A DNA stretch of 64,000 bases, from contig NC_088323.1 of NCBI RefSeq assembly GCF_910592395.1, positions 15,177,501-15,241,500 of the forward strand. The letters are read 5' to 3'. This DNA is from Lineus longissimus. Taxonomy: Eukaryota; Nemertea; Pilidiophora; Heteronemertea; Lineidae. Made by a program: the position numbers and the translations under genes. Positions 1 through 64,000 of this stretch are shown in pieces. The notes below the pieces were generated by a model that was not told the origin of the DNA, ran no database searches, and was given only the letters and a program-made list of their open reading frames with translations. Position 1 is the first letter of the stretch. Each line of letters starts with the position of its first letter.

Positions 1-954
1 ACCCGACTACAATGTTTTAGCAATTTCCAGCGCCGTTTAATTTCCCGGTAATGCGTGTCGCCGTCGGAGAAAAATTACGCAGTCGACTTGCCAATACGAC
101 GCCAATCCGATTGTGGCGCCACAATGTAGCAAAATGAGGTACTATGTCTGTTCGTCTGCTAGGGAATTCAAGGTTCTCTAGGCGTACGCTCGTACAGGGG
201 GGAGGGGGGTATTAGGCAATGCGTACAAGGTGCATACAGGGGGGAGGGGGGTCTCAAAATTGGCATTTTCGTGCGTACGTACTTAATGGACGCTCCCTTA
301 GGGGTGTGCATCAACACAGTGTGATTTTACTAACACCGCAAAAATACCAGCGTTACATTGGAAACTTTACGAAATACGGAGACACCGCTGAAACTCTGTC
401 TGTCTATAATTAAGGTGTTTGCTTCACAGAACACAGGGAATCTGCTCACCAGGTGTTAAGTGCTTCACGTCATTGAAGGGGGTTGGTACAGCATGAAGTT
501 TGGCAAAAAATAGTCTCTTTTTAAGGTCCGAACACTTAAAACGAAATACAGTGAGTTGGCTCTTATCTACTGCAAGGGATGCCACCCTATTTTCAACAAA
601 GCGACTTGGCCCTCATAAAGTCCTTTTAAACGGTCTCTCTTATATCAAGGTTTTCCATAAAAGAGCTTTAAAGTTTTATCAAAATGTGCAGAAAATACTT
701 TTAAAGAGAAGTAGTTTTTTTATTTGATGAAAACATGGAAAGAAAATGAGGGCAAAAATATCGCCCAATCTAGCTATCAGAACAAAAAGGTCTTCAAATA
801 TGAGAAAATATGTGTGGCTGAATTAAAGTGATGTGCAGCTGACCAGAAACAAGAGAACTATTTTGTTTGGCCTAATTTCAGTTACCTTTTTGACATCTGA
901 CATCATACAAACTATAAAACCAAGGACGAGAAGGTCAGTAAAGGAAATGGTGCC
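1..954. other. Intronic or downstream sequence of the FERM gene, no gene seen
   Basis: Contains the G-rich duplication. Short ORFs at 219 and 500 have no family resemblance or flanking splice logic. Confidence 0.5.
190..256. repeat. Duplicated G-rich segment
   Basis: TACAGGGGGGAGGGGGGT occurs twice about 42 bp apart, each copy with two G6 runs. Together they could supply four G tracts for a quadruplex. Confidence 0.7.
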
Positions 955-1062
955 CTGCGGCGATATTGACCCTGGGGTAAAATTGACCCCAGGGTGAATT
1001 TGGCCCTGGGGTGAAATCGACCCTGGGGTAATATTGGCCCTGGGGTAAAATTGCCCTTGAAG
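955..1062. repeat. Short tandem repeat, ~18-bp unit
   Basis: Six imperfect copies of ATTGACCCTGGGGTAAA with GGCCCTGGGGT variants. An ORF through it is an artefact. Confidence 0.75.
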
Positions 1063-1139
1063 AGCCATCAAGATGAAGAATGAAGATACATAGGAATTCT
1101 TGTTTTTCCCATCAAGATCTGAAGCTGTCCTTCATGAGG

Positions 1140-1250
1140 AGATGTCCAGATTACAGAGGTGTAGAAATCACCCATTTAGGACCAGTATCACTGTCCTTAG
1201 TAGAGTGTGTCCTGCCAACAGAAGTGTCCGTTATGCGAGGTTCCACTGTA
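1140..1250 (-). mobile_element. Pogo-like MITE, degenerate half copy
   Basis: Retains the right half, ending GGTTCCACTGTA, with the TCCTTAGTAGAGTGTGTCC core. The left end is lost. Confidence 0.6.
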
Positions 1251-1536
1251 TTTGGAATAAATCCAAACATAGAATTGTCGTCGAGCTTATTTTTTGCAAT
1301 AGCGAGAACGGCAGTGAGCCAGGCTGTCACAGTCACTGGATTACTGTTGACACAGGTGTTTAGCTCTGCATTTTTCTTATAACAAAGTCTGTGAAAACAT
1401 AAACAGGAAGACTTCCTATCTGTACAAGAATCAGACCCTTATACTTATAACTCTATCAAGGGACATTATGAACATCACCAAGGGAAGCCAACACCTACAA
1501 AACCATCTTTGCGTCTAACTTTATGATATGACTCAC

Positions 1537-1624
1537 CTGGGGTATTCCGGAAAATGTCGCATTCAATCCGGTCGGCGATGTTTTGTCCGTGTTACTAGGT
1601 TTCTTCGTGGCTGGCGTTTCAGTC
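1537..1624 (-). CDS. EPB41L5: FERM gene exon 16 (most 3' exon seen)
   Basis: 88 bp, acceptor CGTCTTTTCAG|G and donor CCCAG|GTGAGT. It reads [20 protein letters not shown] then NATFSGIPQ, in phase with the GG overhang of exon 14 and ending in phase 0. The gene therefore continues left of this exon, but no further exon was recognised in 1..1536. Confidence 0.68.
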
Positions 1625-4600
1625 CTGAAAAGACGGCAGTTTAACGATGAATTAAATGCACAACTTTCTCGTCGAAATTGGGTCCAAGATTCACACCAGC
1701 TAGGTTAGACAGAAGGTAGGGTTCCCCACACACTTTTCTCAAAGAAGCGTTGTACTCTTAATGTTCAAAAAGTTTGCCAGTGGGCAACACAAGGTAGGGT
1801 GGCCAGCAATTTAAGGTATGGGGGCCCTATAGAAACCCTTTACGAAATCTAGAGCAAGGTAGGTTGGCTCTACCAAGGTTAAGGTGGTAAGCTACCAAGG
1901 TAGGTTGGGCCGCCCTGACAAATGGCCTTGTGGAGAACACTGGAACTGCATGGTTTGGGGCCCAACTGGATGGGGGCAAGCACCGGGATTAGCACCCTTG
2001 ATAATCAAGAAGTTGTGCCCGTGTCCAACACAAGGTAGGGTGGCCCTATGGAAACCCTTCACAAAATCTAGAGCAAGGTAGGGTGGCTCTAGCAAAGTAA
2101 GGTGGCTGGCCATGTAGAAGCCCTTTAAAAAGCCTAGGGCACGGTAGGGTGGTAAGCTACCAATGTAGGGTGGGGCTTTCAAGGTAGGGTGGGCCACCCT
2201 GACAGATGGCCTTGTGGAGATCACTGGACGCAAAGACGCAAAATCCTTGAAAATACTGAAATGATTTACAAGTAAAGTTGAAACTATCTTTATTAGGGGA
2301 AACAATGTAGTGTACAATGATAAGATTTGGTGCACAATGGTCCATAAAGTTCACATTGTAGTCTAACACCCAAAGTGTGTAGGTAGGCCACCCTGGCAAT
2401 GTTTATAAGGTGATTCCGCTCACAGTGTTCCCTAGGGGGACCCGAGCAGAATGCAGGTTTTTTTATACAAGCAGTTTTTAGCATACGTGAACATTTTGAT
2501 TTTTACGAGGTGCCGCTCTTTGGCATAGCATTATAAGAGCTTGCAGCGCATGCCATTCAAGCATCTATACGCATGCAGCCTGCCATGCTGGTGAAACATA
2601 CAACAAACTAACAAAGCCTTTCAATTTTAACTGCCACTGTCGGTGCAGCTAAGTTTGAAATGTCAAAACGTCATCAATAGAACCTTCCCATCAGGATCAT
2701 CGCTTGGATATCTCACGCACAGGGATCTGCAGCAGCTCACTGCGCTGGGTGGAAGAAATTGGTCAATCTCCCAACCAGCAAACTTTGCAAGTTGTCCAAA
2801 ACAGCGGACCAAATTAATGCTGGTGGAAAGGACCTGCTGTAGAACCTCTCTATTAAGGACACACTCAGGACTGACAAGTGCTGTCCTTAATAGAGAGGTG
2901 TTCTGATAAGGGAGGTTAAATTGAATGGAAACAACCAATTTGGGACCAAAACTAGTGTCCTTCATAGAGAGGTGTCCACTAAGGAAGGCTCCACTCTATA
3001 TCTCGCTTACGTCAACTGTGACCAAAAACTAAGACCTTATCACACCATCCAATGCTCCACTTGTCTTTCTTTCTTCTCTAGCTTCTAATGTGACCCTAAA
3101 GCTGGGACACCACGGTCTCTACTTCACAGGCAAAAGTTCCTGTCATAGAATCATTGATGGGCACGTGGTAGAATCATTGATGGGCACGTGGTAGAATCAT
3201 TGATGGGCCTGTGGTAGAATCATTGATGGGCCTGTGGTAGAATCATTGATGGGCACGTGGTAGAATCATTGATGGGCACGTGGTAGAATCATTGATGGGC
3301 ACGTGGTAGAATCATTGATGGGCCTGTGGTAGAATCATTGATGGGCCTGTGGTAGAATCATTGATGGGCACGTGGTAGAATCATTGATGGGCACGTGGTA
3401 GAATCATTGATGGGCACGTGGTAGAATCATTGATGGGCACGTGGTAGAATCATTGATGGGCCTGTGGTAGAATCATTGATGGGCACGTGGTAGAATCATT
3501 GATGGGCACGTGGTAGAATCATTGATGGGCACGTGGTAGAATCATTGATGGGCACGTGGTAGAATCATTGATGGGCCTGTGGTAGAATCATTGATGGGCA
3601 CGTGGTAGAATCATTGATGGGCACGTGGTAGAATCATTGATGGGCACATGGTAGAATCTATGATGGTTATAATCTGGTTAATAGATACTATGACAGAAAC
3701 TTTTGTCTGTGTACTACATGTGTAGGCTTGTGATAGCTAGATCGTGCCCCATGCGTATTTCTGGTCACTATCTCTTGATCTGATAACGGAGGTTGGAAAA
3801 CAGGCACACCCCTTTAGACCAGAGATTACAAGAAATAGGACTAAGCCAAGCTAGTGAACTCTGCAGCAAGCAAAAAATCCAGACAGTGCAGTCACAGTCT
3901 AAGGCCAGTGAATGTCTTAAAATGCGACACCCTATGATATTTAAGTGAAGGACAAGCATGGGGTAAATGCAGGTTCGGGGTATGTATGATCTAACAGATT
4001 CTTTTGGTCCCTGCCTCCATACATTTGTCGCCAGTCCGAGTCATGTTCGGAGGCCCAACTGGCTCACGTCAAACCTTCCTGGTACCCACTGCACCCTCAG
4101 TCAAACATAAAGTTGGACACCCCATGCCCCACATCAAAGGTTAAATAGCAACACTCGGTAATTCTCAATCAGTTGATGATAATTTGGGAACCCTCCATAG
4201 CATTGCAACAAGATGATGATAATTTAACATATTGCTGCAGAAGCCATGTGACCTGCATCAACCCCTGGTGGCAGAGGATTGAAATACTGCACAGTGATGA
4301 CCCCTATCCAAGAACTCAAATGATATTCAAACGTGCTGCCATCTGTTGGACTTGGATCAAACTAATGTTTCCCCAGTGCATGTAGCATGTTTAGCCCTTA
4401 AAGCGCCAGAGGCGACGATCGTCGACATAAGGGGGAAAGCGCCAGAGGCGACGATCGTCGACAGCAGACATTTAGTTCCACCTGTCTGCTAAGAGATGGC
4501 AGTGAGTGTGCATGTACGCTCTTTGGTACTTCGACAGTGATGCTTAGCACAAAATGGCATCGAACAAATTTCAAGTTTCTATACAAGCTTTTGAGTATTT

Positions 4601-7600
4601 TATCAAAAACTTGAAGCCCCATTTTCGCGGGAATGACGTCATCAGGAGTAATTAGCGCTGCTACGACTAATTAGACGGATGCTTCGACCAGGAATCGGAT
4701 GGAAACGATGTATTTAGACCCAGACTTCATATTAAAATACCAAGGGAGGTATAAAAAGCTGATGGAGGTATGTTCTGGCCATATTTTTGTTGATTATGGG
4801 TATTTGCACTAATTAACCCCTAATTAGTAAATTTTGGCGGGAAATGTCACAAAAATCGACGGGAATTACCATTTGTATAAAATCATCAGTACATTCCATG
4901 GTGTTTGTAACAAAAATAACGTTCTAATTAATCATTTTCAAAAATGCTCGGTTAATTCGGCGCTCAGGGGTAATATGATTTTGTTAATTCAGCGCTTTAA
5001 GGGTTAGAGAGGCTTATTGAAATTATACCAGGTCGTGACGTACTATACTCGTCATCCCTACCAGGTGGGACAAGAGCCACGAGGTGCTATGCAAGTCGCC
5101 TGCACCGAAAGGGTGTCCGATCGGCAACCCAGTCCAATATTACAGGTGTCCTGACAACCTTTCAACCCTTAAGTGGTTACTTCAAGGGCTCTATGCAGTA
5201 TCAACAAATTCAAAGAAGCCGTTTGTATCAGAAGAGAACACTTCCTATACCACACAGAACATTTTCGTGTTTCAAAAATGCATTTTAGTTGACCTAAAAG
5301 CAAGGGAATTGATGCCACTCATGTGCTGGTGAAATGCATGTCTGATAGACTGATCCAAAAAAATTTTGAACTAAAACTTTTCTTAAAACAGCCCAGAGAG
5401 AACCATTCTGCTCAGCATAAACAGTAGAACCTCTCTATAAGGGACACCGACGAGACTGACAAGTACTGTCCTTGATAGAGAGGTGTCCTGTTTAGAGTGG
5501 TTAAACTGAAAGGGAACACCCAATCAGCGACCAACTAGTTTCCATAAGAGAGAGTGTGTCTTTAATACAGAGGTGTCCACAAAGGGGAGTTCCACTGTAT
5601 CTATTTTCTTCATTTCGGATTAGTCTATCAATTAATATACAAGCATTCAGATGGTAAAAATAAATGGCAGGCAGTTACCGGTGGGAGTAACGACCGAAGG
5701 AGAATCGCGTGGGCCTGAAAAATGAGTGTTGTTAAAACATCACAAAGGCATATGAGGGAGAAGAAAGGCACACACACCAAGAACTGGATTTCGTTGGAAG
5801 GCACACACACCAAGAACTGGATTTCGTTGGAAGGTACACACACCAATAATGGAGTTCGTTGGAAGGCACACACACACCAAGAACTGGATTTCGTTGGAAG
5901 GCACACACACCAAGAACTGGATTTCGTTGGAAGGTACACACACCAAGAACTGGATTTCGTTGGAAGGCACACACACCAAGAACTGGATTTCGTTGGAAGG
6001 TACACACACCAATAATGGAGTTCGTTGGAAGGCACACACACACCAAGAACTGGATTTCGTTGGAAGGCACACACACCAAGAACTGGATTTCGTTGGAAGG
6101 CACACACACCAAGAACTGGATTTCGTTGGAAGGTACACACACCAAGAACTGGATTTCGTTGGAAGGCACACACACCAAGAACTGGATTTCGTTGGAAGGT
6201 ACACACACCAAGAACTGGATTTCGTTGGAAGGCACACACACCAAGAACTGGATTTCGTTGGAAGGCACATACACCAAGAACTGGATTTCGTTGATTTTTT
6301 TAAATTTCTTCTCGACAGACCACAAAAACTTCAGATTTCTCATATTTCTAAACTTTTCATGTCACTGTGGTGGTCCAACATGAATGGTTCGTATTCACGG
6401 TAGAGTGGCATTGCAGTTGAACGAAAATGGTTTGATACAGGAGGAATCAGTATAATCCCCAACCGTTTTTGTTCAAAGGCTGAAGTTTGAAACGCAACAT
6501 CAGTTTGAGAACCTGAACACGGTCCCTTGGGTGTCCATACACAGCCTCACCAAAGTATGGAAGTCGTAAGTTAGATGTGCGGTCCATACTGACCAGATTC
6601 TGACGAGCCTTTTGCTCTTATTGTGTGCTATAATCCACCGGATAATGTCGATGAGCAGATGGCGTTCCTGGGGGACCTCAGGGACGTTCTCAAAAGTTGT
6701 GAAGGAGAATTCAGCAATATTTGTCTCTCAGGCGACCTAAACATTCCGAGCATCAATTGGGACACTGTGTCTAGTGTCAATGGCTCTCATGTGTCTGGGG
6801 AGTTTTGTAATATCGTGAACGATTTCTCGTTAACACAGCTCGTCCTCAACCCTACTCATAAGCATGGAAACATACTCGACTTAATCCTGACAAATCAACC
6901 AGAGCGATTCAGTGACACGGAAACATGGCCAGGAATGTACGATTCTGATCATTTTCCCGTAGTGTCGAATTTCCGTACTAGAATGCCCCGTCGTGTTGGA
7001 ATTTCGCGCGTTGTTTATGACTTTACGCGTGCGGACTACACAGGTCTAAGGTCATTCCTTTGTGACGAGCTTGGTCCCAACTCTGATTTCTGTTTGCAAA
7101 ATGGCCAGGACGGCATTGACAATTTGTGGTCAGAGTGGCTAGGTGTGTATAACACTGGATTAGACCGCTTTATTCCGCGGAAAACTATTCGTGACAAAAG
7201 CTATCCGCCATGGATTGACCGCGAAGTGAGACGCATGTCAACAAAAGTGAATGCTGCCCGCCGCTGCGCAAAAAACAGGAACAGTGACTCTTGTTGGAGG
7301 AAATACCGGCGCCTGCGCAATGAACTCAGAAATTTGACCCGTGACAAATACAAAGCGAATGTAAACAATCTTGGATCAGAAGTGCGTAGAAACCCAAAAC
7401 GTTTTTGGAACTTCTATCACGCAAAAACCAAATCAAACTCTATACCAGAGACAGCGAAGCTGGGCAATGAGTCTTTTGTGACTCCTCTGCGCAAGGCAAA
7501 AGCCTTCAATGGTTATTTTTATTCCAATTTTTCTCATCACAACGACTTGAGAAAACCTGATGTTACCATGTATGATAATTATAACCTTGATTCTGTTAAC

Positions 7601-10600
7601 TTTACAGCAGTTGAGGTGAAATCGGTATTAAACAGGCTGGACAAGACTAAGGCCTGTGGGCCTGACAGGGTCTCTAATCGTGTTCTGAGGGAGTGTGCCT
7701 CTACACTGTGTTCTTCACTCGCATTTTTATTCAACGTTTCAATGCAGACAGGTGTTTTACCAAACGATTGGAAAATCGCTAACGTTGTGCCAGTGTACAA
7801 GAAGGGAGACAAGCATTTGATTTCAAATTATAGACCCGTGTCTCTCCTATCTGTGGTTTCTAAAGTAATGGAACGTTGCATTTATAACAGTATCTATCCA
7901 GTCTTAAGTCCGTCAGTCTATAAAGGCCAGCATGGCTTCTGTAACAGGCGGTCAACGGCCACTCAGCTTGTTCAGTTCCAGCATAGACTGGGCCAGGTCT
8001 TAGATAGTGGGGGTCAAACTGATGTTATATATTTGGATTTTGCTAAAGCTTTCGATTCCGTTCCCCATTGCCTCTTATTACATAAGATTCGTTCCTTTGG
8101 AATCTGTGGACGTCTTCTGAGTTGGTTAACGTCGTATCTTACAAATAGGAAGCAGAGAGTTGTGATTAATGGCTCGGAGTCATCACTTTTAGATGTACTG
8201 TCTGGTGTGCCGCAAGGGTCAATTTTAGGCCCTCTTTTATTCTTATTGTACGTAAATGATATTGCTGAGGTCGTTAGTGACGGTACTGCCATGGATCTTT
8301 TTGCTGATGATTCCAAAATGTGTAGGGAGATAGAGTCTGTAACCGACTGTCTGCTACTTCAGACCGACCTTGATAAATTGTACGCTTGGAGTAAACGGCG
8401 GGGCATGACATTTAGCCCAAGCAAATGCATGGTCATGAGTGTTACTAGGAAGTTAAATCCGACACACTTCTTTTACAACATCAATGGTTTTGCATTGTGT
8501 CGGGTTGATAAATTCAAGGATCTTGGTATTGTCTTTTCTTCGGACCTGTCATGGTCATCTCATGTCAATGGTATTGCAAGCAGTGCAAGTAGAATGTGGG
8601 GTATGATCAGGCGTGTATGCGGGCGTACTGCAGACGTTAATTTGAATATCATGTTGTATAAATCACTTGTGCGTAGTCGCCTTGAATATGGTACGGTGGT
8701 ATTCGACACACATGTGCGACGTGATCTTGAAACTTTAGAGCGTGTCCAGCGGAGGGTGACTCGTCACATTTTAGGCCCTGATATGCCATATGTGGAGCGT
8801 CTGCGAGCGTTGTCTCTGCTGCCCCTGTCGTACCGTCGGGAAATCAAGGATCTAGTTTTTATGCACGATTCTTATTATAATGTCCTGGATTTTAATGCAC
8901 GTTTTTATATAACCCCGGCTGTAAGGGGCGACGGTTTACGACTGGCGCAGCCGAGATTCCACTCGGAGACGTTCGGTGCCTCATACTGGGTGAGGACACC
9001 GAAGCTGTGGAACAGCCTCCCGGTCCAATTACATAATTTGAAAAAAATGCATTTTAAATCGTCCCTTAATGTTTATTATTTTGACAGGTTGGATCGTTTG
9101 GATGTCGACGACATGTGCACTTTCGTCACTTTCTGCCGTTGTGCAAACTGTCGGCCCACTTAGTGCGCATGTCGCCGGCACCCCGACGACACAACCCATA
9201 TTATCTGGTGCCATATAATAGGTCTCGACCTACATGGTTACCAGTGTAATGCATGTACGTTTTATTTTGTTCATAATCCAATGTCTTGTCATGTTATATC
9301 AAATATTGTACATGTATTTTACACGAATAAATAAATAAATACAAGTACCTTGTTCAGAGTCGGAGGCTGGATTTACCAGTATTATATATATATATATAAA
9401 TGATGCTTATATAGCGCAGTATCCAGACAATTGTCCGCTCAATGCGCTTTACAATGGAAACCCCAACTCATTCAAAGGCCTCCCGAAAGAGGTGGGTTTT
9501 CAGAAGGACTCTGAATGAGCTAAGGTTGTCGCACAATCTCAGTCGCTCGGGTAGAGCATTCCAGAGCTGTGGGGGCTGCGAGAGAGAAAGCCCGGTCATC
9601 GTATGATGGTACAACCGGCTTTGGACTCACCCGCAGCCTGACATACCCCCGCGATCGCAGGTCAAACGAGTGAGACTGCGTGACAATGAGCTCGGAAATA
9701 TAAGTTGGAACCAGTCCATAGATTGCTTCAAAAGCAAACATGAGAACCTTGTATTGAATTCGCTGTGCTACCGGCAACCAGTGCAGTTCATGGAGAATTG
9801 GGGTTATATGCACCGACTTCCGGCATCTGACTACCAGACGAGCAGCAGTGTTCTGCACTTTCTGCAAAGGCCCCACTGTGATTGCCCCACTATTGGCCTT
9901 GACCTGGAGATGTTGGAGCTGATTCAACAAGGCCGACATTAAAGCGAACTGGAACCGCCGAGCGATTTATTCAACTTTTCGACTTTCACCGCCCGAGAAA
10001 GTCAAACTTCCAACTTCCTATTCGAGGTCAGATTTGTAGCTCCGCCCCCAGTGCCCGAGCATGCGCAGTTCAATTTGTTATTATTGAGACTCATGTGAGA
10101 ATCACGTGAGTCATGCGATCTTTCATTCATGAGTTTTCGTAGTAAATTCCATAGTAGTGACGTCACTGAATGATTGACAGCTAGGTGCCATGTTTCATTC
10201 ATGCCTCGTTCTGATCACCCGATACGCGGGAAATGAAAACGAGGTCATACGAACTGGCTTGGCGGTTCCAGTTCGCTTTAAAACCACTGCCACCCGGCTT
10301 CACGGCTAATCACTACCGACCAGGTTTATAGAAATATGGACATCCCTCCTTAGCCAGTTGTGAACTGTCACCGTCAAAACATGCAGCGCAAAACAGACAG
10401 CCGGTTACGATGATCTGAACTTACCCGTTCGTTTCTGGTGACGGTGATGCTAGCAAATTCGACGTCTCGTCATAAGAAGAATCCGTTCTGGAAAATGTCG
10501 AGCAAGATTTTAAAAATAATCATCAGCTGAATATATTATTTAGAGAATGTTCAAATCATGCTGCAGGCATGCACCCCACTGAACTGGCAGTCACAAGAGC

Positions 10601-13600
10601 AAGTTTACAAACCCCTCTATTAAGGACATCCTCTCTATTAAGGACATCCTCTCTATTAAGGACATCCTCTCTATAAAGGACAACCCCTCTATTAAGGACA
10701 TCCTCTCTACACAAGTACTGCATCTGGTAGGAAGTGTGTCGTTTTCATTGAAATTGACCTCTAGAATGAGGACACCTCTCAATTAGGGACAGAACTTGTC
10801 AGTCCAAGGGTGTGCTTAATAGAGAGGTTCTACTGTAGATGAAAGATTTGGACTTTTTATATTTCAGCTAAGGGTAACTTCTATACCACTCTCAAACTAA
10901 AGTCCATGGAGAAACAGGTGACAAATCAGTTATTGACAAAACTGACCAACGACCAATTTTATCTTTTCATGCAAGAATCTTAAGCAATAATATAGAAATA
11001 TTTACAAATTCAGCATGCACTTGCAAGTTTCAGAATCTCCTCTGAAGTTGAAATGTGCTTTTCCTGCCAAGGCCACACCAATTTAATTGTTAGCTTAAAG
11101 GGTAACCCGTGTCAAATTTCACCATATAATGTTTTAGCTGTTTTTGACGAATGACTACGTCACTTTCTCATAAATTGGTAAGGTTTCCGAATCGAAATGC
11201 ATATTTTCTAGAAATTGATGGTTTAATCCCGCCCGGACGGCTCACTTCGATGCCGTTTTCGTCGATGACGTCACATCATGAACATTTTCGCGGTCGCGGT
11301 GGTTTACATTCAGCGATTTTATAATAAATCTAATCAAAAATGGAAAATTTGAGCTTTACATTTGTGATCAACAATTAAAAACGGATGTATTTCCGCAAAG
11401 TTGCAAATCACATCATAGTATCACTTTAACGGATGTTTTGTCATGAAAAGGTGGATGATGAGAGCAAAATGAAAATGAAAAGAGAAACTTATTCTGTAGT
11501 TATTTTGCTGGTGCATATTCAATAGTCCTCATGAAAACACCATATCAGGAAATATTATGGTTTCGAAAAGCAGAATTTAAGCCTCATTTTTCTTCATTTG
11601 CAGTTGCTTGTTGTAAAATTCCTACAGATCAGTTTGTCTTGTTGGTCCAAATCTGTGTTTTCTTTTTATATTCTGATGGATCACCAGATGCAAAAATAAT
11701 TTCATTTCAAGAATGCACAGTTTGGGGCAAGAGGGAGGAATGAACAAGAGGCCCAAGGGTCTGGCGCTCAGCTGGATGACCTAATAACATAGGACGGAGG
11801 GTGTAAAGTAGTAAATATCGGCTTTATACTACTGTTTGAAGGTCAAGAGAACACGTTATACCACTAAAATTTCCAATGCAGAGCTGCCAGCTGGATGAAA
11901 TATGATTGAACTAATCAGCCATGGTATGTAAATATTACAGGAGGCAACGGAAGATATCCCTAGTGGAGGAATGAAAAATCATTGGTTTTCAGATTTTTAT
12001 GCACGAGCGAAATCCGTTAAACTAACAATTAAATCGGTGTGGCCCAATGGGAAATTTAGTTTCATACCACAATGGTTTGAGTGCAGAATAGCAAAGAATT
12101 TACAATTTAACACGTTTCCACCATAAAGGAACAACAATCCCATGTCATGCTGCCACCAATGGCATAAAGATAACTTAAAGGAAGACTATAGGCAGGCACC
12201 AAGTAGGCTTGATTAATGCAAGTATCAATTCGTGTCTTGTACCCCCCCTCCTCAAGGGTACGACACCTTATCACCCTATAACGACATCTTAAGGCTGAAG
12301 CATCACCCTTTTTTCACCAATGCTACTTTTTCTTTCGTCAAGACATCACCATCAATAATATATCAGTTATCACCGTCATATTAAGTAACCGGACTAATTT
12401 TACTGGGTAAGGCTGTATGTTCGACAAGACATCGACACATTAGCATCCTTATTCTTTCCAGCTTCGCCAAATTTTCACTAAAGGAAAAATAAATACTACT
12501 CAAGCATCGGCAAAGATTAGTGGTGATAGCTTAACTACCCTTGAGGAGGGGGGGTACAAGAAACGAATTGACACTTGCATAAGTTACACAAAGTCATCAC
12601 TAGGTGTCTTAACTATCTCATAGTACAAGAGTATAGTTTGTTTATCATAGTGTCACCCCCAATGTAACGGCCAGCCAGGTTTAGCTTATGAGATAGTCTT
12701 TATTTCCAAACTCCTATCTCTTATAGCAGGTAACTGGCAAAAAGGCAGTTTGTACCCTATATTTAACTAGCGGGCGGCTAACCAACCGGCCGCATCGGAA
12801 AGATGTTACCAGCGGGCCTTGAACCTTGACCTTCCATTCACAAGGCAGATGCCTTAATGCAAGTATCAATTCGTTTCTTGTACCCCCCCTCCTCAAGGGT
12901 AGTTAAGCTATCACCACTAATCTTTGCCGATGCTTGAGTAGTGTTTATATTTCCTTCAGTGAAAATTTGGCGAAGCTGGAAAGAATAAGGATGCTAATGT
13001 GTCGATGTCTTGTCGAACATACAGCCTTACCCAGTAAAATTAGTCCGGTTACTTTATATGATGGTGACAACTGATATATTGTTAATGGTGATGTCTTGAC
13101 GAAAGAAAAAGTAGCCTTGGTGAAAAAAGGGTGATGCTTGAGCCTTAAGATGTCGTTATAGGGTGATAAGGTGTCGTACCCTTGAGGAGGGGGGGTACAA
13201 GACACAAATTGATACTTGCATAACCACTACGCCATCGGTACCCACAGGCATTCACGCTCGAGTACGATTATTTTCGTCACAAAATTAATCTCGACCCAGT
13301 TCCCTTATTTCTACATGTTAGCCATCTGGAGGCCACCAATTGCACCCAGCAATCTTCTGCCTATAGTCCCCCTTTAAGAAGCTGAAACATGGACACTAAG
13401 AGATCTTGTTTTTACAACACAAACTAAGCTAGCAAGAGAAGGGTTCTCACTGGCTATAAACTAAAATGAATCAATTTTTCAGCAAAGCTAATCTTTTACT
13501 CAAATTTTCCCCAGAAATTAAACACTAATTCCTAGAATTACTTTCATATACTTTGTAGCCAAATATCCAATCCATTCAAAAAACAAACTATTCCATATAA

Positions 13601-16600
13601 ATTTCAAGTTTCGAATTTCAAATCCATTCGAAAATGCCCTAAATCTCTCATCCAAAAGTATTGCAAGTCAACCTCATTCCCAGTACCTTTTGTTCTCATT
13701 TTCGCCACCTGAAGCCGGGGTTGGAGATGAAGCTGTGGATTTCTTATCGTCGGGTTCGAATACGTCGCCGTCTTCGCTATCCTCGGACTCGGAACTTGAT
13801 CTACCATGCACAAAAATAGCAACATGCACAAGCGACAATATAAAGCTATCTGGGAAAGTCCGATATCTGGAAACGTTTCCAAATATTGAACTTTCCCAAA
13901 CTGAAAGCAAGCAAACAAACAAAAGTAGGTTTTCAGACCCTCTGGACATTTTTCGATATCATCACACAAAGCGTCGTGCAAATGAGCGATTTAAAAACGC
14001 AGTTACTGCGATAATTATCACAGCTGTGTGCGACAAAAGCATCTCTTGTCTACGGGTGAACCGGTAGTCGTTGCAGCGACCTGCGATGACAGTCGCAAAC
14101 AAGCGATTATTGTCGCATGCGATCGAAATCGCTTGTCTGCGAGAACGTAACAGATCAAGTTTTGGGTTCAATAACAACTGGTACTGCTTTTTTTGTGAAA
14201 ATTTACGAGTTGAACTTGAGGTTGATTGGTTGCAGGCGGGGCAGCTAAAATGACGATTTCTGAGGATGGTCTGAAATCCAAGAATGACAACACCAAAAGA
14301 AGGGAATGGCAGGGTATTTTCCATCCAACACTGAATACAGGGTCCTTTAACAACTTGGGAGGGTAGGTAGCAAATCTTTGGACAGCAGTATAAACAAATT
14401 TCAGGACAGGAGTGATAAATTTCAGGATAGGAGTGATAAATTTCAGGATAGGAGTACAAATTTCAGGATAGGAGTACAAATTTCAGGATAGGAGTACAAA
14501 TTTCAGGGTAGGAGTACAAATTTCAGGATAGGGGCAGAAACAAAAATTTACAAATGACGGAGTTTGATAGAGTGATCCATGCAAAATATACAAATATACC
14601 AGAGAGGATTATGACAGCGCCCAGATAAGAAATTCACACAACTTTTCATGTGAAAATCCAGCCCTAGGTTGTAAAGTATGCTTCTAAAATAAAATGTTTT
14701 TTCCGATTTGGAAAATTCAAAGTTCGACGGAGTGTGGAGGCAGAGATTTGTTCATTGCTGCAGTCAATTTAAAGCGAACTGGAATCGCCGAGCGATTTAT
14801 TCAACTTTTCGACTTTCACCGCCCGAGAAAGTCAAACTTCCAACTTCCATTTCGAGTTCAGATTTGTAGCTCCGCCCCCAGTGCCCGAGCATGCGCAGTT
14901 CAATTTGTTATTATTGAGAATCATGTGAGAATCACGTGAGTCATGCGATCTTTCATTCATGAATTTTCGTAGTAAATTCCATAGTAGTGACGTCACTGAA
15001 TGATTGACAGCTAGGCGCCATGTTTCATTCATGCCTCGTTCTGATCACCCGATATGCGGGAAATGAAAACGAGGTCATACGAACTGGCTTGGCGGTTCCA
15101 GTTCGCTTTAAACCCTTTTAAGTAGGGGTGAAAACAGAAATTCTCCAAAAATCAGAAGAAGTCCCCTGACCAGAGTCGAGACAATATGTTCATAACATAA
15201 AATTAGTCTTTAAATTCTGGGTACCGGTACTTTACTCAATGAGGGATTATCATGTTCTTCTTCGATCGCACTTAATATTAAAAAAAAAATTTCTGACCTT
15301 TTCAGATCGAGGATTGAGGCCAATTAAGCGACAGAAAAACAAAATGCACTTAATGCACACACAGCAATGAGCATCTACATGTAAATCCAAATCTCTCACT
15401 CTATCAAAATGCTTGCTTCTCACCGAAAAATTCTTTTTCACAGGCCACAGATCAAGAATTTTTTCATGTAAGACATTTAATCCTGCCTATATGCCTCACA
15501 AACGTGCATTTATTTTCAAACATGCATCAAATTTTAATTCTTTGTTTAAATTTTTATAAATCAGAGCAAAATTTATTTCTATTTTTATCACGTTTCAAAA
15601 TGTCCCCCCCCCCCAGGAAATCGGTTCATGACAGTAAAAAATACAACAACTTGACCAAAAGAAGTGAATGAAGCATTTTCCGAGATGTTCTTCAAATTGT
15701 AAACAAACATATTTAAAAAGACGTCTACTCAAGGAGAGCCAATCAAATACGAGTATCCCAATCGCCATGGAAACGTACCTATTTGATTCCGATTCTTCTT
15801 CGGACTTCTCTGCAATTAACGCGCTAGCTGACGACGTCGACACAGTCTTTTTATTTTTCTCCGCTGAAAATATTTTCATCAAAATTTCAGATTTTTTCAT
15901 CTCGACATCATTGGTCAGAAACGTAGGTCAAACGTCAAAGACAGTAGAACCTCTCTATAAAGGACACCCTCGGAACTGACAAGTGCTGTCCTTAATAGAG
16001 AGGTGTCCTGATTAGAGAGGTCAAAATGAATGGCAAGAACCAATTTGGGACCAAAACTAGTGTCCTTAATGGAGAGGGTGTCCTTAATAGAGAGGTGTCC
16101 GCTGAGGGAGGTTCCGCTGTATATGGCGATATATTTTGGACGATTTTGCAATAAAGCTCAAAAGTTAATCACTGCACTCCTGTTCAATAGTCAAGTCCTC
16201 GAGCATGACGCTTAGCCCTGCAATTTTTGTCTTCACCGTAAAGTCCACATCACATCAGTGATACGGTAAAGTCAAGTCTGCCGGTAACCAGCATGAGCAA
16301 ACAGTCAAGCAGACAGGAAATAAAATCTAACAGCACTATAAATTATAATCCATTCGTGCCATTAAAGAGTCATAAACGAAATAAGCAGGGCATTTCCCAC
16401 ATGAACATTTCCTGATTTCTGTGAATAAGACAAGGAAGCTGTTGCAGAAATTGGACCAGCATCCACCACCTTGCAACGGTCTTTGATTCAACTCGGGAGG
16501 AAAAGATTGGAGCTGGACACTTGGGATAACAACTTCATTTATACATTACATCCAAATGCCAAAAACTATATTAGTTATAAATGGTCTACTTATATCGTCT

Positions 16601-18207
16601 ACGAGTTCTAAATTTGTTATTTGACGACTTTGAACCCGAGTTTAACCCTTCAGGACGAGTCTCGCAAAATTGCGAGCACCGCAATACCTCCATTCTTGAC
16701 GAGTCTTGCAAAAATTCAAGATCGACGATCTTTTCACTGCATCGGTTTCCCAGTCATTTCTAATGCCGATCCACATTTTTTAACTGCTCGGAGGGGATTC
16801 CCGACATCCTGGGGAATACCTTTTCGATTCATGCCAACTTCATAGCGATTCTTGCAAAGCCGTTATTTTGCTTTCAAAAACTTTCGATTTTGGACGAAAA
16901 AAATTTGAAAAATATCCACTCCAGAGCGGAGGTTCAGGAAAAAATATTCAGTCCTGAAAGGGTTAAACCTAGTGGATGATGATGGACTCTACTCTATGGG
17001 GACTGCAGCACACAATAACTCTAGTTCTGCATCAAACCTTTGTCACTTTCTTCCTCAATAGCATTCCGCGAAGTTACTATTTATAGCTCACAAGGTCATT
17101 TACATAAGATATTGATGACGTTTTAGTCACGTGACAGTCGGACATCGACACTTATTTCTACGCATTTGAGCTTATTTCAAAGTCAATTATCTTTGACCCT
17201 GCATTGTTTTTAGCATGAATGATACCATAGAGTCAGAGAGAGAAATATTCAGAACAATTATGTAGTATTTCCAACACTCGGACATGTGCCAGATTGAATC
17301 TAACTGCCCTAGTTAGAAAGCCTGAATCCATTACGAAACCGCATGTTTGTCCGACATTGCCTGTAATTCAGCGATGGGGAAATAGAGGGCAGCAGCTGCA
17401 ATGACGTCATCTTCGCGGAATGCTATTGAAATTTCAGGAGTTGTGTTAAATGGTCTACCCTTATAGTTTATCACAATAAAAGTCTAATTTTGATGATTGA
17501 AAACCTGAGTCTAAATTTGGTGGACACTGCAACGATGACCGCAGCCTACTGCCACTTTCAATTCTCGATCTGATACCCACCTTTTTTACTTTCCTCTTCC
17601 ATTTTCGCCGCCTTCAGGATATTACACTTCATCAGGTCTGGCGGGATCATGGCCGCGCCGCTAACAAACTTGACCTGGTTATTCTTGAAGCTATTCACGT
17701 CGTTCGTGATGTTGGCCTTGGCTGGTGACGGCTTTGACTCGTCTAGGCCTTTGAGACGTGCCTGGGCGTGCTCAGAAGATTCTGAAAACAAACCAAGAGA
17801 CACCTTGATTACTCAATTTGGTATCTTTGTACTGTGATTTCATTGCATTTGTGCCAATCATGGATTTAAAGGGAACTGGAACCGCCGAGCGATTTATTCA
17901 ACTTTTCGACTTTCACCGCCCGAGAAAGTCAAACTTCCAACTTCCTATTCGAGTTCAGATTTGTAGCTCCGCCCCCAGTGCCCGAGCATGCGCAGTTCAA
18001 TTTGTTATTATTAAGAATCATGTGAGAATCACGTGAGTCATGCGATCTTTCATTCATGAGTTTTCGTAGTAAATTCCATAGTAGTGACGTCACTCAATGA
18101 TTGGCAGCTAGGCGCCATGTTTCATTCATGCCTCGTTCTGATCACCCGATACGCGGGAAATGAAAACGAGGTCATACGAACTGGCTTGGCGGTTTCAGTT
18201 CCCTTTA

Positions 18208-18251
<44 letters not shown>

Positions 18252-18252
18252 A

Positions 18253-18289
<37 letters not shown>

Positions 18290-21200
18290 CAAAGTCGCAC
18301 ATCTCGGATGCCAATTTCCCTCACCTTTCAAACTGACATCATTCGGCGCCGCCAAATTCACATTATTCGGCGTCGGTGGTGGCGACGCCGTGCCAGACTT
18401 CGCCGACTTGTCCGATGTAACGGAAACACTCCGAGCTGGCGTCTTCTCCGAAACAGAACCACCTCCTTTGATCAGATTATCTAATCGTAAGAGGGCGGCC
18501 GTCGGTGTCGTCCCTGTGCCACTAGGAGTCGCCTCGCCATTCGGGACATTGTCGGTCGTCGTTTTAGCAGGCGGAGTTTTGACTGTTGGCGAGGCGGGCG
18601 CCACTTCTGCTGTTGTTGTTGTTGGCCTGTAGGAGAACGATATGTTCGAATGAGATTTTCAACTTTAATAAAATTTTTTCTAAGCTTATAACTCCGTACT
18701 ACAAGATTGAAACTTCAGCGCAAGTCCATCCTGAGCAGCATTCTGGGGGCTAATATCCTTATATTTGACCCCCCCCCCCCCCCCCCACTAGTCATAGTTT
18801 GATCACAATCACAATGGGCTTCCCCCCCCACTTTAGTCGCACAAATTTGCAATCCATGACAATACAACTACAGTAGCACCTCTCTATCAAGGACACCCTC
18901 AGGACAGACAGATGTTGTCCTTAACAGAGAGGTGTCCTGATAAGAGAGGTCAAAGTGAATGGAAACATTAAAAAAAGGGGCCAGAAAAAGTGCTCTTGAT
19001 AGAGAAAATGTCCTTAAAAGAGAGGGTGTCCTTAATAGAGAGGGTGGCCTGAAAAGACAGGGTGGCCTGAAAAGAGAGGGTGGCCTTAAAACAGAGGGTG
19101 GCCTTAAAAGAGAGGGTCGCCTTAAAAGAGAGGGTGTCCTTAATAGAGAGGATGTCCTTAATTGAGAGGGGCTCCTTAATAGAGAGGGGCTCCTTAATAG
19201 AGGGTGTCCTTAATAGAGGGTGTCCTTAATAGGGGGGCTGTCCTAAATAGAGAGGTGTCCGCTAAATGAGGTTCCACAGACATGTAATATTAGATTAGGG
19301 ACATACTTAGCCGCTTCTTGGGCTGCGGCCTGCTGTGCCTCTCGTCTCTTCTTAGCCTCTTCCTCAGCCTTCATCATGGCCGCCCGTTCCCGCTCAAGGC
19401 GTTCAAACGTCGGCCGGCGCGAGTAACGTTTACTCGCCTTGCGTTCAAAACGTACCGTGCGCCGCGCTGAGTTTAACGTCGTATTCTGGAATTCTGTTTT
19501 ACCACTGGAAGTAAGATGAGCAGAGAGGTTAAGGAGAGGTTCAGATCTGGACTCAAGAACGAAAACTTTTTTAGACAATTTTACGTTTGCAAAAATTAAG
19601 CGGCCGAAAATTTGGCGGGTTACAGGATGGGATTAGGAATTTTGCTCACCTGAACCTAAACCTGGATCCCATCCGTAAGAAGTCTTGTCGATTCCCTCGA
19701 GTCCGCACAGGGCCTTTCAACCGGAAGAATGCGTGATGTTCGACAGCACACTTCCACAGGTGTTTGCAAGCCTTCTTGTTCATGAGTCGAAAGACGAAAC
19801 TGTGCTCCTGCTCTTTACCCTAAAACAACGACAACAACGTTCGATGCGGCCAATAAGGAATCTGTCCACAGAGGTTTATCAAAAAAATTTAAAAATCCAA
19901 AATGTAACCTAGTTCCAATCCTTTTTACCAGCTCTGATTTTCAAAATACGGTTAAAATTTACAATCCCCGATCGGAAATGACGTAGTTTGATCGCATTCA
20001 ACTATAAATCCATTGAAACAGTGGTGCTTTGTTAGTCAACCGATGACCTTTTTTTGGGGTGTGATCGGGGATTGTAAACTCATTCCCAAAATACTTCTGG
20101 ACCAATAGGGATACTATCCACTAGTATGTGAATTTTGGATGAGAACTGCTTTAGAATTTTCAGCATATGAAGGGCTAAAAAAAATAAATACCTAGAACCT
20201 CCCGTTAAGGACACCCTAGGGACTGAAAAGTGCTGTCATTCACAGAGAGGTGTCCTGATAAGAGAGGTCAAATTGAATGGAAACCAATTTTGGACCAAAA
20301 CCAGTGTCCTTAGTAGAGTGGGCCATAATAGAGAGGTGTCCGCTAAGGGAGGTTCCACTGTAGATATTTTTGTAATCTCTATACCTGTTCGTCGTCTTCG
20401 ACAACCTGCAGGGTCAACTTCCGACTCTGGAAATCGAGTTTCGTAATCTTCGGCCTGAAATGGAGAATGGTCAAAATAGATCAACATACGTCACTAGAGA
20501 TCGCAGCACATCCCTCATGGAGGACGTCATAACCAGTTAGTAGGCACCAAAACAGATAGAGTTGTCTCGTTTAATAGAACCTCCATATTAAGGACACCCT
20601 TAGGAATGATATGAACCATACTGTCCTTAATAGAGAGGTGTCCTGATTAGAGAGGTCAAATTGAATGGAAACAACCACTATGGGCCCAAAACTAGTGTCA
20701 TTGATAGAGAGGTGTCCTTATTAGAGAGGTTCGAATGTACAGTAGAACCTCTCTGACTGACAAGTGCTGTCCTTAATAGAGAGATGTCCTGATTAGAGAG
20801 GTCAAAGTGAATGTTAACAACCAATTTTCAATTTCAATTTGGATCAAACATGGTGTCCTTGATAGAGAGGTTGTCCTTAATAGAGAGGTCCGACAGTACT
20901 TCTAATTATTAGTAACATTTTCCAGTTAATTATACAAAATGTCACAGTCACAGGACACAGAAAGGGTTTTTCTGATCTTAATCATGACAGAGACGGAGAT
21001 AAACTTGTTTCATCCGACTCAAGGCCCAAAATAGGATTTTCTGACGTCCGATTTTGAGGAAAAGGTTCCGAGTATTTATTTTAAAGCAGTGATTACAAGT
21101 ACAGTGGAACCTCCCTTAGCGGACACCTCTCTATCAATGACAACCTCTCTATCAAGGACACTATGTTTGATCCAAATTGAAATTGAAAATTGGTTGTTAA

Positions 21201-24200
21201 CATTCACTTTGACCTCTCTAATCAGGACACCTCTCTATTAAGGACAGCACTTGTCAGTCCCAAGGGTGTCCTTAATAGAGAGATTCTACTGTAGATATTC
21301 TGACGGCTGTCACTCAAAGGTGAACTGAGCAGAACCAAGGGTACATTAGGTGGAAGTTTCAGTCATCAACCCTTAGATTGTGGGGTAGGGCACTCAATGT
21401 TTTCCCCGACTGTTAAAGGACTCCGTTCGTAATTACTGGTGGTCCAGTTAAATAGAAATACACTAAAACACAATGCCCTAGTGCAGTTATTGTGAGTACA
21501 AATTTGTTTAAACTTGGTATTCATAGTATTTGTATATCAGTCTACACAACGGCAATGTTGGAATTTATATTTTGTACGTATTTCTGCAATTGGACATTTT
21601 TGAATTCAATTACAAATTCAACATTTTAAACGAACGGCGTACGCCTTTAAGAACAATCGCCAACCCTATTGTAAATCACAAAATATTTACGCCAATTAAT
21701 TTCCATGACCAAAAAAAAATGTTACACTCTATGTTTTTTGATGGATTCGGAATTTCTTGTTTTTCCAATACAGAAATATTTTTTCACGTTTTAAAATTTT
21801 TCACCAATCTTGGTCAAGAAATCCGCTAAAATGAACCGTCAAGCAAATTAGGCGTGTTAAAGTACCAACCAAACTCCACAAGGCATCGAACCTCACCAGA
21901 AAAATAATCCAATTTTTTGCGCGCCCTCAAATACGAGAATACCAGTTGGCGTCAATCCTAAGTGATACTCCTGACCGTCGCGGCCCATGACGATGTGCAT
22001 ATCAACACCATACATCTCCAACCACTTCGCCTTATTGAGATAGTTCATTTCAGCCTGTGCCGGAGTCTGATTTTTACATTTCTTGAAATGTTCGATCGCA
22101 GCGAGTTCCATGGTGTCTGTTTGCTGGGGGAGGAAACGGAATTCGGATACCAGTGCGGGCGTGTGCATGGTTTCATCATAATCTCCTAGTTCAGCTGAAA
22201 TAGAGACAACAGTCGTATTAACCTCATGAATCCCATGGCTTGAAAACCCCAGGATCCTAGGGTTGGGAAATTCGGTCTGACTTCACGATGTATAGCGCCC
22301 GAATACAACCGCCAAAGTCCAGTACCGAGGCGCCATCTACCAGGCATGCTCTAACTGACCCTACTGTACATCAAACACGCTAAAACAAGCAATAAAATAG
22401 CGTCCCAGCTCCAGGGAATAAAAATATCACCGAGACCGACCTGTCGGTCGTTGGGAAAAAATGTTACTTCAAAATGACCGACTGCTCGGTCACCGGGATT
22501 CAAGAGGTTAAAGTTAAAGTTTTGGGTTTCGAGTCTGAAATCAACAACGATATAGGTTATCATTCGACTTTAAAATTTTACCACCCGTCTGTCCTGAAAT
22601 CATTCAGACCTCAGATTAGCCACTTAACCAGCGCTGTAATCTGAGACTTCCTGACCGGTACCCATTTATACACCTGGGTGCAGAGGCAAATGAGACAAAG
22701 GGACCTGCCTACAGTCTCACGCCAATAGAGGGATTGAACCCAGGAGCTCTTGACCGCTAGTCGCGAGTCCCAGCCACTACACCACAGTAGCTCAGTTATA
22801 TTAAGTTATACTGCGAACTGCAACTTAAATTGCATGCAATGATAGTTGCTCCTTTGTGGAACTCATAGGCTCACATATCACTTGGCTCTGAGGCTCCCAA
22901 GTTCATCAACAATGTCCTTGCTATATGTTACCTTTGAGTATATCTACTTACATTGTAATGCTAGAGCGGAGAGCTCGACAGCTGTTTCAAAAGGACTTGG
23001 CAGCTGTACTTGTAGGCTGTGTACTTACATTGTAATGCTAGAGCGGAGAGCTCGACAGCTGTTTCAAAAGGACTTGGCAGCTGTACTTGTAGGCTGTGTA
23101 CTTACATTGTAATGCTAGAGCGGAGAGCTCGACAGCTGTTTCAAAAGGACTTGGTAGCTGTACTTGTAGGCTTTGTACTTACATTGTAATGCTAGAGCGG
23201 AGAGCTCGACAGCTGTTTCAAAAGGACTTGGTAGCTGTACTTGTAGGCTGTGTAATTACATTGTAATGCTAGAGCGGAGAGCTTGACAGCTGTTTCAAAA
23301 GGACTTGGCAGCTGTACTTGTAGGCTTTGTACTTACATTGTAATGCTAGAGCGGAGAGCTCAATAGCTGTTTCAAAAGGACTTGGCAGCTGTACTTGTAG
23401 GCTGTGTACTTACATTGTAATGCTAGAGCGGAGAGCTCGACAGCTGTTTCAAAAGGACTTGGTAGCTGTACTTGTAGGCTTTGTACTTACATTGTAATGC
23501 TAGAGCGGAGAGCTTGACAGCTGTTTCAAAAGGACTTGGCAGCTGTACTTGTAGGCTTTGTACTTACATTGTAATGCTAGAGCGGAGAGCTCAATAGCTG
23601 TTTCAAAAGGACTTGGCAGCTGTACTTGTAGGCTTTGTACTTACATTGTAATGCTAGAGCGGAGAGCTCAACAGCTGTTTCAAAAGGACTTGGCAGCTGT
23701 ACTTGTAGGCTTTGTACTTACATTGTAATGCTAGAGCGGAGAGCTCAACAGCTGTTTCAAAAGGACTTGTTAGCTGTACTTGTAGGCTGTGTACTTACAT
23801 TGTAATGTTAGAGCGTAGAGCTCGACAGCTGTTTCAAAAGGACTTGGTAGCTGTACTTGTAGGCTTTGTACTTACATTGTAATGCTAGAGTGGAGAGCTC
23901 GACAGCTGTTTCAAAAGGACTTGGTAGCTGTACTTGTAGGCTTTGTACTTACATTGTAATGCTAGAGCGGAGAGCTCGACAGCTGTTTCAAAAGGACTTG
24001 GTAGCTGTACTTGTAGGCTTTGTACTTACATTGTAATGCTAGAGTGGAGAGCTCGACAGCTGTTTCAAAAGGACTTGGTAGCTGTACTTGTAGGCTTTGT
24101 ACTTACATTGTAATGCTAGAGCGGAGAGCTCAACAGCTGTTTCAAAAGGACTTGGCAGCCGTCCTAGTAGGCTGTGTACTTACATTGTAATGCTAGAGTG

Positions 24201-27200
24201 GAGAGCTCGACAGCTGTTTCAAATGGACTTGGAAGCTTTACTTGTAGGCTTTGTACTTACATTGTAATGCTAGAGTGGAGAGCTCAACAGCTGTTTCAAA
24301 AGGACTTGCTAGCTGTACTTGTAGGCTTCGTACTTACATTGTAATGCTAGAGCGGAGAGCTCGACAGCTGTTTCAAAAGGACTTGGCAGCCGTCCTTGTA
24401 GGATGTCTATTTTAAGCTGCAGGAAAAATTGATACCTGAAAGACAAATAAAAAAAATTATCACCAACTTGATCTCAGCCTTGAGGTAGCATTGTCATGGA
24501 GGACCCAGTTGCTCAACTGTCGTTACGAACTTTGTGTCGATACCCCCAACTTCTTTGCTGGTGCCTAAAAGTATCCATAGTGCCCTCTGGTGGGCACCCA
24601 TAGCAGCCTGATGATGTGATGAGGATTACGTGTTGAGATGGGGACAAGGGGGATGTTCTGCCATTGAGAACAGCCCAGATTGGTGCAGATCATGCAATTT
24701 GGGTTTTGTCCAACAGCTATGTCAGGAAATCATTTCTCTTTGGAAAAAGCATTTCCACTTTTACAAAGCATTTTCCACCGAGAAAATAGCATTTTCCACT
24801 TAGAAAATAGCATTTTCCACTTAGAAAATAGCATTTTTCACTTAGAAAATAGCATTTTCTGCTTAGAAAATAGCATTTCCAACTAAGAAAATAGCATTTT
24901 CCGCTTAGAAAATAGCATTTTGTGCTAAGATAATAGCATTTACCACTTAGAAATTAGCATTTTTTCGCCTCAAATAGCATTTTCCACTCAGGAAGTAGCA
25001 TATTTCACGAATAAAATGAAAATTTTCACTTGAACACATTAAACACATTGAACACATCAAAAAAGCTTGAATGCCATGTCTGACAGTAGAACTACATGTA
25101 TGTCCCGAGTGAGATCAAAATACTCACATTGAAAGACATCTTTCTTCTTTTTTACTATTAATCATTCTAAAGTGCCACAAGAAATCGTCTGCACAATACA
25201 CAATGTATAGCAAGACATTTTATTTGTTGGAGCAAATATTATCAAAATCCAGTAAGTAATGATGATTGTCACAGTGTTTGTCTGAGGACTGATAAACCTG
25301 TAGGGGGTCTTGTAACGGTATGCCTAGGTATGCCTGAGCGGTATCATGCCTCGGATGTTAACGTCATACCTACCAGGACTTTTTACAGACAGTTTACAAG
25401 ATTGAGCCACACGACTGGGGTCCCTTCAAGGAAAACCTGTTCTCAGAGTAGGCCTACAGTTGACTCTCCCTCAGCAGACACCTCCCTATTAAGGACAATC
25501 TCTCTATTGAAGACACTAAATTTGATCTCAAATTGGTTGTTTTGATTCAATTTGACCTTTCTAATCAAGACACCTCTCTATAAGGACAACCTCTCTATTG
25601 AAGACACTAAATTTGATCCCAAATTGGTTGTTTCCATTCAATTTGACCTCTCTAATCAAGACACCTCTCTATAAGGACAGCACCTGCCAGGCTCGAGGGT
25701 GTCCTTAATAGAGAGGGTTCAATGAATCCAAAACATAACTGCACTGTGTGCTCCAAAACAGGGACAAAACAGCCCTACATGGCCCCGTTGTTCAAAATAA
25801 GTTTAATCACTAATGCTAGTGTCAACTTAGCCTGGCGATATCTCCTTTGAACTGTTAACCCTTAGCCTTATCGCCAAATTACATTAGCCAAAGTTAGTGA
25901 CACAACTTGTTTCTAACAACGGGCTAAATTCTTGCTAAAGTGCAAAACATCAAAAAAGACCGAAAGACAAGGGGACCGAACTTTTCCACTCAAGAGAAAA
26001 CCGTATTGGCTGACTTGGTGCTAGGTGAGATTGGCGTGCTTCGCACCAGGTTCAGCCAGGACGTAACAAAGAGGATTAAAGATGCAAAGTGGGTCGAGAT
26101 TGCAGCTACCATCTCTGTAATGGGTGTTTGTGCAAGAAGCCCCAAAGCATGTCGTGAAAAATTGAACACCATGCTCAGCGAGGAAGGCCTACTCAAAGCA
26201 GATGAGGCACCAGTCCGGAACCGGAGGGGAGGACGGCTCTTCATTGATCCTGTTCTAGAGCTGATCATCAGTAAATTTGAAAAGGATGCCAGCTAACGCC
26301 AAGTTAAAGATAACGTTAGATTTAACTTAGGGTTTTAGGTGTTAACTTTAACTAGCAGACCACTTACACACAAATAATGACATTGTGCTGATGTAGTGAT
26401 GACATCACAGATCTGTGTGTACTTTTGGGTGGAGGGAATTTTAAGGTAGTTGAGAAGAGTTGTTCATGGAGAACAGATTGAGTCAGGAGGACATATTATC
26501 TAGAGGATAAACTATACCAGTACATGACAAAGAATGATCACAAGCAAGAGACCTGGGCCGGCCCATCATATGGAGTGACTGTGTGAGTGGAATACAACCA
26601 ATGTCAGTAAATAATGACAAACTTTTCATTAGGTAAGTTAAATCTAACGTTAAAGAGAACGCTAATATTGTTTGAACAACTCAAAATAAAACTTGATGTT
26701 ATCTTAACGCCAAGTTAGGAATTTTAACGTTAAGTTTTCTTTAAAAATGTATAATTCTTTTGAACAAACGGGCTCTGGTATGTAAGCTTCATCCCGTTGG
26801 ACTGTGAGACTGAGAGCAACTTTACTTTTGACAACCTACCGTGTTAATTCTTCATGTAAACTGTTTGGCTCGGATGAATAAAATTTGACTCGAAATCGAA
26901 ACGTATACGGCGGACCGACTGAAAAGAGAAAAGTTGAAGAAGAAGATAAATGGACTGTTTGAAAACCACAAAACAATTTGTGATCCACCACGGCAAAATG
27001 AGTCGCACATCGCACAGAAGATGAGCCTAAAATGACACCAGGAGATAATGGAAGAAATTGATAAACTTATATTTCACAAAAGGCAGATTATAGTGAAATG
27101 AACAACCAGTCCGTCTCAACATGTCAAGCTCGGAACGACATGCGACTCATTTTACCATGGCGGGTCACATTTGATTGACCAGAAGAAAATACTGTAAATT

Positions 27201-30200
27201 GTAAAAGTTCATTAACATTTTATTTTTGTAACTTGCAAAAATTTCTAAAATTTTTTTAAAAATTCAACGAAAAAAACAATGTCTAGTAATTTTAATTTTT
27301 GTGAAACAAGATAATGCATGAAATCAACCAAAAACAATACAATACGCCTGCAAAAAATAAAATTGGCAGTCTGCAGTATCAATTTCAAGGAGACAGGGTT
27401 CCCCACAGGCTTTTCTCAATGTCAGCCCTGTCAGGGTGGTACCCTTGATAATCAAGAAGTTTTGCCAGTGCGCAACACAAGGTAGGGTGGCCAGCAATTT
27501 CAGGTAGGGTGGCTGTTACTAGCAACCCTTTACGAAATTCTAGAGCAAGGTAGGGTGGCTCTTCCAAGGTAGGGTGGCTGTTCCAAGGTAGGGTGGGCTG
27601 CCCTGACGGATGGCCTTGTGGAGAACACTGGAACTGCGTGGTTTGGGGCCCAACTGGATGGGGGCAAGCACCGGGATTAGTATCCTTGATACTCAAGAAG
27701 TTTTGCCAGTGCGCAATACAAGGTAGGGTGGCCAGCAATTTAAGGTTGGGTGGCCCTATGAAACCCTTTATTAAATTCTAGAGCAAGGTAGGGTGGCTCT
27801 CCCAAGATAGGGTGGGCTGCCCTGACAATTGGCCTTGTGGAGAACACTGGAACTGCGTGGTTTAGGGCCCAACTGGATGGGGGCAAGCACCGGGATTAGT
27901 ATCCTTGATAATCAAGAAGTTTTGCCAGTGCGCAACACAAGGCAGGGTGGCCAGCAATTTAAGATTGGGTGGCTGTTAGAAACCCTTTACCAAATTCTAG
28001 AGCAAGGTAGGGTGGGACGCCCTGACGAATGGCCTTGTGAAGCACTCTGGCAGCATATGTTACGTGTAGGTCGTCACACAGTTCATTAGAAATACACCGA
28101 GGTTTTGTTAATTCAAAACATCAGGTAACTTGTACAAATGACTAATGAAGGAACACATGTGTTGAGCAAAACATGCTGCACCTTGCAAGAGATCATAGCA
28201 TCACACCCACGCAGTTAAAAAAAGGTTTTTTGCATTAAAATGTTTACAGCTACAGAGACCAGCTACTTCCCTGGCATGACACCAGGCTTCATCCATTCAT
28301 TAGGCCTTTTTATACGAGGACAGTTGGAACCGGCTTCGAGCCAGCTCGAGGCGGGTCAGGATGATTTTTACCGTGTAGAACGAAATCAGAACCGTCTCCA
28401 AGTGACCTGACCCGAGGCGCGTTTGCACTGCAGTCTCGAGTCACTTGAGGCCAGATGAAGCCAGTTCAAGACGCTTAATTCCCCGTGTAGAAGCGATCTG
28501 GCCTCGAGACACTTTGCACACAATACTCATTGTACTATAATTAGGTATTAGATGAATGAAAAGATGAGTCACCTGCACCACCTAACGAGGGGGAAGTGAT
28601 TTAAATGGCCTAAACTGCCGAGGTAGGTCGATTCAATCCGTCTCCGTGGAGACAGCACAAAGCCAGTTACAGGTGATCTGGCTTCAAGTGGCTCGAGGTG
28701 AGGAGGGTTAGATCCCTCCTCGTGTAAAAGCAACTATTGACTGTTCTACCCTCCCTTGAAATCAAGATCAGACCCGCCCTGTGACCATCCGCCTCTACAG
28801 TCTACCGGCCACGGCAGTACAACCATACAGTACAGCATCAATTTGAGTCCTGGAAACTTGAATGACATGGGCCTATTCCCGCAGAGACGAACCAGCCAAC
28901 TCACTGGATGTCAATCACACTTATTCTGGAGCTTTCTCTCAAGAGTTGACCATAGGCACAACCATTTTGGCTTGAACTTGAAACTCTAAAGCAATTAGAA
29001 CCTTTTCAAAATGAGGTGAATGCCCATTAAAAACCTTGTAGGATGTTCTCTGGAAAACAACGACAAGACCCCTCCCTTGAAATTGGCATTCACTTTGTTC
29101 TGAAAGAGTTGTAGGATTTCAACTTCTTGTCTACACCATAGACTTTTCATAGGCCTCGAACCATGGCCTTGTACATTGCGGCAAAGCCGGTTATCGCTTC
29201 CCCTATGTATAAATCACTGACACCACTAGACTGAGATGCCCAGGAACCCGAGAGCGGGAAAGATTAGAGAAGTTTATCCTAAAGTGATAAGACAAGAAGG
29301 AGCGCTCTTCAGGACGGCTGGACCTCTATCGCTGGAGGGAAACCGATCTCCTGCTATGAAACCTTGTGAGATTGGCCATGACTGGTGTATAAATCTACCA
29401 ACAATCAAGAACTTATCACTTCAAAGAATCTGCCAAAAGTAACAACATTTTTTGCGGTCTTTGTGCTAGAGATTTTTCCAAGCAAGATATATTTGTTGCA
29501 ATGTACAGTAGAACCTGCCTTAGCAGACACCTCTCTGTTAAGGACACCCTCTCTATTAAGGACACCCTCTCAAAGGACACTAGTTTTGGTCCCAAATTGG
29601 GTCTTTCCCTTCAACTCAACTTCTCTAATAAGGACACCTCGCTATTAAAGACAGCACTTGTCAGTCTCAAGGGTGACCTCTATAGAGAAGTTCTACTGTA
29701 TTTCAAAACGGCTGCTCGAAGTAACCACATTTTGGGGGGGCTTTTCAAGCAACAGACTTTGTCACAATGTACATGCATCACTTGAAAGAGAGATTTCACG
29801 ACCTGAAAAAGCCTTATTTGAACTCTTGAAATCAAAACTTATTTTAAACTCCCTCATTTTATTAGTTTGTTTCTTATGTGTCTTCAGCTCCTCTCCATGT
29901 AAGCATATATTTTTCTTTGGCAAACCGATACCTGAGCCACCGTGATTGACAAGGATGAAAAAATATTGACACTTTTTCTTGCAAAAACCTATTGGAAAAT
30001 TTGAAATTTGAAAACTCAGATTTTAGTATGTGTTCCATTACCCATATGTGACCAGTCACAGCAAAACCAGGCGCATGTCGCTCTCAGCTTGGCAGGTTGA
30101 GACGGACTGTTTGTTCATTTCACTATTGTCTGCCTTTAGTGAAATATGAGCACATCAATTTCTACTATTATCTCCTGGTGTCATTCAGGCTCATCTCTTG

Positions 30201-33200
30201 TGCGACAAGTGCCTATTTTCGCTGTGACGGGTCACACATTGATCAACCTCCCGCGAGAAAATGACATTGCGATTGTACGGCACTTCGGTGTGGGGAGAAA
30301 TTATGGCGTCATTCTGACTAGCCACATTTGAGCTCAAAACAAAACCATTCGAACGTATGGACTCTGTATGAGTCTGCATCCCCAGCCGTTTTTAAACCTG
30401 TTAAACCTGAGATCCGATGACTAGGACAAAAACACGTCCGACAAATGATTTTTCTGCTGACAGTCTTATTTTGATAGAAAATATAACCTGCTCTCAACGC
30501 ACAGTGGCAAACTTTGGTCTATTGTATTCATCAAATACGCAAAAAAAGCCATTTAATACTACATATTTTATGGGGCCTCTCAGATAGGAGTATAATACAT
30601 AGGACAGGTCAATGTAAATGTTCATGTAGGTACAGTGGAACCTCCTTTAGCAGACACCTATCTATTACGGACAACCTCTCTATTAAGGACACAAGGTTTG
30701 GTCCCAAAGTGGTAGTTTCCATTCAATTTGACCTCTCTAATCAGGACACCTCTCTATTAAGGACAGCACTTGTCAGTCCGGAGGTTGTCCTTGATAGAGA
30801 AGTTTTATTGTGTATTGTAGTTAAGAGTAGAATTGTCAGTTTTTTTATGAAAGAAATGCAGAGCATGTAGGCCTAGTATTTATTTTTAAATTCTGTACAA
30901 AATATTTAGTCACATGACCATAGTCAAAATGTGTCATTGGACCAAAGTGCTCTGCAGATGGAAATTTTTGTTGACCTATGCGATAATTATCACGCTTCAT
31001 AAATTCTTTCCTTCACAATGGTCATTCCACATTTATACAACAGGAGTCATCACTGGACTGCGACTTGCAACGAATATTGAAGCCAGCAATGTACCCGCAG
31101 ACAAGTGATCCTGTTATCATTTATCACAGTGATAACTATCGCATATCACCTGCAGCCAAAAGTCCCGTATTTCAAGAAAACCGCTAACCAGGAAGACAAA
31201 TCACATGATTCACAACCAAGATGAAAATGTCTGGACAAAATGCTACAGGCTAACCGATAAGGTCCAAACTAATGCAGTGATGAGATAGTAGTACACCCCT
31301 CCTCCGCACTGATACAGATACTGTATCAATTCGTGATGAATGGCTCCTCATAAAAAATTAGTCAGCCTACCATGCAGGTGGGCAAATATTATGAGAGAGT
31401 ATCATTAGCAGGATATGAATGGAAGAATAAATACATAAATAACCAATATTTTACCCTGCTTCACATGCTCAATGAAACCTTCCCAGTACTGTTAACCGAC
31501 AAATCTTCGTGCTTCATTTTATCATTCCCGAGCCCCCCAAAAAATATGTAAAATTAAAAATATCAAGTTTCACTTTGACGAATTCGAAAACATTTTCACA
31601 TTTTAATATCAATCAAAAGATATTTTCATCATGGTTGTATTTGTGAAAACACTGAAAATAAAATGAATTTACGGCTTTAGGTGACTTGATGCAGGCTCGT
31701 GAGTACAAACAACCAAGCTATCTAGCCAAGACCAAACTGTGTCCAGGCATTTAGTCACCAGGTCAACATACACACGAAACAGTTGGATGTAGCCCTACAG
31801 TCTCGGTGAGAGGGGCAAGGGGTTGTAACTGTTGGATGGAGCCCTGCAGTCTCGCTGAGAAGGGGCCCACTGCAAGGGGTTGTAACTGTTGGATGGAGCC
31901 CTACAGTCGCGGTGAGAAGGGGCCCACTGCAAGGGGTTGTAACTGTTGGATGGAGCCCTGCAGTCTCGGTGAGAAGGGGCCCACTGCAAGGGGTTGTAAC
32001 TGTTGGATGGAGCCCTACAGTCTCATTGAGAAAAGGGCCCACTGCAAGGGGTTGTAACAGTTGGATGGAGCCCTACAGTCTCGGTGAGAGGGGGCCCACT
32101 GCAAGGGGTTGTAACTGTTGGATGGAGCCCTACAGTCACGGTGAGAAGGGGCCCACTGCAAGGGGTTGTAACAGTTGGATGGAGCCCTACAGTCTCGGTG
32201 AGAAGGGGCCCACTGCAAGGGGTTGTAACAGTTGGATGGAGCCCTACAGTCTCGGTGAGAGGGGGCCCACTGCAAGGGGTTGTAACTGTTGGATGGAGCC
32301 CTACAGTCTCGGTGAGAAGGGGCCCACTGCAAGGGGTTGTGACTGTTGGATGGAGCCCTACAGTCTCAGTGAGAAGGGGCCCACGGCAAGGGGCTGTAAC
32401 TGTTGGATGGAGCCCTACAGTCTCGGTGAGAGGGGGCCCACTGCAAGGGGTTGTAACTGTTGGATGGAGCCCTACAGTCTCGGTGAGAAGGGGCCCACTG
32501 CAAGGGGTTATTTGAGGGCTGCCTTCCGGCCACGTAGTGTGAATTCACAACACAAGACGAAACTCTCAATGTTACACACAAGCCAGGAACTCAAATAATC
32601 CCAGCATGCCCCAAGAATTGATACAAGATATTTATGGCATTCCAGAAGTGCTTTTTGTAAACGTTTCTACAAGACTGCAGCAAGAACACGAACAGAATGT
32701 CAAAACAGACCTTTTTATGCAGCCAATAATACACCTGAACAGCTCATGAAAGCCAGATCCGGAATGGAAGTCACGTCTACATTTCTTTCAGACAGGTTAT
32801 CTCCTCCTGACCTATCTGCGGATGCCAAGACTGACAAATGCCATCTTCATTCGCTTTAAAGGGGTACGCCGTTCGAAATTACTGGTGGTGCAGGAAAATA
32901 GAAATGCAGTTAATACACAATGCCGTAGTGGAGTTATTATGCATGCAAATTTGCCAAAACTTGGTATTCTTATATCTGTCTACACAATGGCAATGCTGAA
33001 ACTTATATCTAAGTGCCAGTTTACGCAATCGCAAACTTTCAAATACAATTTCATATTTCAAATTTTTAACCAACTCTGGACCATTCATTTTACAGTGGAA
33101 CCTCCCTTAGCGGACACCTCTCTATTAAGGGCACTAGGTTTGGTCCCAAATTGGCTGTCTCCAGTCAATTTGACCTCTCTAATCAGGACACCTCTCTATT

Positions 33201-36200
33201 ATGGACAGCACTTGTCAGTCCTGAGGGTGTCCTTAATTAGAGAGGTTCTACTGTACAGTACATTTGTAAACAAAGGAACAAATATATCTTGTTCATCTGC
33301 TCTTCTAGAAAAATGAACAATGACAACCTACCCCCTCGAATGATGATGATCATCTAGGATGGATTCCTCTACTCCAGACACAAGCAAGCCAACCAACCTC
33401 GGCCGGGGTCACCAGAGTCAACACCGACCCAGGGGGACAACCAATTAGGATGGATTCCTCTACTCCAGACACAAGCAAGCCAACCAACCTCGGCCGGGGT
33501 CACCAGAGTCAACACCGACCCAGGGGGACAACCAATTAGGATGGATTCCTCTACTCCAGACACAAGCAAGCCAACCAACCTCGGCCGGGGTCACCGGAGT
33601 CAACGCCGACCCAGGGGGACAACCAATTAGGATGAATTCCTCCACTCCAGACACAAGCAAGCCAACCAACCTCGGCTGGGGTCACCTGAGTCAACGCCGA
33701 CCCAGGGGGGACAACCAATTAGGATGGATTCCTCCACTCCAGACACAAGCAAGCCAACCAACCTCGGCTGGGGTCACCTGAGTCAACGCCGACCCAGGGG
33801 GGACAACCAATTAGGATGGATTCCTCCACTCCAGACACAAGCAAGCCAACCAACCTCGGCCGGGGTCACCGGAGTCAACGCCGACCCAGGGGGGACAACC
33901 AATTAGGATGAATTCCTCCACTCCAGACACAAGCAAGCCAACCAACCTCGGCCGGGGTCACCGGAGTCAACGCCGACCCAGGAGGACAACCAATTAGGAT
34001 GGATTCCTCCACTCCAGACACAAGCAAGCCAACCAACCTCGGCCGGGGTCACCGGAGTCAACGCCGACCCAGGGGGGACAACCAATTAGGATGGATTCCT
34101 CCACTCCAGACACAAGCAAGCCAACCAACCTCGGCTGGGGTCACCGGAGTCAACGCCGACCCAGGGGGGACAACCAATTAGGATGGATTCCTCCACTCCA
34201 GACACAAGCAAGCCAACCAACCTCGGCCGGGGTCACCGGAGTCAACGCCGACCCAGGGGGACAACCAATTAGGATGGATTCCTCCACTCCAGACACAAGC
34301 AAGCCAACCAACCTCGGCCGGGGTCACCGGAGTCAACGCCGACCCAGGGGGACAACCAATTAGGATGGATTCCTCCACTCCAGACACAAGCAAGCCAACC
34401 AACCTCGGCCGGGGTCACCAGAGTCAACGCCGACCCAGGGGGACAACCAATTAGGATGGATTCCTCCACTCCAGACACAAGCAAGCCAACCAACCTCGGC
34501 CGGGGTCACCAGAGTCAACGCCGACCCAGGGGGACAACCAATTAGGATGGATTCCTCCACTCCAGACACAAGCAAGCCAACCAACCTCGGCCGGGGTCAC
34601 CGGAGTCAACGCCGACCCAGGGGGACAACCAATGTGATGAACCAATATGACAATAATTCACAATTTGAAAAGCATGATCAGCCTCGTGTTTAAGAATCAC
34701 TTGGGCAACCAATTTTGAGCCATATTTGGAAATGAGAAAGAAGAATTGAGCACGAAGGCCATTTTTGAGGGCACCGACTCCCATGGCAGCAGTGGCCGGG
34801 GTTAAATTCTAGCCCTGCATGACTCAACTCCATATTAGTCCTCATTGAGATCGAATCAAGAAAGCCTCTGTTCTGACATTCCACGTAGGAAATATCACCA
34901 ACACCTGGCCCGAGAAAGATAAATATTTTCCAAATATCTTGTTCATATCAATCCCGGGCACTTGAGCTCGCTTTCGGAGAAATATCTGGCATCAGGCATG
35001 AGGTACGAAGATTACAGTCACCTATTCTGGTAATACGGCATGAACTACTGTTCTGTTCAAAAGTAAGCATGCTTTCTACGCATTGCACCTTATGGGCACT
35101 TAAAGTGTGCATTCGGAGAAATCCCTGTGACCAGGCATGAGCTTTGGGGACTTCAGCCATCCATAAACTATAATTGGCCATGAAGTACTGTACTATCCAA
35201 AAGTAACCTAGCTTTCCACCTGCAACACCACTGTGTATAAGCGTACAGTGTACACATTCCGGAAGAAAAGTCCATGGACCATATTCTTTGTTATGTAGGA
35301 AGCAATGTCAATACTACTCCGGCACCTTTTTGTATGGGCTATACATCAGTGACAAGGAATGTGACCATTGAACTGCTCTTCCTGTCTGTATAGCACTGTG
35401 TGCGTACAGTGCTATACATGCTGGAAGAAAAGTCCATTGCCTATATTCTTTTTTATGCAGGGAGCAATGTATCTCATACTACTCCGGCACCTTTTTGTAT
35501 GGGCTATACATCAGTGGCCTAATGCTCTCATTTCCCCCTAAATGACAAGGAATGTGACCATTGAACTGCTCTTCCTGTCTGTATAGCACTGTGTGCGTAC
35601 AGTGCTATACATGCTGGAAGAAAAGTCCATTGCCTATATTCTTTTTTATACAGGGAGCAATGTATCTCATACTACTCTGGCATATTTTTGTATGGGCTAT
35701 ACATCAGTGGCCTAATGCTCTCATTTCCCCCTAAATGACAAGGAATGTGACCATTGAAATGCTCTTCCTGTCTGTATAGCACTGTGTGCGTACAGTGCTA
35801 TACATGCTGGAAGAAAAGTTCATTGCCTATATTCTTTTTTATGCAGGGAGCAATGTATCTCATACTACTCTGGCATATTTTTGTATGGGCTATACATCAG
35901 TGGCCTAATGCTCTCATTTCCCCCTAAATAACAAGGAATGTGAAGATAACAGTGTTCTTCCTGTCTGTATAGCACTGTATGCTTGTGACTTGCTTATCAA
36001 GAGTCAACACTACACATTCAAGAAATTCATCTGAAGCTCCTTCGGCCAGTTTTAAAGGGAGACTATAGGCAGGAGCAGAGGGGCTAATTTGGCCATCTTC
36101 AGGTGATTAATATACACAGTAAGGGCCCTGGGTCATGTAAGATTCAGCAGTAAATATATTCCTCATACAAGCATGAATCATTTCGACGTACTGTGAGAGA

Positions 36201-39200
36201 CCCCTATTGGCGCCTTCGTGTAACTTATCTTGCCTGCCTAGCTGCTGCCTATATTGTCCCTTTAAGAGACATACATGGCATAGGCCTGGTTCTGTCACAT
36301 AGCAATAAAAAGAAAATCGAAGGCAAAGAAGAAGAAGATCTGAGAATCTATCATAAACATCCTGGTTGTGATTTTCAGAGGCGGATCAGATAAGAGTTAA
36401 GGACTCAAGTCAATTTCGCGATTGGTGTCCTTTTTTTAACTTCCTCAGACTCAGACATCGTAGCTCACCTATGCATGAATCATATGCATAGCCCCAGGAG
36501 CTACTCACGATCTGGCATAGTACTAGCAGTAGCATGCAGCATGTAGCATGTAGCAGTTGCGGAAATCTGCAGACACCGATCCCTTTTTTAAATTCATTGA
36601 TGCGGTAGCTAAGAGATGTAGTTTTTGCCATTCCACACTAAACTAAAGATTCCTGAGGCGAAGACTATTTACGAAACCGGTAGTAAGATCGAGTGAGCTC
36701 TGAGTTGAAAGTGAATTTCATACCATCAATACAATGGCCATTGCGTACCACAGTTGGTATCAAAGCAACAATGCATCATCAAGTAATACGTGAGTTTCTG
36801 AATGGAGCGCTATTGCAGGCCCTATTGTCCACATGTTCATCAGGCCGGGTCTAGCTTACTGATCTGTGCTGTACTCATAAACAGAAGAGAGTGAGTTTCT
36901 GAATAGAACCCTATTGCTAGCCCTATTGTCCACATGTTCATCAGGCTGAGTCTAGCTTACTGATCTGTGCTGTACTCATAAACAGAAGAGAGTGAGTTTC
37001 TGAATGGAGCCCTATTGCAAGCCCTATTGTCCACATGTCCATCAGGCTGAGTCCAGCTCACTGATCTGTGCTGTACTCATAAACAGAAGAGAGTGAGTTT
37101 CTGAATGGAGCCCTATTGCTGGCCCTATTGTCCACGTGTTCATCAGGTCGAGTCCAGCTTACTGATCTGTGCTGTACTCATAAACAGAAGAGAGTGAGTT
37201 TCTGAATGGAGCCCTATTGCTGGCCCTATTGTCCACATGTTCATCAGGCTGAGTCTAGCTTACTGATATGTGCTGTACACATGAACAGAAGAGAGTAAGT
37301 TTCTGAATGGAGCCCTATTGCTGGCCCTATTGTCCACATGTCCATCAGGCTGAGTCCAGCTTACTGATCTGTGCTGTACTCGTAAACAGAAGAGAGTGAG
37401 TTTCTGAATGGAGCCCTATTGCAGGCCCTATTGTCCACATGTTCATCAGGCCGAGTCTAGCTTACTGATCTGTGCTGTACTCATAAACAGAAGAGAGTGA
37501 GTTTCTGAATGGAGCCCTATTGCAGGCCCTATTGTCCACATGTTCATCAGGTCAGTCCAGCTTACTGATCTGTGCTGTACTCGTAAACAGAAGAGAGTGA
37601 GTTTCTGAATGGAGCCCTATTGCTGGCCCTATTGTCCACATGTTCATCAGGCTGAGTCTAGCTTACTGATCTGTGCTGTACTCATAAACAGAAGAGAGTA
37701 AGTTTCTGAATGGAGCCCTATTGCTGGCCCTATTGTCCACATGTCCATCAGGGCGAATCTGGATAATTGAATCTGGATAATTGATCTGCGCTAGACTATA
37801 TAAACAGGAAATGAGGATGTGTATTTTCACCGCCCGAGAAAATGTAGAAAGTTGGCTAAAACACTGGTTGTGCGAAAACCCCTTTAAACACCATATTATG
37901 GTTTTTAGACCCCAGGGCTAAAAGGGCCTTAATTAAACAGATCATGGTTGGCAGCCCTCAGGGCCTGCATATTTATAAAATGTTCTTACCTCGTGTAGAA
38001 AAAAACGGACAGAATGAATTAGTATAAATTACTCCGGAATGATTGATTTTGGGATTTAGGGCTAGCGTACATTGTATACAATACATGTCGTCTGGACAGA
38101 AAGGGATCCCCGCTAGCCTAAAGCAGGGCCTATGCTCAAGTCACTTTGTCGAAGAAAGACCGCCTGGTGTTTGCCCAGCAGGAAACGAGTGTTTTTTATA
38201 CTAAACTAACAAATTTTGACACAATGAGTAGCCTATTTAGCAGTGTCTGTCACTCTGAAAGTCTGTTCAAAGGCCTATGAACCACAGGCTAATGGGGAAA
38301 TTTGCTACTCGAATCCACAAGGATCGCCTTTGATTCGTCACCCAAAGTGTGCAGGGGCCCAGCGACTCAAAGTGCTTTGCTAAGGTCTCAAATTTGTTGC
38401 CCTTGTGTCCCTTACTTTAAATCAAAGACTCGACTTTGACGCACGCGTGTGGCTTGCTTCGAAAACTCAACTTTGACGCCTTGCTTTTGAAGACTAGACT
38501 TTCACGCATCTGTGCGCCTTGCTATAAAGACTCAACTTTGACGCATGCGTGTGCCTTGCTTCAAAGACTCAACTTTGACGCACCTGTCCGCCTTGCTTTT
38601 GATGACTAAACTTTGACGCATGTGTGTACCTTGCTTTCAAGACTTGACTTTGATGCATGTGTGTGCCTTGCTTTCAAGACTTGACTTTGATGCATGTGTG
38701 TGCCTTGCTTTCAAGACTTGACTTTGATGCATGTGTGTGCCTTGCTTTCAAGACTTGACTTTGATGCATGTGTGTGCCTTGCTTTCAAGACTCGACTTTG
38801 ATGCATGTGTGTGCCTTGCTTTCAAGACTTGACTTTGACACATGTGTGTGCCTTGCTTTCAAGACTTGACTTTGATGCATGTGTGTGGCTTGCTTTCAAG
38901 ACTTGACTTTGATGCATGTGTGTGCCTTGCTTTCAAGACTCGACTTTGATGCAAGTGTGTGCCTTGCTTTCAAGACTTGACTTTGACGCATGCGTGTGGC
39001 TTGCTTCAAAGACTCGACTTTGACGCAATTATACCAAATTATAAACTAACCGCGTAGGCATTTAAAGACCTGACTCCGTTTCCTTTGTGTGCCTTGCTTT
39101 AAAAGGGTTAAAAGTATATTTCTCCTCCACCTGTACCCATTTGATTTCATAATGAAGCTTTGATGATTTGCGAGTCTCAGATTCACCAGTCAAGCCAACA

Positions 39201-42200
39201 CTACCTGCCTTAAGATGTTACACCTGTAAAAGCTCGCTGGCTAATTTCACATCATGTTATTCTACCTTGCCATACTGATCGAATCTGAATGGTACAACAG
39301 GACTAATTGGCCATAATTTGTTTTCTAAGTACTATACTTATTCTAAAGCTAAATAGAAGCATGGTATCACTATTCATTTCATACAAGCCAGCACAGTACA
39401 GTACAACCTCCCTTCATGGACACCTCTCTAAAAAGAGCCTCTCTAATAAATGACACTAAGTTTGGTCCAAAATTGGTTATTTTCATTCAAATTGACCTCT
39501 CTAATCAGGACACCTCCCTATCAAGGACACTTGCCTGTCACAAGGGTGTCCTTAATAGACGGCTACACAAATAGGTCATCACCCCCTCCTCTCAAACTGA
39601 GCAGTCACACTAGCAGGATCATCGACCCCCCCTCAGGTCTCATCCCTGAAAGGGTCTCATCCCTGAAAGGGATGCCGTCCCACAGGATCTAATGCTCCAA
39701 CAGGTCGCACAGGCTCAGTGTATGCCCGATCAAGGCCCAGCGTTGATGATTACCTTGATCACCGCTGGGTCGTTATGGCCTTTGCTCTCAGAGGACCGAA
39801 GGGCTCACATACAATACAATACAATCCATGATTTGTAGTGCGCCCTTCCAGGTTGCCCTGCTCAAACCGCAAGAAAAACACCTACATGAAAAATAGCCAG
39901 GACTTTAGGGCGGACTTGAATTGCATCAGATCAGTGATTGATCTGATGGGGGCTGGGAGTTGGTTCCAGAGTTTGGGACCTGCAACAGATCTGAGCTTCT
40001 GTCACCATACCGAGATTTTGTTCGAGGGACATAAGAAGTTGTAACCACTTCAGCCTGAGAGGTTTTCCATAGCGGAATTATTTTCCTCCGGCTTTCTTTG
40101 GCATCATTTGCAGCAAAGATGTAAACACCAGCATATACCAGCATCGAGTCATGATGTCAGGAATCCAGTGTCCGGTTGTTAGAAAGCATGTTAGCTCATG
40201 CTGACATGTTGTTACATGCGCAGTGATGAACATGAAACAACATGTCAATATGATGTTACAAGCTAGCGTGCTTTCTAACAACCAGGCCCGGTCGTTTGAT
40301 CTAACGGGCAGTATGGAAGGACACACAGAAATATTGGTGAGGTGCATTTAACAGTAACCAAGCTTCTCTGGTCACCCCAGTTTTCCTTTTGAGTCAAAAA
40401 TCGCCCAATATCGTTAAAAGAGCTATTGAGTCGACACTCAGCTCTCAACTCAATATTTTAAAGTCAGAAGACCTCCTGAACTTGTACAGTGGAACCTCCC
40501 TCAGTGGACACCTCTCTATTAAGGACAACCACTATATCAAGGACACTACTTTTGGCCCCAACTTGGTTGTTTCCATTCAATTTGACCTCTCTAATCAGGA
40601 CGCCTCTCTATTAAGGACAACCTCTCTATTAAGGACACTAGTTTTGGCCCCAACTTGGTTGTTTCCATTCAATTTGACCTCTCTAATCAGGACGCCTCTC
40701 TATTAAGGACAACCTCTCTATTAAGGACACTAGTTTTGGCCCCAAATTGGTTGTTTCCATTCAATTTGACCTCTCTAATCAAGGAGCCTCATGGCCTAGT
40801 GGTTAACACTGCTGGCCACCACGCAATAGGGCCCGGGTTCGATCCCGGGAGAACCCAGGATCGTATGTCTGGATGAACCGGCGTGGCTTTCAAGGAACTA
40901 CAATTCCTGGCTCTTCACAGTCCTTCGAATGAGACTCAAAACCGAGGTTCCTTGTACCTGGTGTCTATGCCAGGGCAAGCTAAGACCCCACCAAGTGAGA
41001 AACATGAGTAGCTTGCGTGGACTCTATCTCTCTCGCCAAAGTCGGACCACTAGGCCAATAAACCCAATTGGTGCCTAACCGTAGTGGCACGCAGGATACG
41101 CTCATCCCGCCTTGGAGGAGGATTACTCCTAGGAGAATGACCCCTCCAAGTGCAGAGCGAACGCTGAAGAAGAAGAAGAAGACCTCTCTAATCAGAACAC
41201 CTCTCTATTTATCAATTCATCGCAAAAGTCAACCGAATTTATATTTCAACTTCTGGAGGGAGACTGGACCTTTCTTTCACAGAACGGTTAGAACATTTCC
41301 GTCAGCTCTCACACAGTTTTATTTGATAGATGTATCCTGTTGGAGGGGAACTGTAGCCATGATTCAGACATGCTAACCCTCAGATCAGACAGGTACAGAG
41401 CTAATACTGAAGTCTGTGTTATACCAGACATTACCATTGATTCTGTCATGAGAAGTTATTTACTACCAATGTAGCAAGTAACATGTCTTAAGTGAAGCTT
41501 GTAGATAAAGTAGAACCTCTCTATCAAGGACACCGACGAGACTGTAGTAAAAACTACTGTCCTTAATTGAGAGGTGTCCCGATTACAGAGGTACATTTGA
41601 ATGAATTTGGGACAAAATCTGTCGTCCTTTAGAGAGGGTTTCGATTCATAAGACACCTCATATTCGACCTTTCAAACTTGAAAACACTAAATTTTGTTTT
41701 TAATTTACTACGGCCAAATTCCATGTTTTGAAATGGCAAATTCCGATTTTAGGAGGCCTTATGATATTGCGTAGGAATGAATATATCAACAGTAGATCAA
41801 TTATACTAGATCAATCAAGAAAACAAAATTGTGAATTTTTTTAATCACATTTACATGGATCACTCAACGATAATCTCACCTCCAGGATTTCAATCTGAAT
41901 CCAAAGACTTGGAAGTCATATAGTGCAAGGTCATGAATCCTGCCTGACACCACTATCACCCCTATTGGCAAACATTGCATCAGGGCACAAATAGTCACTG
42001 TTCATTTATTTACTTGGCAAATAAATTGTAGTTTATTTCCATACACTTCCTCTTCTTAAGAAAGAAACACAATGGGTGATATGAATAAAGACTAGCAAAT
42101 GCTTTTATCTAAAACTCCATGTACATTTACACTAGGCCTTTCTGTACAAAACTGAAGTAAAAGCATTTGCTAGTCTTTATTCATATCACCCATTATGTGG

Positions 42201-45200
42201 ACATGCATGATTTTTAGACAATATCGGATAAATATATTTAGGGAAAAGGACAAACAAAGAACAATGAACCTCTAGGGGGACACCACACATGTGCGGAAGA
42301 TACACGGAGGCTCACGGCTTCCATTTCAACCAAAGGCAGAGATGTATACCAGCGGACAGGTCAAATCGAGGACTCTTAAGCCCGTAGCACACTAGCCGCC
42401 AACTTCGGCGTTCACAGACGTTTTTTGCCGCAAGAGTCCTGAACGCCTGAAAAATCCCTAGTCTGTTACAAACGGCGTCGGCGGACGCCACTTGCCGCAA
42501 CTAAACGCCAAATATCTAACATGTTTGATTTTTGACGCGTGTCGCCGCGTTTGAACGCAAGAAGAAGGCAGGTGTGCTACGGATGGCCGCCAGACTTGGC
42601 GTCGGCGGCGAGGCTATGGCCAATCAGTATGCGTCTTGATGTCACATGATTTCAAAATGGCAGCCTAAAGTGGCGGAAAAGACGCTACTGGACGACGATT
42701 CTGGGCAGGTGTGCTCTGACCGGGATCCTCTGTCCGCCAACTTCGGCGTCGAGAGGCGTCAGCCGAACACTTCTTGTCGCCAAAGTTGGCGGCTGGTGTG
42801 CTGCGGGCTTAAGCAAAGGGCAGAGCCAGAGAAGTCATGAGTTCAAATCTTTCTGTGAGGGAGCTCAACTCGTAAGTTCTATCTGTCCCACTGAATAGTT
42901 TTAGGTTTTCTTAGGCCATTTAGACAACCCATGCCGGGCCATGTCGCACATACTTCACGGTGAAAGAACACTGGCATCTCTGAAATCTCTCAAAATAAAG
43001 AATGAATGAGCTGCCGAAAACAAAAGGCTAATAGCTAAAATCGCTAAACTGATCGTAACATACTTGCTTGAAAATACCAACCACACGAGGTCAAATAGCC
43101 AAAACGAAATACAGTGGAACCTCCCTTAGCGGACACCTCTCTATTAAGAACAACCTCTCTATTAAGGACACCACATTTGGTCCCAAATTGGAAGTTTCCA
43201 TTCAATTTGACCTCTCTGATCAAGATGCCTCTCTATTAAGGACAGCACTTGTCTGTCCAGAGGGTGTCCTTAATAGAGAGGTTCTACTATGCATTAGGCA
43301 AGTCACAGTCCAGGGGGCTATCTGTAGAAAATCAGCACGTTTCAACAATTTAACTTTTTGACCGTCTGGCCGCTGAAGACAATATTTAAGCGTTTTCTAC
43401 AAGAGCACACCCAGCAGGCCTCTCAATTACATCATTTGGGAAACACCCCGGTTTCTTTAATTTGGCCTTAATTAACAGTGATTTCATTGAGTTCGTGTCA
43501 AACATGTGCTAAAAATGTGTCTTTTGCGCAAAAATGTGTCTGTTTCGGTATTTAATCATGAGACTAACTCGATATCTTGAAGTAATTTTTAGGTGTCCAG
43601 GAGCATATTTGCCCATTTTAACCAAAAAATGCTTTTAGGAGGGTCAAAAAAATCCCAAATTTTTTAAAATTGTAACTTTGCCCCCTCCTAGTTTCGCCCC
43701 CCCCCCCCCCCTCATGTGGGCATCCTCCTCATAAAGGCAATATTAAGAGTAATTGAGAGGCCTGATCTGATGTAAACAATGTCACAGACTTACTTTTGTT
43801 CTGTTTCTTAATGGGTTTTGTAGGGTCTAACCAGTGCTGAAAAAGGCAAAGATTCAAGTTATAACAAAAATTAGAAGAAATATTGTTCATCATCGATTAC
43901 ATTTATACGCGATTGTAAATTTCATAAAGTCTCAAGTTGAAATCGACATCAAGAGTCACTGTGGACTCTGACTATGATAGTTACATGGACTTTCGGCCAT
44001 CGGTCAAGAGGTCCTTGGTTCGAACCGCAAAGTCGGCATGATTTTAGGCAGTTCTCTTTGCATTATCTGACCAGCCTCACTCTTCCTGGGAGTAACGCAA
44101 GTTCTTAGGGATGACATTTTTCGGGGTTTTTTTACTGATCAAATGATGTTGGCCGATGGGAGCATTCTCTCCAAGGAAGATGCGTCTTTCAACTCCAACA
44201 TCTTTGTTCTTCTTAAGCGTTCGTTCTCCACTTGGAGGAGTTATTCTCCACGGAGTATTCCTCCTCCAAGGCGGGATGAGCGTTTTAGGTGCCACTACAG
44301 TCAGGCACCAACTGGGTTCATTGGCCTTGTGACTATGTCTTAGTATACTTACATTAACATTAGCATTGTCTGTAAACTGGAGACCGAAGTAATCCTTTTC
44401 TACAATGTCCAGATGGTAAAAGACGTGTTCATATAAGTCCTGGCTCGGAGCTTTTTTCTGCAAAGAGAAAAATCACATTTTTATTTTCAGATGCAAAATA
44501 CAAGTTGTCGAAGCCATTGCCATTGAATCATTGCAGGAAAGGGTTAGATTTCAGCTGATTAAATAAAATACAATGATGATGAATACCTAGCCCGTTATAC
44601 ATCATGTACATATGTCCTGCTCAATGTATGTGCAGTATGCAACAACACATTATGAGACATTGCATCTCTACATGTAGGCCTAGTCTACATACAGTGACAG
44701 GCCAGGCCACTTGACATAGTTCTCCATGTGAAACATGCATTGTATTTTGTTAGGCGGTTTACATGAAGTACAATCTTTAATCTGTATAAAAATACAATCA
44801 GTTGACTTTACCCCAAGTACAGTGAGTAAAAACAGTGTTCTCCACCTAGCCTTTTAATTTATTGTAAAACAAAAACAACTCCAAATAAGGAGCAGACAAC
44901 ACAAATATACAATAAAAATCATACACAGAGAACGAATAAAAAAGCGATCAAAAGGGTGAAAGTAAAAGCTTCAATAGTTTATGGTTTTTCCGGTTTAGAT
45001 TGGCACATAAGGTTTTTTTACCAAATTGACAATTCCATTTTCCTCCCTGGTGATACGTCTAGGCCTACATGTTGGATTCACAAACAGGACATTGGTGGCA
45101 GAGAGGCCCGACGAACTAAACACTCGGTTACACAGGGTACCCTTAATTTTTCTCGTGCCAATGACGACGTCTCATGCTTTACAATCAATGGAGAGAATCC

Positions 45201-48200
45201 TTCTTAAAAGTCCAATTTGCCTCTGTTCGATTACTTTCCGCGGGTTGTCAATATCTAATGCCTCTAATAGAGGGCTATGATGACAAAATTTCGATTAACC
45301 AAAGCATCGTTTGATCAGGGAACCCTGCAACTTTTCCAGTTTGAGAAATCCAACAGATTTATATAACTAGTCTGGTTGATGATTTTAATTATGAAATGCA
45401 AGTTCCCTCCATTCATTCCCAAGCTAAACCCAGAAACCTTTGATACAACTTCACACATTGGCCATTTCAGGCCAGTTGCAAGTACAGTCTAACCTCTCTT
45501 AGCGGACACCTCTCCATTAAAAACACCCTCTCTAATAAGGACAATGGTTTTGGTTCCAAACATGTCATTTCCATTCAAATTGGCCTCTGTAATCAGGATA
45601 CCTCTCTATCAAGGACAGCATAGGTCAGTCCCAAGGGTGTTCTTAATAGAGAGGTTCTACTGTACGGAGTGGCACTGGTCAAGCCTTGAACCCAGGACCT
45701 TCTGATCACAAGTCGAACGTTTATCCATTGCATCACAGCACTTCCTGAGACCCTGTCATTTTTGTTGCTAAGGTTGAAAACACCAGATGATAAAATTATT
45801 TTAAGTTAAAAAATAACCAATGTTATTTTATTCCTGATATCATTTTTATGCAGCAGAACCAGATCAAACTCACCCCAAATGACCTTACTGAACTACCAAC
45901 ATCAAATCATCGGCCTTTATTGTATTTTTGTATCTCATTTCAATGATAATGAGGCCACGCTATGTGTCACCTCTCTGAGGTCATAATGGATCAAAGTGCA
46001 CCTCAACATTCCCGTGACATTTTTGCCTTGGTGTCATCCAACCATGACATTATTGAGTGATGTAACTAACGCACCAGTTTTTTTCAAATGCGATGAGTTT
46101 AGATGAAGAATCCATAAATCCAGGCCTTTTTGAGTATTTGAAAAATGCAACTTTTCTGTCGTTACAGGCCTGTCAATTACATGATTCCTACACCATATGA
46201 CGGTGTAGGCCATACAGGATGTCCCCAAATTAGGTCTTTTTTTTTTTTTTTTTTTTAAAATAATATGACCCCCTGAAGCGTTTTTTAACCCCTAACATAA
46301 CCAAATCTCATCCAAATGGCCTAATTTTATAGTTTACCCTAAAATTATATTTTTCAGGTGTATGTGGTGATAACAGTCACTAACTTTGATTTATGACGTC
46401 ACTGTTCAGGCAAATTGGCGCGATGAAATGTCCCCAAATTAAGCTAAAGCAAAAAAACATGTCCCCCAAAATAGGCTAAAAAAATACAGGGTGTAGAGGT
46501 CTCCACGTAATTGAAAGGCCTGCGTAATGTTTTTTGCATCTAAAAAAAGGATCAGTTCTCCTTAATTTGGGATAACACGAACAATGACGTCAGCAGGAGT
46601 GATAAAGAAAGTGATGACAAAAGAGGTTAATGACAGCAGGATTCCCGGGGATGAAGCACGCTTCATGCCATCAACAGTCCCAACATTCATCAATTCAGTG
46701 AATTTGACTGCAGAACTTTTTCAAACAAAGGAGGGAAATTTTATAAACACAGCTGGTGTCTCTGACAACATAAACGAGGACAATGACAGATTTGATCATC
46801 AGGGCTCGAGCTAAGCCTTGTTGATCAGGAGTCAAACCAAAGTCTTGACAAAATCTGTGGACAGGAGTCCTGCAACAGACACTTTATAATGTGAGGGTTC
46901 TGGGCCAAGTTTCTTACTTCAAAAGACACTTTTCGGGGGTTATCTTGAGCCCTGATTGTACGGGGACATTTCTGTAAAACTTGTCTTTTTGAGATCTGGT
47001 GCTTTGAAGTCGAAGTCACCTCCACGCTGTTCTCAATGGACCAGTTCGACAAAGACTGACCAGAGCTGAAATGCACACACTCAGAACTCGTCAGAAGGCC
47101 TAAGCCAATTTTGGACGATGTCGTAGCCCATTGTAACCCTTTGTTTCAGGTGAAACGCATGACTGCTCAGCGCCAAAGCAAACTACTTCGAAAAGGTCCA
47201 TCGAAAATTTTCTCCCCATGATTTATGAATGTTGGCTGATCAATCACACCATCACCAAGTCAAATTCCTCTCCTCCTCCTGACCTCATTCAATCAGATTG
47301 TAAATAGTAGTAGCCTAATTTTATCTGAAATCGTGTTAATAATGGTGTTTATTACTGGGTCAAACAGTCGAGTATACCCCACATCAATTAATAGGCCTAT
47401 ACAGAATTGAATAGGCCTATGTTATTATGGCTACAATGTACAATGTATGTAAAAAGCACTTCTCCACAAGTGTATGGACTAGACTATTAGTACATGTATG
47501 TATACATGCACTAGACCTTGATGCAATAGGACCTACATGTACGTGTAGTTGAATGAAATGGCCAGGGCCATTGTGCTCACCTCATGTGGAGGAAAGATGG
47601 ATAAAGAGCATGGTCTTGTGTCATGTAGTGTTAGGTTTGATGTAGGTCCAAGCAATTACAATTTCCCCAAAATGGCCAATTTACAGTACATTCGACCTCT
47701 GTGACCTTGAAAAGTAGGTCAAATCAAAGAAGACCTGGGTGACACATTGAATGGTTGTTAGAATTAGATGTACCTATGATATAAAATTGGTGCCAATCGG
47801 GCAAGTCATTACTAGGAATAATGGCATTTTGAAGAATTTAGGATTTGGCCCCCTCCCTGGAGGCCAAACGGCAAATCAGATCGCACCAAACTTCGGTACC
47901 TGAGATCACCTGACCAAGGGGTACATGTGTACTTAATTTGTGATCAATAGTCATTGCAGTTAAGAAACGTGCCATTGTTACGGCCTGACGGCGAATTTAC
48001 GCCATTTGACCTCTGTGACCTTGACAAGAAGGTCAAATTAAAAACCTGTGTGACATATACTGTATGGTGGTTAGATGTACCCATGATATCAAATTGGTGG
48101 CAATCGGGCAAGAAGTTAAGGAATAATCACATTTTTAAGGTTTTTGGATTTTGCCCCCTGGTGGTCAAGTGGTGAATCATATTGGACCAAACTTTGGTCC

Positions 48201-48591
48201 CTGAGATCAGCTGACTAAGGGGTAAATGTGTACCAAATTTGGTATCAATAGTCATTGCAGTTTAGAAACGTGCCATCGTTACATCCTAACGGCCAATTTA
48301 CACCATTTGACCTCTGTGACCTTGAAAAGGAGGTCAAATCAAAAACCCGGATGATATATGATGCACCTTTGCTAGAAGTACCTACCATAATTTTTTCAAA
48401 ATTTCCCGACTACTATTGAGGGAGATATTGCATATTTTCACTTTTAACGTTTGGCCCCCTGGTGGCCAAACCATGAAACGAATCGGACCGAAACTTGGTC
48501 TCCCAGGTGTCATTACATAAGGGTACATGTGTACCAAGTTTCAACTCAATAGCTCTAACAGTTACGAAACGTGCCCTGCTAACGGACGACG

Positions 48592-48641
<50 letters not shown>

Positions 48642-50152
48642 ACGACGGACGCCACGGTATGGGATAAGCTCACCTCTGCTAAGAGGTGAGCTAAAAATGA
48701 CTGACATCATGTATGGTCTACACTCAATACAGTGGGGTGGGGTCATTGAAAATATTGTCCTGTGGTACTTATGTGGGACATTTTACAAACACAGGACCAG
48801 GAACTTGCGGGTCATGCTAATTCCCGACCTACCCCGACTTTTCCCGACATTTCCCGACTTGCGGAAAATGCTGCCAAAATATAGTGTATTAATCATCAGA
48901 ATATTTATATCTGTACTGTTTACATACATATACAGCACGTCTGTTAATTTCAATACTTTTGAACGATGCTAAGTTGAGCAAATCAACTCCAATAATTAAT
49001 TTATGCTGGGTTCAGACAAGGCCATATGCATGTACAGTTTACAAGAAGCGACAACCACAACTAACCAAGATTACCGACCTGCAGAAAAATTGCGGTCGGT
49101 TGGGTAGATGTAACTTGCTTTGCTCAACTTAGCATCGTTCAAAAGTCTTGAAATTAACAGACGTGCTGTATATGTATGTAAACAGTACAAATATAAATAT
49201 TCTGATGATTAATACACTATATTTTGGCAGCATTTTCCGCAAGTCGGGAAAAGTCGGGGTAGGTCGGGAATTAGCATGACCGGGAACTTGCTGGTCCAAA
49301 ACACATGCAAGACACAGATTTTTCGTCATAGCTCAAAATAAATATGCATTAAGCGGAATGTTACAACCTAAGTTTTTGACCTCGTTCATCTACCTTAATG
49401 CTATCTCGGCAACTTTGTACTAGTCGGGGATCTGTTTAGAGACACCAAGAAACGCACAACATAGGCCATATAAAACGCAGCATGGTTGCACATCTTGTCA
49501 TCGAGTCCTTATATATTCGTTGTGCCAATATTCAAGATTGTTTCGGCCAGGGACAGCCCCCACCAAGTGAAGCGATGTTATTGTTAACATTGAAAGTGAT
49601 AAAATGGCAAGTTGCCTTGGCCGGGATTTGAACCAGAGACCTTTGGATTGCCGGTCAACAACTAACATTACATTGAGTTATCGAGGTTTGTGGATGTGAC
49701 TGCGAGTGTCAGTGCGACTTCGACATTTGAATGACACGACGGAACTTCCTGCAATGCAGTTGCTGTTGTCGACAAAAAGGGACGACAAGCGGTAAAGGAT
49801 CAGATTTGCACAGGCCATGACTAAATAGGTCCTAGGCCTACAACACCAATTTTCGGTTCGTCTTTCTGACTTTCACTTTCAGAAGGTGACAAAATCAATC
49901 AGGTTTTTGACGACAAAGTTCGGACAAAGTTCCCTAGCTAAACATTCATAACAGCCTCTTCCAGCAAACTACGCAACTTACACTGATGTGCACATGGAGA
50001 TCTGTCCCATCCAAGAGTTGGACGCTGCAAGGGATACATCCCTTAGGGGGCTTCGATGGTTTGGTATCCTGACCCTCCACACCTTGTTGTTGTCGATAAC
50101 GCTTGTCCCCACGGCCAGACTTTCGACGACTCAAAAATCGAAAAAAAGACAT
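1537..50152 (-). CDS. EPB41L5: FERM-domain protein of the EPB41L5/EPB41L4B (yurt) family; multi-exon gene, 3' end outside the window
   Basis: Minus-strand gene assembled from exons at 50152..49982, 44457..44353, 43836..43794, 24435..24338, 22194..21897, 20454..20385, 19819..19650, 19504..19307, 18626..18325, 17781..17581, 15863..15779, 13800..13687, 10487..10425, 5714..5679 (tentative) and 1624..1537. Every junction has AG/GT borders and codon phases match across all adjacent pairs. The protein has a FERM domain (from about residue 42 to the GSRFRFSGKTEF segment), a FERM-adjacent segment with [12 protein letters not shown], then a Ser/Thr/Pro-rich acidic tail. Segments such as [31 protein letters not shown] and [15 protein letters not shown] are characteristic of this family. 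Family members are membrane-cortex adaptors that bind Crumbs-type proteins and regulate epithelial polarity. One FERM exon between 43794 and 24435 was not found, and the stop codon lies left of the window. Introns are loaded with transposons and minisatellites. Invertebrates usually have one co-ortholog of EPB41L5 and EPB41L4B, so the symbol is a family label. Confidence 0.93.
1718..2260 (+). repeat. GGTAGGGTGG low-copy repeat, locus 1
   Basis: Shares long segments with 27395-28060: GGGTTCCCCACA, CAACACAAGGTAGGGTGG, CTAGAGCAAGGTAGGGTGG and GGGGCAAGCACCGGGATTAG. It consists of tandem degenerate units. Nature unknown. Confidence 0.75.
2837..2998. mobile_element. Pogo-like MITE
   Basis: AGAACCTCTCTATTAAGGAC at the left and GGAAGGCTCCACTCTA at the right, with the TCAAATTGAATGG-type core. 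Confidence 0.75.
3144..3657. repeat. 23-bp minisatellite with E-box motifs
   Basis: About 22 copies of GTAGAATCATTGATGGGCAC plus GTG. By my count 15 units carry the palindrome CACGTG, 6 carry CCTGTG and 1 carries CACATG; the rest of the unit is nearly invariant. Confidence 0.95.
3658..4390. other. Intronic sequence, no feature recognised
   Basis: No ORF with family resemblance, no splice-compatible exon in the expected phase and no inverted repeat seen. Confidence 0.4.
4391..5007. mobile_element. Candidate MITE with CCCTTAAAGCGC ends
   Basis: TTAGCCCTTAAAGCGCC at the left and AGCGCTTTAAGGGTTAG at the right are inverted, both flanked by TTAG. A 27-bp segment with GCGACGATCGTCGAC is duplicated near the left end. 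Possibly piggyBac-like with a variant target. Confidence 0.55.
5420..5600. mobile_element. Pogo-like MITE
   Basis: ACAGTAGAACCTCTCTATAA at the left, GAGTTCCACTGTA at the right, with TA-type ends. Confidence 0.8.
5679..5714 (-). CDS. EPB41L5: Candidate 36-bp microexon of the FERM gene
   Basis: Flanked by acceptor ATTTTTCAG|G and donor CG|GTAACT. At 36 bp (1+33+2) it is frame-neutral between exons 14 and 16 and would insert [12 protein letters not shown]. It could be an optional cassette or a chance pair of splice signals next to the 33-bp array. Confidence 0.35.
5765..6292. repeat. 33-bp minisatellite
   Basis: About 16 units of AAGGCACACACACCAAGAAC followed by TGGATTTCGTTGG. Shorter variant units (CCAATAATGGAGTTCGTTGG) and CA-tract length changes shift the frame. 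Because the unit is 33 bp without stops, long ORFs appear in several frames on both strands; these are not genes. Confidence 0.96.
6570..9345 (+). mobile_element. 5'-truncated non-LTR (CR1/Jockey group) retrotransposon
   Basis: Contains the long ORF below, a short 3'UTR and an (AATA)n-like tail near 9328-9345, typical of CR1/Jockey-group LINEs. The endonuclease N-terminus is missing, so the copy is 5' truncated around 6570-6595. It lies in the large intron between the candidate exon at 5679 and exon 14 at 10487 of the FERM gene, on the opposite strand. No target-site duplication was identified. Confidence 0.85.
6594..9163 (+). CDS. Endonuclease (partial) / reverse transcriptase ORF of the non-LTR element
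   Basis: The frame is open from just after a TGA at 6590 to TAG at 9163, with about 846 codons from the first GTG. In order: partial APE-type endonuclease with [12 protein letters not shown] and DSDHFPV (~residues 35-110), a basic linker, then reverse transcriptase with [33 protein letters not shown] and the catalytic FADD. The C-terminal region has [11 protein letters not shown] and [14 protein letters not shown], usual for the CR1/Jockey group. No internal stop or frameshift is present, so it inserted recently. The catalytic N-terminus of the endonuclease is absent, so it should not be autonomous. Confidence 0.9.
9383..9938 (-). pseudogene. CR1/L2-like non-LTR fragment, C-terminal RT and 3'UTR
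   Basis: The minus strand reads [16 protein letters not shown] then [20 protein letters not shown], the conserved region after the RT domain of CR1/L2 elements. The 3'UTR includes GCGCTATATAAGCATC and an AT repeat. The catalytic RT is missing. Its 5' side abuts the TTAA of a 343-bp MITE at 9939. Confidence 0.8.
9939..10281. mobile_element. 343-bp TTAA-flanked MITE, copy 1
   Basis: TIRs AGCGAACTGGAACCGCC and GGCGGTTCCAGTTCGCT sit just inside TTAA on each side, consistent with a piggyBac-like TTAA duplication. It is the same length as the copies at 14769 and 17866. Confidence 0.82.
10425..10487 (-). CDS. EPB41L5: FERM gene exon 14
   Basis: 63 bp between acceptor TTTTCCAG|A and donor GG|GTAAGT. 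In the phase set by exon 13 (AG|A) it reads [20 protein letters not shown] with no stop and ends in GG, which pairs with the G starting either downstream exon. It is short and serine-rich with no named domain. Confidence 0.68.
10606..10837. mobile_element. Pogo-like MITE with internal tandem expansion
   Basis: The left arm repeats CTCTCTATTAAGGACATC about four times. The right end is GAGAGGTTCTACTGTA. It lies 119 bp upstream of FERM exon 14. Confidence 0.8.
11095..11429. mobile_element. Possible TTAA-flanked MITE
   Basis: TTAAAGGGTAACCCGTG at the left and CATAGTATCACTTTAA at the right, both with TTAA, but the inverted repeat is weak. The interior has GACGTCA motifs. Confidence 0.3.
11430..12174. 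other. Intronic sequence, no feature recognised
   Basis: AT-rich. A 70-codon plus-strand ORF at 11531 has no recognisable features. Confidence 0.4.
12217..12579 (+). mobile_element. 363-bp TAA-flanked MITE, copy A
   Basis: Terminal inverted repeat ~45 bp beginning TGCAAGTATCAATTCG and containing a C7 run, with TAA on each side (12214-12216, 12580-12582). A 3-bp TWA-type duplication suggests PIF/Harbinger. It is inserted in the ACTATAGGCAG MITE. Confidence 0.82.
12680..13245 (-). mobile_element. tRNA-derived SINE, split by MITE copy B
   Basis: On the minus strand an A-box-like TGGCGTAGTGG is followed (after excising the MITE) by AAGGCATCTGCC and a B-box-like GGTTCAAGG. Ends are approximate. 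The left end near 12680 is inferred. Confidence 0.55.
12858..13220 (-). mobile_element. 363-bp TAA-flanked MITE, copy B (inside a SINE)
   Basis: Reverse orientation relative to copy A. Removing it and one TAA restores GATGCCT-TAA-CCACTACG, the tRNA-like head of a SINE. This fixes the element ends and the 3-bp duplication. Confidence 0.85.
13687..13800 (-). CDS. EPB41L5: FERM gene exon 13
   Basis: 114 bp, acceptor CATGGTAG|A and donor AAAAG|GTACTG. Phase from exon 12 (AG|A) gives R then [20 protein letters not shown] and [17 protein letters not shown], an acidic low-complexity tail. The acceptor has a weak pyrimidine tract. Phase agreement on both sides supports it. Confidence 0.72.
13975..14150. 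mobile_element. Candidate palindromic MITE (GCGATT family)
   Basis: Inverted ends around GAGCGATTTAAAA and ATCGAAATCGCTTGTCTGC, with many TCGCA/TGCGA motifs. The same style of element is at 61394-61600. Confidence 0.4.
14395..14538. repeat. ~21-bp tandem repeat
   Basis: About seven copies of AAATTTCAGGATAGGAGTAC with GTGATA variants in the first units. Confidence 0.9.
14769..15111. mobile_element. 343-bp TTAA-flanked MITE, copy 2
   Basis: Near-identical to copies 1 and 3 with the same terminal inverted repeat and TTAA flanks. It lies in the intron between FERM exons 12 and 13. Confidence 0.82.
15779..15863 (-). CDS. EPB41L5: FERM gene exon 12
   Basis: 85 bp, acceptor TATTTTCAG|CG and donor AATAG|GTACGT. 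Read in the phase set by exon 11 it gives [20 protein letters not shown] then SEEESESN. It is short and acidic/serine-rich. Assignment rests on splice sites and phase, not on a recognisable domain. Confidence 0.75.
15940..16121. mobile_element. Pogo-like MITE
   Basis: ACAGTAGAACCTCTCTATAA to GGAGGTTCCGCTGTA, about 75 bp upstream of FERM exon 12 on the minus strand. Confidence 0.85.
16642..16966. mobile_element. TTAA-flanked MITE with CCCTTCAGGAC ends
   Basis: TTAACCCTTCAGGAC at the left and GTCCTGAAAGGGTTAA at the right. CCCT-type ends next to TTAA are typical of piggyBac-like elements. Confidence 0.7.
17581..17781 (-). CDS. EPB41L5: FERM gene exon 11
   Basis: 201 bp, acceptor GTTTTCAG|AA and donor AAAAG|GTGGGT. 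It encodes [40 protein letters not shown] and [16 protein letters not shown]. The split codon G|AA with exon 10 is in phase. The hydrophobic [15 protein letters not shown] stretch may be a conserved binding motif. Confidence 0.85.
17866..18208. mobile_element. 343-bp TTAA-flanked MITE, copy 3
   Basis: TIR variant AGGGAACTGGAACCGCC. The right TTAA runs directly into a (GAT)n tract. It fills most of the intron between FERM exons 10 and 11. Confidence 0.82.
18206..18291. repeat. (GAT)n microsatellite
   Basis: About 28 ATG/GAT triplets with one interruption (GATAATGAT), between MITE copy 3 and the FERM exon 10 donor. Translated it gives meaningless poly-Asp or poly-Ser. Confidence 0.95.
18325..18626 (-). 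CDS. EPB41L5: FERM gene exon 10 (Ser/Thr/Pro-rich tail)
   Basis: 302 bp, acceptor CCTACAG|GCC and donor AAAG|GTGAGG. It encodes [40 protein letters not shown] and [15 protein letters not shown]. The composition looks disordered, and I cannot name a domain. Phases match exons 9 and 11. A (GAT)n tract and a TTAA MITE follow the donor within 40 and 120 bp. Confidence 0.85.
18765..18787. repeat. Poly(C) tract
   Basis: A run of about 20 C after TTTGA, in the intron between FERM exons 9 and 10. Similar shorter C runs occur at 15604 and 43696. Confidence 0.9.
18869..19277. mobile_element. Pogo-like MITE with a long internal tandem expansion
   Basis: Starts TACAGTAGCACCTCTCTA and ends AATGAGGTTCCACAGA. 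The AGAGGGTGTCCTTAAT segment of the right arm is repeated about a dozen times (19005-19245) with drifting GTGGCCTGAAAAGAGAGG units. Its right end is 29 bp from the FERM exon 9 donor. Confidence 0.85.
19307..19504 (-). CDS. EPB41L5: FERM gene exon 9 (FERM-adjacent domain)
   Basis: 198 bp, acceptor TTCCAG|TGG and donor CTAA|GTATGT. It encodes [20 protein letters not shown], then [20 protein letters not shown], then a Glu/Ala/Arg/Lys-rich probable coiled coil ([18 protein letters not shown]). The SARR..FERK.SKRYSRR pattern is the FERM-adjacent segment of this family. An expanded pogo-like MITE begins 29 bp past the donor. Confidence 0.95.
19650..19819 (-). CDS. EPB41L5: FERM gene exon 8
   Basis: 170 bp, acceptor GTTTTAG|GGT and donor TTCAG|GTGAGC. 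It encodes [38 protein letters not shown] and the end of the FERM C lobe, [12 protein letters not shown]. The Ser codon AG|T is completed by exon 9. Confidence 0.96.
20190..20362. mobile_element. Pogo-like MITE next to FERM exon 7
   Basis: TAGAACCTCCCGTTAAGG to GGAGGTTCCACTGTA. Its right end is 22 bp from the exon 7 donor. Confidence 0.85.
20385..20454 (-). CDS. EPB41L5: FERM gene exon 7
   Basis: 70 bp, acceptor TTTCAG|G and donor AACAG|GTATAG. It encodes [15 protein letters not shown] then QVVEDDEQ (F3 lobe) and ends in phase 0. A pogo-like MITE ends at 20362, only 22 bp inside the downstream intron. Confidence 0.95.
20571..20739. mobile_element. Pogo-like MITE, first of an abutting pair
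   Basis: TTAATAGAACCTCCATATTA to GAGAGGTTCGAATGTA. The final TA is shared with the next copy. Confidence 0.8.
20738..20898. mobile_element. Pogo-like MITE, second of an abutting pair
   Basis: TACAGTAGAACCTCTCTGAC (left arm shortened) to GAGAGGTCCGACAGTA. It begins at the terminal TA of the preceding copy. Confidence 0.8.
21100..21293. mobile_element. Pogo-like MITE
   Basis: TACAGTGGAACCTCCCTTAG to GAGAGATTCTACTGTA with full TIRs. Inverted relative to the copies at 20190-20898. Confidence 0.85.
21413..21650. mobile_element. TTAA-flanked MITE (CGTTCG family)
   Basis: TTAAAGGACTCCGTTCGTAA at the left and AACGGCGTACGCCTTTAA at the right. Shares its body with 32856-33088 (TTACTGGTGGT, ACTTGGTATTC, GTCTACACAA). 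Confidence 0.75.
21897..22194 (-). CDS. EPB41L5: FERM gene exon 6
   Basis: 298 bp, acceptor TATTTCAG|CT and donor TTCTG|GTGAGG. It encodes [20 protein letters not shown], the central [17 protein letters not shown] motif, and [22 protein letters not shown]. This spans the end of FERM lobe F2 and the start of F3. The split Trp codon TG|G joins exon 7. Confidence 0.96.
22640..22795 (-). mobile_element. tRNA-derived SINE fragment
   Basis: The minus strand carries TGGTGTAGTGGCTGGGACTC (A box) and GGGTTCAATCC (B box), followed by a body ending near ACACCTGGGTGCAGAGGCA on the plus strand. Found in the intron between FERM exons 5 and 6. Confidence 0.55.
22880..24405 (-). repeat. 77-bp tandem array derived from FERM exon 5 and its splice donor
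   Basis: CTTACATTGTAATG recurs at 22947, 23024, 23101 and on to 24333 with exact 77-bp spacing (19 positions). On the minus strand each unit holds the coding end of exon 5 (peptide [17 protein letters not shown]) followed by AAT|GTAAGTAC. The 19th position is the real exon end. One unit (23255) has GTAATT instead of GTAAGT. The 5' half of the exon is not in the unit. Confidence 0.97.
24338..24435 (-). CDS. EPB41L5: FERM gene exon 5 (source of the 77-bp array)
   Basis: 98 bp, phase 2 in and phase 1 out: acceptor TTTCAG|G, donor CAAT|GTAAGT. It encodes [20 protein letters not shown] then [12 protein letters not shown], matching the family's YLFFLQLRQDI..CPFDTAVELAALCLQ segment. The split codon T|CT joins it to SELGDYD of the next exon. 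The last ~63 bp plus the donor are copied 18 more times in the following intron. Only use of this first donor keeps the frame open. Confidence 0.93.
24436..24760. other. Intron just upstream of FERM exon 5
   Basis: Pyrimidine tract and acceptor of exon 5 at the left end. Nothing else recognised. Confidence 0.4.
24762..25010. repeat. ~21-bp tandem repeat
   Basis: About eleven drifting copies of TTAGAAAATAGCATTTTCCAC. Confidence 0.9.
25454..25722. mobile_element. Pogo-like MITE with internal duplication
   Basis: TACAGTTGACTCTCCCTCAG to AATAGAGAGGGTTCAATGAA. A ~90-bp middle segment (CTCTATTGAAGACACTAAAT..) is present twice. Confidence 0.8.
25782..26774 (+). mobile_element. DNA transposon fragment carrying a Myb/SANT-like ORF
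   Basis: GCCCCGTTGTTCAAAA at the left and TTTTGAACAAACGGGC at the right are inverted. A third copy of the motif (TTTCTAACAACGGGC) lies at 25910-25925, just before the ORF. No DDE transposase is present. Element ends and superfamily are inferred. Confidence 0.5.
25940..26296 (+). CDS. Myb/SANT-like DNA-binding protein, transposon-associated
   Basis: 118-codon ORF. Residues ~14-80 fit the Myb/SANT-like domain found in transposon-derived proteins of the NAIF1/MSANTD type: [20 protein letters not shown], then [20 protein letters not shown], then a predicted recognition helix around [10 protein letters not shown] basic NRRGG segment and a hydrophobic C-terminal helix follow. PIF/Harbinger elements encode such a DNA-binding partner alongside the transposase. 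It could be a decayed transposon gene or a short intact one; the frame has no stops. It lies antisense in the large FERM intron. Confidence 0.6.
   Translation: MQNIKKDRKTRGPNFSTQEKTVLADLVLGEIGVLRTRFSQDVTKRIKDAKWVEIAATISVMGVCARSPKACREKLNTMLSEEGLLKADEAPVRNRRGGRLFIDPVLELIISKFEKDAS
26975..27175. mobile_element. Palindromic MITE (GTGACCCG family), copy 1
   Basis: GTGATCCACCACGGCAAAAT and ATTTTACCATGGCGGGTCAC form a long TIR. The interior (AGATTATAGTGAAATGAACA, GTCCGTCTCAACATG) matches 30045-30237 in inverse. Confidence 0.7.
27395..28060 (+). repeat. GGTAGGGTGG low-copy repeat, locus 2 (~220-240-bp tandem units)
   Basis: The unit start CCTTGATAATCAAGAAG recurs at 27443, 27683 and 27903. Each unit contains CAAGGTAGGGTGGCCAGCAA and GGCCCAACTGGATGGGGGCA. 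The same sequence occurs at 1718-2260. Confidence 0.85.
28302..28732. mobile_element. Candidate MITE
   Basis: CTTTTTATACGAGGACAG at the left and CCTCCTCGTGTAAAAGC at the right are inverted. The inner sequence repeats CTGGCCTCGAG/GGCTCGAGG motifs. Confidence 0.5.
28740..29500. other. Intronic sequence, no feature recognised
   Basis: No recognisable exon on the minus strand and no repeat structure. Searched specifically for the missing FERM exon. Confidence 0.4.
29503..29700. mobile_element. Pogo-like MITE
   Basis: TACAGTAGAACCTGCCTTAG to GAAGTTCTACTGTA, with a duplicated CTCTATTAAGGACACC. Confidence 0.85.
30045..30237. mobile_element. Palindromic MITE (GTGACCCG family), copy 2
   Basis: TGTGACCAGTCACAGCAAAA and TTTTCGCTGTGACGGGTCAC form the TIR. 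Opposite orientation to copy 1. Confidence 0.7.
30631..30812. mobile_element. Pogo-like MITE
   Basis: TACAGTGGAACCTCCTTTAG to AGAAGTTTTATTGTGTA (slightly diverged right end). Confidence 0.85.
30820..31779. other. Intronic sequence, no feature recognised
   Basis: AT-rich. A 64-codon plus ORF at 30914 shows no family features. Confidence 0.4.
31780..32515. repeat. 57-bp minisatellite
   Basis: About 13 units of AAGGGGTTGTAACTGTTGGA, TGGAGCCCTACAGTCTCGG, TGAGAAGGGGCCCACTGC. The 57-bp period is divisible by three, which explains long ORFs on both strands. Confidence 0.96.
32856..33088. mobile_element. TTAA-flanked MITE (CGTTCG family), 3' end lost
   Basis: TTAAAGGGGTACGCCGTTCG at the left with the same body as 21413-21650. 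The right end is interrupted by a pogo-like MITE at 33091 and no right TIR is seen after it. Confidence 0.7.
33091..33255. mobile_element. Pogo-like MITE
   Basis: TACAGTGGAACCTCCCTTAG to AGAGAGGTTCTACTGTA, inserted at the right side of the CGTTCG-family MITE. Confidence 0.85.
33357..34633. repeat. 91-bp minisatellite
   Basis: About 14 units of 91-92 bp beginning GGATGGATTCCTCCACTCCA and including CCTCGGCCGGGGTCACCGGA and GACAACCAATTA. A one-base change in a G run gives the 92-bp units. Confidence 0.96.
34640..35215. other. Intronic sequence, no feature recognised
   Basis: Two loosely similar segments (GGCATCAGGCATGAGGTACG, GACCAGGCATGAGCTTTGG) suggest an old duplication. No gene. Confidence 0.4.
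35220..35990. repeat. ~193-bp tandem repeat with a palindrome per unit
   Basis: About four units. TGTATAGCACTG and CAGTGCTATACA form a perfect 12-bp inverted repeat around an 8-bp loop in the units at 35390, 35580 and 35773. Confidence 0.9.
36052..36265. mobile_element. TTAA-flanked MITE (ACTATAGGCAG family), intact copy
   Basis: TTAAAGGGAGACTATAGGCA at the left and TGCCTATATTGTCCCTTTAA at the right form the TIR. TTAA occurs at both ends. No coding capacity. Confidence 0.7.
36788..37756. repeat. ~101-bp tandem repeat
   Basis: About ten units beginning GTGAGTTTCTGAATGGAGCC and ending TGTACTCATAAACAGAAGAG. Confidence 0.95.
37760..38415. other. Intronic sequence, no feature recognised
   Basis: No ORF, TIR or splice-compatible FERM exon seen. 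Confidence 0.4.
38418..39030. repeat. 37-bp minisatellite
   Basis: About 16 units of GACTTGACTTTGATGCATGT then GTGTGCCTTGCTTTCAA. Central units are most alike and edge units are diverged. Confidence 0.95.
39398..39572. mobile_element. Pogo-like MITE, right end lost
   Basis: TACAGTACAACCTCCCTTCA at the left; core and GGGTGTCCTTAATAGA present, but the right TIR is missing. Confidence 0.75.
39730..40144 (-). pseudogene. CR1-like non-LTR fragment, C-terminus, frameshifted
   Basis: One minus frame reads [15 protein letters not shown] +/-1 shift then gives [20 protein letters not shown] and [13 protein letters not shown], the usual C-terminus of CR1-like RT proteins. The RT core is absent. Confidence 0.8.
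40485..41215. mobile_element. Pogo-like MITE with triplicated core, interrupted by a SINE
   Basis: Starts TACAGTGGAACCTCCCTCAG. The segment CTAGTTTTGGCCCCAACTTG through GACGCCTCTCTATTAAGG recurs about every 100 bp. A SINE (40782-41180) splits the third core, after which CTCTCTAATCAGAACACC resumes. The right TIR is lost. Confidence 0.85.
40782..41180 (+). mobile_element. tRNA-derived SINE with (GAA)n tail and 14-bp target duplication
   Basis: The head has an A box TGGCCTAGTGG and a B box GGTTCGATCCC. The body is ~300 bp and ends in GAAGAAGAAGAAGAA. The flanking 14-bp repeat GACCTCTCTAATCA at 40768-40781 and 41181-41194 is a clean target-site duplication. The target is itself a pogo-like MITE. 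Confidence 0.92.
41500..41658. mobile_element. Pogo-like MITE, diverged
   Basis: AGTAGAACCTCTCTATCAAG to AGAGAGGGTTTCGATTCA. Confidence 0.7.
42071..42194. repeat. Perfect 37-bp inverted repeat with 50-bp loop
   Basis: Arm 42071-42107 (AATGGGTGATATGAATAAAG..) is exactly complementary to 42158-42194. Transcribed in the FERM pre-mRNA it would form a mismatch-free 37-bp stem. Confidence 0.95.
42376..42812. mobile_element. TTAA-flanked MITE (GCCCGTAGCACAC family)
   Basis: TTAAGCCCGTAGCACACTAG at the left and GTGTGCTGCGGGCTTAA at the right. The TIR is about 35 bp with CCGCCAACTTCGGCG inside. The interior is rich in GGCGGCGA and GACGCC motifs. Confidence 0.8.
43110..43291. mobile_element. Pogo-like MITE
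   Basis: TACAGTGGAACCTCCCTTAG to GAGAGGTTCTACTATG. Confidence 0.85.
43415..43764. mobile_element. MITE (AGGCCTSTCAATTAC family), copy 1
   Basis: CAGGCCTCTCAATTAC at the left and GTAATTGAGAGGCCTG at the right form a perfect 16-bp TIR. Contains a C16 run. Its end is 30 bp from the FERM exon 3 donor. Confidence 0.75.
43794..43836 (-). CDS. EPB41L5: FERM gene exon 3
   Basis: 43 bp with acceptor TTTTTCAG|CAC and donor AAAA|GTAAGT. It encodes [14 protein letters not shown] plus one base of the next codon, the family's HWLDPTK-IKKQ segment. The next exon must therefore begin with two bases; it was not located. A 350-bp MITE ends 30 bp downstream of the donor. Confidence 0.9.
44205..44335 (-). mobile_element. 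5'-truncated copy of the same SINE
   Basis: The reverse complement matches the 3' third of the SINE at 41040-41170 (CCAATGAACCCAGTTGGTGC, CTCATCCCGCCTTGGAGGAG). It lacks the tRNA head. It lies 20 bp downstream of the FERM exon 2 donor. Confidence 0.75.
44353..44457 (-). CDS. EPB41L5: FERM gene exon 2
   Basis: 105 bp, 35 codons, phase 0 on both sides, acceptor CAG|AAA and donor AAT|GTAAGT. It encodes [16 protein letters not shown] and [16 protein letters not shown], the classic FERM F1-lobe segment. A 5'-truncated SINE copy lies just downstream in the intron (44205-44335). Confidence 0.93.
44470..45480. other. Intronic sequence between FERM exons 1 and 2, no feature recognised
   Basis: Two overlapping plus ORFs at 44956 and 45026 have no recognisable family. 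Confidence 0.4.
45483..45664. mobile_element. Pogo-like MITE
   Basis: TACAGTCTAACCTCTCTTAG to AGAGAGGTTCTACTGTA. Confidence 0.85.
45665..45748 (-). mobile_element. tRNA-like SINE head fragment
   Basis: The minus strand reads TGATGCAATGGATAAACG and GGGTTCAAGGC, degenerate A and B boxes at tRNA spacing, directly after a pogo-like MITE. Confidence 0.4.
46165..46522. mobile_element. MITE (AGGCCTSTCAATTAC family), copy 2
   Basis: CAGGCCTGTCAATTACATGA at the left and CGTAATTGAAAGGCCTG at the right, with CCTACACC/GGTGTAG continuing the inverted repeat. Contains a T22 run. Confidence 0.72.
46525..47670. other. Intronic sequence, no feature recognised
   Basis: A 76-codon plus ORF at 46584 has no recognisable domain. 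Motifs such as TAGGCCTAT and ACATGTAC are common but unassigned. Confidence 0.4.
47675..48692 (+). repeat. ~305-bp tandem unit repeat ending in (ACG)n and a hairpin
   Basis: The phrase CCATTTGACCTCTGTGACCT recurs at about 47690, 48000 and 48303, each followed by AGGTCAAAT. After the third unit come an (ACG)n tract (48583-48655) and a perfect 11-bp hairpin, AGCTCACCTCT/AGAGGTGAGCT (48667-48692), then CTAAAAATGA. This looks like the 3' end of a dispersed element; I recall similar ends in other marine invertebrates. The class is not established. Confidence 0.65.
48791..49304. mobile_element. Long inverted repeat (fold-back element)
   Basis: Arms 48791-48981 and 49114-49304 are reverse complements with few differences, around a ~130-bp spacer. 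Outer motif GGACCAG, then GGTCATGCTAATTCCCGACC. One arm has an extra TTTCCCGACA repeat. Confidence 0.85.
49590..49680 (-). mobile_element. tRNA-like SINE fragment
   Basis: The minus strand includes CTCTGGTTCAAATCCCGGCC, a good B box, with a degenerate A box about 45 bp upstream. No full tRNA fold is evident. Confidence 0.4.
49982..50152 (-). CDS. EPB41L5: FERM gene exon 1 (start codon)
   Basis: 57 codons from ATG at 50152 to the donor AGT|GTAAGT, ending in phase 0. The protein begins [15 protein letters not shown] and enters the first FERM lobe with [16 protein letters not shown]. An in-frame TAG lies seven codons upstream, which supports this ATG; a TTG start five codons earlier would only add four residues. 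The basic, Ser-Phe-Phe N-terminus resembles vertebrate EPB41L5. Confidence 0.9.
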
Positions 50153-51205
50153 AGTGCCAGACAATAAACAATTCTACCGTTTGGATCAATAGCAAGATTG
50201 AGAGTTTATGTATCCTTTCACGTAGTTAATTCATGATCTTTATTCTCCGCCGTAGCAAAATCGGACAACTTAACGAGCTTTTTTTTACACTACTCCGCCT
50301 GTGTATTTTCGTTATTTTGCTCATCTGCCCACACGCATGCGCAATGACGAATATCTGAACGTGTTACTCTCCATCCAAAGATTTATTTTGGATAATTATT
50401 ACAATTAACTCATTTTTAAGAAAAATATTTCAATATATTTAAAACACTTATTATAATTTATTTAAATTTGAGTCCAATATTACAATAAACTAACCTTAAT
50501 AAGGTTACTGCAATGAAATTACTTCACATCCGTTTCAAGGTTAATTTTCCAATATGGCAGCGCCCTTGAAAAAATATTCTGGTGCAAATTTTCAAGATTT
50601 TTTTAGATTTAACTTTCATTTACTCTGAAAATAAGAAAAACAAAACTGTCAGAAGGTCATCAAATGATTGTTTATGTACTGTTCTTTCTTTAGAAAGTAA
50701 GTTTAGGGGCCGTCATAAGCATTTTTATCCAACAACTTGCAAATGTTCCGTTGCCAAATTACTTCTGTGTACATTCTCTAGTGCATTTGCACTATGAAAA
50801 TTTTTATTTTCTTTGTCAAAGCTATTGCCCAGTTTGGAGGTCTAGACTTTTCTGTAACTGCATTGATACAAAATAATAAAGTCAGTAATGTAAGAACCTT
50901 TCAAATATGGCCTAAATCAGTCATAGTGCAGTCTTTAATCTTGGACTTAATTTAGCCTGTCGTCCAGAGATGGCAACACCATCGGGTATGGAACAATATC
51001 TCCCACTTTATTTGGTCACTTACACCAACAACACCATGCAATCGAAACAAAGCAAAAACCCATAAAAGCCATTGATTTTTTTGTAATCAATAATCACCCG
51101 ATGACTTATATTAACAGATTATCTATATCTACTGAAGAGCACTTCCTCAGAATCGTACTTTTCATTTCTTTAGATTAGCCCAGCTGAAATCGACCTTCGA
51201 TAACC
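50153..51205. promoter_or_regulatory. Head-to-head intergenic region between the FERM gene and TMEM177
   Basis: About 1.05 kb separates the two start codons, so it must hold at least the 5'UTRs and probably a shared bidirectional promoter. No TATA box or CpG-rich core can be assigned with confidence. The sequence is AT-rich around 50390-50480. A pyrimidine-rich TTTCATTTCTTTAG at 51161-51174 could be the acceptor of a TMEM177 5'UTR intron. Confidence 0.45.
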
Positions 51206-52641
51206 ATGGCAGGAATGTTTGTGACGCTTATCAAGAACCCCCAAATCACAACAGCGATAGCCATCTCCACCTTTATTGGGTTACGACTCGGAAAAGAGAC
51301 ACTGTTTCTCGGCTACTACAAGGACAAATTGTTACAGTCTTACAAGGATGGCGTTGAAACCCCTGTAGACAAACACACTAAAACGCTTGCTCAAGAGGTA
51401 AGGTCTAGTGAAAAAAAGTTTGCTTTCAAATTGAAGTTACCTACAGTGTTTCCGCCAGGATTAAATTTGAGGGGGGACAAAAAAAAATTTTTTTTTTCTA
51501 AAATTTTTTTTTAAAAAAAGGGTATATGTCCCCTCCTGAGAGGTTTTTTGGCCCTAAAACCGCTACAATTGGCTCCCAAATGCTCTTATTTTACATATGA
51601 AATCATGAAAATTACTCATTTGACAGTAAAACAAACTTTAGTGCTCAAAATTAAGGAGGGATATCCCCCCTTGAAATATTTTAGGGGGGGATGAATCCCC
51701 CCATCCCCCCCTCTGGTGGAAACCCTGACCTAAACCACACATTTAGAATCGATGATAGTCCCATTACAACACTATCTTGTTATGACGGTACAATTCCTTT
51801 GTTGATTTCCAACAATAAAGATGTCGTCAATAATTTTTTTTGTTTCACCTTCTCCTTTCCTACCTTTCAGGTCTTGGATAAGTTTCAACTCAGACCAGAG
51901 GCGGAGGCCGATCTTCAATTGTTTACCTGTTTTTCCCAAGACGCTGTCTACGGAGGCAGCACGCACCTGAAAACTGGCTCCATCATCGGTCTCCCGGCAA
52001 ACTTTGCCTACAAATCCGTCAACGACATCGATAAGTCAAAGCTGACGATCGGCCAAAAAGCTATCAAATGGGACACACCAGAAGGTACGCTGTTTGCAGA
52101 ATCATTGATATTGAGCGATGATGCAAAAAGATTCGCGATAGCAAGACAAATAAACTATTTGGATAGTCTCGAGATTTATGTTGACAATGGTTTCCTGCTG
52201 TGTTTTTCAATGCTTGGGTACTGGGTCGGACACGCTGCAAATGTCTTGCTACATTTGAAGCGGAAACTTCCAACTTTTATGCGGGGGAGTTTGTATGTTT
52301 GTATAGCATCAGTTGGTGCGACGCTTTATTTTCTTGCGAAGGACGAATATATTTGTTATCTTGATGAAAAAGTCGACCGAAAGTCTGCGGACTTTGGGAA
52401 AGAATATGCTGCCGGTGGTATTGAGTTTTATGCCAAGGAACTGCAACGAAATAAAGCGCTTCGTTGTCTGTTAGGGGATTATGGGAAAAAGGTCTACACT
52501 AAGTACGGAAATTACGTCACCACGTGGCGTCTAAGACATCCACCTCCAATAACCCGACATGAAAAAATGGAAAAGTTTTCTACTCGGAAGGTGAACGAGG
52601 AAAATGCTCGTTCTGAAAAGGTAAACGATGGGACGGCTTAG
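51206..52641 (+). CDS. TMEM177: TMEM177, complete, two coding exons (51206..51397 and 51871..52641)
   Basis: Splicing GAG|GTAAGG to TTTCAG|GTC in phase 0 gives 320 residues, close to the ~311 of the human protein. The start ACCATGG has an in-frame TGA upstream. Diagnostic segments are TGSIIGLPANFAYKSV, FAIARQINYLDS, YAAGGIEFYAKELQRNKALR and the C-terminal KVYTKYGNYV. Three hydrophobic stretches lie near residues 12-30, 171-190 and 203-220. TMEM177 is a mitochondrial inner-membrane protein that works with COX20 in COX2 (cytochrome oxidase) biogenesis. An in-frame reading through the intron from 51691 is an artefact of a MITE. AATAAA at 52835 is the likely poly(A) signal. Confidence 0.95.
51444..51727. 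mobile_element. MITE in the TMEM177 intron (hAT-like termini)
   Basis: Ends are imperfect inverted repeats: CAGTGTTTCCGCCAGGA on the left and the complement of CAGGGTTTCCACCAGAG on the right. Both flanks carry ACCTA, a 5-bp direct repeat. The interior is G/C-run rich. CAGTGTTTCC-type ends are typical of hAT elements, whose duplications are usually 8 bp, so the superfamily is uncertain. Confidence 0.6.
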
Positions 52642-52834
52642 GGATGTATGCCCTTGTCGGTCTTGCCTAGACAGCAAAGCGCCTTGTATATGAGCGATAT
52701 TTGTCACAACCACCTGTGACAATTATTGCTGCAATGAAAAGATTGCTGGTCTGTGAGAGTGGACTTTTGTGTTGATATGAACAGACTGTATTCTTCTTGG
52801 ACATGAATCATAACGGATCAAGAAATTTTGATAC

Positions 52835-52840
52835 AATAAA
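52835..52840 (+). terminator. Poly(A) signal of TMEM177
   Basis: AATAAA about 195 bp after the TMEM177 stop, in an AT-rich context and before the 210-bp tandem array begins. Confidence 0.6.
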
Positions 52841-52914
52841 ATAACATACTCAGATATTTTGAAAGTGTCTTTTTATCCATATTAGTTGATATCTAACAGT
52901 CTCTCTAGGTTGTG

Positions 52915-54515
52915 ACATTGTCTTATTATCTTCCTTGGTTCAGAAGTCTTCCAAACAGCCACGTTGGGTGTGACATTGTCTCAGGATATCTTTGTTGGTT
53001 GTGATAGGCCACACTTTACGACGGGGCTGATACTCCTCATTGGGTAGGACTGTGTGTCTATCCATCTTGGTTGGACCCTATAGCAAAGGCCTACTTGGGT
53101 AGGAAAGTGTCCCTGATAGTCCCGTTGATCTATCTTGGTTGTTACTCTTTTGCAAACAGCTACGTTGGGTGTGACATTGTCTCAGGACATCTTTGTTGGT
53201 TGTGATAGGCCATACTTTATGACGGGGCTAATACTCCTCATTGGGCCAGACTGTGTGTCTATCCATCTTGGTTGGACCCTATATCAACAGCCTACTTGGG
53301 TAGGAAAGTGTCCCTGATAGTCAACGTTGGTCAGACTTTTCATCTATCTTGATACTCTCTTGCAAACAGCCACGTTGTGTGTGACATTGTCTCGAGGACA
53401 TCTTTGTTGGTTGTGATCGGCAACACTTTACGACAGGGCTGATAGTCATCATTGGGTAGGACTGTGTGTCTATCCATCTTGGTTGGACCCTATTACAACA
53501 GCCTACTTGGGTAGGAAAGTGTCCCCGATAGTCACTGTTGGTCAGACTTTTCATCTAACTTGGTTGTTACTCTCTTGCAAACAGCTACGTTGGGTGTGAC
53601 ATTGTCTCAGGACATCTTTGTTGGTTGTGATAGGTCACACTTTACGACGGGGCTAATACTCCTCACTGGGCCAGACTGTGTGTCTATCCATCTTGGTTGG
53701 ACCCTATATCAACAGCCTACTTGGGTAGGAAAGTGTCCCCGATAGTCAACGTTGGTCAGACTTTTCATCTATCTTGATACTCTCTTGCAAACAGCCACGT
53801 TGGGTGTGACATTGTCTCGAGGACATCTTTGTTGGTTGTGATCGGCAACACTTTACGACAGGGCTGATAGTCCTCATTGGATCGGACTGTGTGTCTATCC
53901 ATCTTGGTTGGACCCTATAGCAACAGCCTACTTGGGTAGGAAAGTGTCCCCGATAGTCAACGTTGGTCAGACTTTTCATCTATCTTGGTTGTTACTCTTT
54001 TGCAAACAGCTACGTTGGGTGTGACATTGTCTCAGGACATCTTTGTTGGTTGTGATAGGTCACACTTTACGACGGGGCTAATACTCCTCACTGGGCCAGA
54101 CTGTGTGTCTATCCATCTTGGTTGGACCCTATAGCAACAGCCTACTTGGGTAGGAAAGTGTCCCTGATAGTCAACGTTGGTCAGACTTTTCATCTATCTT
54201 GGTTGTTACTCTCTTGCAAACAGCCACGTTGGGTGTGACATTGTCTCAGGACATCTTTGTTGGTTGTGATAGGCCGCACTTTATGACGGGGCTGATAGTC
54301 CTCATTGGGCCTGACTGTGTTTCTATCCATCTTGGTTGGACCCTATAGCAACAGCCTACTTGGGTAGGAAAGTGTCCCGTTGGTCACTTTTCATCTATCT
54401 TGGTTGTTACTCTCTTGCAAACAGCCACGTTGGGTGTGACATTGTCTCAGGATATCCTTGTTGGTTGTGATAGGCCACACTTTACGACAGGGCTGATAGT
54501 CCTCAATGGATCTGA
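52915..54515 (+). repeat. ~200-216-bp tandem array downstream of TMEM177
   Basis: About eight units. GTGTGACATTGTCTCAGGA recurs near 52970, 53170, 53380, 53596, 53806, 54018, 54235 and 54434, with TCTATCCATCTTGGTTGGAC and CCTACTTGGGTAGGAAAGTG in each. Units alternate between two subtypes (CGAGGACATC versus CAGGACATC). Confidence 0.93.
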
Positions 54516-54519
54516 CGGT

Positions 54520-57060
54520 GGCACCTTGACCGAGACAGTTCGACAGATATAAAGGTCATACTTTGATGGCAGGAATGATAGCCCTCTTTGCGGACAGCCT
54601 ACTTTGGTAGGAAAATGTCCCCGATAGACCCCATTGGTTGTGACTTATGATCTATCATATATATTTGTTTATTTCGTACAACAAATGTACAGATTTACTG
54701 GGACTCTCTACAGATAGACGGCTACTTCAGTTTGAATCTCAATGATCTTCGTTTGATGTCATCACAGTCCCTGATGTGACCTTGGTTGTGACAGCACGTT
54801 ATCAATCTTGGTTGGGACGCTCTTGCAGAGCCTTTATTTGATACCTCAGTGTCCACGATGATCATTCTATATGTTATAACAATTCCATATTTTCCACCTC
54901 GGTTGGGACACACTTGTGGATATATATATACATATGTTTATTCGTATAAGATAACAAAATCAGATACACTTGATAACTGTGCAGTGCTTAGAGTACATGG
55001 TGGAAAAATTTACATTTCAACTGACAATTGTTACATTTTGTGTCTTCTCCGCTGGCAAATAAAAATCACATGAGTCCAGGTTACAGCTATGAAACGCAAA
55101 GAATTTCTATCATATCCGAAATCTCGACCTTGGATAATAAGGGGTGTCCATAATCCCGCATGGAAATTAACTCTCTAATTTGAGCACCAATTAATACATT
55201 GCCGTCATTTTCAGCGTCATTTAAAAGTCCAATGCTGATGCCAGCCTTAACTAGCTCAAATTTGGACTTATTGGCAACCCTACTGATGTAATTTAAACTA
55301 TTGCTGAGAGGCGAGCCACTCCCATTTACCATTAATTTAGCGTTTGCATCTCGATGACCTCTTTTGATCGTGTCATCACCACCAGTGTCTCATGGTCCGT
55401 CTTGGCTATGGCCCTATGTTGAATCATCCATCCTTGTTAAGAAACCTTTTCGAACTTGGTTCAGACATGTTGTTCAGACCGGTTGTTGTTGGTTTGCATT
55501 CCCGAGCTGTAAGCCACGAGGGTCCCCCTGAAATTGGCTGCAGCTAGCTTTAATCAAGGCGGCCGTTTCATCATTGGATCCACCTCTTCGGTCCAATTTG
55601 CGGCCAACTGGGTCTTCCCATGGTCATATACCCATTGCCTTGTGCTAGAGGGACATTGGCTAGCTTAGATCTAGGAGGCAGCTTGATCTTTGGATCCACC
55701 TACCTGGTCCCATTCAGGCCTACTGTCTCTGCCCATGGGCATACACCCCTTCCGTGTGCCAGAGCTGCATTTAACCAAAGGGTAAACGTTTGCATGTGTG
55801 ACTGTTTTCTGGTACCCCCAATAAGGGCAGCCAAATCCAACTTTGGTAGATTTTAACCTCACGATTGCAGTAAGGAGGATGGACGTTGTCATACCATGAG
55901 GAAGTCATAACCTAAAGAAGGCTCCACAAAAGCATGGCACTACAAACAGCTGATCTTGCCCGAGTGTTTTAGCTGGTGCCAATCGTGATAACACAGCCAT
56001 ACATACAGGATTGGCCTTTCCTTGTGACACTCTCGCCGACATCCTGGGGCCAGTTGTTCAAAGTCTGATCAGTTTAAAGACTGCCAAGGACTTGATGGAA
56101 CCCCTGGCGAATATCTTGAGGTTCTGCTAACTTATTGGAGGCATAGCATCAGCTAAGCCCAACAGAGCAATCTTCGCAGCACGCTAATGGTAGTTAAGCG
56201 GCCACCAAACAAGATAGTGGAGCTTTGAACAATCAGGCCCTGATCCAGTGTCCCCCGTCAGCCCAGTTGATCGAGAACTTAGTTGTTTCATTGAGGTGTA
56301 AGACGATCCCATGATGCAGTGTGGAAGCCTGCATCAACTGCCAAATTCAAATGAGACAACACAATCTCCAAAACAGAGTTCCAACGTCTCTCGTTGTTGG
56401 AGATTGGGTTGGTCGCTCCACAGACCTCTGCCAACGGCAACTCAAAACGCACACCAACTGGCTACGTCAATCAAGCCGAATTAAAAACAGACCAATAGTT
56501 TATCTTTTTCGGAAAAGATCCACATTTTATTTCTGTGTTTTTACAATATTCTGCAATGACTCAGTGACTATTGTTCAGTTGATAAAAATATATTTCTACC
56601 TTAGCTCAGTGGCGATGCAATCGAGTTCAAGTTATGGGAGACTTGACATTATCGCATATTAAAGGATTCCTGAAACGTCTAATGAGTTGTTGCCCATCTA
56701 TTGACCAAGGCATTTCGAGAAAATTTGATATCAAAATAAGGTTAACTTTTCTGTAAATAACATTTCATGAAAAGAAACAGAACCTAACATTTTCGACGAA
56801 GATCTTTCACAGAAATTTTTTTGGAGGTATTAAATACGATTGTGTCTTTTCCCAATTTGTATTTTTTCCGTCACCAGAAAATTATTCAAGGTGACCCATT
56901 AACATTGGTTTTATAATTGTTCATACTTCTAGAACATTCCTACCTGTTGTTCATCGCCATGGTGATTTCCCAACTTTTCTCGAAATGCCTCTGCCAAAAT
57001 CGGTACACACAAAAGAATGATAACAACCTGCAAGTTTATTATTATCTTTGAGATCAGTTA
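54520..57060. other. Intergenic sequence between TMEM177 and the PTPN4-like gene
   Basis: Drifted array-like phrases to about 54900, then unique sequence. An 81-codon minus ORF at 55332..55087 (ANKSKFELVKAGISIGLLND) looks protein-like in composition but was not recognised. Nothing else supported. Confidence 0.4.
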
Positions 57061-57061
57061 T

Positions 57062-57432
57062 GTCAAGAACATCCCCTTTCTTGAAAAGAACACTTTCAAA
57101 ACACCCCTTTTCTAGAATGGAACAAGTCCAAAGCACCCCCTTTCCATAATGGAACAAGTCCAAAAGCACCCCTCTTCTAGAATGGAACAAGTCCAAAACA
57201 ACCCTCTTCCCTCTTCTAGAATGGAACAAGTCCAAAACACCCCTTTTCTAGAATGGAACAAGTCCAAAGCACCCCTCTTCTAGAATGGAACAAGTCCACA
57301 ACTCCCCTCTTCTAGAATGGAACAAGTCCAAAATACCCCTCTTCTAGAATGGAACAAGTCCAAAACACCCCTCTTCTAGAATGGAACAAGTCCAAAACAC
57401 CCCCTTTCTCGAATGGAACAAGTCCAAAATGA
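57062..57432. repeat. ~32-bp tandem repeat
   Basis: About eleven units of CCCCTCTTCTAGAATGGAAC followed by AAGTCCAAAACA. Confidence 0.93.
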
Positions 57433-57687
57433 TTCCTCGTCTGACATTTTATCAACAAACATGCACTGTGTCTGTACATTTTAAATAGTATACAATATCT
57501 TATCCAACTGACATCGCAAAAGTTTGTCGTAAGTATAAAATACAATACAAAGACTGAAATTGTCAAGTTATAAGCTAGCTTTCCAACAGATACTATTAGA
57601 TCATGACAATAAATACAAACAAATGTGTCCAATACGAAAGAAGTCTACGACGAAAATTCAAAAAGAGCACCAGGTACGACTAACATA

Positions 57688-57960
57688 ACCAAATTTCTGA
57701 TTTACATTTCCAAATTTCTGATTTACATTTCCAAATTTCTGATTTAAATTACCAAATTTCTGATTTACGTAACCAATTTTCTGATTTACATTTCAAAATT
57801 TCCAAATTTCTGATTTACATTTCCAAATTTCTGATTTACGTAACCAATTTTCTGATTTACATTTCCAAATTTCCAAATTTCTGATTTACATTTTCAAATT
57901 TCTGATTTAACTGCCAAAATTTCTGATTTACAGAACCAAATTTCCAAGTCCAAAGTCACT
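57688..57960. repeat. ~21-bp tandem repeat
   Basis: Copies of CCAAATTTCTGATTTACATT with insertions and deletions of the CCAAATTT part. Confidence 0.9.
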
Positions 57961-58460
57961 TTCTAATTTGGTGTTTTGGTTAAAAGAGAAATGGAACCCA
58001 AGTTGAAGGAGTGTTTTTTGTGAGTTTATAACCAAATTCTTTTTTGGACGAAGGATGTATTCCAAGTTTGTAGTCACAATTTAGCATTTTAAAGTGGATC
58101 CAACTAATCTGAATAATATTCATATTTGAATTGGGAAAGATGTGGCCTTGACAGTCAGAATTAACGTCGGAATACCGCGACAATTCAGTAATATATTGAA
58201 TTTTTCAATTTTATGTGCAATTTAATGATGGGAACTGCCACAGTATGGAGGAAGGCGACTGGGCAGCCGACAGCTTGGTAAAGCGCCCTCAATAACTCTG
58301 TCGGTCCTTTAAGTAGAGGGCTGTGACCATTTTAAAAACCTAGAAAAGAGGGCCACTGATATAAGATTAACTGATTCTTGTCCCTACCTGCACATGATTT
58401 GGACCCGCACAAAATATTTCACTATTCTTAGAATTTTGTTATTTTACAAAGAAATCAGTA

Positions 58461-58642
58461 TATAATGGAAACTCTCTATTAAGGACACCCATGGGACTGA
58501 CAAGCACTGTCCTCAATAGAGAAGTGTCCTGATTAGAGAGGTCAAATTGAATAGAAAGACCCAATTTGGGACCAAAACAAGCATCCTTAATAGAGAGGGT
58601 GTCCTTTATAGAGTGGTGTCCGCTAAGAGAGGTTCTACTGTA
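58461..58642. mobile_element. Pogo-like MITE
   Basis: TATAATGGAAACTCTCTATT to AGAGAGGTTCTACTGTA. Confidence 0.82.
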
Positions 58643-58644
58643 TA

Positions 58645-61390
58645 TCGGAGAGGAAATTATTTTTAGTTTGGCCCCAATCAGCCATGCTTCCAGTGGTCAG
58701 AATGGGTTATAATAATAATAATAAAATTGTTATTTATATGGTTGTAAGAGCTAGAACTCTGCTGTTATTTGAGGGAGAGATGTCATGGTGACAAAATGTG
58801 CCAATTCTAAGCTAAGTGTCCTCTGCACCTTTGCCATGAAAATAACACCGCAGCAAATTGGACATAAAACGTCCACCATATTTTCAAAACAGGATGGAGA
58901 CAAGAAACGAGTAATCTAATTTCATTGGCTTGAAAGGTAACTAAGGCAGATGAATAGACTATTATCAAAGCTGTGAATGCTAACCGCAGAAACTCGCCCG
59001 GTCAAAATTGACGGCGACGATTTCACGACATAAAACAACAAGGACGCTTCATAGAAAACCCACTAAGCGCCGACAGAATTTACAAATGTTTTCGCAAAAT
59101 GTGGAATATTCGTTTTTATAAAAAGCTGGCCCGACATCTGCACTATCATCAAAAGACTCGCAACTATGTATGCATACGCCAAACAGTTTTGGCATGATGA
59201 AAACGTAGAAAAAATTTACGAAAATCCATATATTTATTCACAATACAAAACAGTAGCCTTGGCCAGATTAAACACCCTTGTATTCCTCATGCCAGTAGGC
59301 CTACTAAAAGTTCTCGGCAAATCACGCAAAGAAATACGTTTTCAAGAATTTACAATCCACGACTGGTTCAGTAATATCGTGACAAATATATTCCACCCTG
59401 AAATTAGCTGATATGATATTTCTCATCGCAAAACAGTTCCGCCATTTTTTTCGCAAAAAGTGTTTTTATAAGTTTTTACAAAATCAGTTTCAAGCATCAT
59501 AATTTGTTTATTTCAGAGCGAATTGATGATTTATTTTCATACATGCATGAAATTAAAGGTGGTTCTTCACTCCCCTATCAAGGTATTTCTCAAAATACAA
59601 TAGATACCACGTGACCTTTGAATCAGACAACAATAAACTGTACGTGTTAGCTCGAAATAAGCACAAGTTTCTATGACCGTGCGTCGCTGAAAGAAAATAA
59701 CGATTTCACTGCGATGGACTATCATATCATTCACAAAGTGCTGTAAAAAATGCCATAGCACGCTGTTTAAAATGTCTCTGGAACCTCAACTAGAGCTGCA
59801 AATCTACTTTCTTCCAAGGGGGGGGACCCAACTATGAATTGTCTAGGACAACTTCTTGAAGTATTTTATTCAGCATGCAGCTGAACTTTGACCAATTGAT
59901 GAAAAATAACAACATGCACGGACGAATTTGTACAAACATTTACAATCTTTGACTATTTTATTGACCGACACGGACTTGTAAACAAACATTTCACAACCCA
60001 AAGTGTCATTTTTAACCATAAAAAAGCGTGAAAACCTGTTCGCCATCCACCTGTGGCATCCAACTTTATCGACGCTCCATTCTCCGAGGCAGCAATGCCA
60101 TAATCTACACGACTGATTCTCGAAAACTATAAAAAATATTACAGACTAAAGTCCTGATCATAATAAATACACTGTCATTTCACTCTACATGATGGCGAAC
60201 TTTATGTTACCTCGGCAGAATGGAGTGCCAGATTTCCACAGCTAGATGGCGAACATGATTTCAATGCGTGAAAATGATACATGTTGATCACATACACAAC
60301 TTAAATACCTTATGAAGGCAAAATTTTAAAACTTGAGACCGAAGCAAGCGGATAATATTTGCCAATGTGATGGATAAGACAGCCCCCATGGTTTCATCGA
60401 CTGAAGCCTGTAGCCCACTGAAATAGGCTCTGACCTGCTGAACATTGAACCAATGTGAGCCTTCAAAAAAGAGCAGGAACGCCAGCCGTACAAGATTTAC
60501 CTAATGGTGCCACTCTTGTTAGGCCATGGGAATTATTAATCCTGTTTACCGTCCACCTCCCGCATGGGTTCTGAGCGAACATGAAATATTTTCATTATTT
60601 TTAAAAAAATCTATTTATTTTATTGTTGCCATCATTTTTTTATTTAAATAATCTTTCCAGTGGTTCATCTTTACCTTAAATGATTGAAAAACACAATAAA
60701 AACTTGGCAGAGTAGGCTCTTCATCATAATAATGACATTTTTTCAATGCCTCATAATGATGACCGACCTGATTTCCATTTACTGGAACTTGCTGAATCGC
60801 GTGTTTTGACCAGTAAATCAGACTGTAAACCGATAATGAATAATGAAAAATGAAAAAAAGCCTCATCATCTTTTTAAATCTCTCGGACCGTAAACAGGAT
60901 TAATCATTCCCATGGCCTTAGTCCCACATGATTTAGAGGTGACAAGATGAAGCCATCTTGCCCCGGTATTCAAATGCCTTAAGCACAAAAAGGACACATT
61001 GTCTAAAAGCCACGAAGATCTATATATGGGGACCTCTCATCCATTACGTGTCTGAAGCAATCTTAAAATATACACGGTAATGATATAACAGAAGATTTCT
61101 CTAACTTTGACTTAATAACTATTGCTATGACATCATATACACTGTATACAACACATATGTACAACTTATTCTATTTATAAATTCACGTTTCGTAGAACCT
61201 TACTATACTGTGGATTAATTATGATAATATACACTGTCTTTGGTTCAAGTTCTTAGGGGACGCACTTCACTTGCATTGGACATTGAGCACAGGCAAAAAC
61301 GGAGAAAAACCAATGTTTTCTTCGTTTAACAAAGCTTTGCTTGGGACGTTTTTAAAACTGCAAATTTGGATCCTTCTCATCCGCCTGATA
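58645..61390. other. Intergenic sequence, no gene recognised
   Basis: A plus ORF at 59166..59411 (81 codons) and a minus ORF at 60869..60615 lack family features. Several short hydrophobic ORFs are expected by chance in AT-rich DNA. Confidence 0.4.
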
Positions 61391-61393
61391 GTC

Positions 61394-61600
61394 TCATAGC
61401 GATTTAGATTGCAGTGACCAGCAATCACAATCGCGTGCAACAAAAATTGCTTGTCTGCAGGGGGTCATCACAGGTGCCTGCGATAAGAATCGCTGATGGC
61501 AGCGCCCTGCTACATCAATAGCAAATGCTGCCATTTCCAGCCTACCCGCAGATGAGAGATCTTTTCGTTGCGATTTAAATCGCTCGTCTGCGCGGTGATT
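61394..61600. mobile_element. Candidate palindromic MITE (GCGATT family), second copy
   Basis: ATAGCGATTTAGATTGCAGTG at the left pairs imperfectly with GCGATTTAAATCGCTCGTC at the right. Confidence 0.4.
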
Positions 61601-62788
61601 AGAACAATTTTGGCTCAAGAAAGACGCGTGAGAATCCAGACCTTTACGCAGTTTTCGCTGTAAAATGACGATGACACCTTTAAAAGAATCCTATACATTA
61701 AGTACATACCACATCATTACAGCTGAAAGGGACTTTAAAATGGTGCAAAATATGCCATGACGTACTTCTTATTCCCCCTTTAAGAGAAACATATTGTCCC
61801 TTTAAGAGTGATGACCTCCACAACCATCAATATACGACCGCCAAAAAATCGTCAATAAATCGAACAAAATGGCTACCAGAAATCGTCCAATTTCACTAAA
61901 ATCACAGAATTCATTCACACGAATGTCGCCGCATTACCAAGACAGCGCCATCTTAAGGGAATCCTTTAATTCAGTGCATCCGTTCTGTTTTATTTATATT
62001 TTTGGACGCTTTGCAAAATAAAAGACAGAAGATTCAAGCAAGGAAAAAATGAATGAACTACATCGGGAAATACGGAATTTGGATTTTGGGTCGGATGCCG
62101 GTTTGTACCTTCAAAACCATGTTAGTCATGTAGGCCATGATTCCACTTTGGCAGAAAAAACGAGGGATGAATTTCTTCCCATTATTTTTTGCCTTATTGC
62201 CACATTTATGAATAATTTCGGCTCAAATCTGGTGAAATATGAGACAATTCCCTCTACACCAACAAGCTTATAAGCAACGACCATGATTCAACTACGCACT
62301 AGAATTTACTGAATAAATAACTGATAATTATATTCATATCTCAAACTGCCACCAGTTGATAAATTCAAAGCAACAGCCGCCTAAAAACTGATCATATATC
62401 GTCATAACTCAATCTCTGAATAAAAAATCTTGTCGCATCCAATAAAATAAACTTCTCTGTTTTATGTCACAGTTAGGCTCAACGCGTTCTGACATTTGTT
62501 TTCAAAACGATTCAATCAAGTTGTTAATTGGAATGGCCCCGCATCTCTTAGTCTCTCAACACATAATCAGGGCTAGACGCAGTCATCTATGACAGTCAAG
62601 ACTAAAAATGGCGTCAGTCGATGCGAAATATGTCATCAGATTCCACGCTATGTACCTTTCCGTTGAAATCGACTGGTTGATCCACCGCTTCCAAGACCTT
62701 ATGGCATCGGCCCTGCATCGGTGCAACTTCCCCCGGTGAAGTCAATAGGACTGACTCAATTGCGTCAGGTCAACCTTAACCGACTCAC
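61601..62788. other. 3' flank of the PTPN4-like gene, no feature recognised
   Basis: Two nearby copies of CCCTTTAAGAG-A at 61785-61810 are remnants of a TTAA MITE end. May include the PTPN4-like 3'UTR. Confidence 0.35.
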
Positions 62789-62791
62789 TAA

Positions 62792-63154
62792 TGCAAGTAT
62801 CAATTCGTTTCTTGTACCCCCCCTCCTCAAGGGTAGTTAAGCTATCACCACTAATCTTTGCCGATGCTTGAGTAGTATTTATTTTTCCTTTAGTGAAAAT
62901 TTGGCGAAGCTGGAAAGAATAAGGATGCTAATGTGTCGATGTCTTGTCGAACATACAGCCTTACCCAGTAAAATTAGTCCGGTTACTTTATATGACGGTG
63001 ATAACTGATATATTGTTGATGGTGATGTCTTGACGAAAGAAAAAGTAGCATTGGTGAAAAAAGGGTGATGCTTGAGCCTTAAGATGTCGTTATAGGGTGA
63101 TAAGGTGTCGTACCCTTGAGGAGGGGGGGTACAAGACACGAATTGATACTTGCA
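62792..63154 (-). mobile_element. 363-bp TAA-flanked MITE, copy C
   Basis: Same length and orientation as copy B, flanked by TAA at 62789 and 63155. It lies in the 3' flank of the PTPN4-like gene. Confidence 0.82.
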
Positions 63155-63659
63155 TAAGATTAGACTGACAGGGAATCAAACTGGCGCGCCTCATGACTGG
63201 GGCCCTGACATCTTCCAAGCAGAAGCCATTGGCCCTCAGACACAAACAGAGGAGACTAAGTTGATGACTGAAAACCCTTCCTCACTTTCCGGGACAAACG
63301 TAAGAATCGACACGGGTCATCTGACTCACGAGGGCTGCTCCAGTGATGAGGTCCTACACTGTACCTCACCATGGCGGACCCAACGAAGCACCTGTCTTTC
63401 AGGGAGCTCTCTGTGCCCAGGGCCCGCCAATCTTGGGTCTCTACGCTCTGGGATCCCTCTTATCTGAGGTACCAACGCTCTGGAAACCCTTCTACTTGGG
63501 CTACCTCGCCGAAAGGCCTACACAAGGTACGGAAATGGACAATTCCTTGTCTCTATCCTGAGAAGAAGGGACTCCTTATGATTGTACACAGATCAACTTG
63601 CCAGTTCCACGTGGCATGCGAATTTCAAATTTCAAATTTCAAATTTCGTGTCAACGTCA

Positions 63660-63870
63660 CTAGCTTTTTGAGTATTCGTCCAATGGCTTCACGATACCAT
63701 CTGTAAAGGAGGAATATATAGTTATACAACTCTTCTTTTTTGATAGTCAGCCTGAAGGTAATTTTGGCAAAATTCATTGTAAATTTCAATGATTTATATA
63801 AAGGGGTTGAGGGTTGTCACTTACCATGATAAACTCTCAGTATCGCTTCACACACAAACTTGTATTGACT
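63660..63870 (-). CDS. PTPN4: PTPN4/PTPN3-type protein tyrosine phosphatase, last two coding exons (63870..63825, 63700..63660)
   Basis: The upstream exon follows acceptor TCTCGTTGTTGCAG and encodes SQYKFVCEAILRVYH, ending CAT G|GTAAGT. The next exon (acceptor CCTTTACAG|AT) encodes GIVKPLDEYSKS and stops with TAG at 63660. The joined tail SQYKFVCEAILRVYHDGIVK matches the C-terminal helix after the phosphatase catalytic domain in the FERM-PDZ phosphatases PTPN3/PTPN4; the VKPL ending is closer to PTPN4 as I recall it. These enzymes dephosphorylate phosphotyrosine at the membrane cortex. The rest of the gene lies beyond the right edge. An alternative acceptor at 63907 would extend the first exon in frame (FSDGEFFSLLQ) but has a weaker pyrimidine tract. 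Confidence 0.85.
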
Positions 63871-64000
63871 CTGCAACAACGAGAAGAACTCACCATCAGA
63901 AAACCTGCACACAAATTTAAATTTTGAGAATTCTACAAAAAAATTTCCCAAAAATTATTTTTTCAATATTTTTGACCTAAATATCAGTTTTTCAATATCT

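What the first reader, a model, noticed from the sequence alone, without database searches (positions are those of the whole stretch)
22880..24435. A coding exon and its 5' splice site have become a 19-unit, 77-bp satellite
The array following FERM exon 5 is built from the exon's own last ~63 bp plus the first bases of the intron. Each unit therefore encodes [17 protein letters not shown] followed by GTAAGT. Spacing is exactly 77 bp over all 18 steps, so the array is young or kept uniform by gene conversion. The pre-mRNA meets 19 near-identical donors in a row (one reads GTAATT). Only the first gives the correct phase, and 77 is not divisible by three, so use of later donors reads into stops. 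Each unit also has ACAG ahead of the coding part and could behave as a cryptic 52-nt exon. A conserved FERM exon turned into a tandem splice-donor array is unusual and could affect splicing fidelity or expression.
Basis: partly seen in the sequence, partly recalled or inferred. Interest (0 to 1): 0.9.

Follow-up and report, generated by a model that had tools for sequence, protein, structure and literature searches.

The report
Exon-end minisatellite repeating a splice donor
In what looks like a ribbon-worm cell-polarity gene, the end of one coding exon and the start of its intron have been copied 19 times in a row, giving 19 near-equal cutting signals of which only the first can make a normal message; the same kind of repeat is already known in lancelets and in a human gene.

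Summary
On the minus strand, the last 65 bp of a FERM exon (24402-24338) plus 12 bp of its intron form a 77-bp minisatellite, 18.9 copies, no indels, ending at 22945. All 19 copies carry a donor: 18 GTAAGT, one GTAATT. A 53-bp unit pattern (up to 3 mismatches) hits the genome only here. Contig sizes match the nemertean Lineus longissimus. The gene resembles EPB41L5/yurt, with this as fifth exon (recalled query). Of 1111 enumerated splice choices, only donor 1 to exon 6 avoids an early stop. Human minigenes with equal donors under exon definition use the upstream one, so the other 18 are probably decoys. Units 2-19 show no coding constraint; the "cryptic 52-nt exon" has poor acceptors. The layout is known: amphioxus "mirages" and the human CBS 31-bp VNTR. 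Two further arrays holding their own acceptor were found among 79 exon loci, without genome-wide excess. New member of a known kind; any effect of array length on expression is untested.

The parts
24338..24435 (-). Coding exon 5 of the EPB41L5/yurt-like gene; its last 65 bp (24402-24338) are unit 1 of the array
   Evidence: FERM_M profile hits, tblastn with recalled human EPB41L5, open frame [32 protein letters not shown]
24336..24337 (-). Exon-proximal donor GT (AAT|GTAAGT), the only donor that avoids an early stop
22945..24402 (-). 77-bp x 18.9 minisatellite: 65 bp exon end + 12 bp intron start, 19 donor copies
23254..23259 (-). Unit 15 donor variant GTAATT
22195..24337 (-). Intron 5 (2143 bp from donor 1; 757 bp from donor 19)
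   Evidence: sequence; lengths by arithmetic
21897..22194 (-). Exon 6 (SELGDYDE...KIGLFF) with acceptor TTTCAG
26840..26918 (-). Exon 4 ([26 protein letters not shown])
49982..50152 (-). Probable first coding exon ([11 protein letters not shown]...), edges approximate
   Evidence: weak tblastn hit, E 0.014, sequence
19650..19819 (-). Exon 8 ([12 protein letters not shown]...)

Best explanation
It is a splice-site minisatellite ('mirage' type). A tandem duplication with breakpoints 65 bp inside exon 5 and about 12 bp inside intron 5 of an EPB41L5/yurt-like gene was amplified to 19 units by unequal exchange or slippage, including a 3-unit block. The first, exon-attached unit stays coding; units 2-19 are non-coding passengers in the intron. 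The spliceosome most likely recognises exon 5 by exon definition, pairing the upstream acceptor with the nearest of the 19 near-equal donors (98-nt exon), so the decoys are mostly ignored. Pre-mRNAs cut at any other donor or at array acceptors carry an early stop and would be removed. Shown: anatomy, uniqueness at the stringency searched, stop consequences, lack of coding constraint in units 2-19. Inferred: origin steps, donor choice, transcript removal.
For: Ungapped alignment of exon end and units; TRF; the unit pattern hits the genome 19 times, all in this array. tblastn places the exon as fifth of nine EPB41L5-like hits in order, two of the nine weak (E 0.014 and 0.095), flanking exons open. 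The array consensus differs from the exon by replacing G and R (LQGRLPS to LQVQLPS); the recalled human protein keeps the G, so the exon state is probably ancestral. Variable columns in the exonic part of units 2-19 fall 6/4/3 on codon positions 1/2/3, so no third-position bias. 1 of 1111 enumerated isoforms lacks an early stop: donor 1 to exon 6. In five human minigenes with two identical donors and 365-nt flanking introns the upstream donor was used exclusively; here every competing intron is longer (757-2143 bp downstream, about 2.4 kb upstream). Amphioxus mirages are reported not to disturb splicing.
Against: No RNA evidence. The exon-definition rule is from human cells, and human events taken together, without matching donor strength, favour the downstream donor in about 60%. 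In human CBS, more repeats of the same design go with lower enzyme activity, so decoys may not be fully ignored. No relative or second haplotype was available to show the unduplicated state. The sample of other loci shows no excess of arrays at splice sites.
Confidence: 0.85

Rival explanations
1. Length-dependent expression tuner: a fraction of splicing goes to decoy donors, the products are destroyed, and array length sets the protein level, in the way the human CBS 31-bp VNTR is associated with activity.
For: Same architecture as CBS, where more repeats go with lower activity; every decoy product enumerated carries an early stop; 17 of the 18 decoy donors equal the real one by a generic recalled matrix.
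Against: Exon-definition data predict near-exclusive use of donor 1; amphioxus RT-PCR suggested regular splicing; donor hexamers in units 2-19 are not significantly better kept than the rest (1 of 108 against 41 of 1278 changes, Fisher p 0.25), so no sign of selection for them.
Confidence: 0.1
2. Units act as alternative 52-nt exons (the reader's cryptic exon idea; a step to new exons and introns as proposed for amphioxus globins).
For: 16 of 18 downstream units have ACAG 52 nt before a donor; the globin paper proposes this route.
Against: No pyrimidine tract, scores -2.8 to -7.4; 25 nt between a donor and the next unit's acceptor; stop after five residues past the junction.
Confidence: 0.03
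3. Assembly artefact.
For: Tandem arrays are classic assembly trouble; the reads could not be inspected.
Against: The matching published assembly used PacBio HiFi reads from a 12-20 kb shear; the array is 1.46 kb and its units differ at 18 columns.
Confidence: 0.02

Closest known systems
Human CBS 31-bp VNTR, c.1444_1467+7(16_21)
   Same: By its name the unit is 24 bases at the exon end + first 7 intron bases; 16-21 copies of constant length with single-base variants; it lies at the exon 13/intron 13 boundary.
   Different: Shorter unit, unrelated gene and phylum. Population length variation and an activity association are reported there, none tested here. The review calls the CBS repeat non-coding, which the allele name does not suggest; the original paper (Lievers 2001) was not seen.
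Amphioxus 'mirage' minisatellites (Adh3, globins BflGb6/BflGb9, PGBD5, TnC)
   [quoted passage not shown] concerted evolution inside the cluster.
   Different: BflGb6 has 3 or 6 units of 150-160 bp at an acceptor, BflGb9 one duplicate at a donor; this one has 19 units of 77 bp at a donor, in a nemertean. Length and somatic instability are reported for Adh3, untested here.
Human CBS 844ins68
   Same: A 68-bp duplicated intron 7/exon 8 junction gives two competing sites and the more distal one is strongly favoured, so the normal exon is kept. I read this as exon-proximal acceptor choice.

Membership tests
Mirage minisatellite (as described in PMC3087553) | Tandem repeat unit spans an exon-intron boundary | tested here: met
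   65 bp exon + 12 bp intron, 19 units
Mirage minisatellite (as described in PMC3087553) | Units carry splice signals | tested here: met
   18 GTAAGT and 1 GTAATT in 19 units
Mirage minisatellite (as described in PMC3087553) | Regular splicing undisturbed | not testable with these tools
   No RNA data; only the canonical isoform lacks an early stop
Mirage minisatellite (as described in PMC3087553) | Copy-number instability between haplotypes | not testable with these tools
   An alternate haplotype, GCA_910592375.1, is published; I had no access to it
Mirage minisatellite (as described in PMC3087553) | Internal homogenisation (concerted evolution) | tested here: met
   Shared variants in a 3-unit block, units 11-13 and 14-16; other lags show no clear trend
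EPB41L5/yurt subfamily of FERM proteins | FERM domain and best match to EPB41L5 over several exons | tested here: inconclusive
Functional VNTR of the CBS type | Array length correlates with gene output | not testable with these tools
   Needs individuals and RNA

The most novel reading that the evidence does not exclude
In a minisatellite-rich animal genome, tandem repeats regularly capture splice sites. Exon 5 of this EPB41L5/yurt-like gene would then be a natural 19-donor competition experiment whose length varies between individuals and sets gene output through decay of mis-spliced RNA, with the array also able to convert its changes (G to V, R to Q) back into the coding exon.
Probability: 0.08. 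Interest if true: 0.6.

Novelty: new member of a known kind. Interest (0 to 1): 0.38.

Why it matters
It extends splice-site minisatellites to a nemertean, as far as my paper searches show (each a full-text search of an open-licence library; only listed papers seen). It has more units than the amphioxus globin cases that I read (up to 6), about as many as human CBS (16-21). It offers a natural test of the exon-definition proximity rule with many near-equal donors, and a candidate for length-dependent expression. It also warns gene predictors: 17 of the 18 false donors score the same as the real one.

Tried and rejected
Genome-wide excess of donor arrays: triple-GTAAGT spacing patterns gave 1203 hits against 2040 for the reversed control; AGGTAAGT gave 102 against 155. 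No excess. A same-composition control (GAGTAAGT) was asked nine times and never answered.

Targeting of splice sites by arrays: in 79 exon loci, 36 arrays cover 4.6% of the non-coding bases; 3 arrays reach to within 5 bp of a predicted splice site, 4 if L020, whose array ends 9 bp short, is counted; about 7 of 158 edges would be covered at random (my arithmetic). No excess. The 79 are all 29 FERM_M matches, the 30 best of 140 kinase matches and 20 further kinase matches picked by hand, mostly short ones, one because it showed a doubled exon. Some loci overlap, match edges are not always splice sites, and some kinase hits may be intronless.

Own-boundary test: splice boundary against own array, compared with 31-33 arrays of other loci: L010 37 vs at most 18, L079 47 vs 16, L024 (this array) 46 vs 14; L020 21 vs 19 (unclear); L019 and L030 no better than others. 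For L020 and L024 I set the boundary by hand in the script.

RNA structure hiding donors: z -0.86 and -0.87, nothing special. Other arrays in the window: none of the eight other mapped exons is overlapped by an array; one array lies within 50 bp of exon 9 and is made of the TCCTTA-type motif. Splice scores use a generic matrix recalled from memory; the exon 6 donor was mis-picked and is not used.

Papers: the amphioxus Adh3 paper is not held. Passages of an earthworm metallothionein paper (PMC12783039) mention intron repeats and fourth-exon duplications absent from transcripts; passages of the amphioxus huntingtin paper (PMC2206037) did not bear on this. only listed general amphioxus papers.

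Full report
What is there. On the minus strand, exon 24435-24338 runs into a tandem array. TRF gives 22945-24402, period 77, 18.9 copies, 95% matches, no indels, score 2615; the best score in 50 shuffles of 22880-24435 was 36. Units laid out from 24402 show that unit 1 is the last 65 bp of the exon plus 12 intron bases, and that all 19 units stay in register. Every unit has a donor, 18 GTAAGT and one GTAATT at unit 15. A whole-genome search with a 53-bp piece of the unit (up to 3 mismatches) found 19 hits, all in this array, and none for the reversed control.

Organism and gene. The window lies at C16:15177501-15241500 of a 391,118,348-bp genome in 30 contigs. The contig lengths seen (e.g. C2 29.19, C3 29.08, C6 21.66, C11 19.19, C14 16.76, C15 16.29, C16 16.53 Mb) agree to within 0.01 Mb with Table 2 of the Lineus longissimus genome note (PMC8593623, part 1 of 2 of the text read); that note counts 32 scaffolds, the copy here 30 contigs. 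The name is an inference from sizes. The exon, translated with exon 6, hits Pfam FERM_M; its best solved relatives are Band 4.1-like 3 and 4.1R. tblastn with a human EPB41L5 sequence recalled from memory gives nine exon hits in order on the minus strand between 50152 and about 19312, this one the fifth; two are weak (E 0.014 and 0.095), and exon 6 is 68% identical over 109 residues. I call it an EPB41L5/yurt-like gene.

Consequences of each donor. Reading from exon 5 past donor 1 meets TAG at the 42nd codon, inside unit 2, so donors 2-19 all give truncated frames, including those that restore phase. I enumerated donor k, an optional array acceptor j with final donor l, and exon 6: of 1111 combinations only donor 1 straight to exon 6 has no early stop. 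On a generic recalled matrix the array's TACAG acceptors score -2.8 to -4.0 and unit 3's TAAAG -7.4, against +2.9 to +9.6 for seven acceptors of the gene; unit 4 has no AG there.

Evolution of the array. Within units 2-19 the variable columns of the exonic part fall on codon positions 1, 2, 3 as 6, 4, 3, so these copies do not look held to a protein. The array consensus differs from the exon at two sites that change G to V and R to Q; the recalled human protein has G there, which suggests that the exon is ancestral. Unit 4 keeps the exon state at both sites, so the exon unit itself may have been copied in a 3-unit exchange (inference). Units 11-13 and 14-16 are near copies: 0, 2 and 1 differences. 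Donor hexamers are not significantly more conserved than the rest, 1 of 108 against 41 of 1278 (Fisher p 0.25).

How it most likely works. With two identical donors in an exon flanked by introns long enough for exon definition, five human minigenes used only the upstream donor (PMC9225289, abstract and first part of Results read). Here donor 1 gives a 98-nt exon and all competing introns are 757 bp or longer, so donor 1 should win. The same paper reports that human events taken together, without matching strength, lean to the downstream donor (about 60%), so this is a prediction and not a result. The rival is a length-dependent tuner through decay of mis-spliced RNA.

What it is like. [quoted passage not shown] PMC3902484 (passages and one section read) adds PGBD5 and cites troponin C. 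The closest match in layout is the human CBS VNTR c.1444_1467+7(16_21): by its name 24 exonic and 7 intronic bases, 16-21 copies (PMC2630376, passages); a review states that more repeats go with lower CBS activity (PMC5188458, passage). The finding is therefore a new member of a known kind. A search for nemertea + tandem repeats + splice sites + intron returned no paper; the mirage reports that I opened were on amphioxus. One search listed 15 of 30 papers and 10 of 38, and most listed papers were not opened.

Is it general in this genome? Among 79 exon loci (29 of 29 FERM matches; 30 best plus 20 hand-picked of 140 kinase matches) only this array enters a coding match by more than 3 bp; L079 overlaps by 3 bp. 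Two other arrays clearly contain their own acceptor: L010 (40-bp unit, FERM exon) and L079 (kinase exon, last copy is the acceptor TTCTCTATTTTACAG), by own-versus-other scores of 37 against 18 and 47 against 16. L020 is unclear; L019 and L030, also close to exons, are not built from their splice sites. Arrays cover 4.6% of the non-coding bases in these loci, so about 7 of 158 edges would be hit by chance against 3-4 seen, and donor-containing arrays are not in excess over reversed controls. The simplest reading is a minisatellite-rich genome (15.7% of this window by my filter) in which some arrays happen to start across splice sites and survive where the exon-attached copy still works.

Verdict. 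The cryptic-exon idea is not supported, the effect on expression is open, and the kind is already known in lancelets and humans.

Noticed in passing
L079:1822-2010 (G000:C4:2875800-2879100, minus strand gene): Minisatellite at a kinase exon acceptor: units repeat a version of TTCTCTATTTTACAG|AACAACTGTCC and the last copy is the apparent real acceptor.
   Followed up: partly
L010:1180-1496 (G000:C5:6928705-6931956): 40-bp array ending 4 bp before a FERM exon; units repeat the acceptor's pyrimidine tract and AG.
   Followed up: partly
L068:1629-1814 and 1851-2042 (G000:C1:7147500-7151200): Two diverged copies of one kinase exon (MKK-like by recall) separated by a gap of about 48 bp that looks like a tiny intron; a candidate pair of mutually exclusive exons.
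   Followed up: no
window:36790-37752: 101-bp x 9.5 array with GTGAGT or GTAAGT at the same place in the units looked at (+ strand); no exon was tied to it.
   Followed up: no
window:6593-9163 (+): 856-aa open frame with endonuclease-reverse transcriptase and RVT_1 domains: probably a non-LTR retrotransposon.
   Followed up: no
window:25928-26296 (+): Myb/SANT-like DNA-binding open frame inside intron 4 of the gene, opposite strand; perhaps part of a DNA transposon.
   Followed up: no
window, many sites (e.g. 10615-10709, 19009-19260, 40506-40790): A short motif (TGTCCTTAATAGAGAGG and its complement, with variants) recurs in small tandem clusters across the window.
   Followed up: no
window:51685-52641 (+): 318-aa open frame that resembles TMEM177 by my recall; no Pfam hit at E 0.001. 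TMEM177 and EPB41L5 are near each other in human, also by recall.
   Followed up: no
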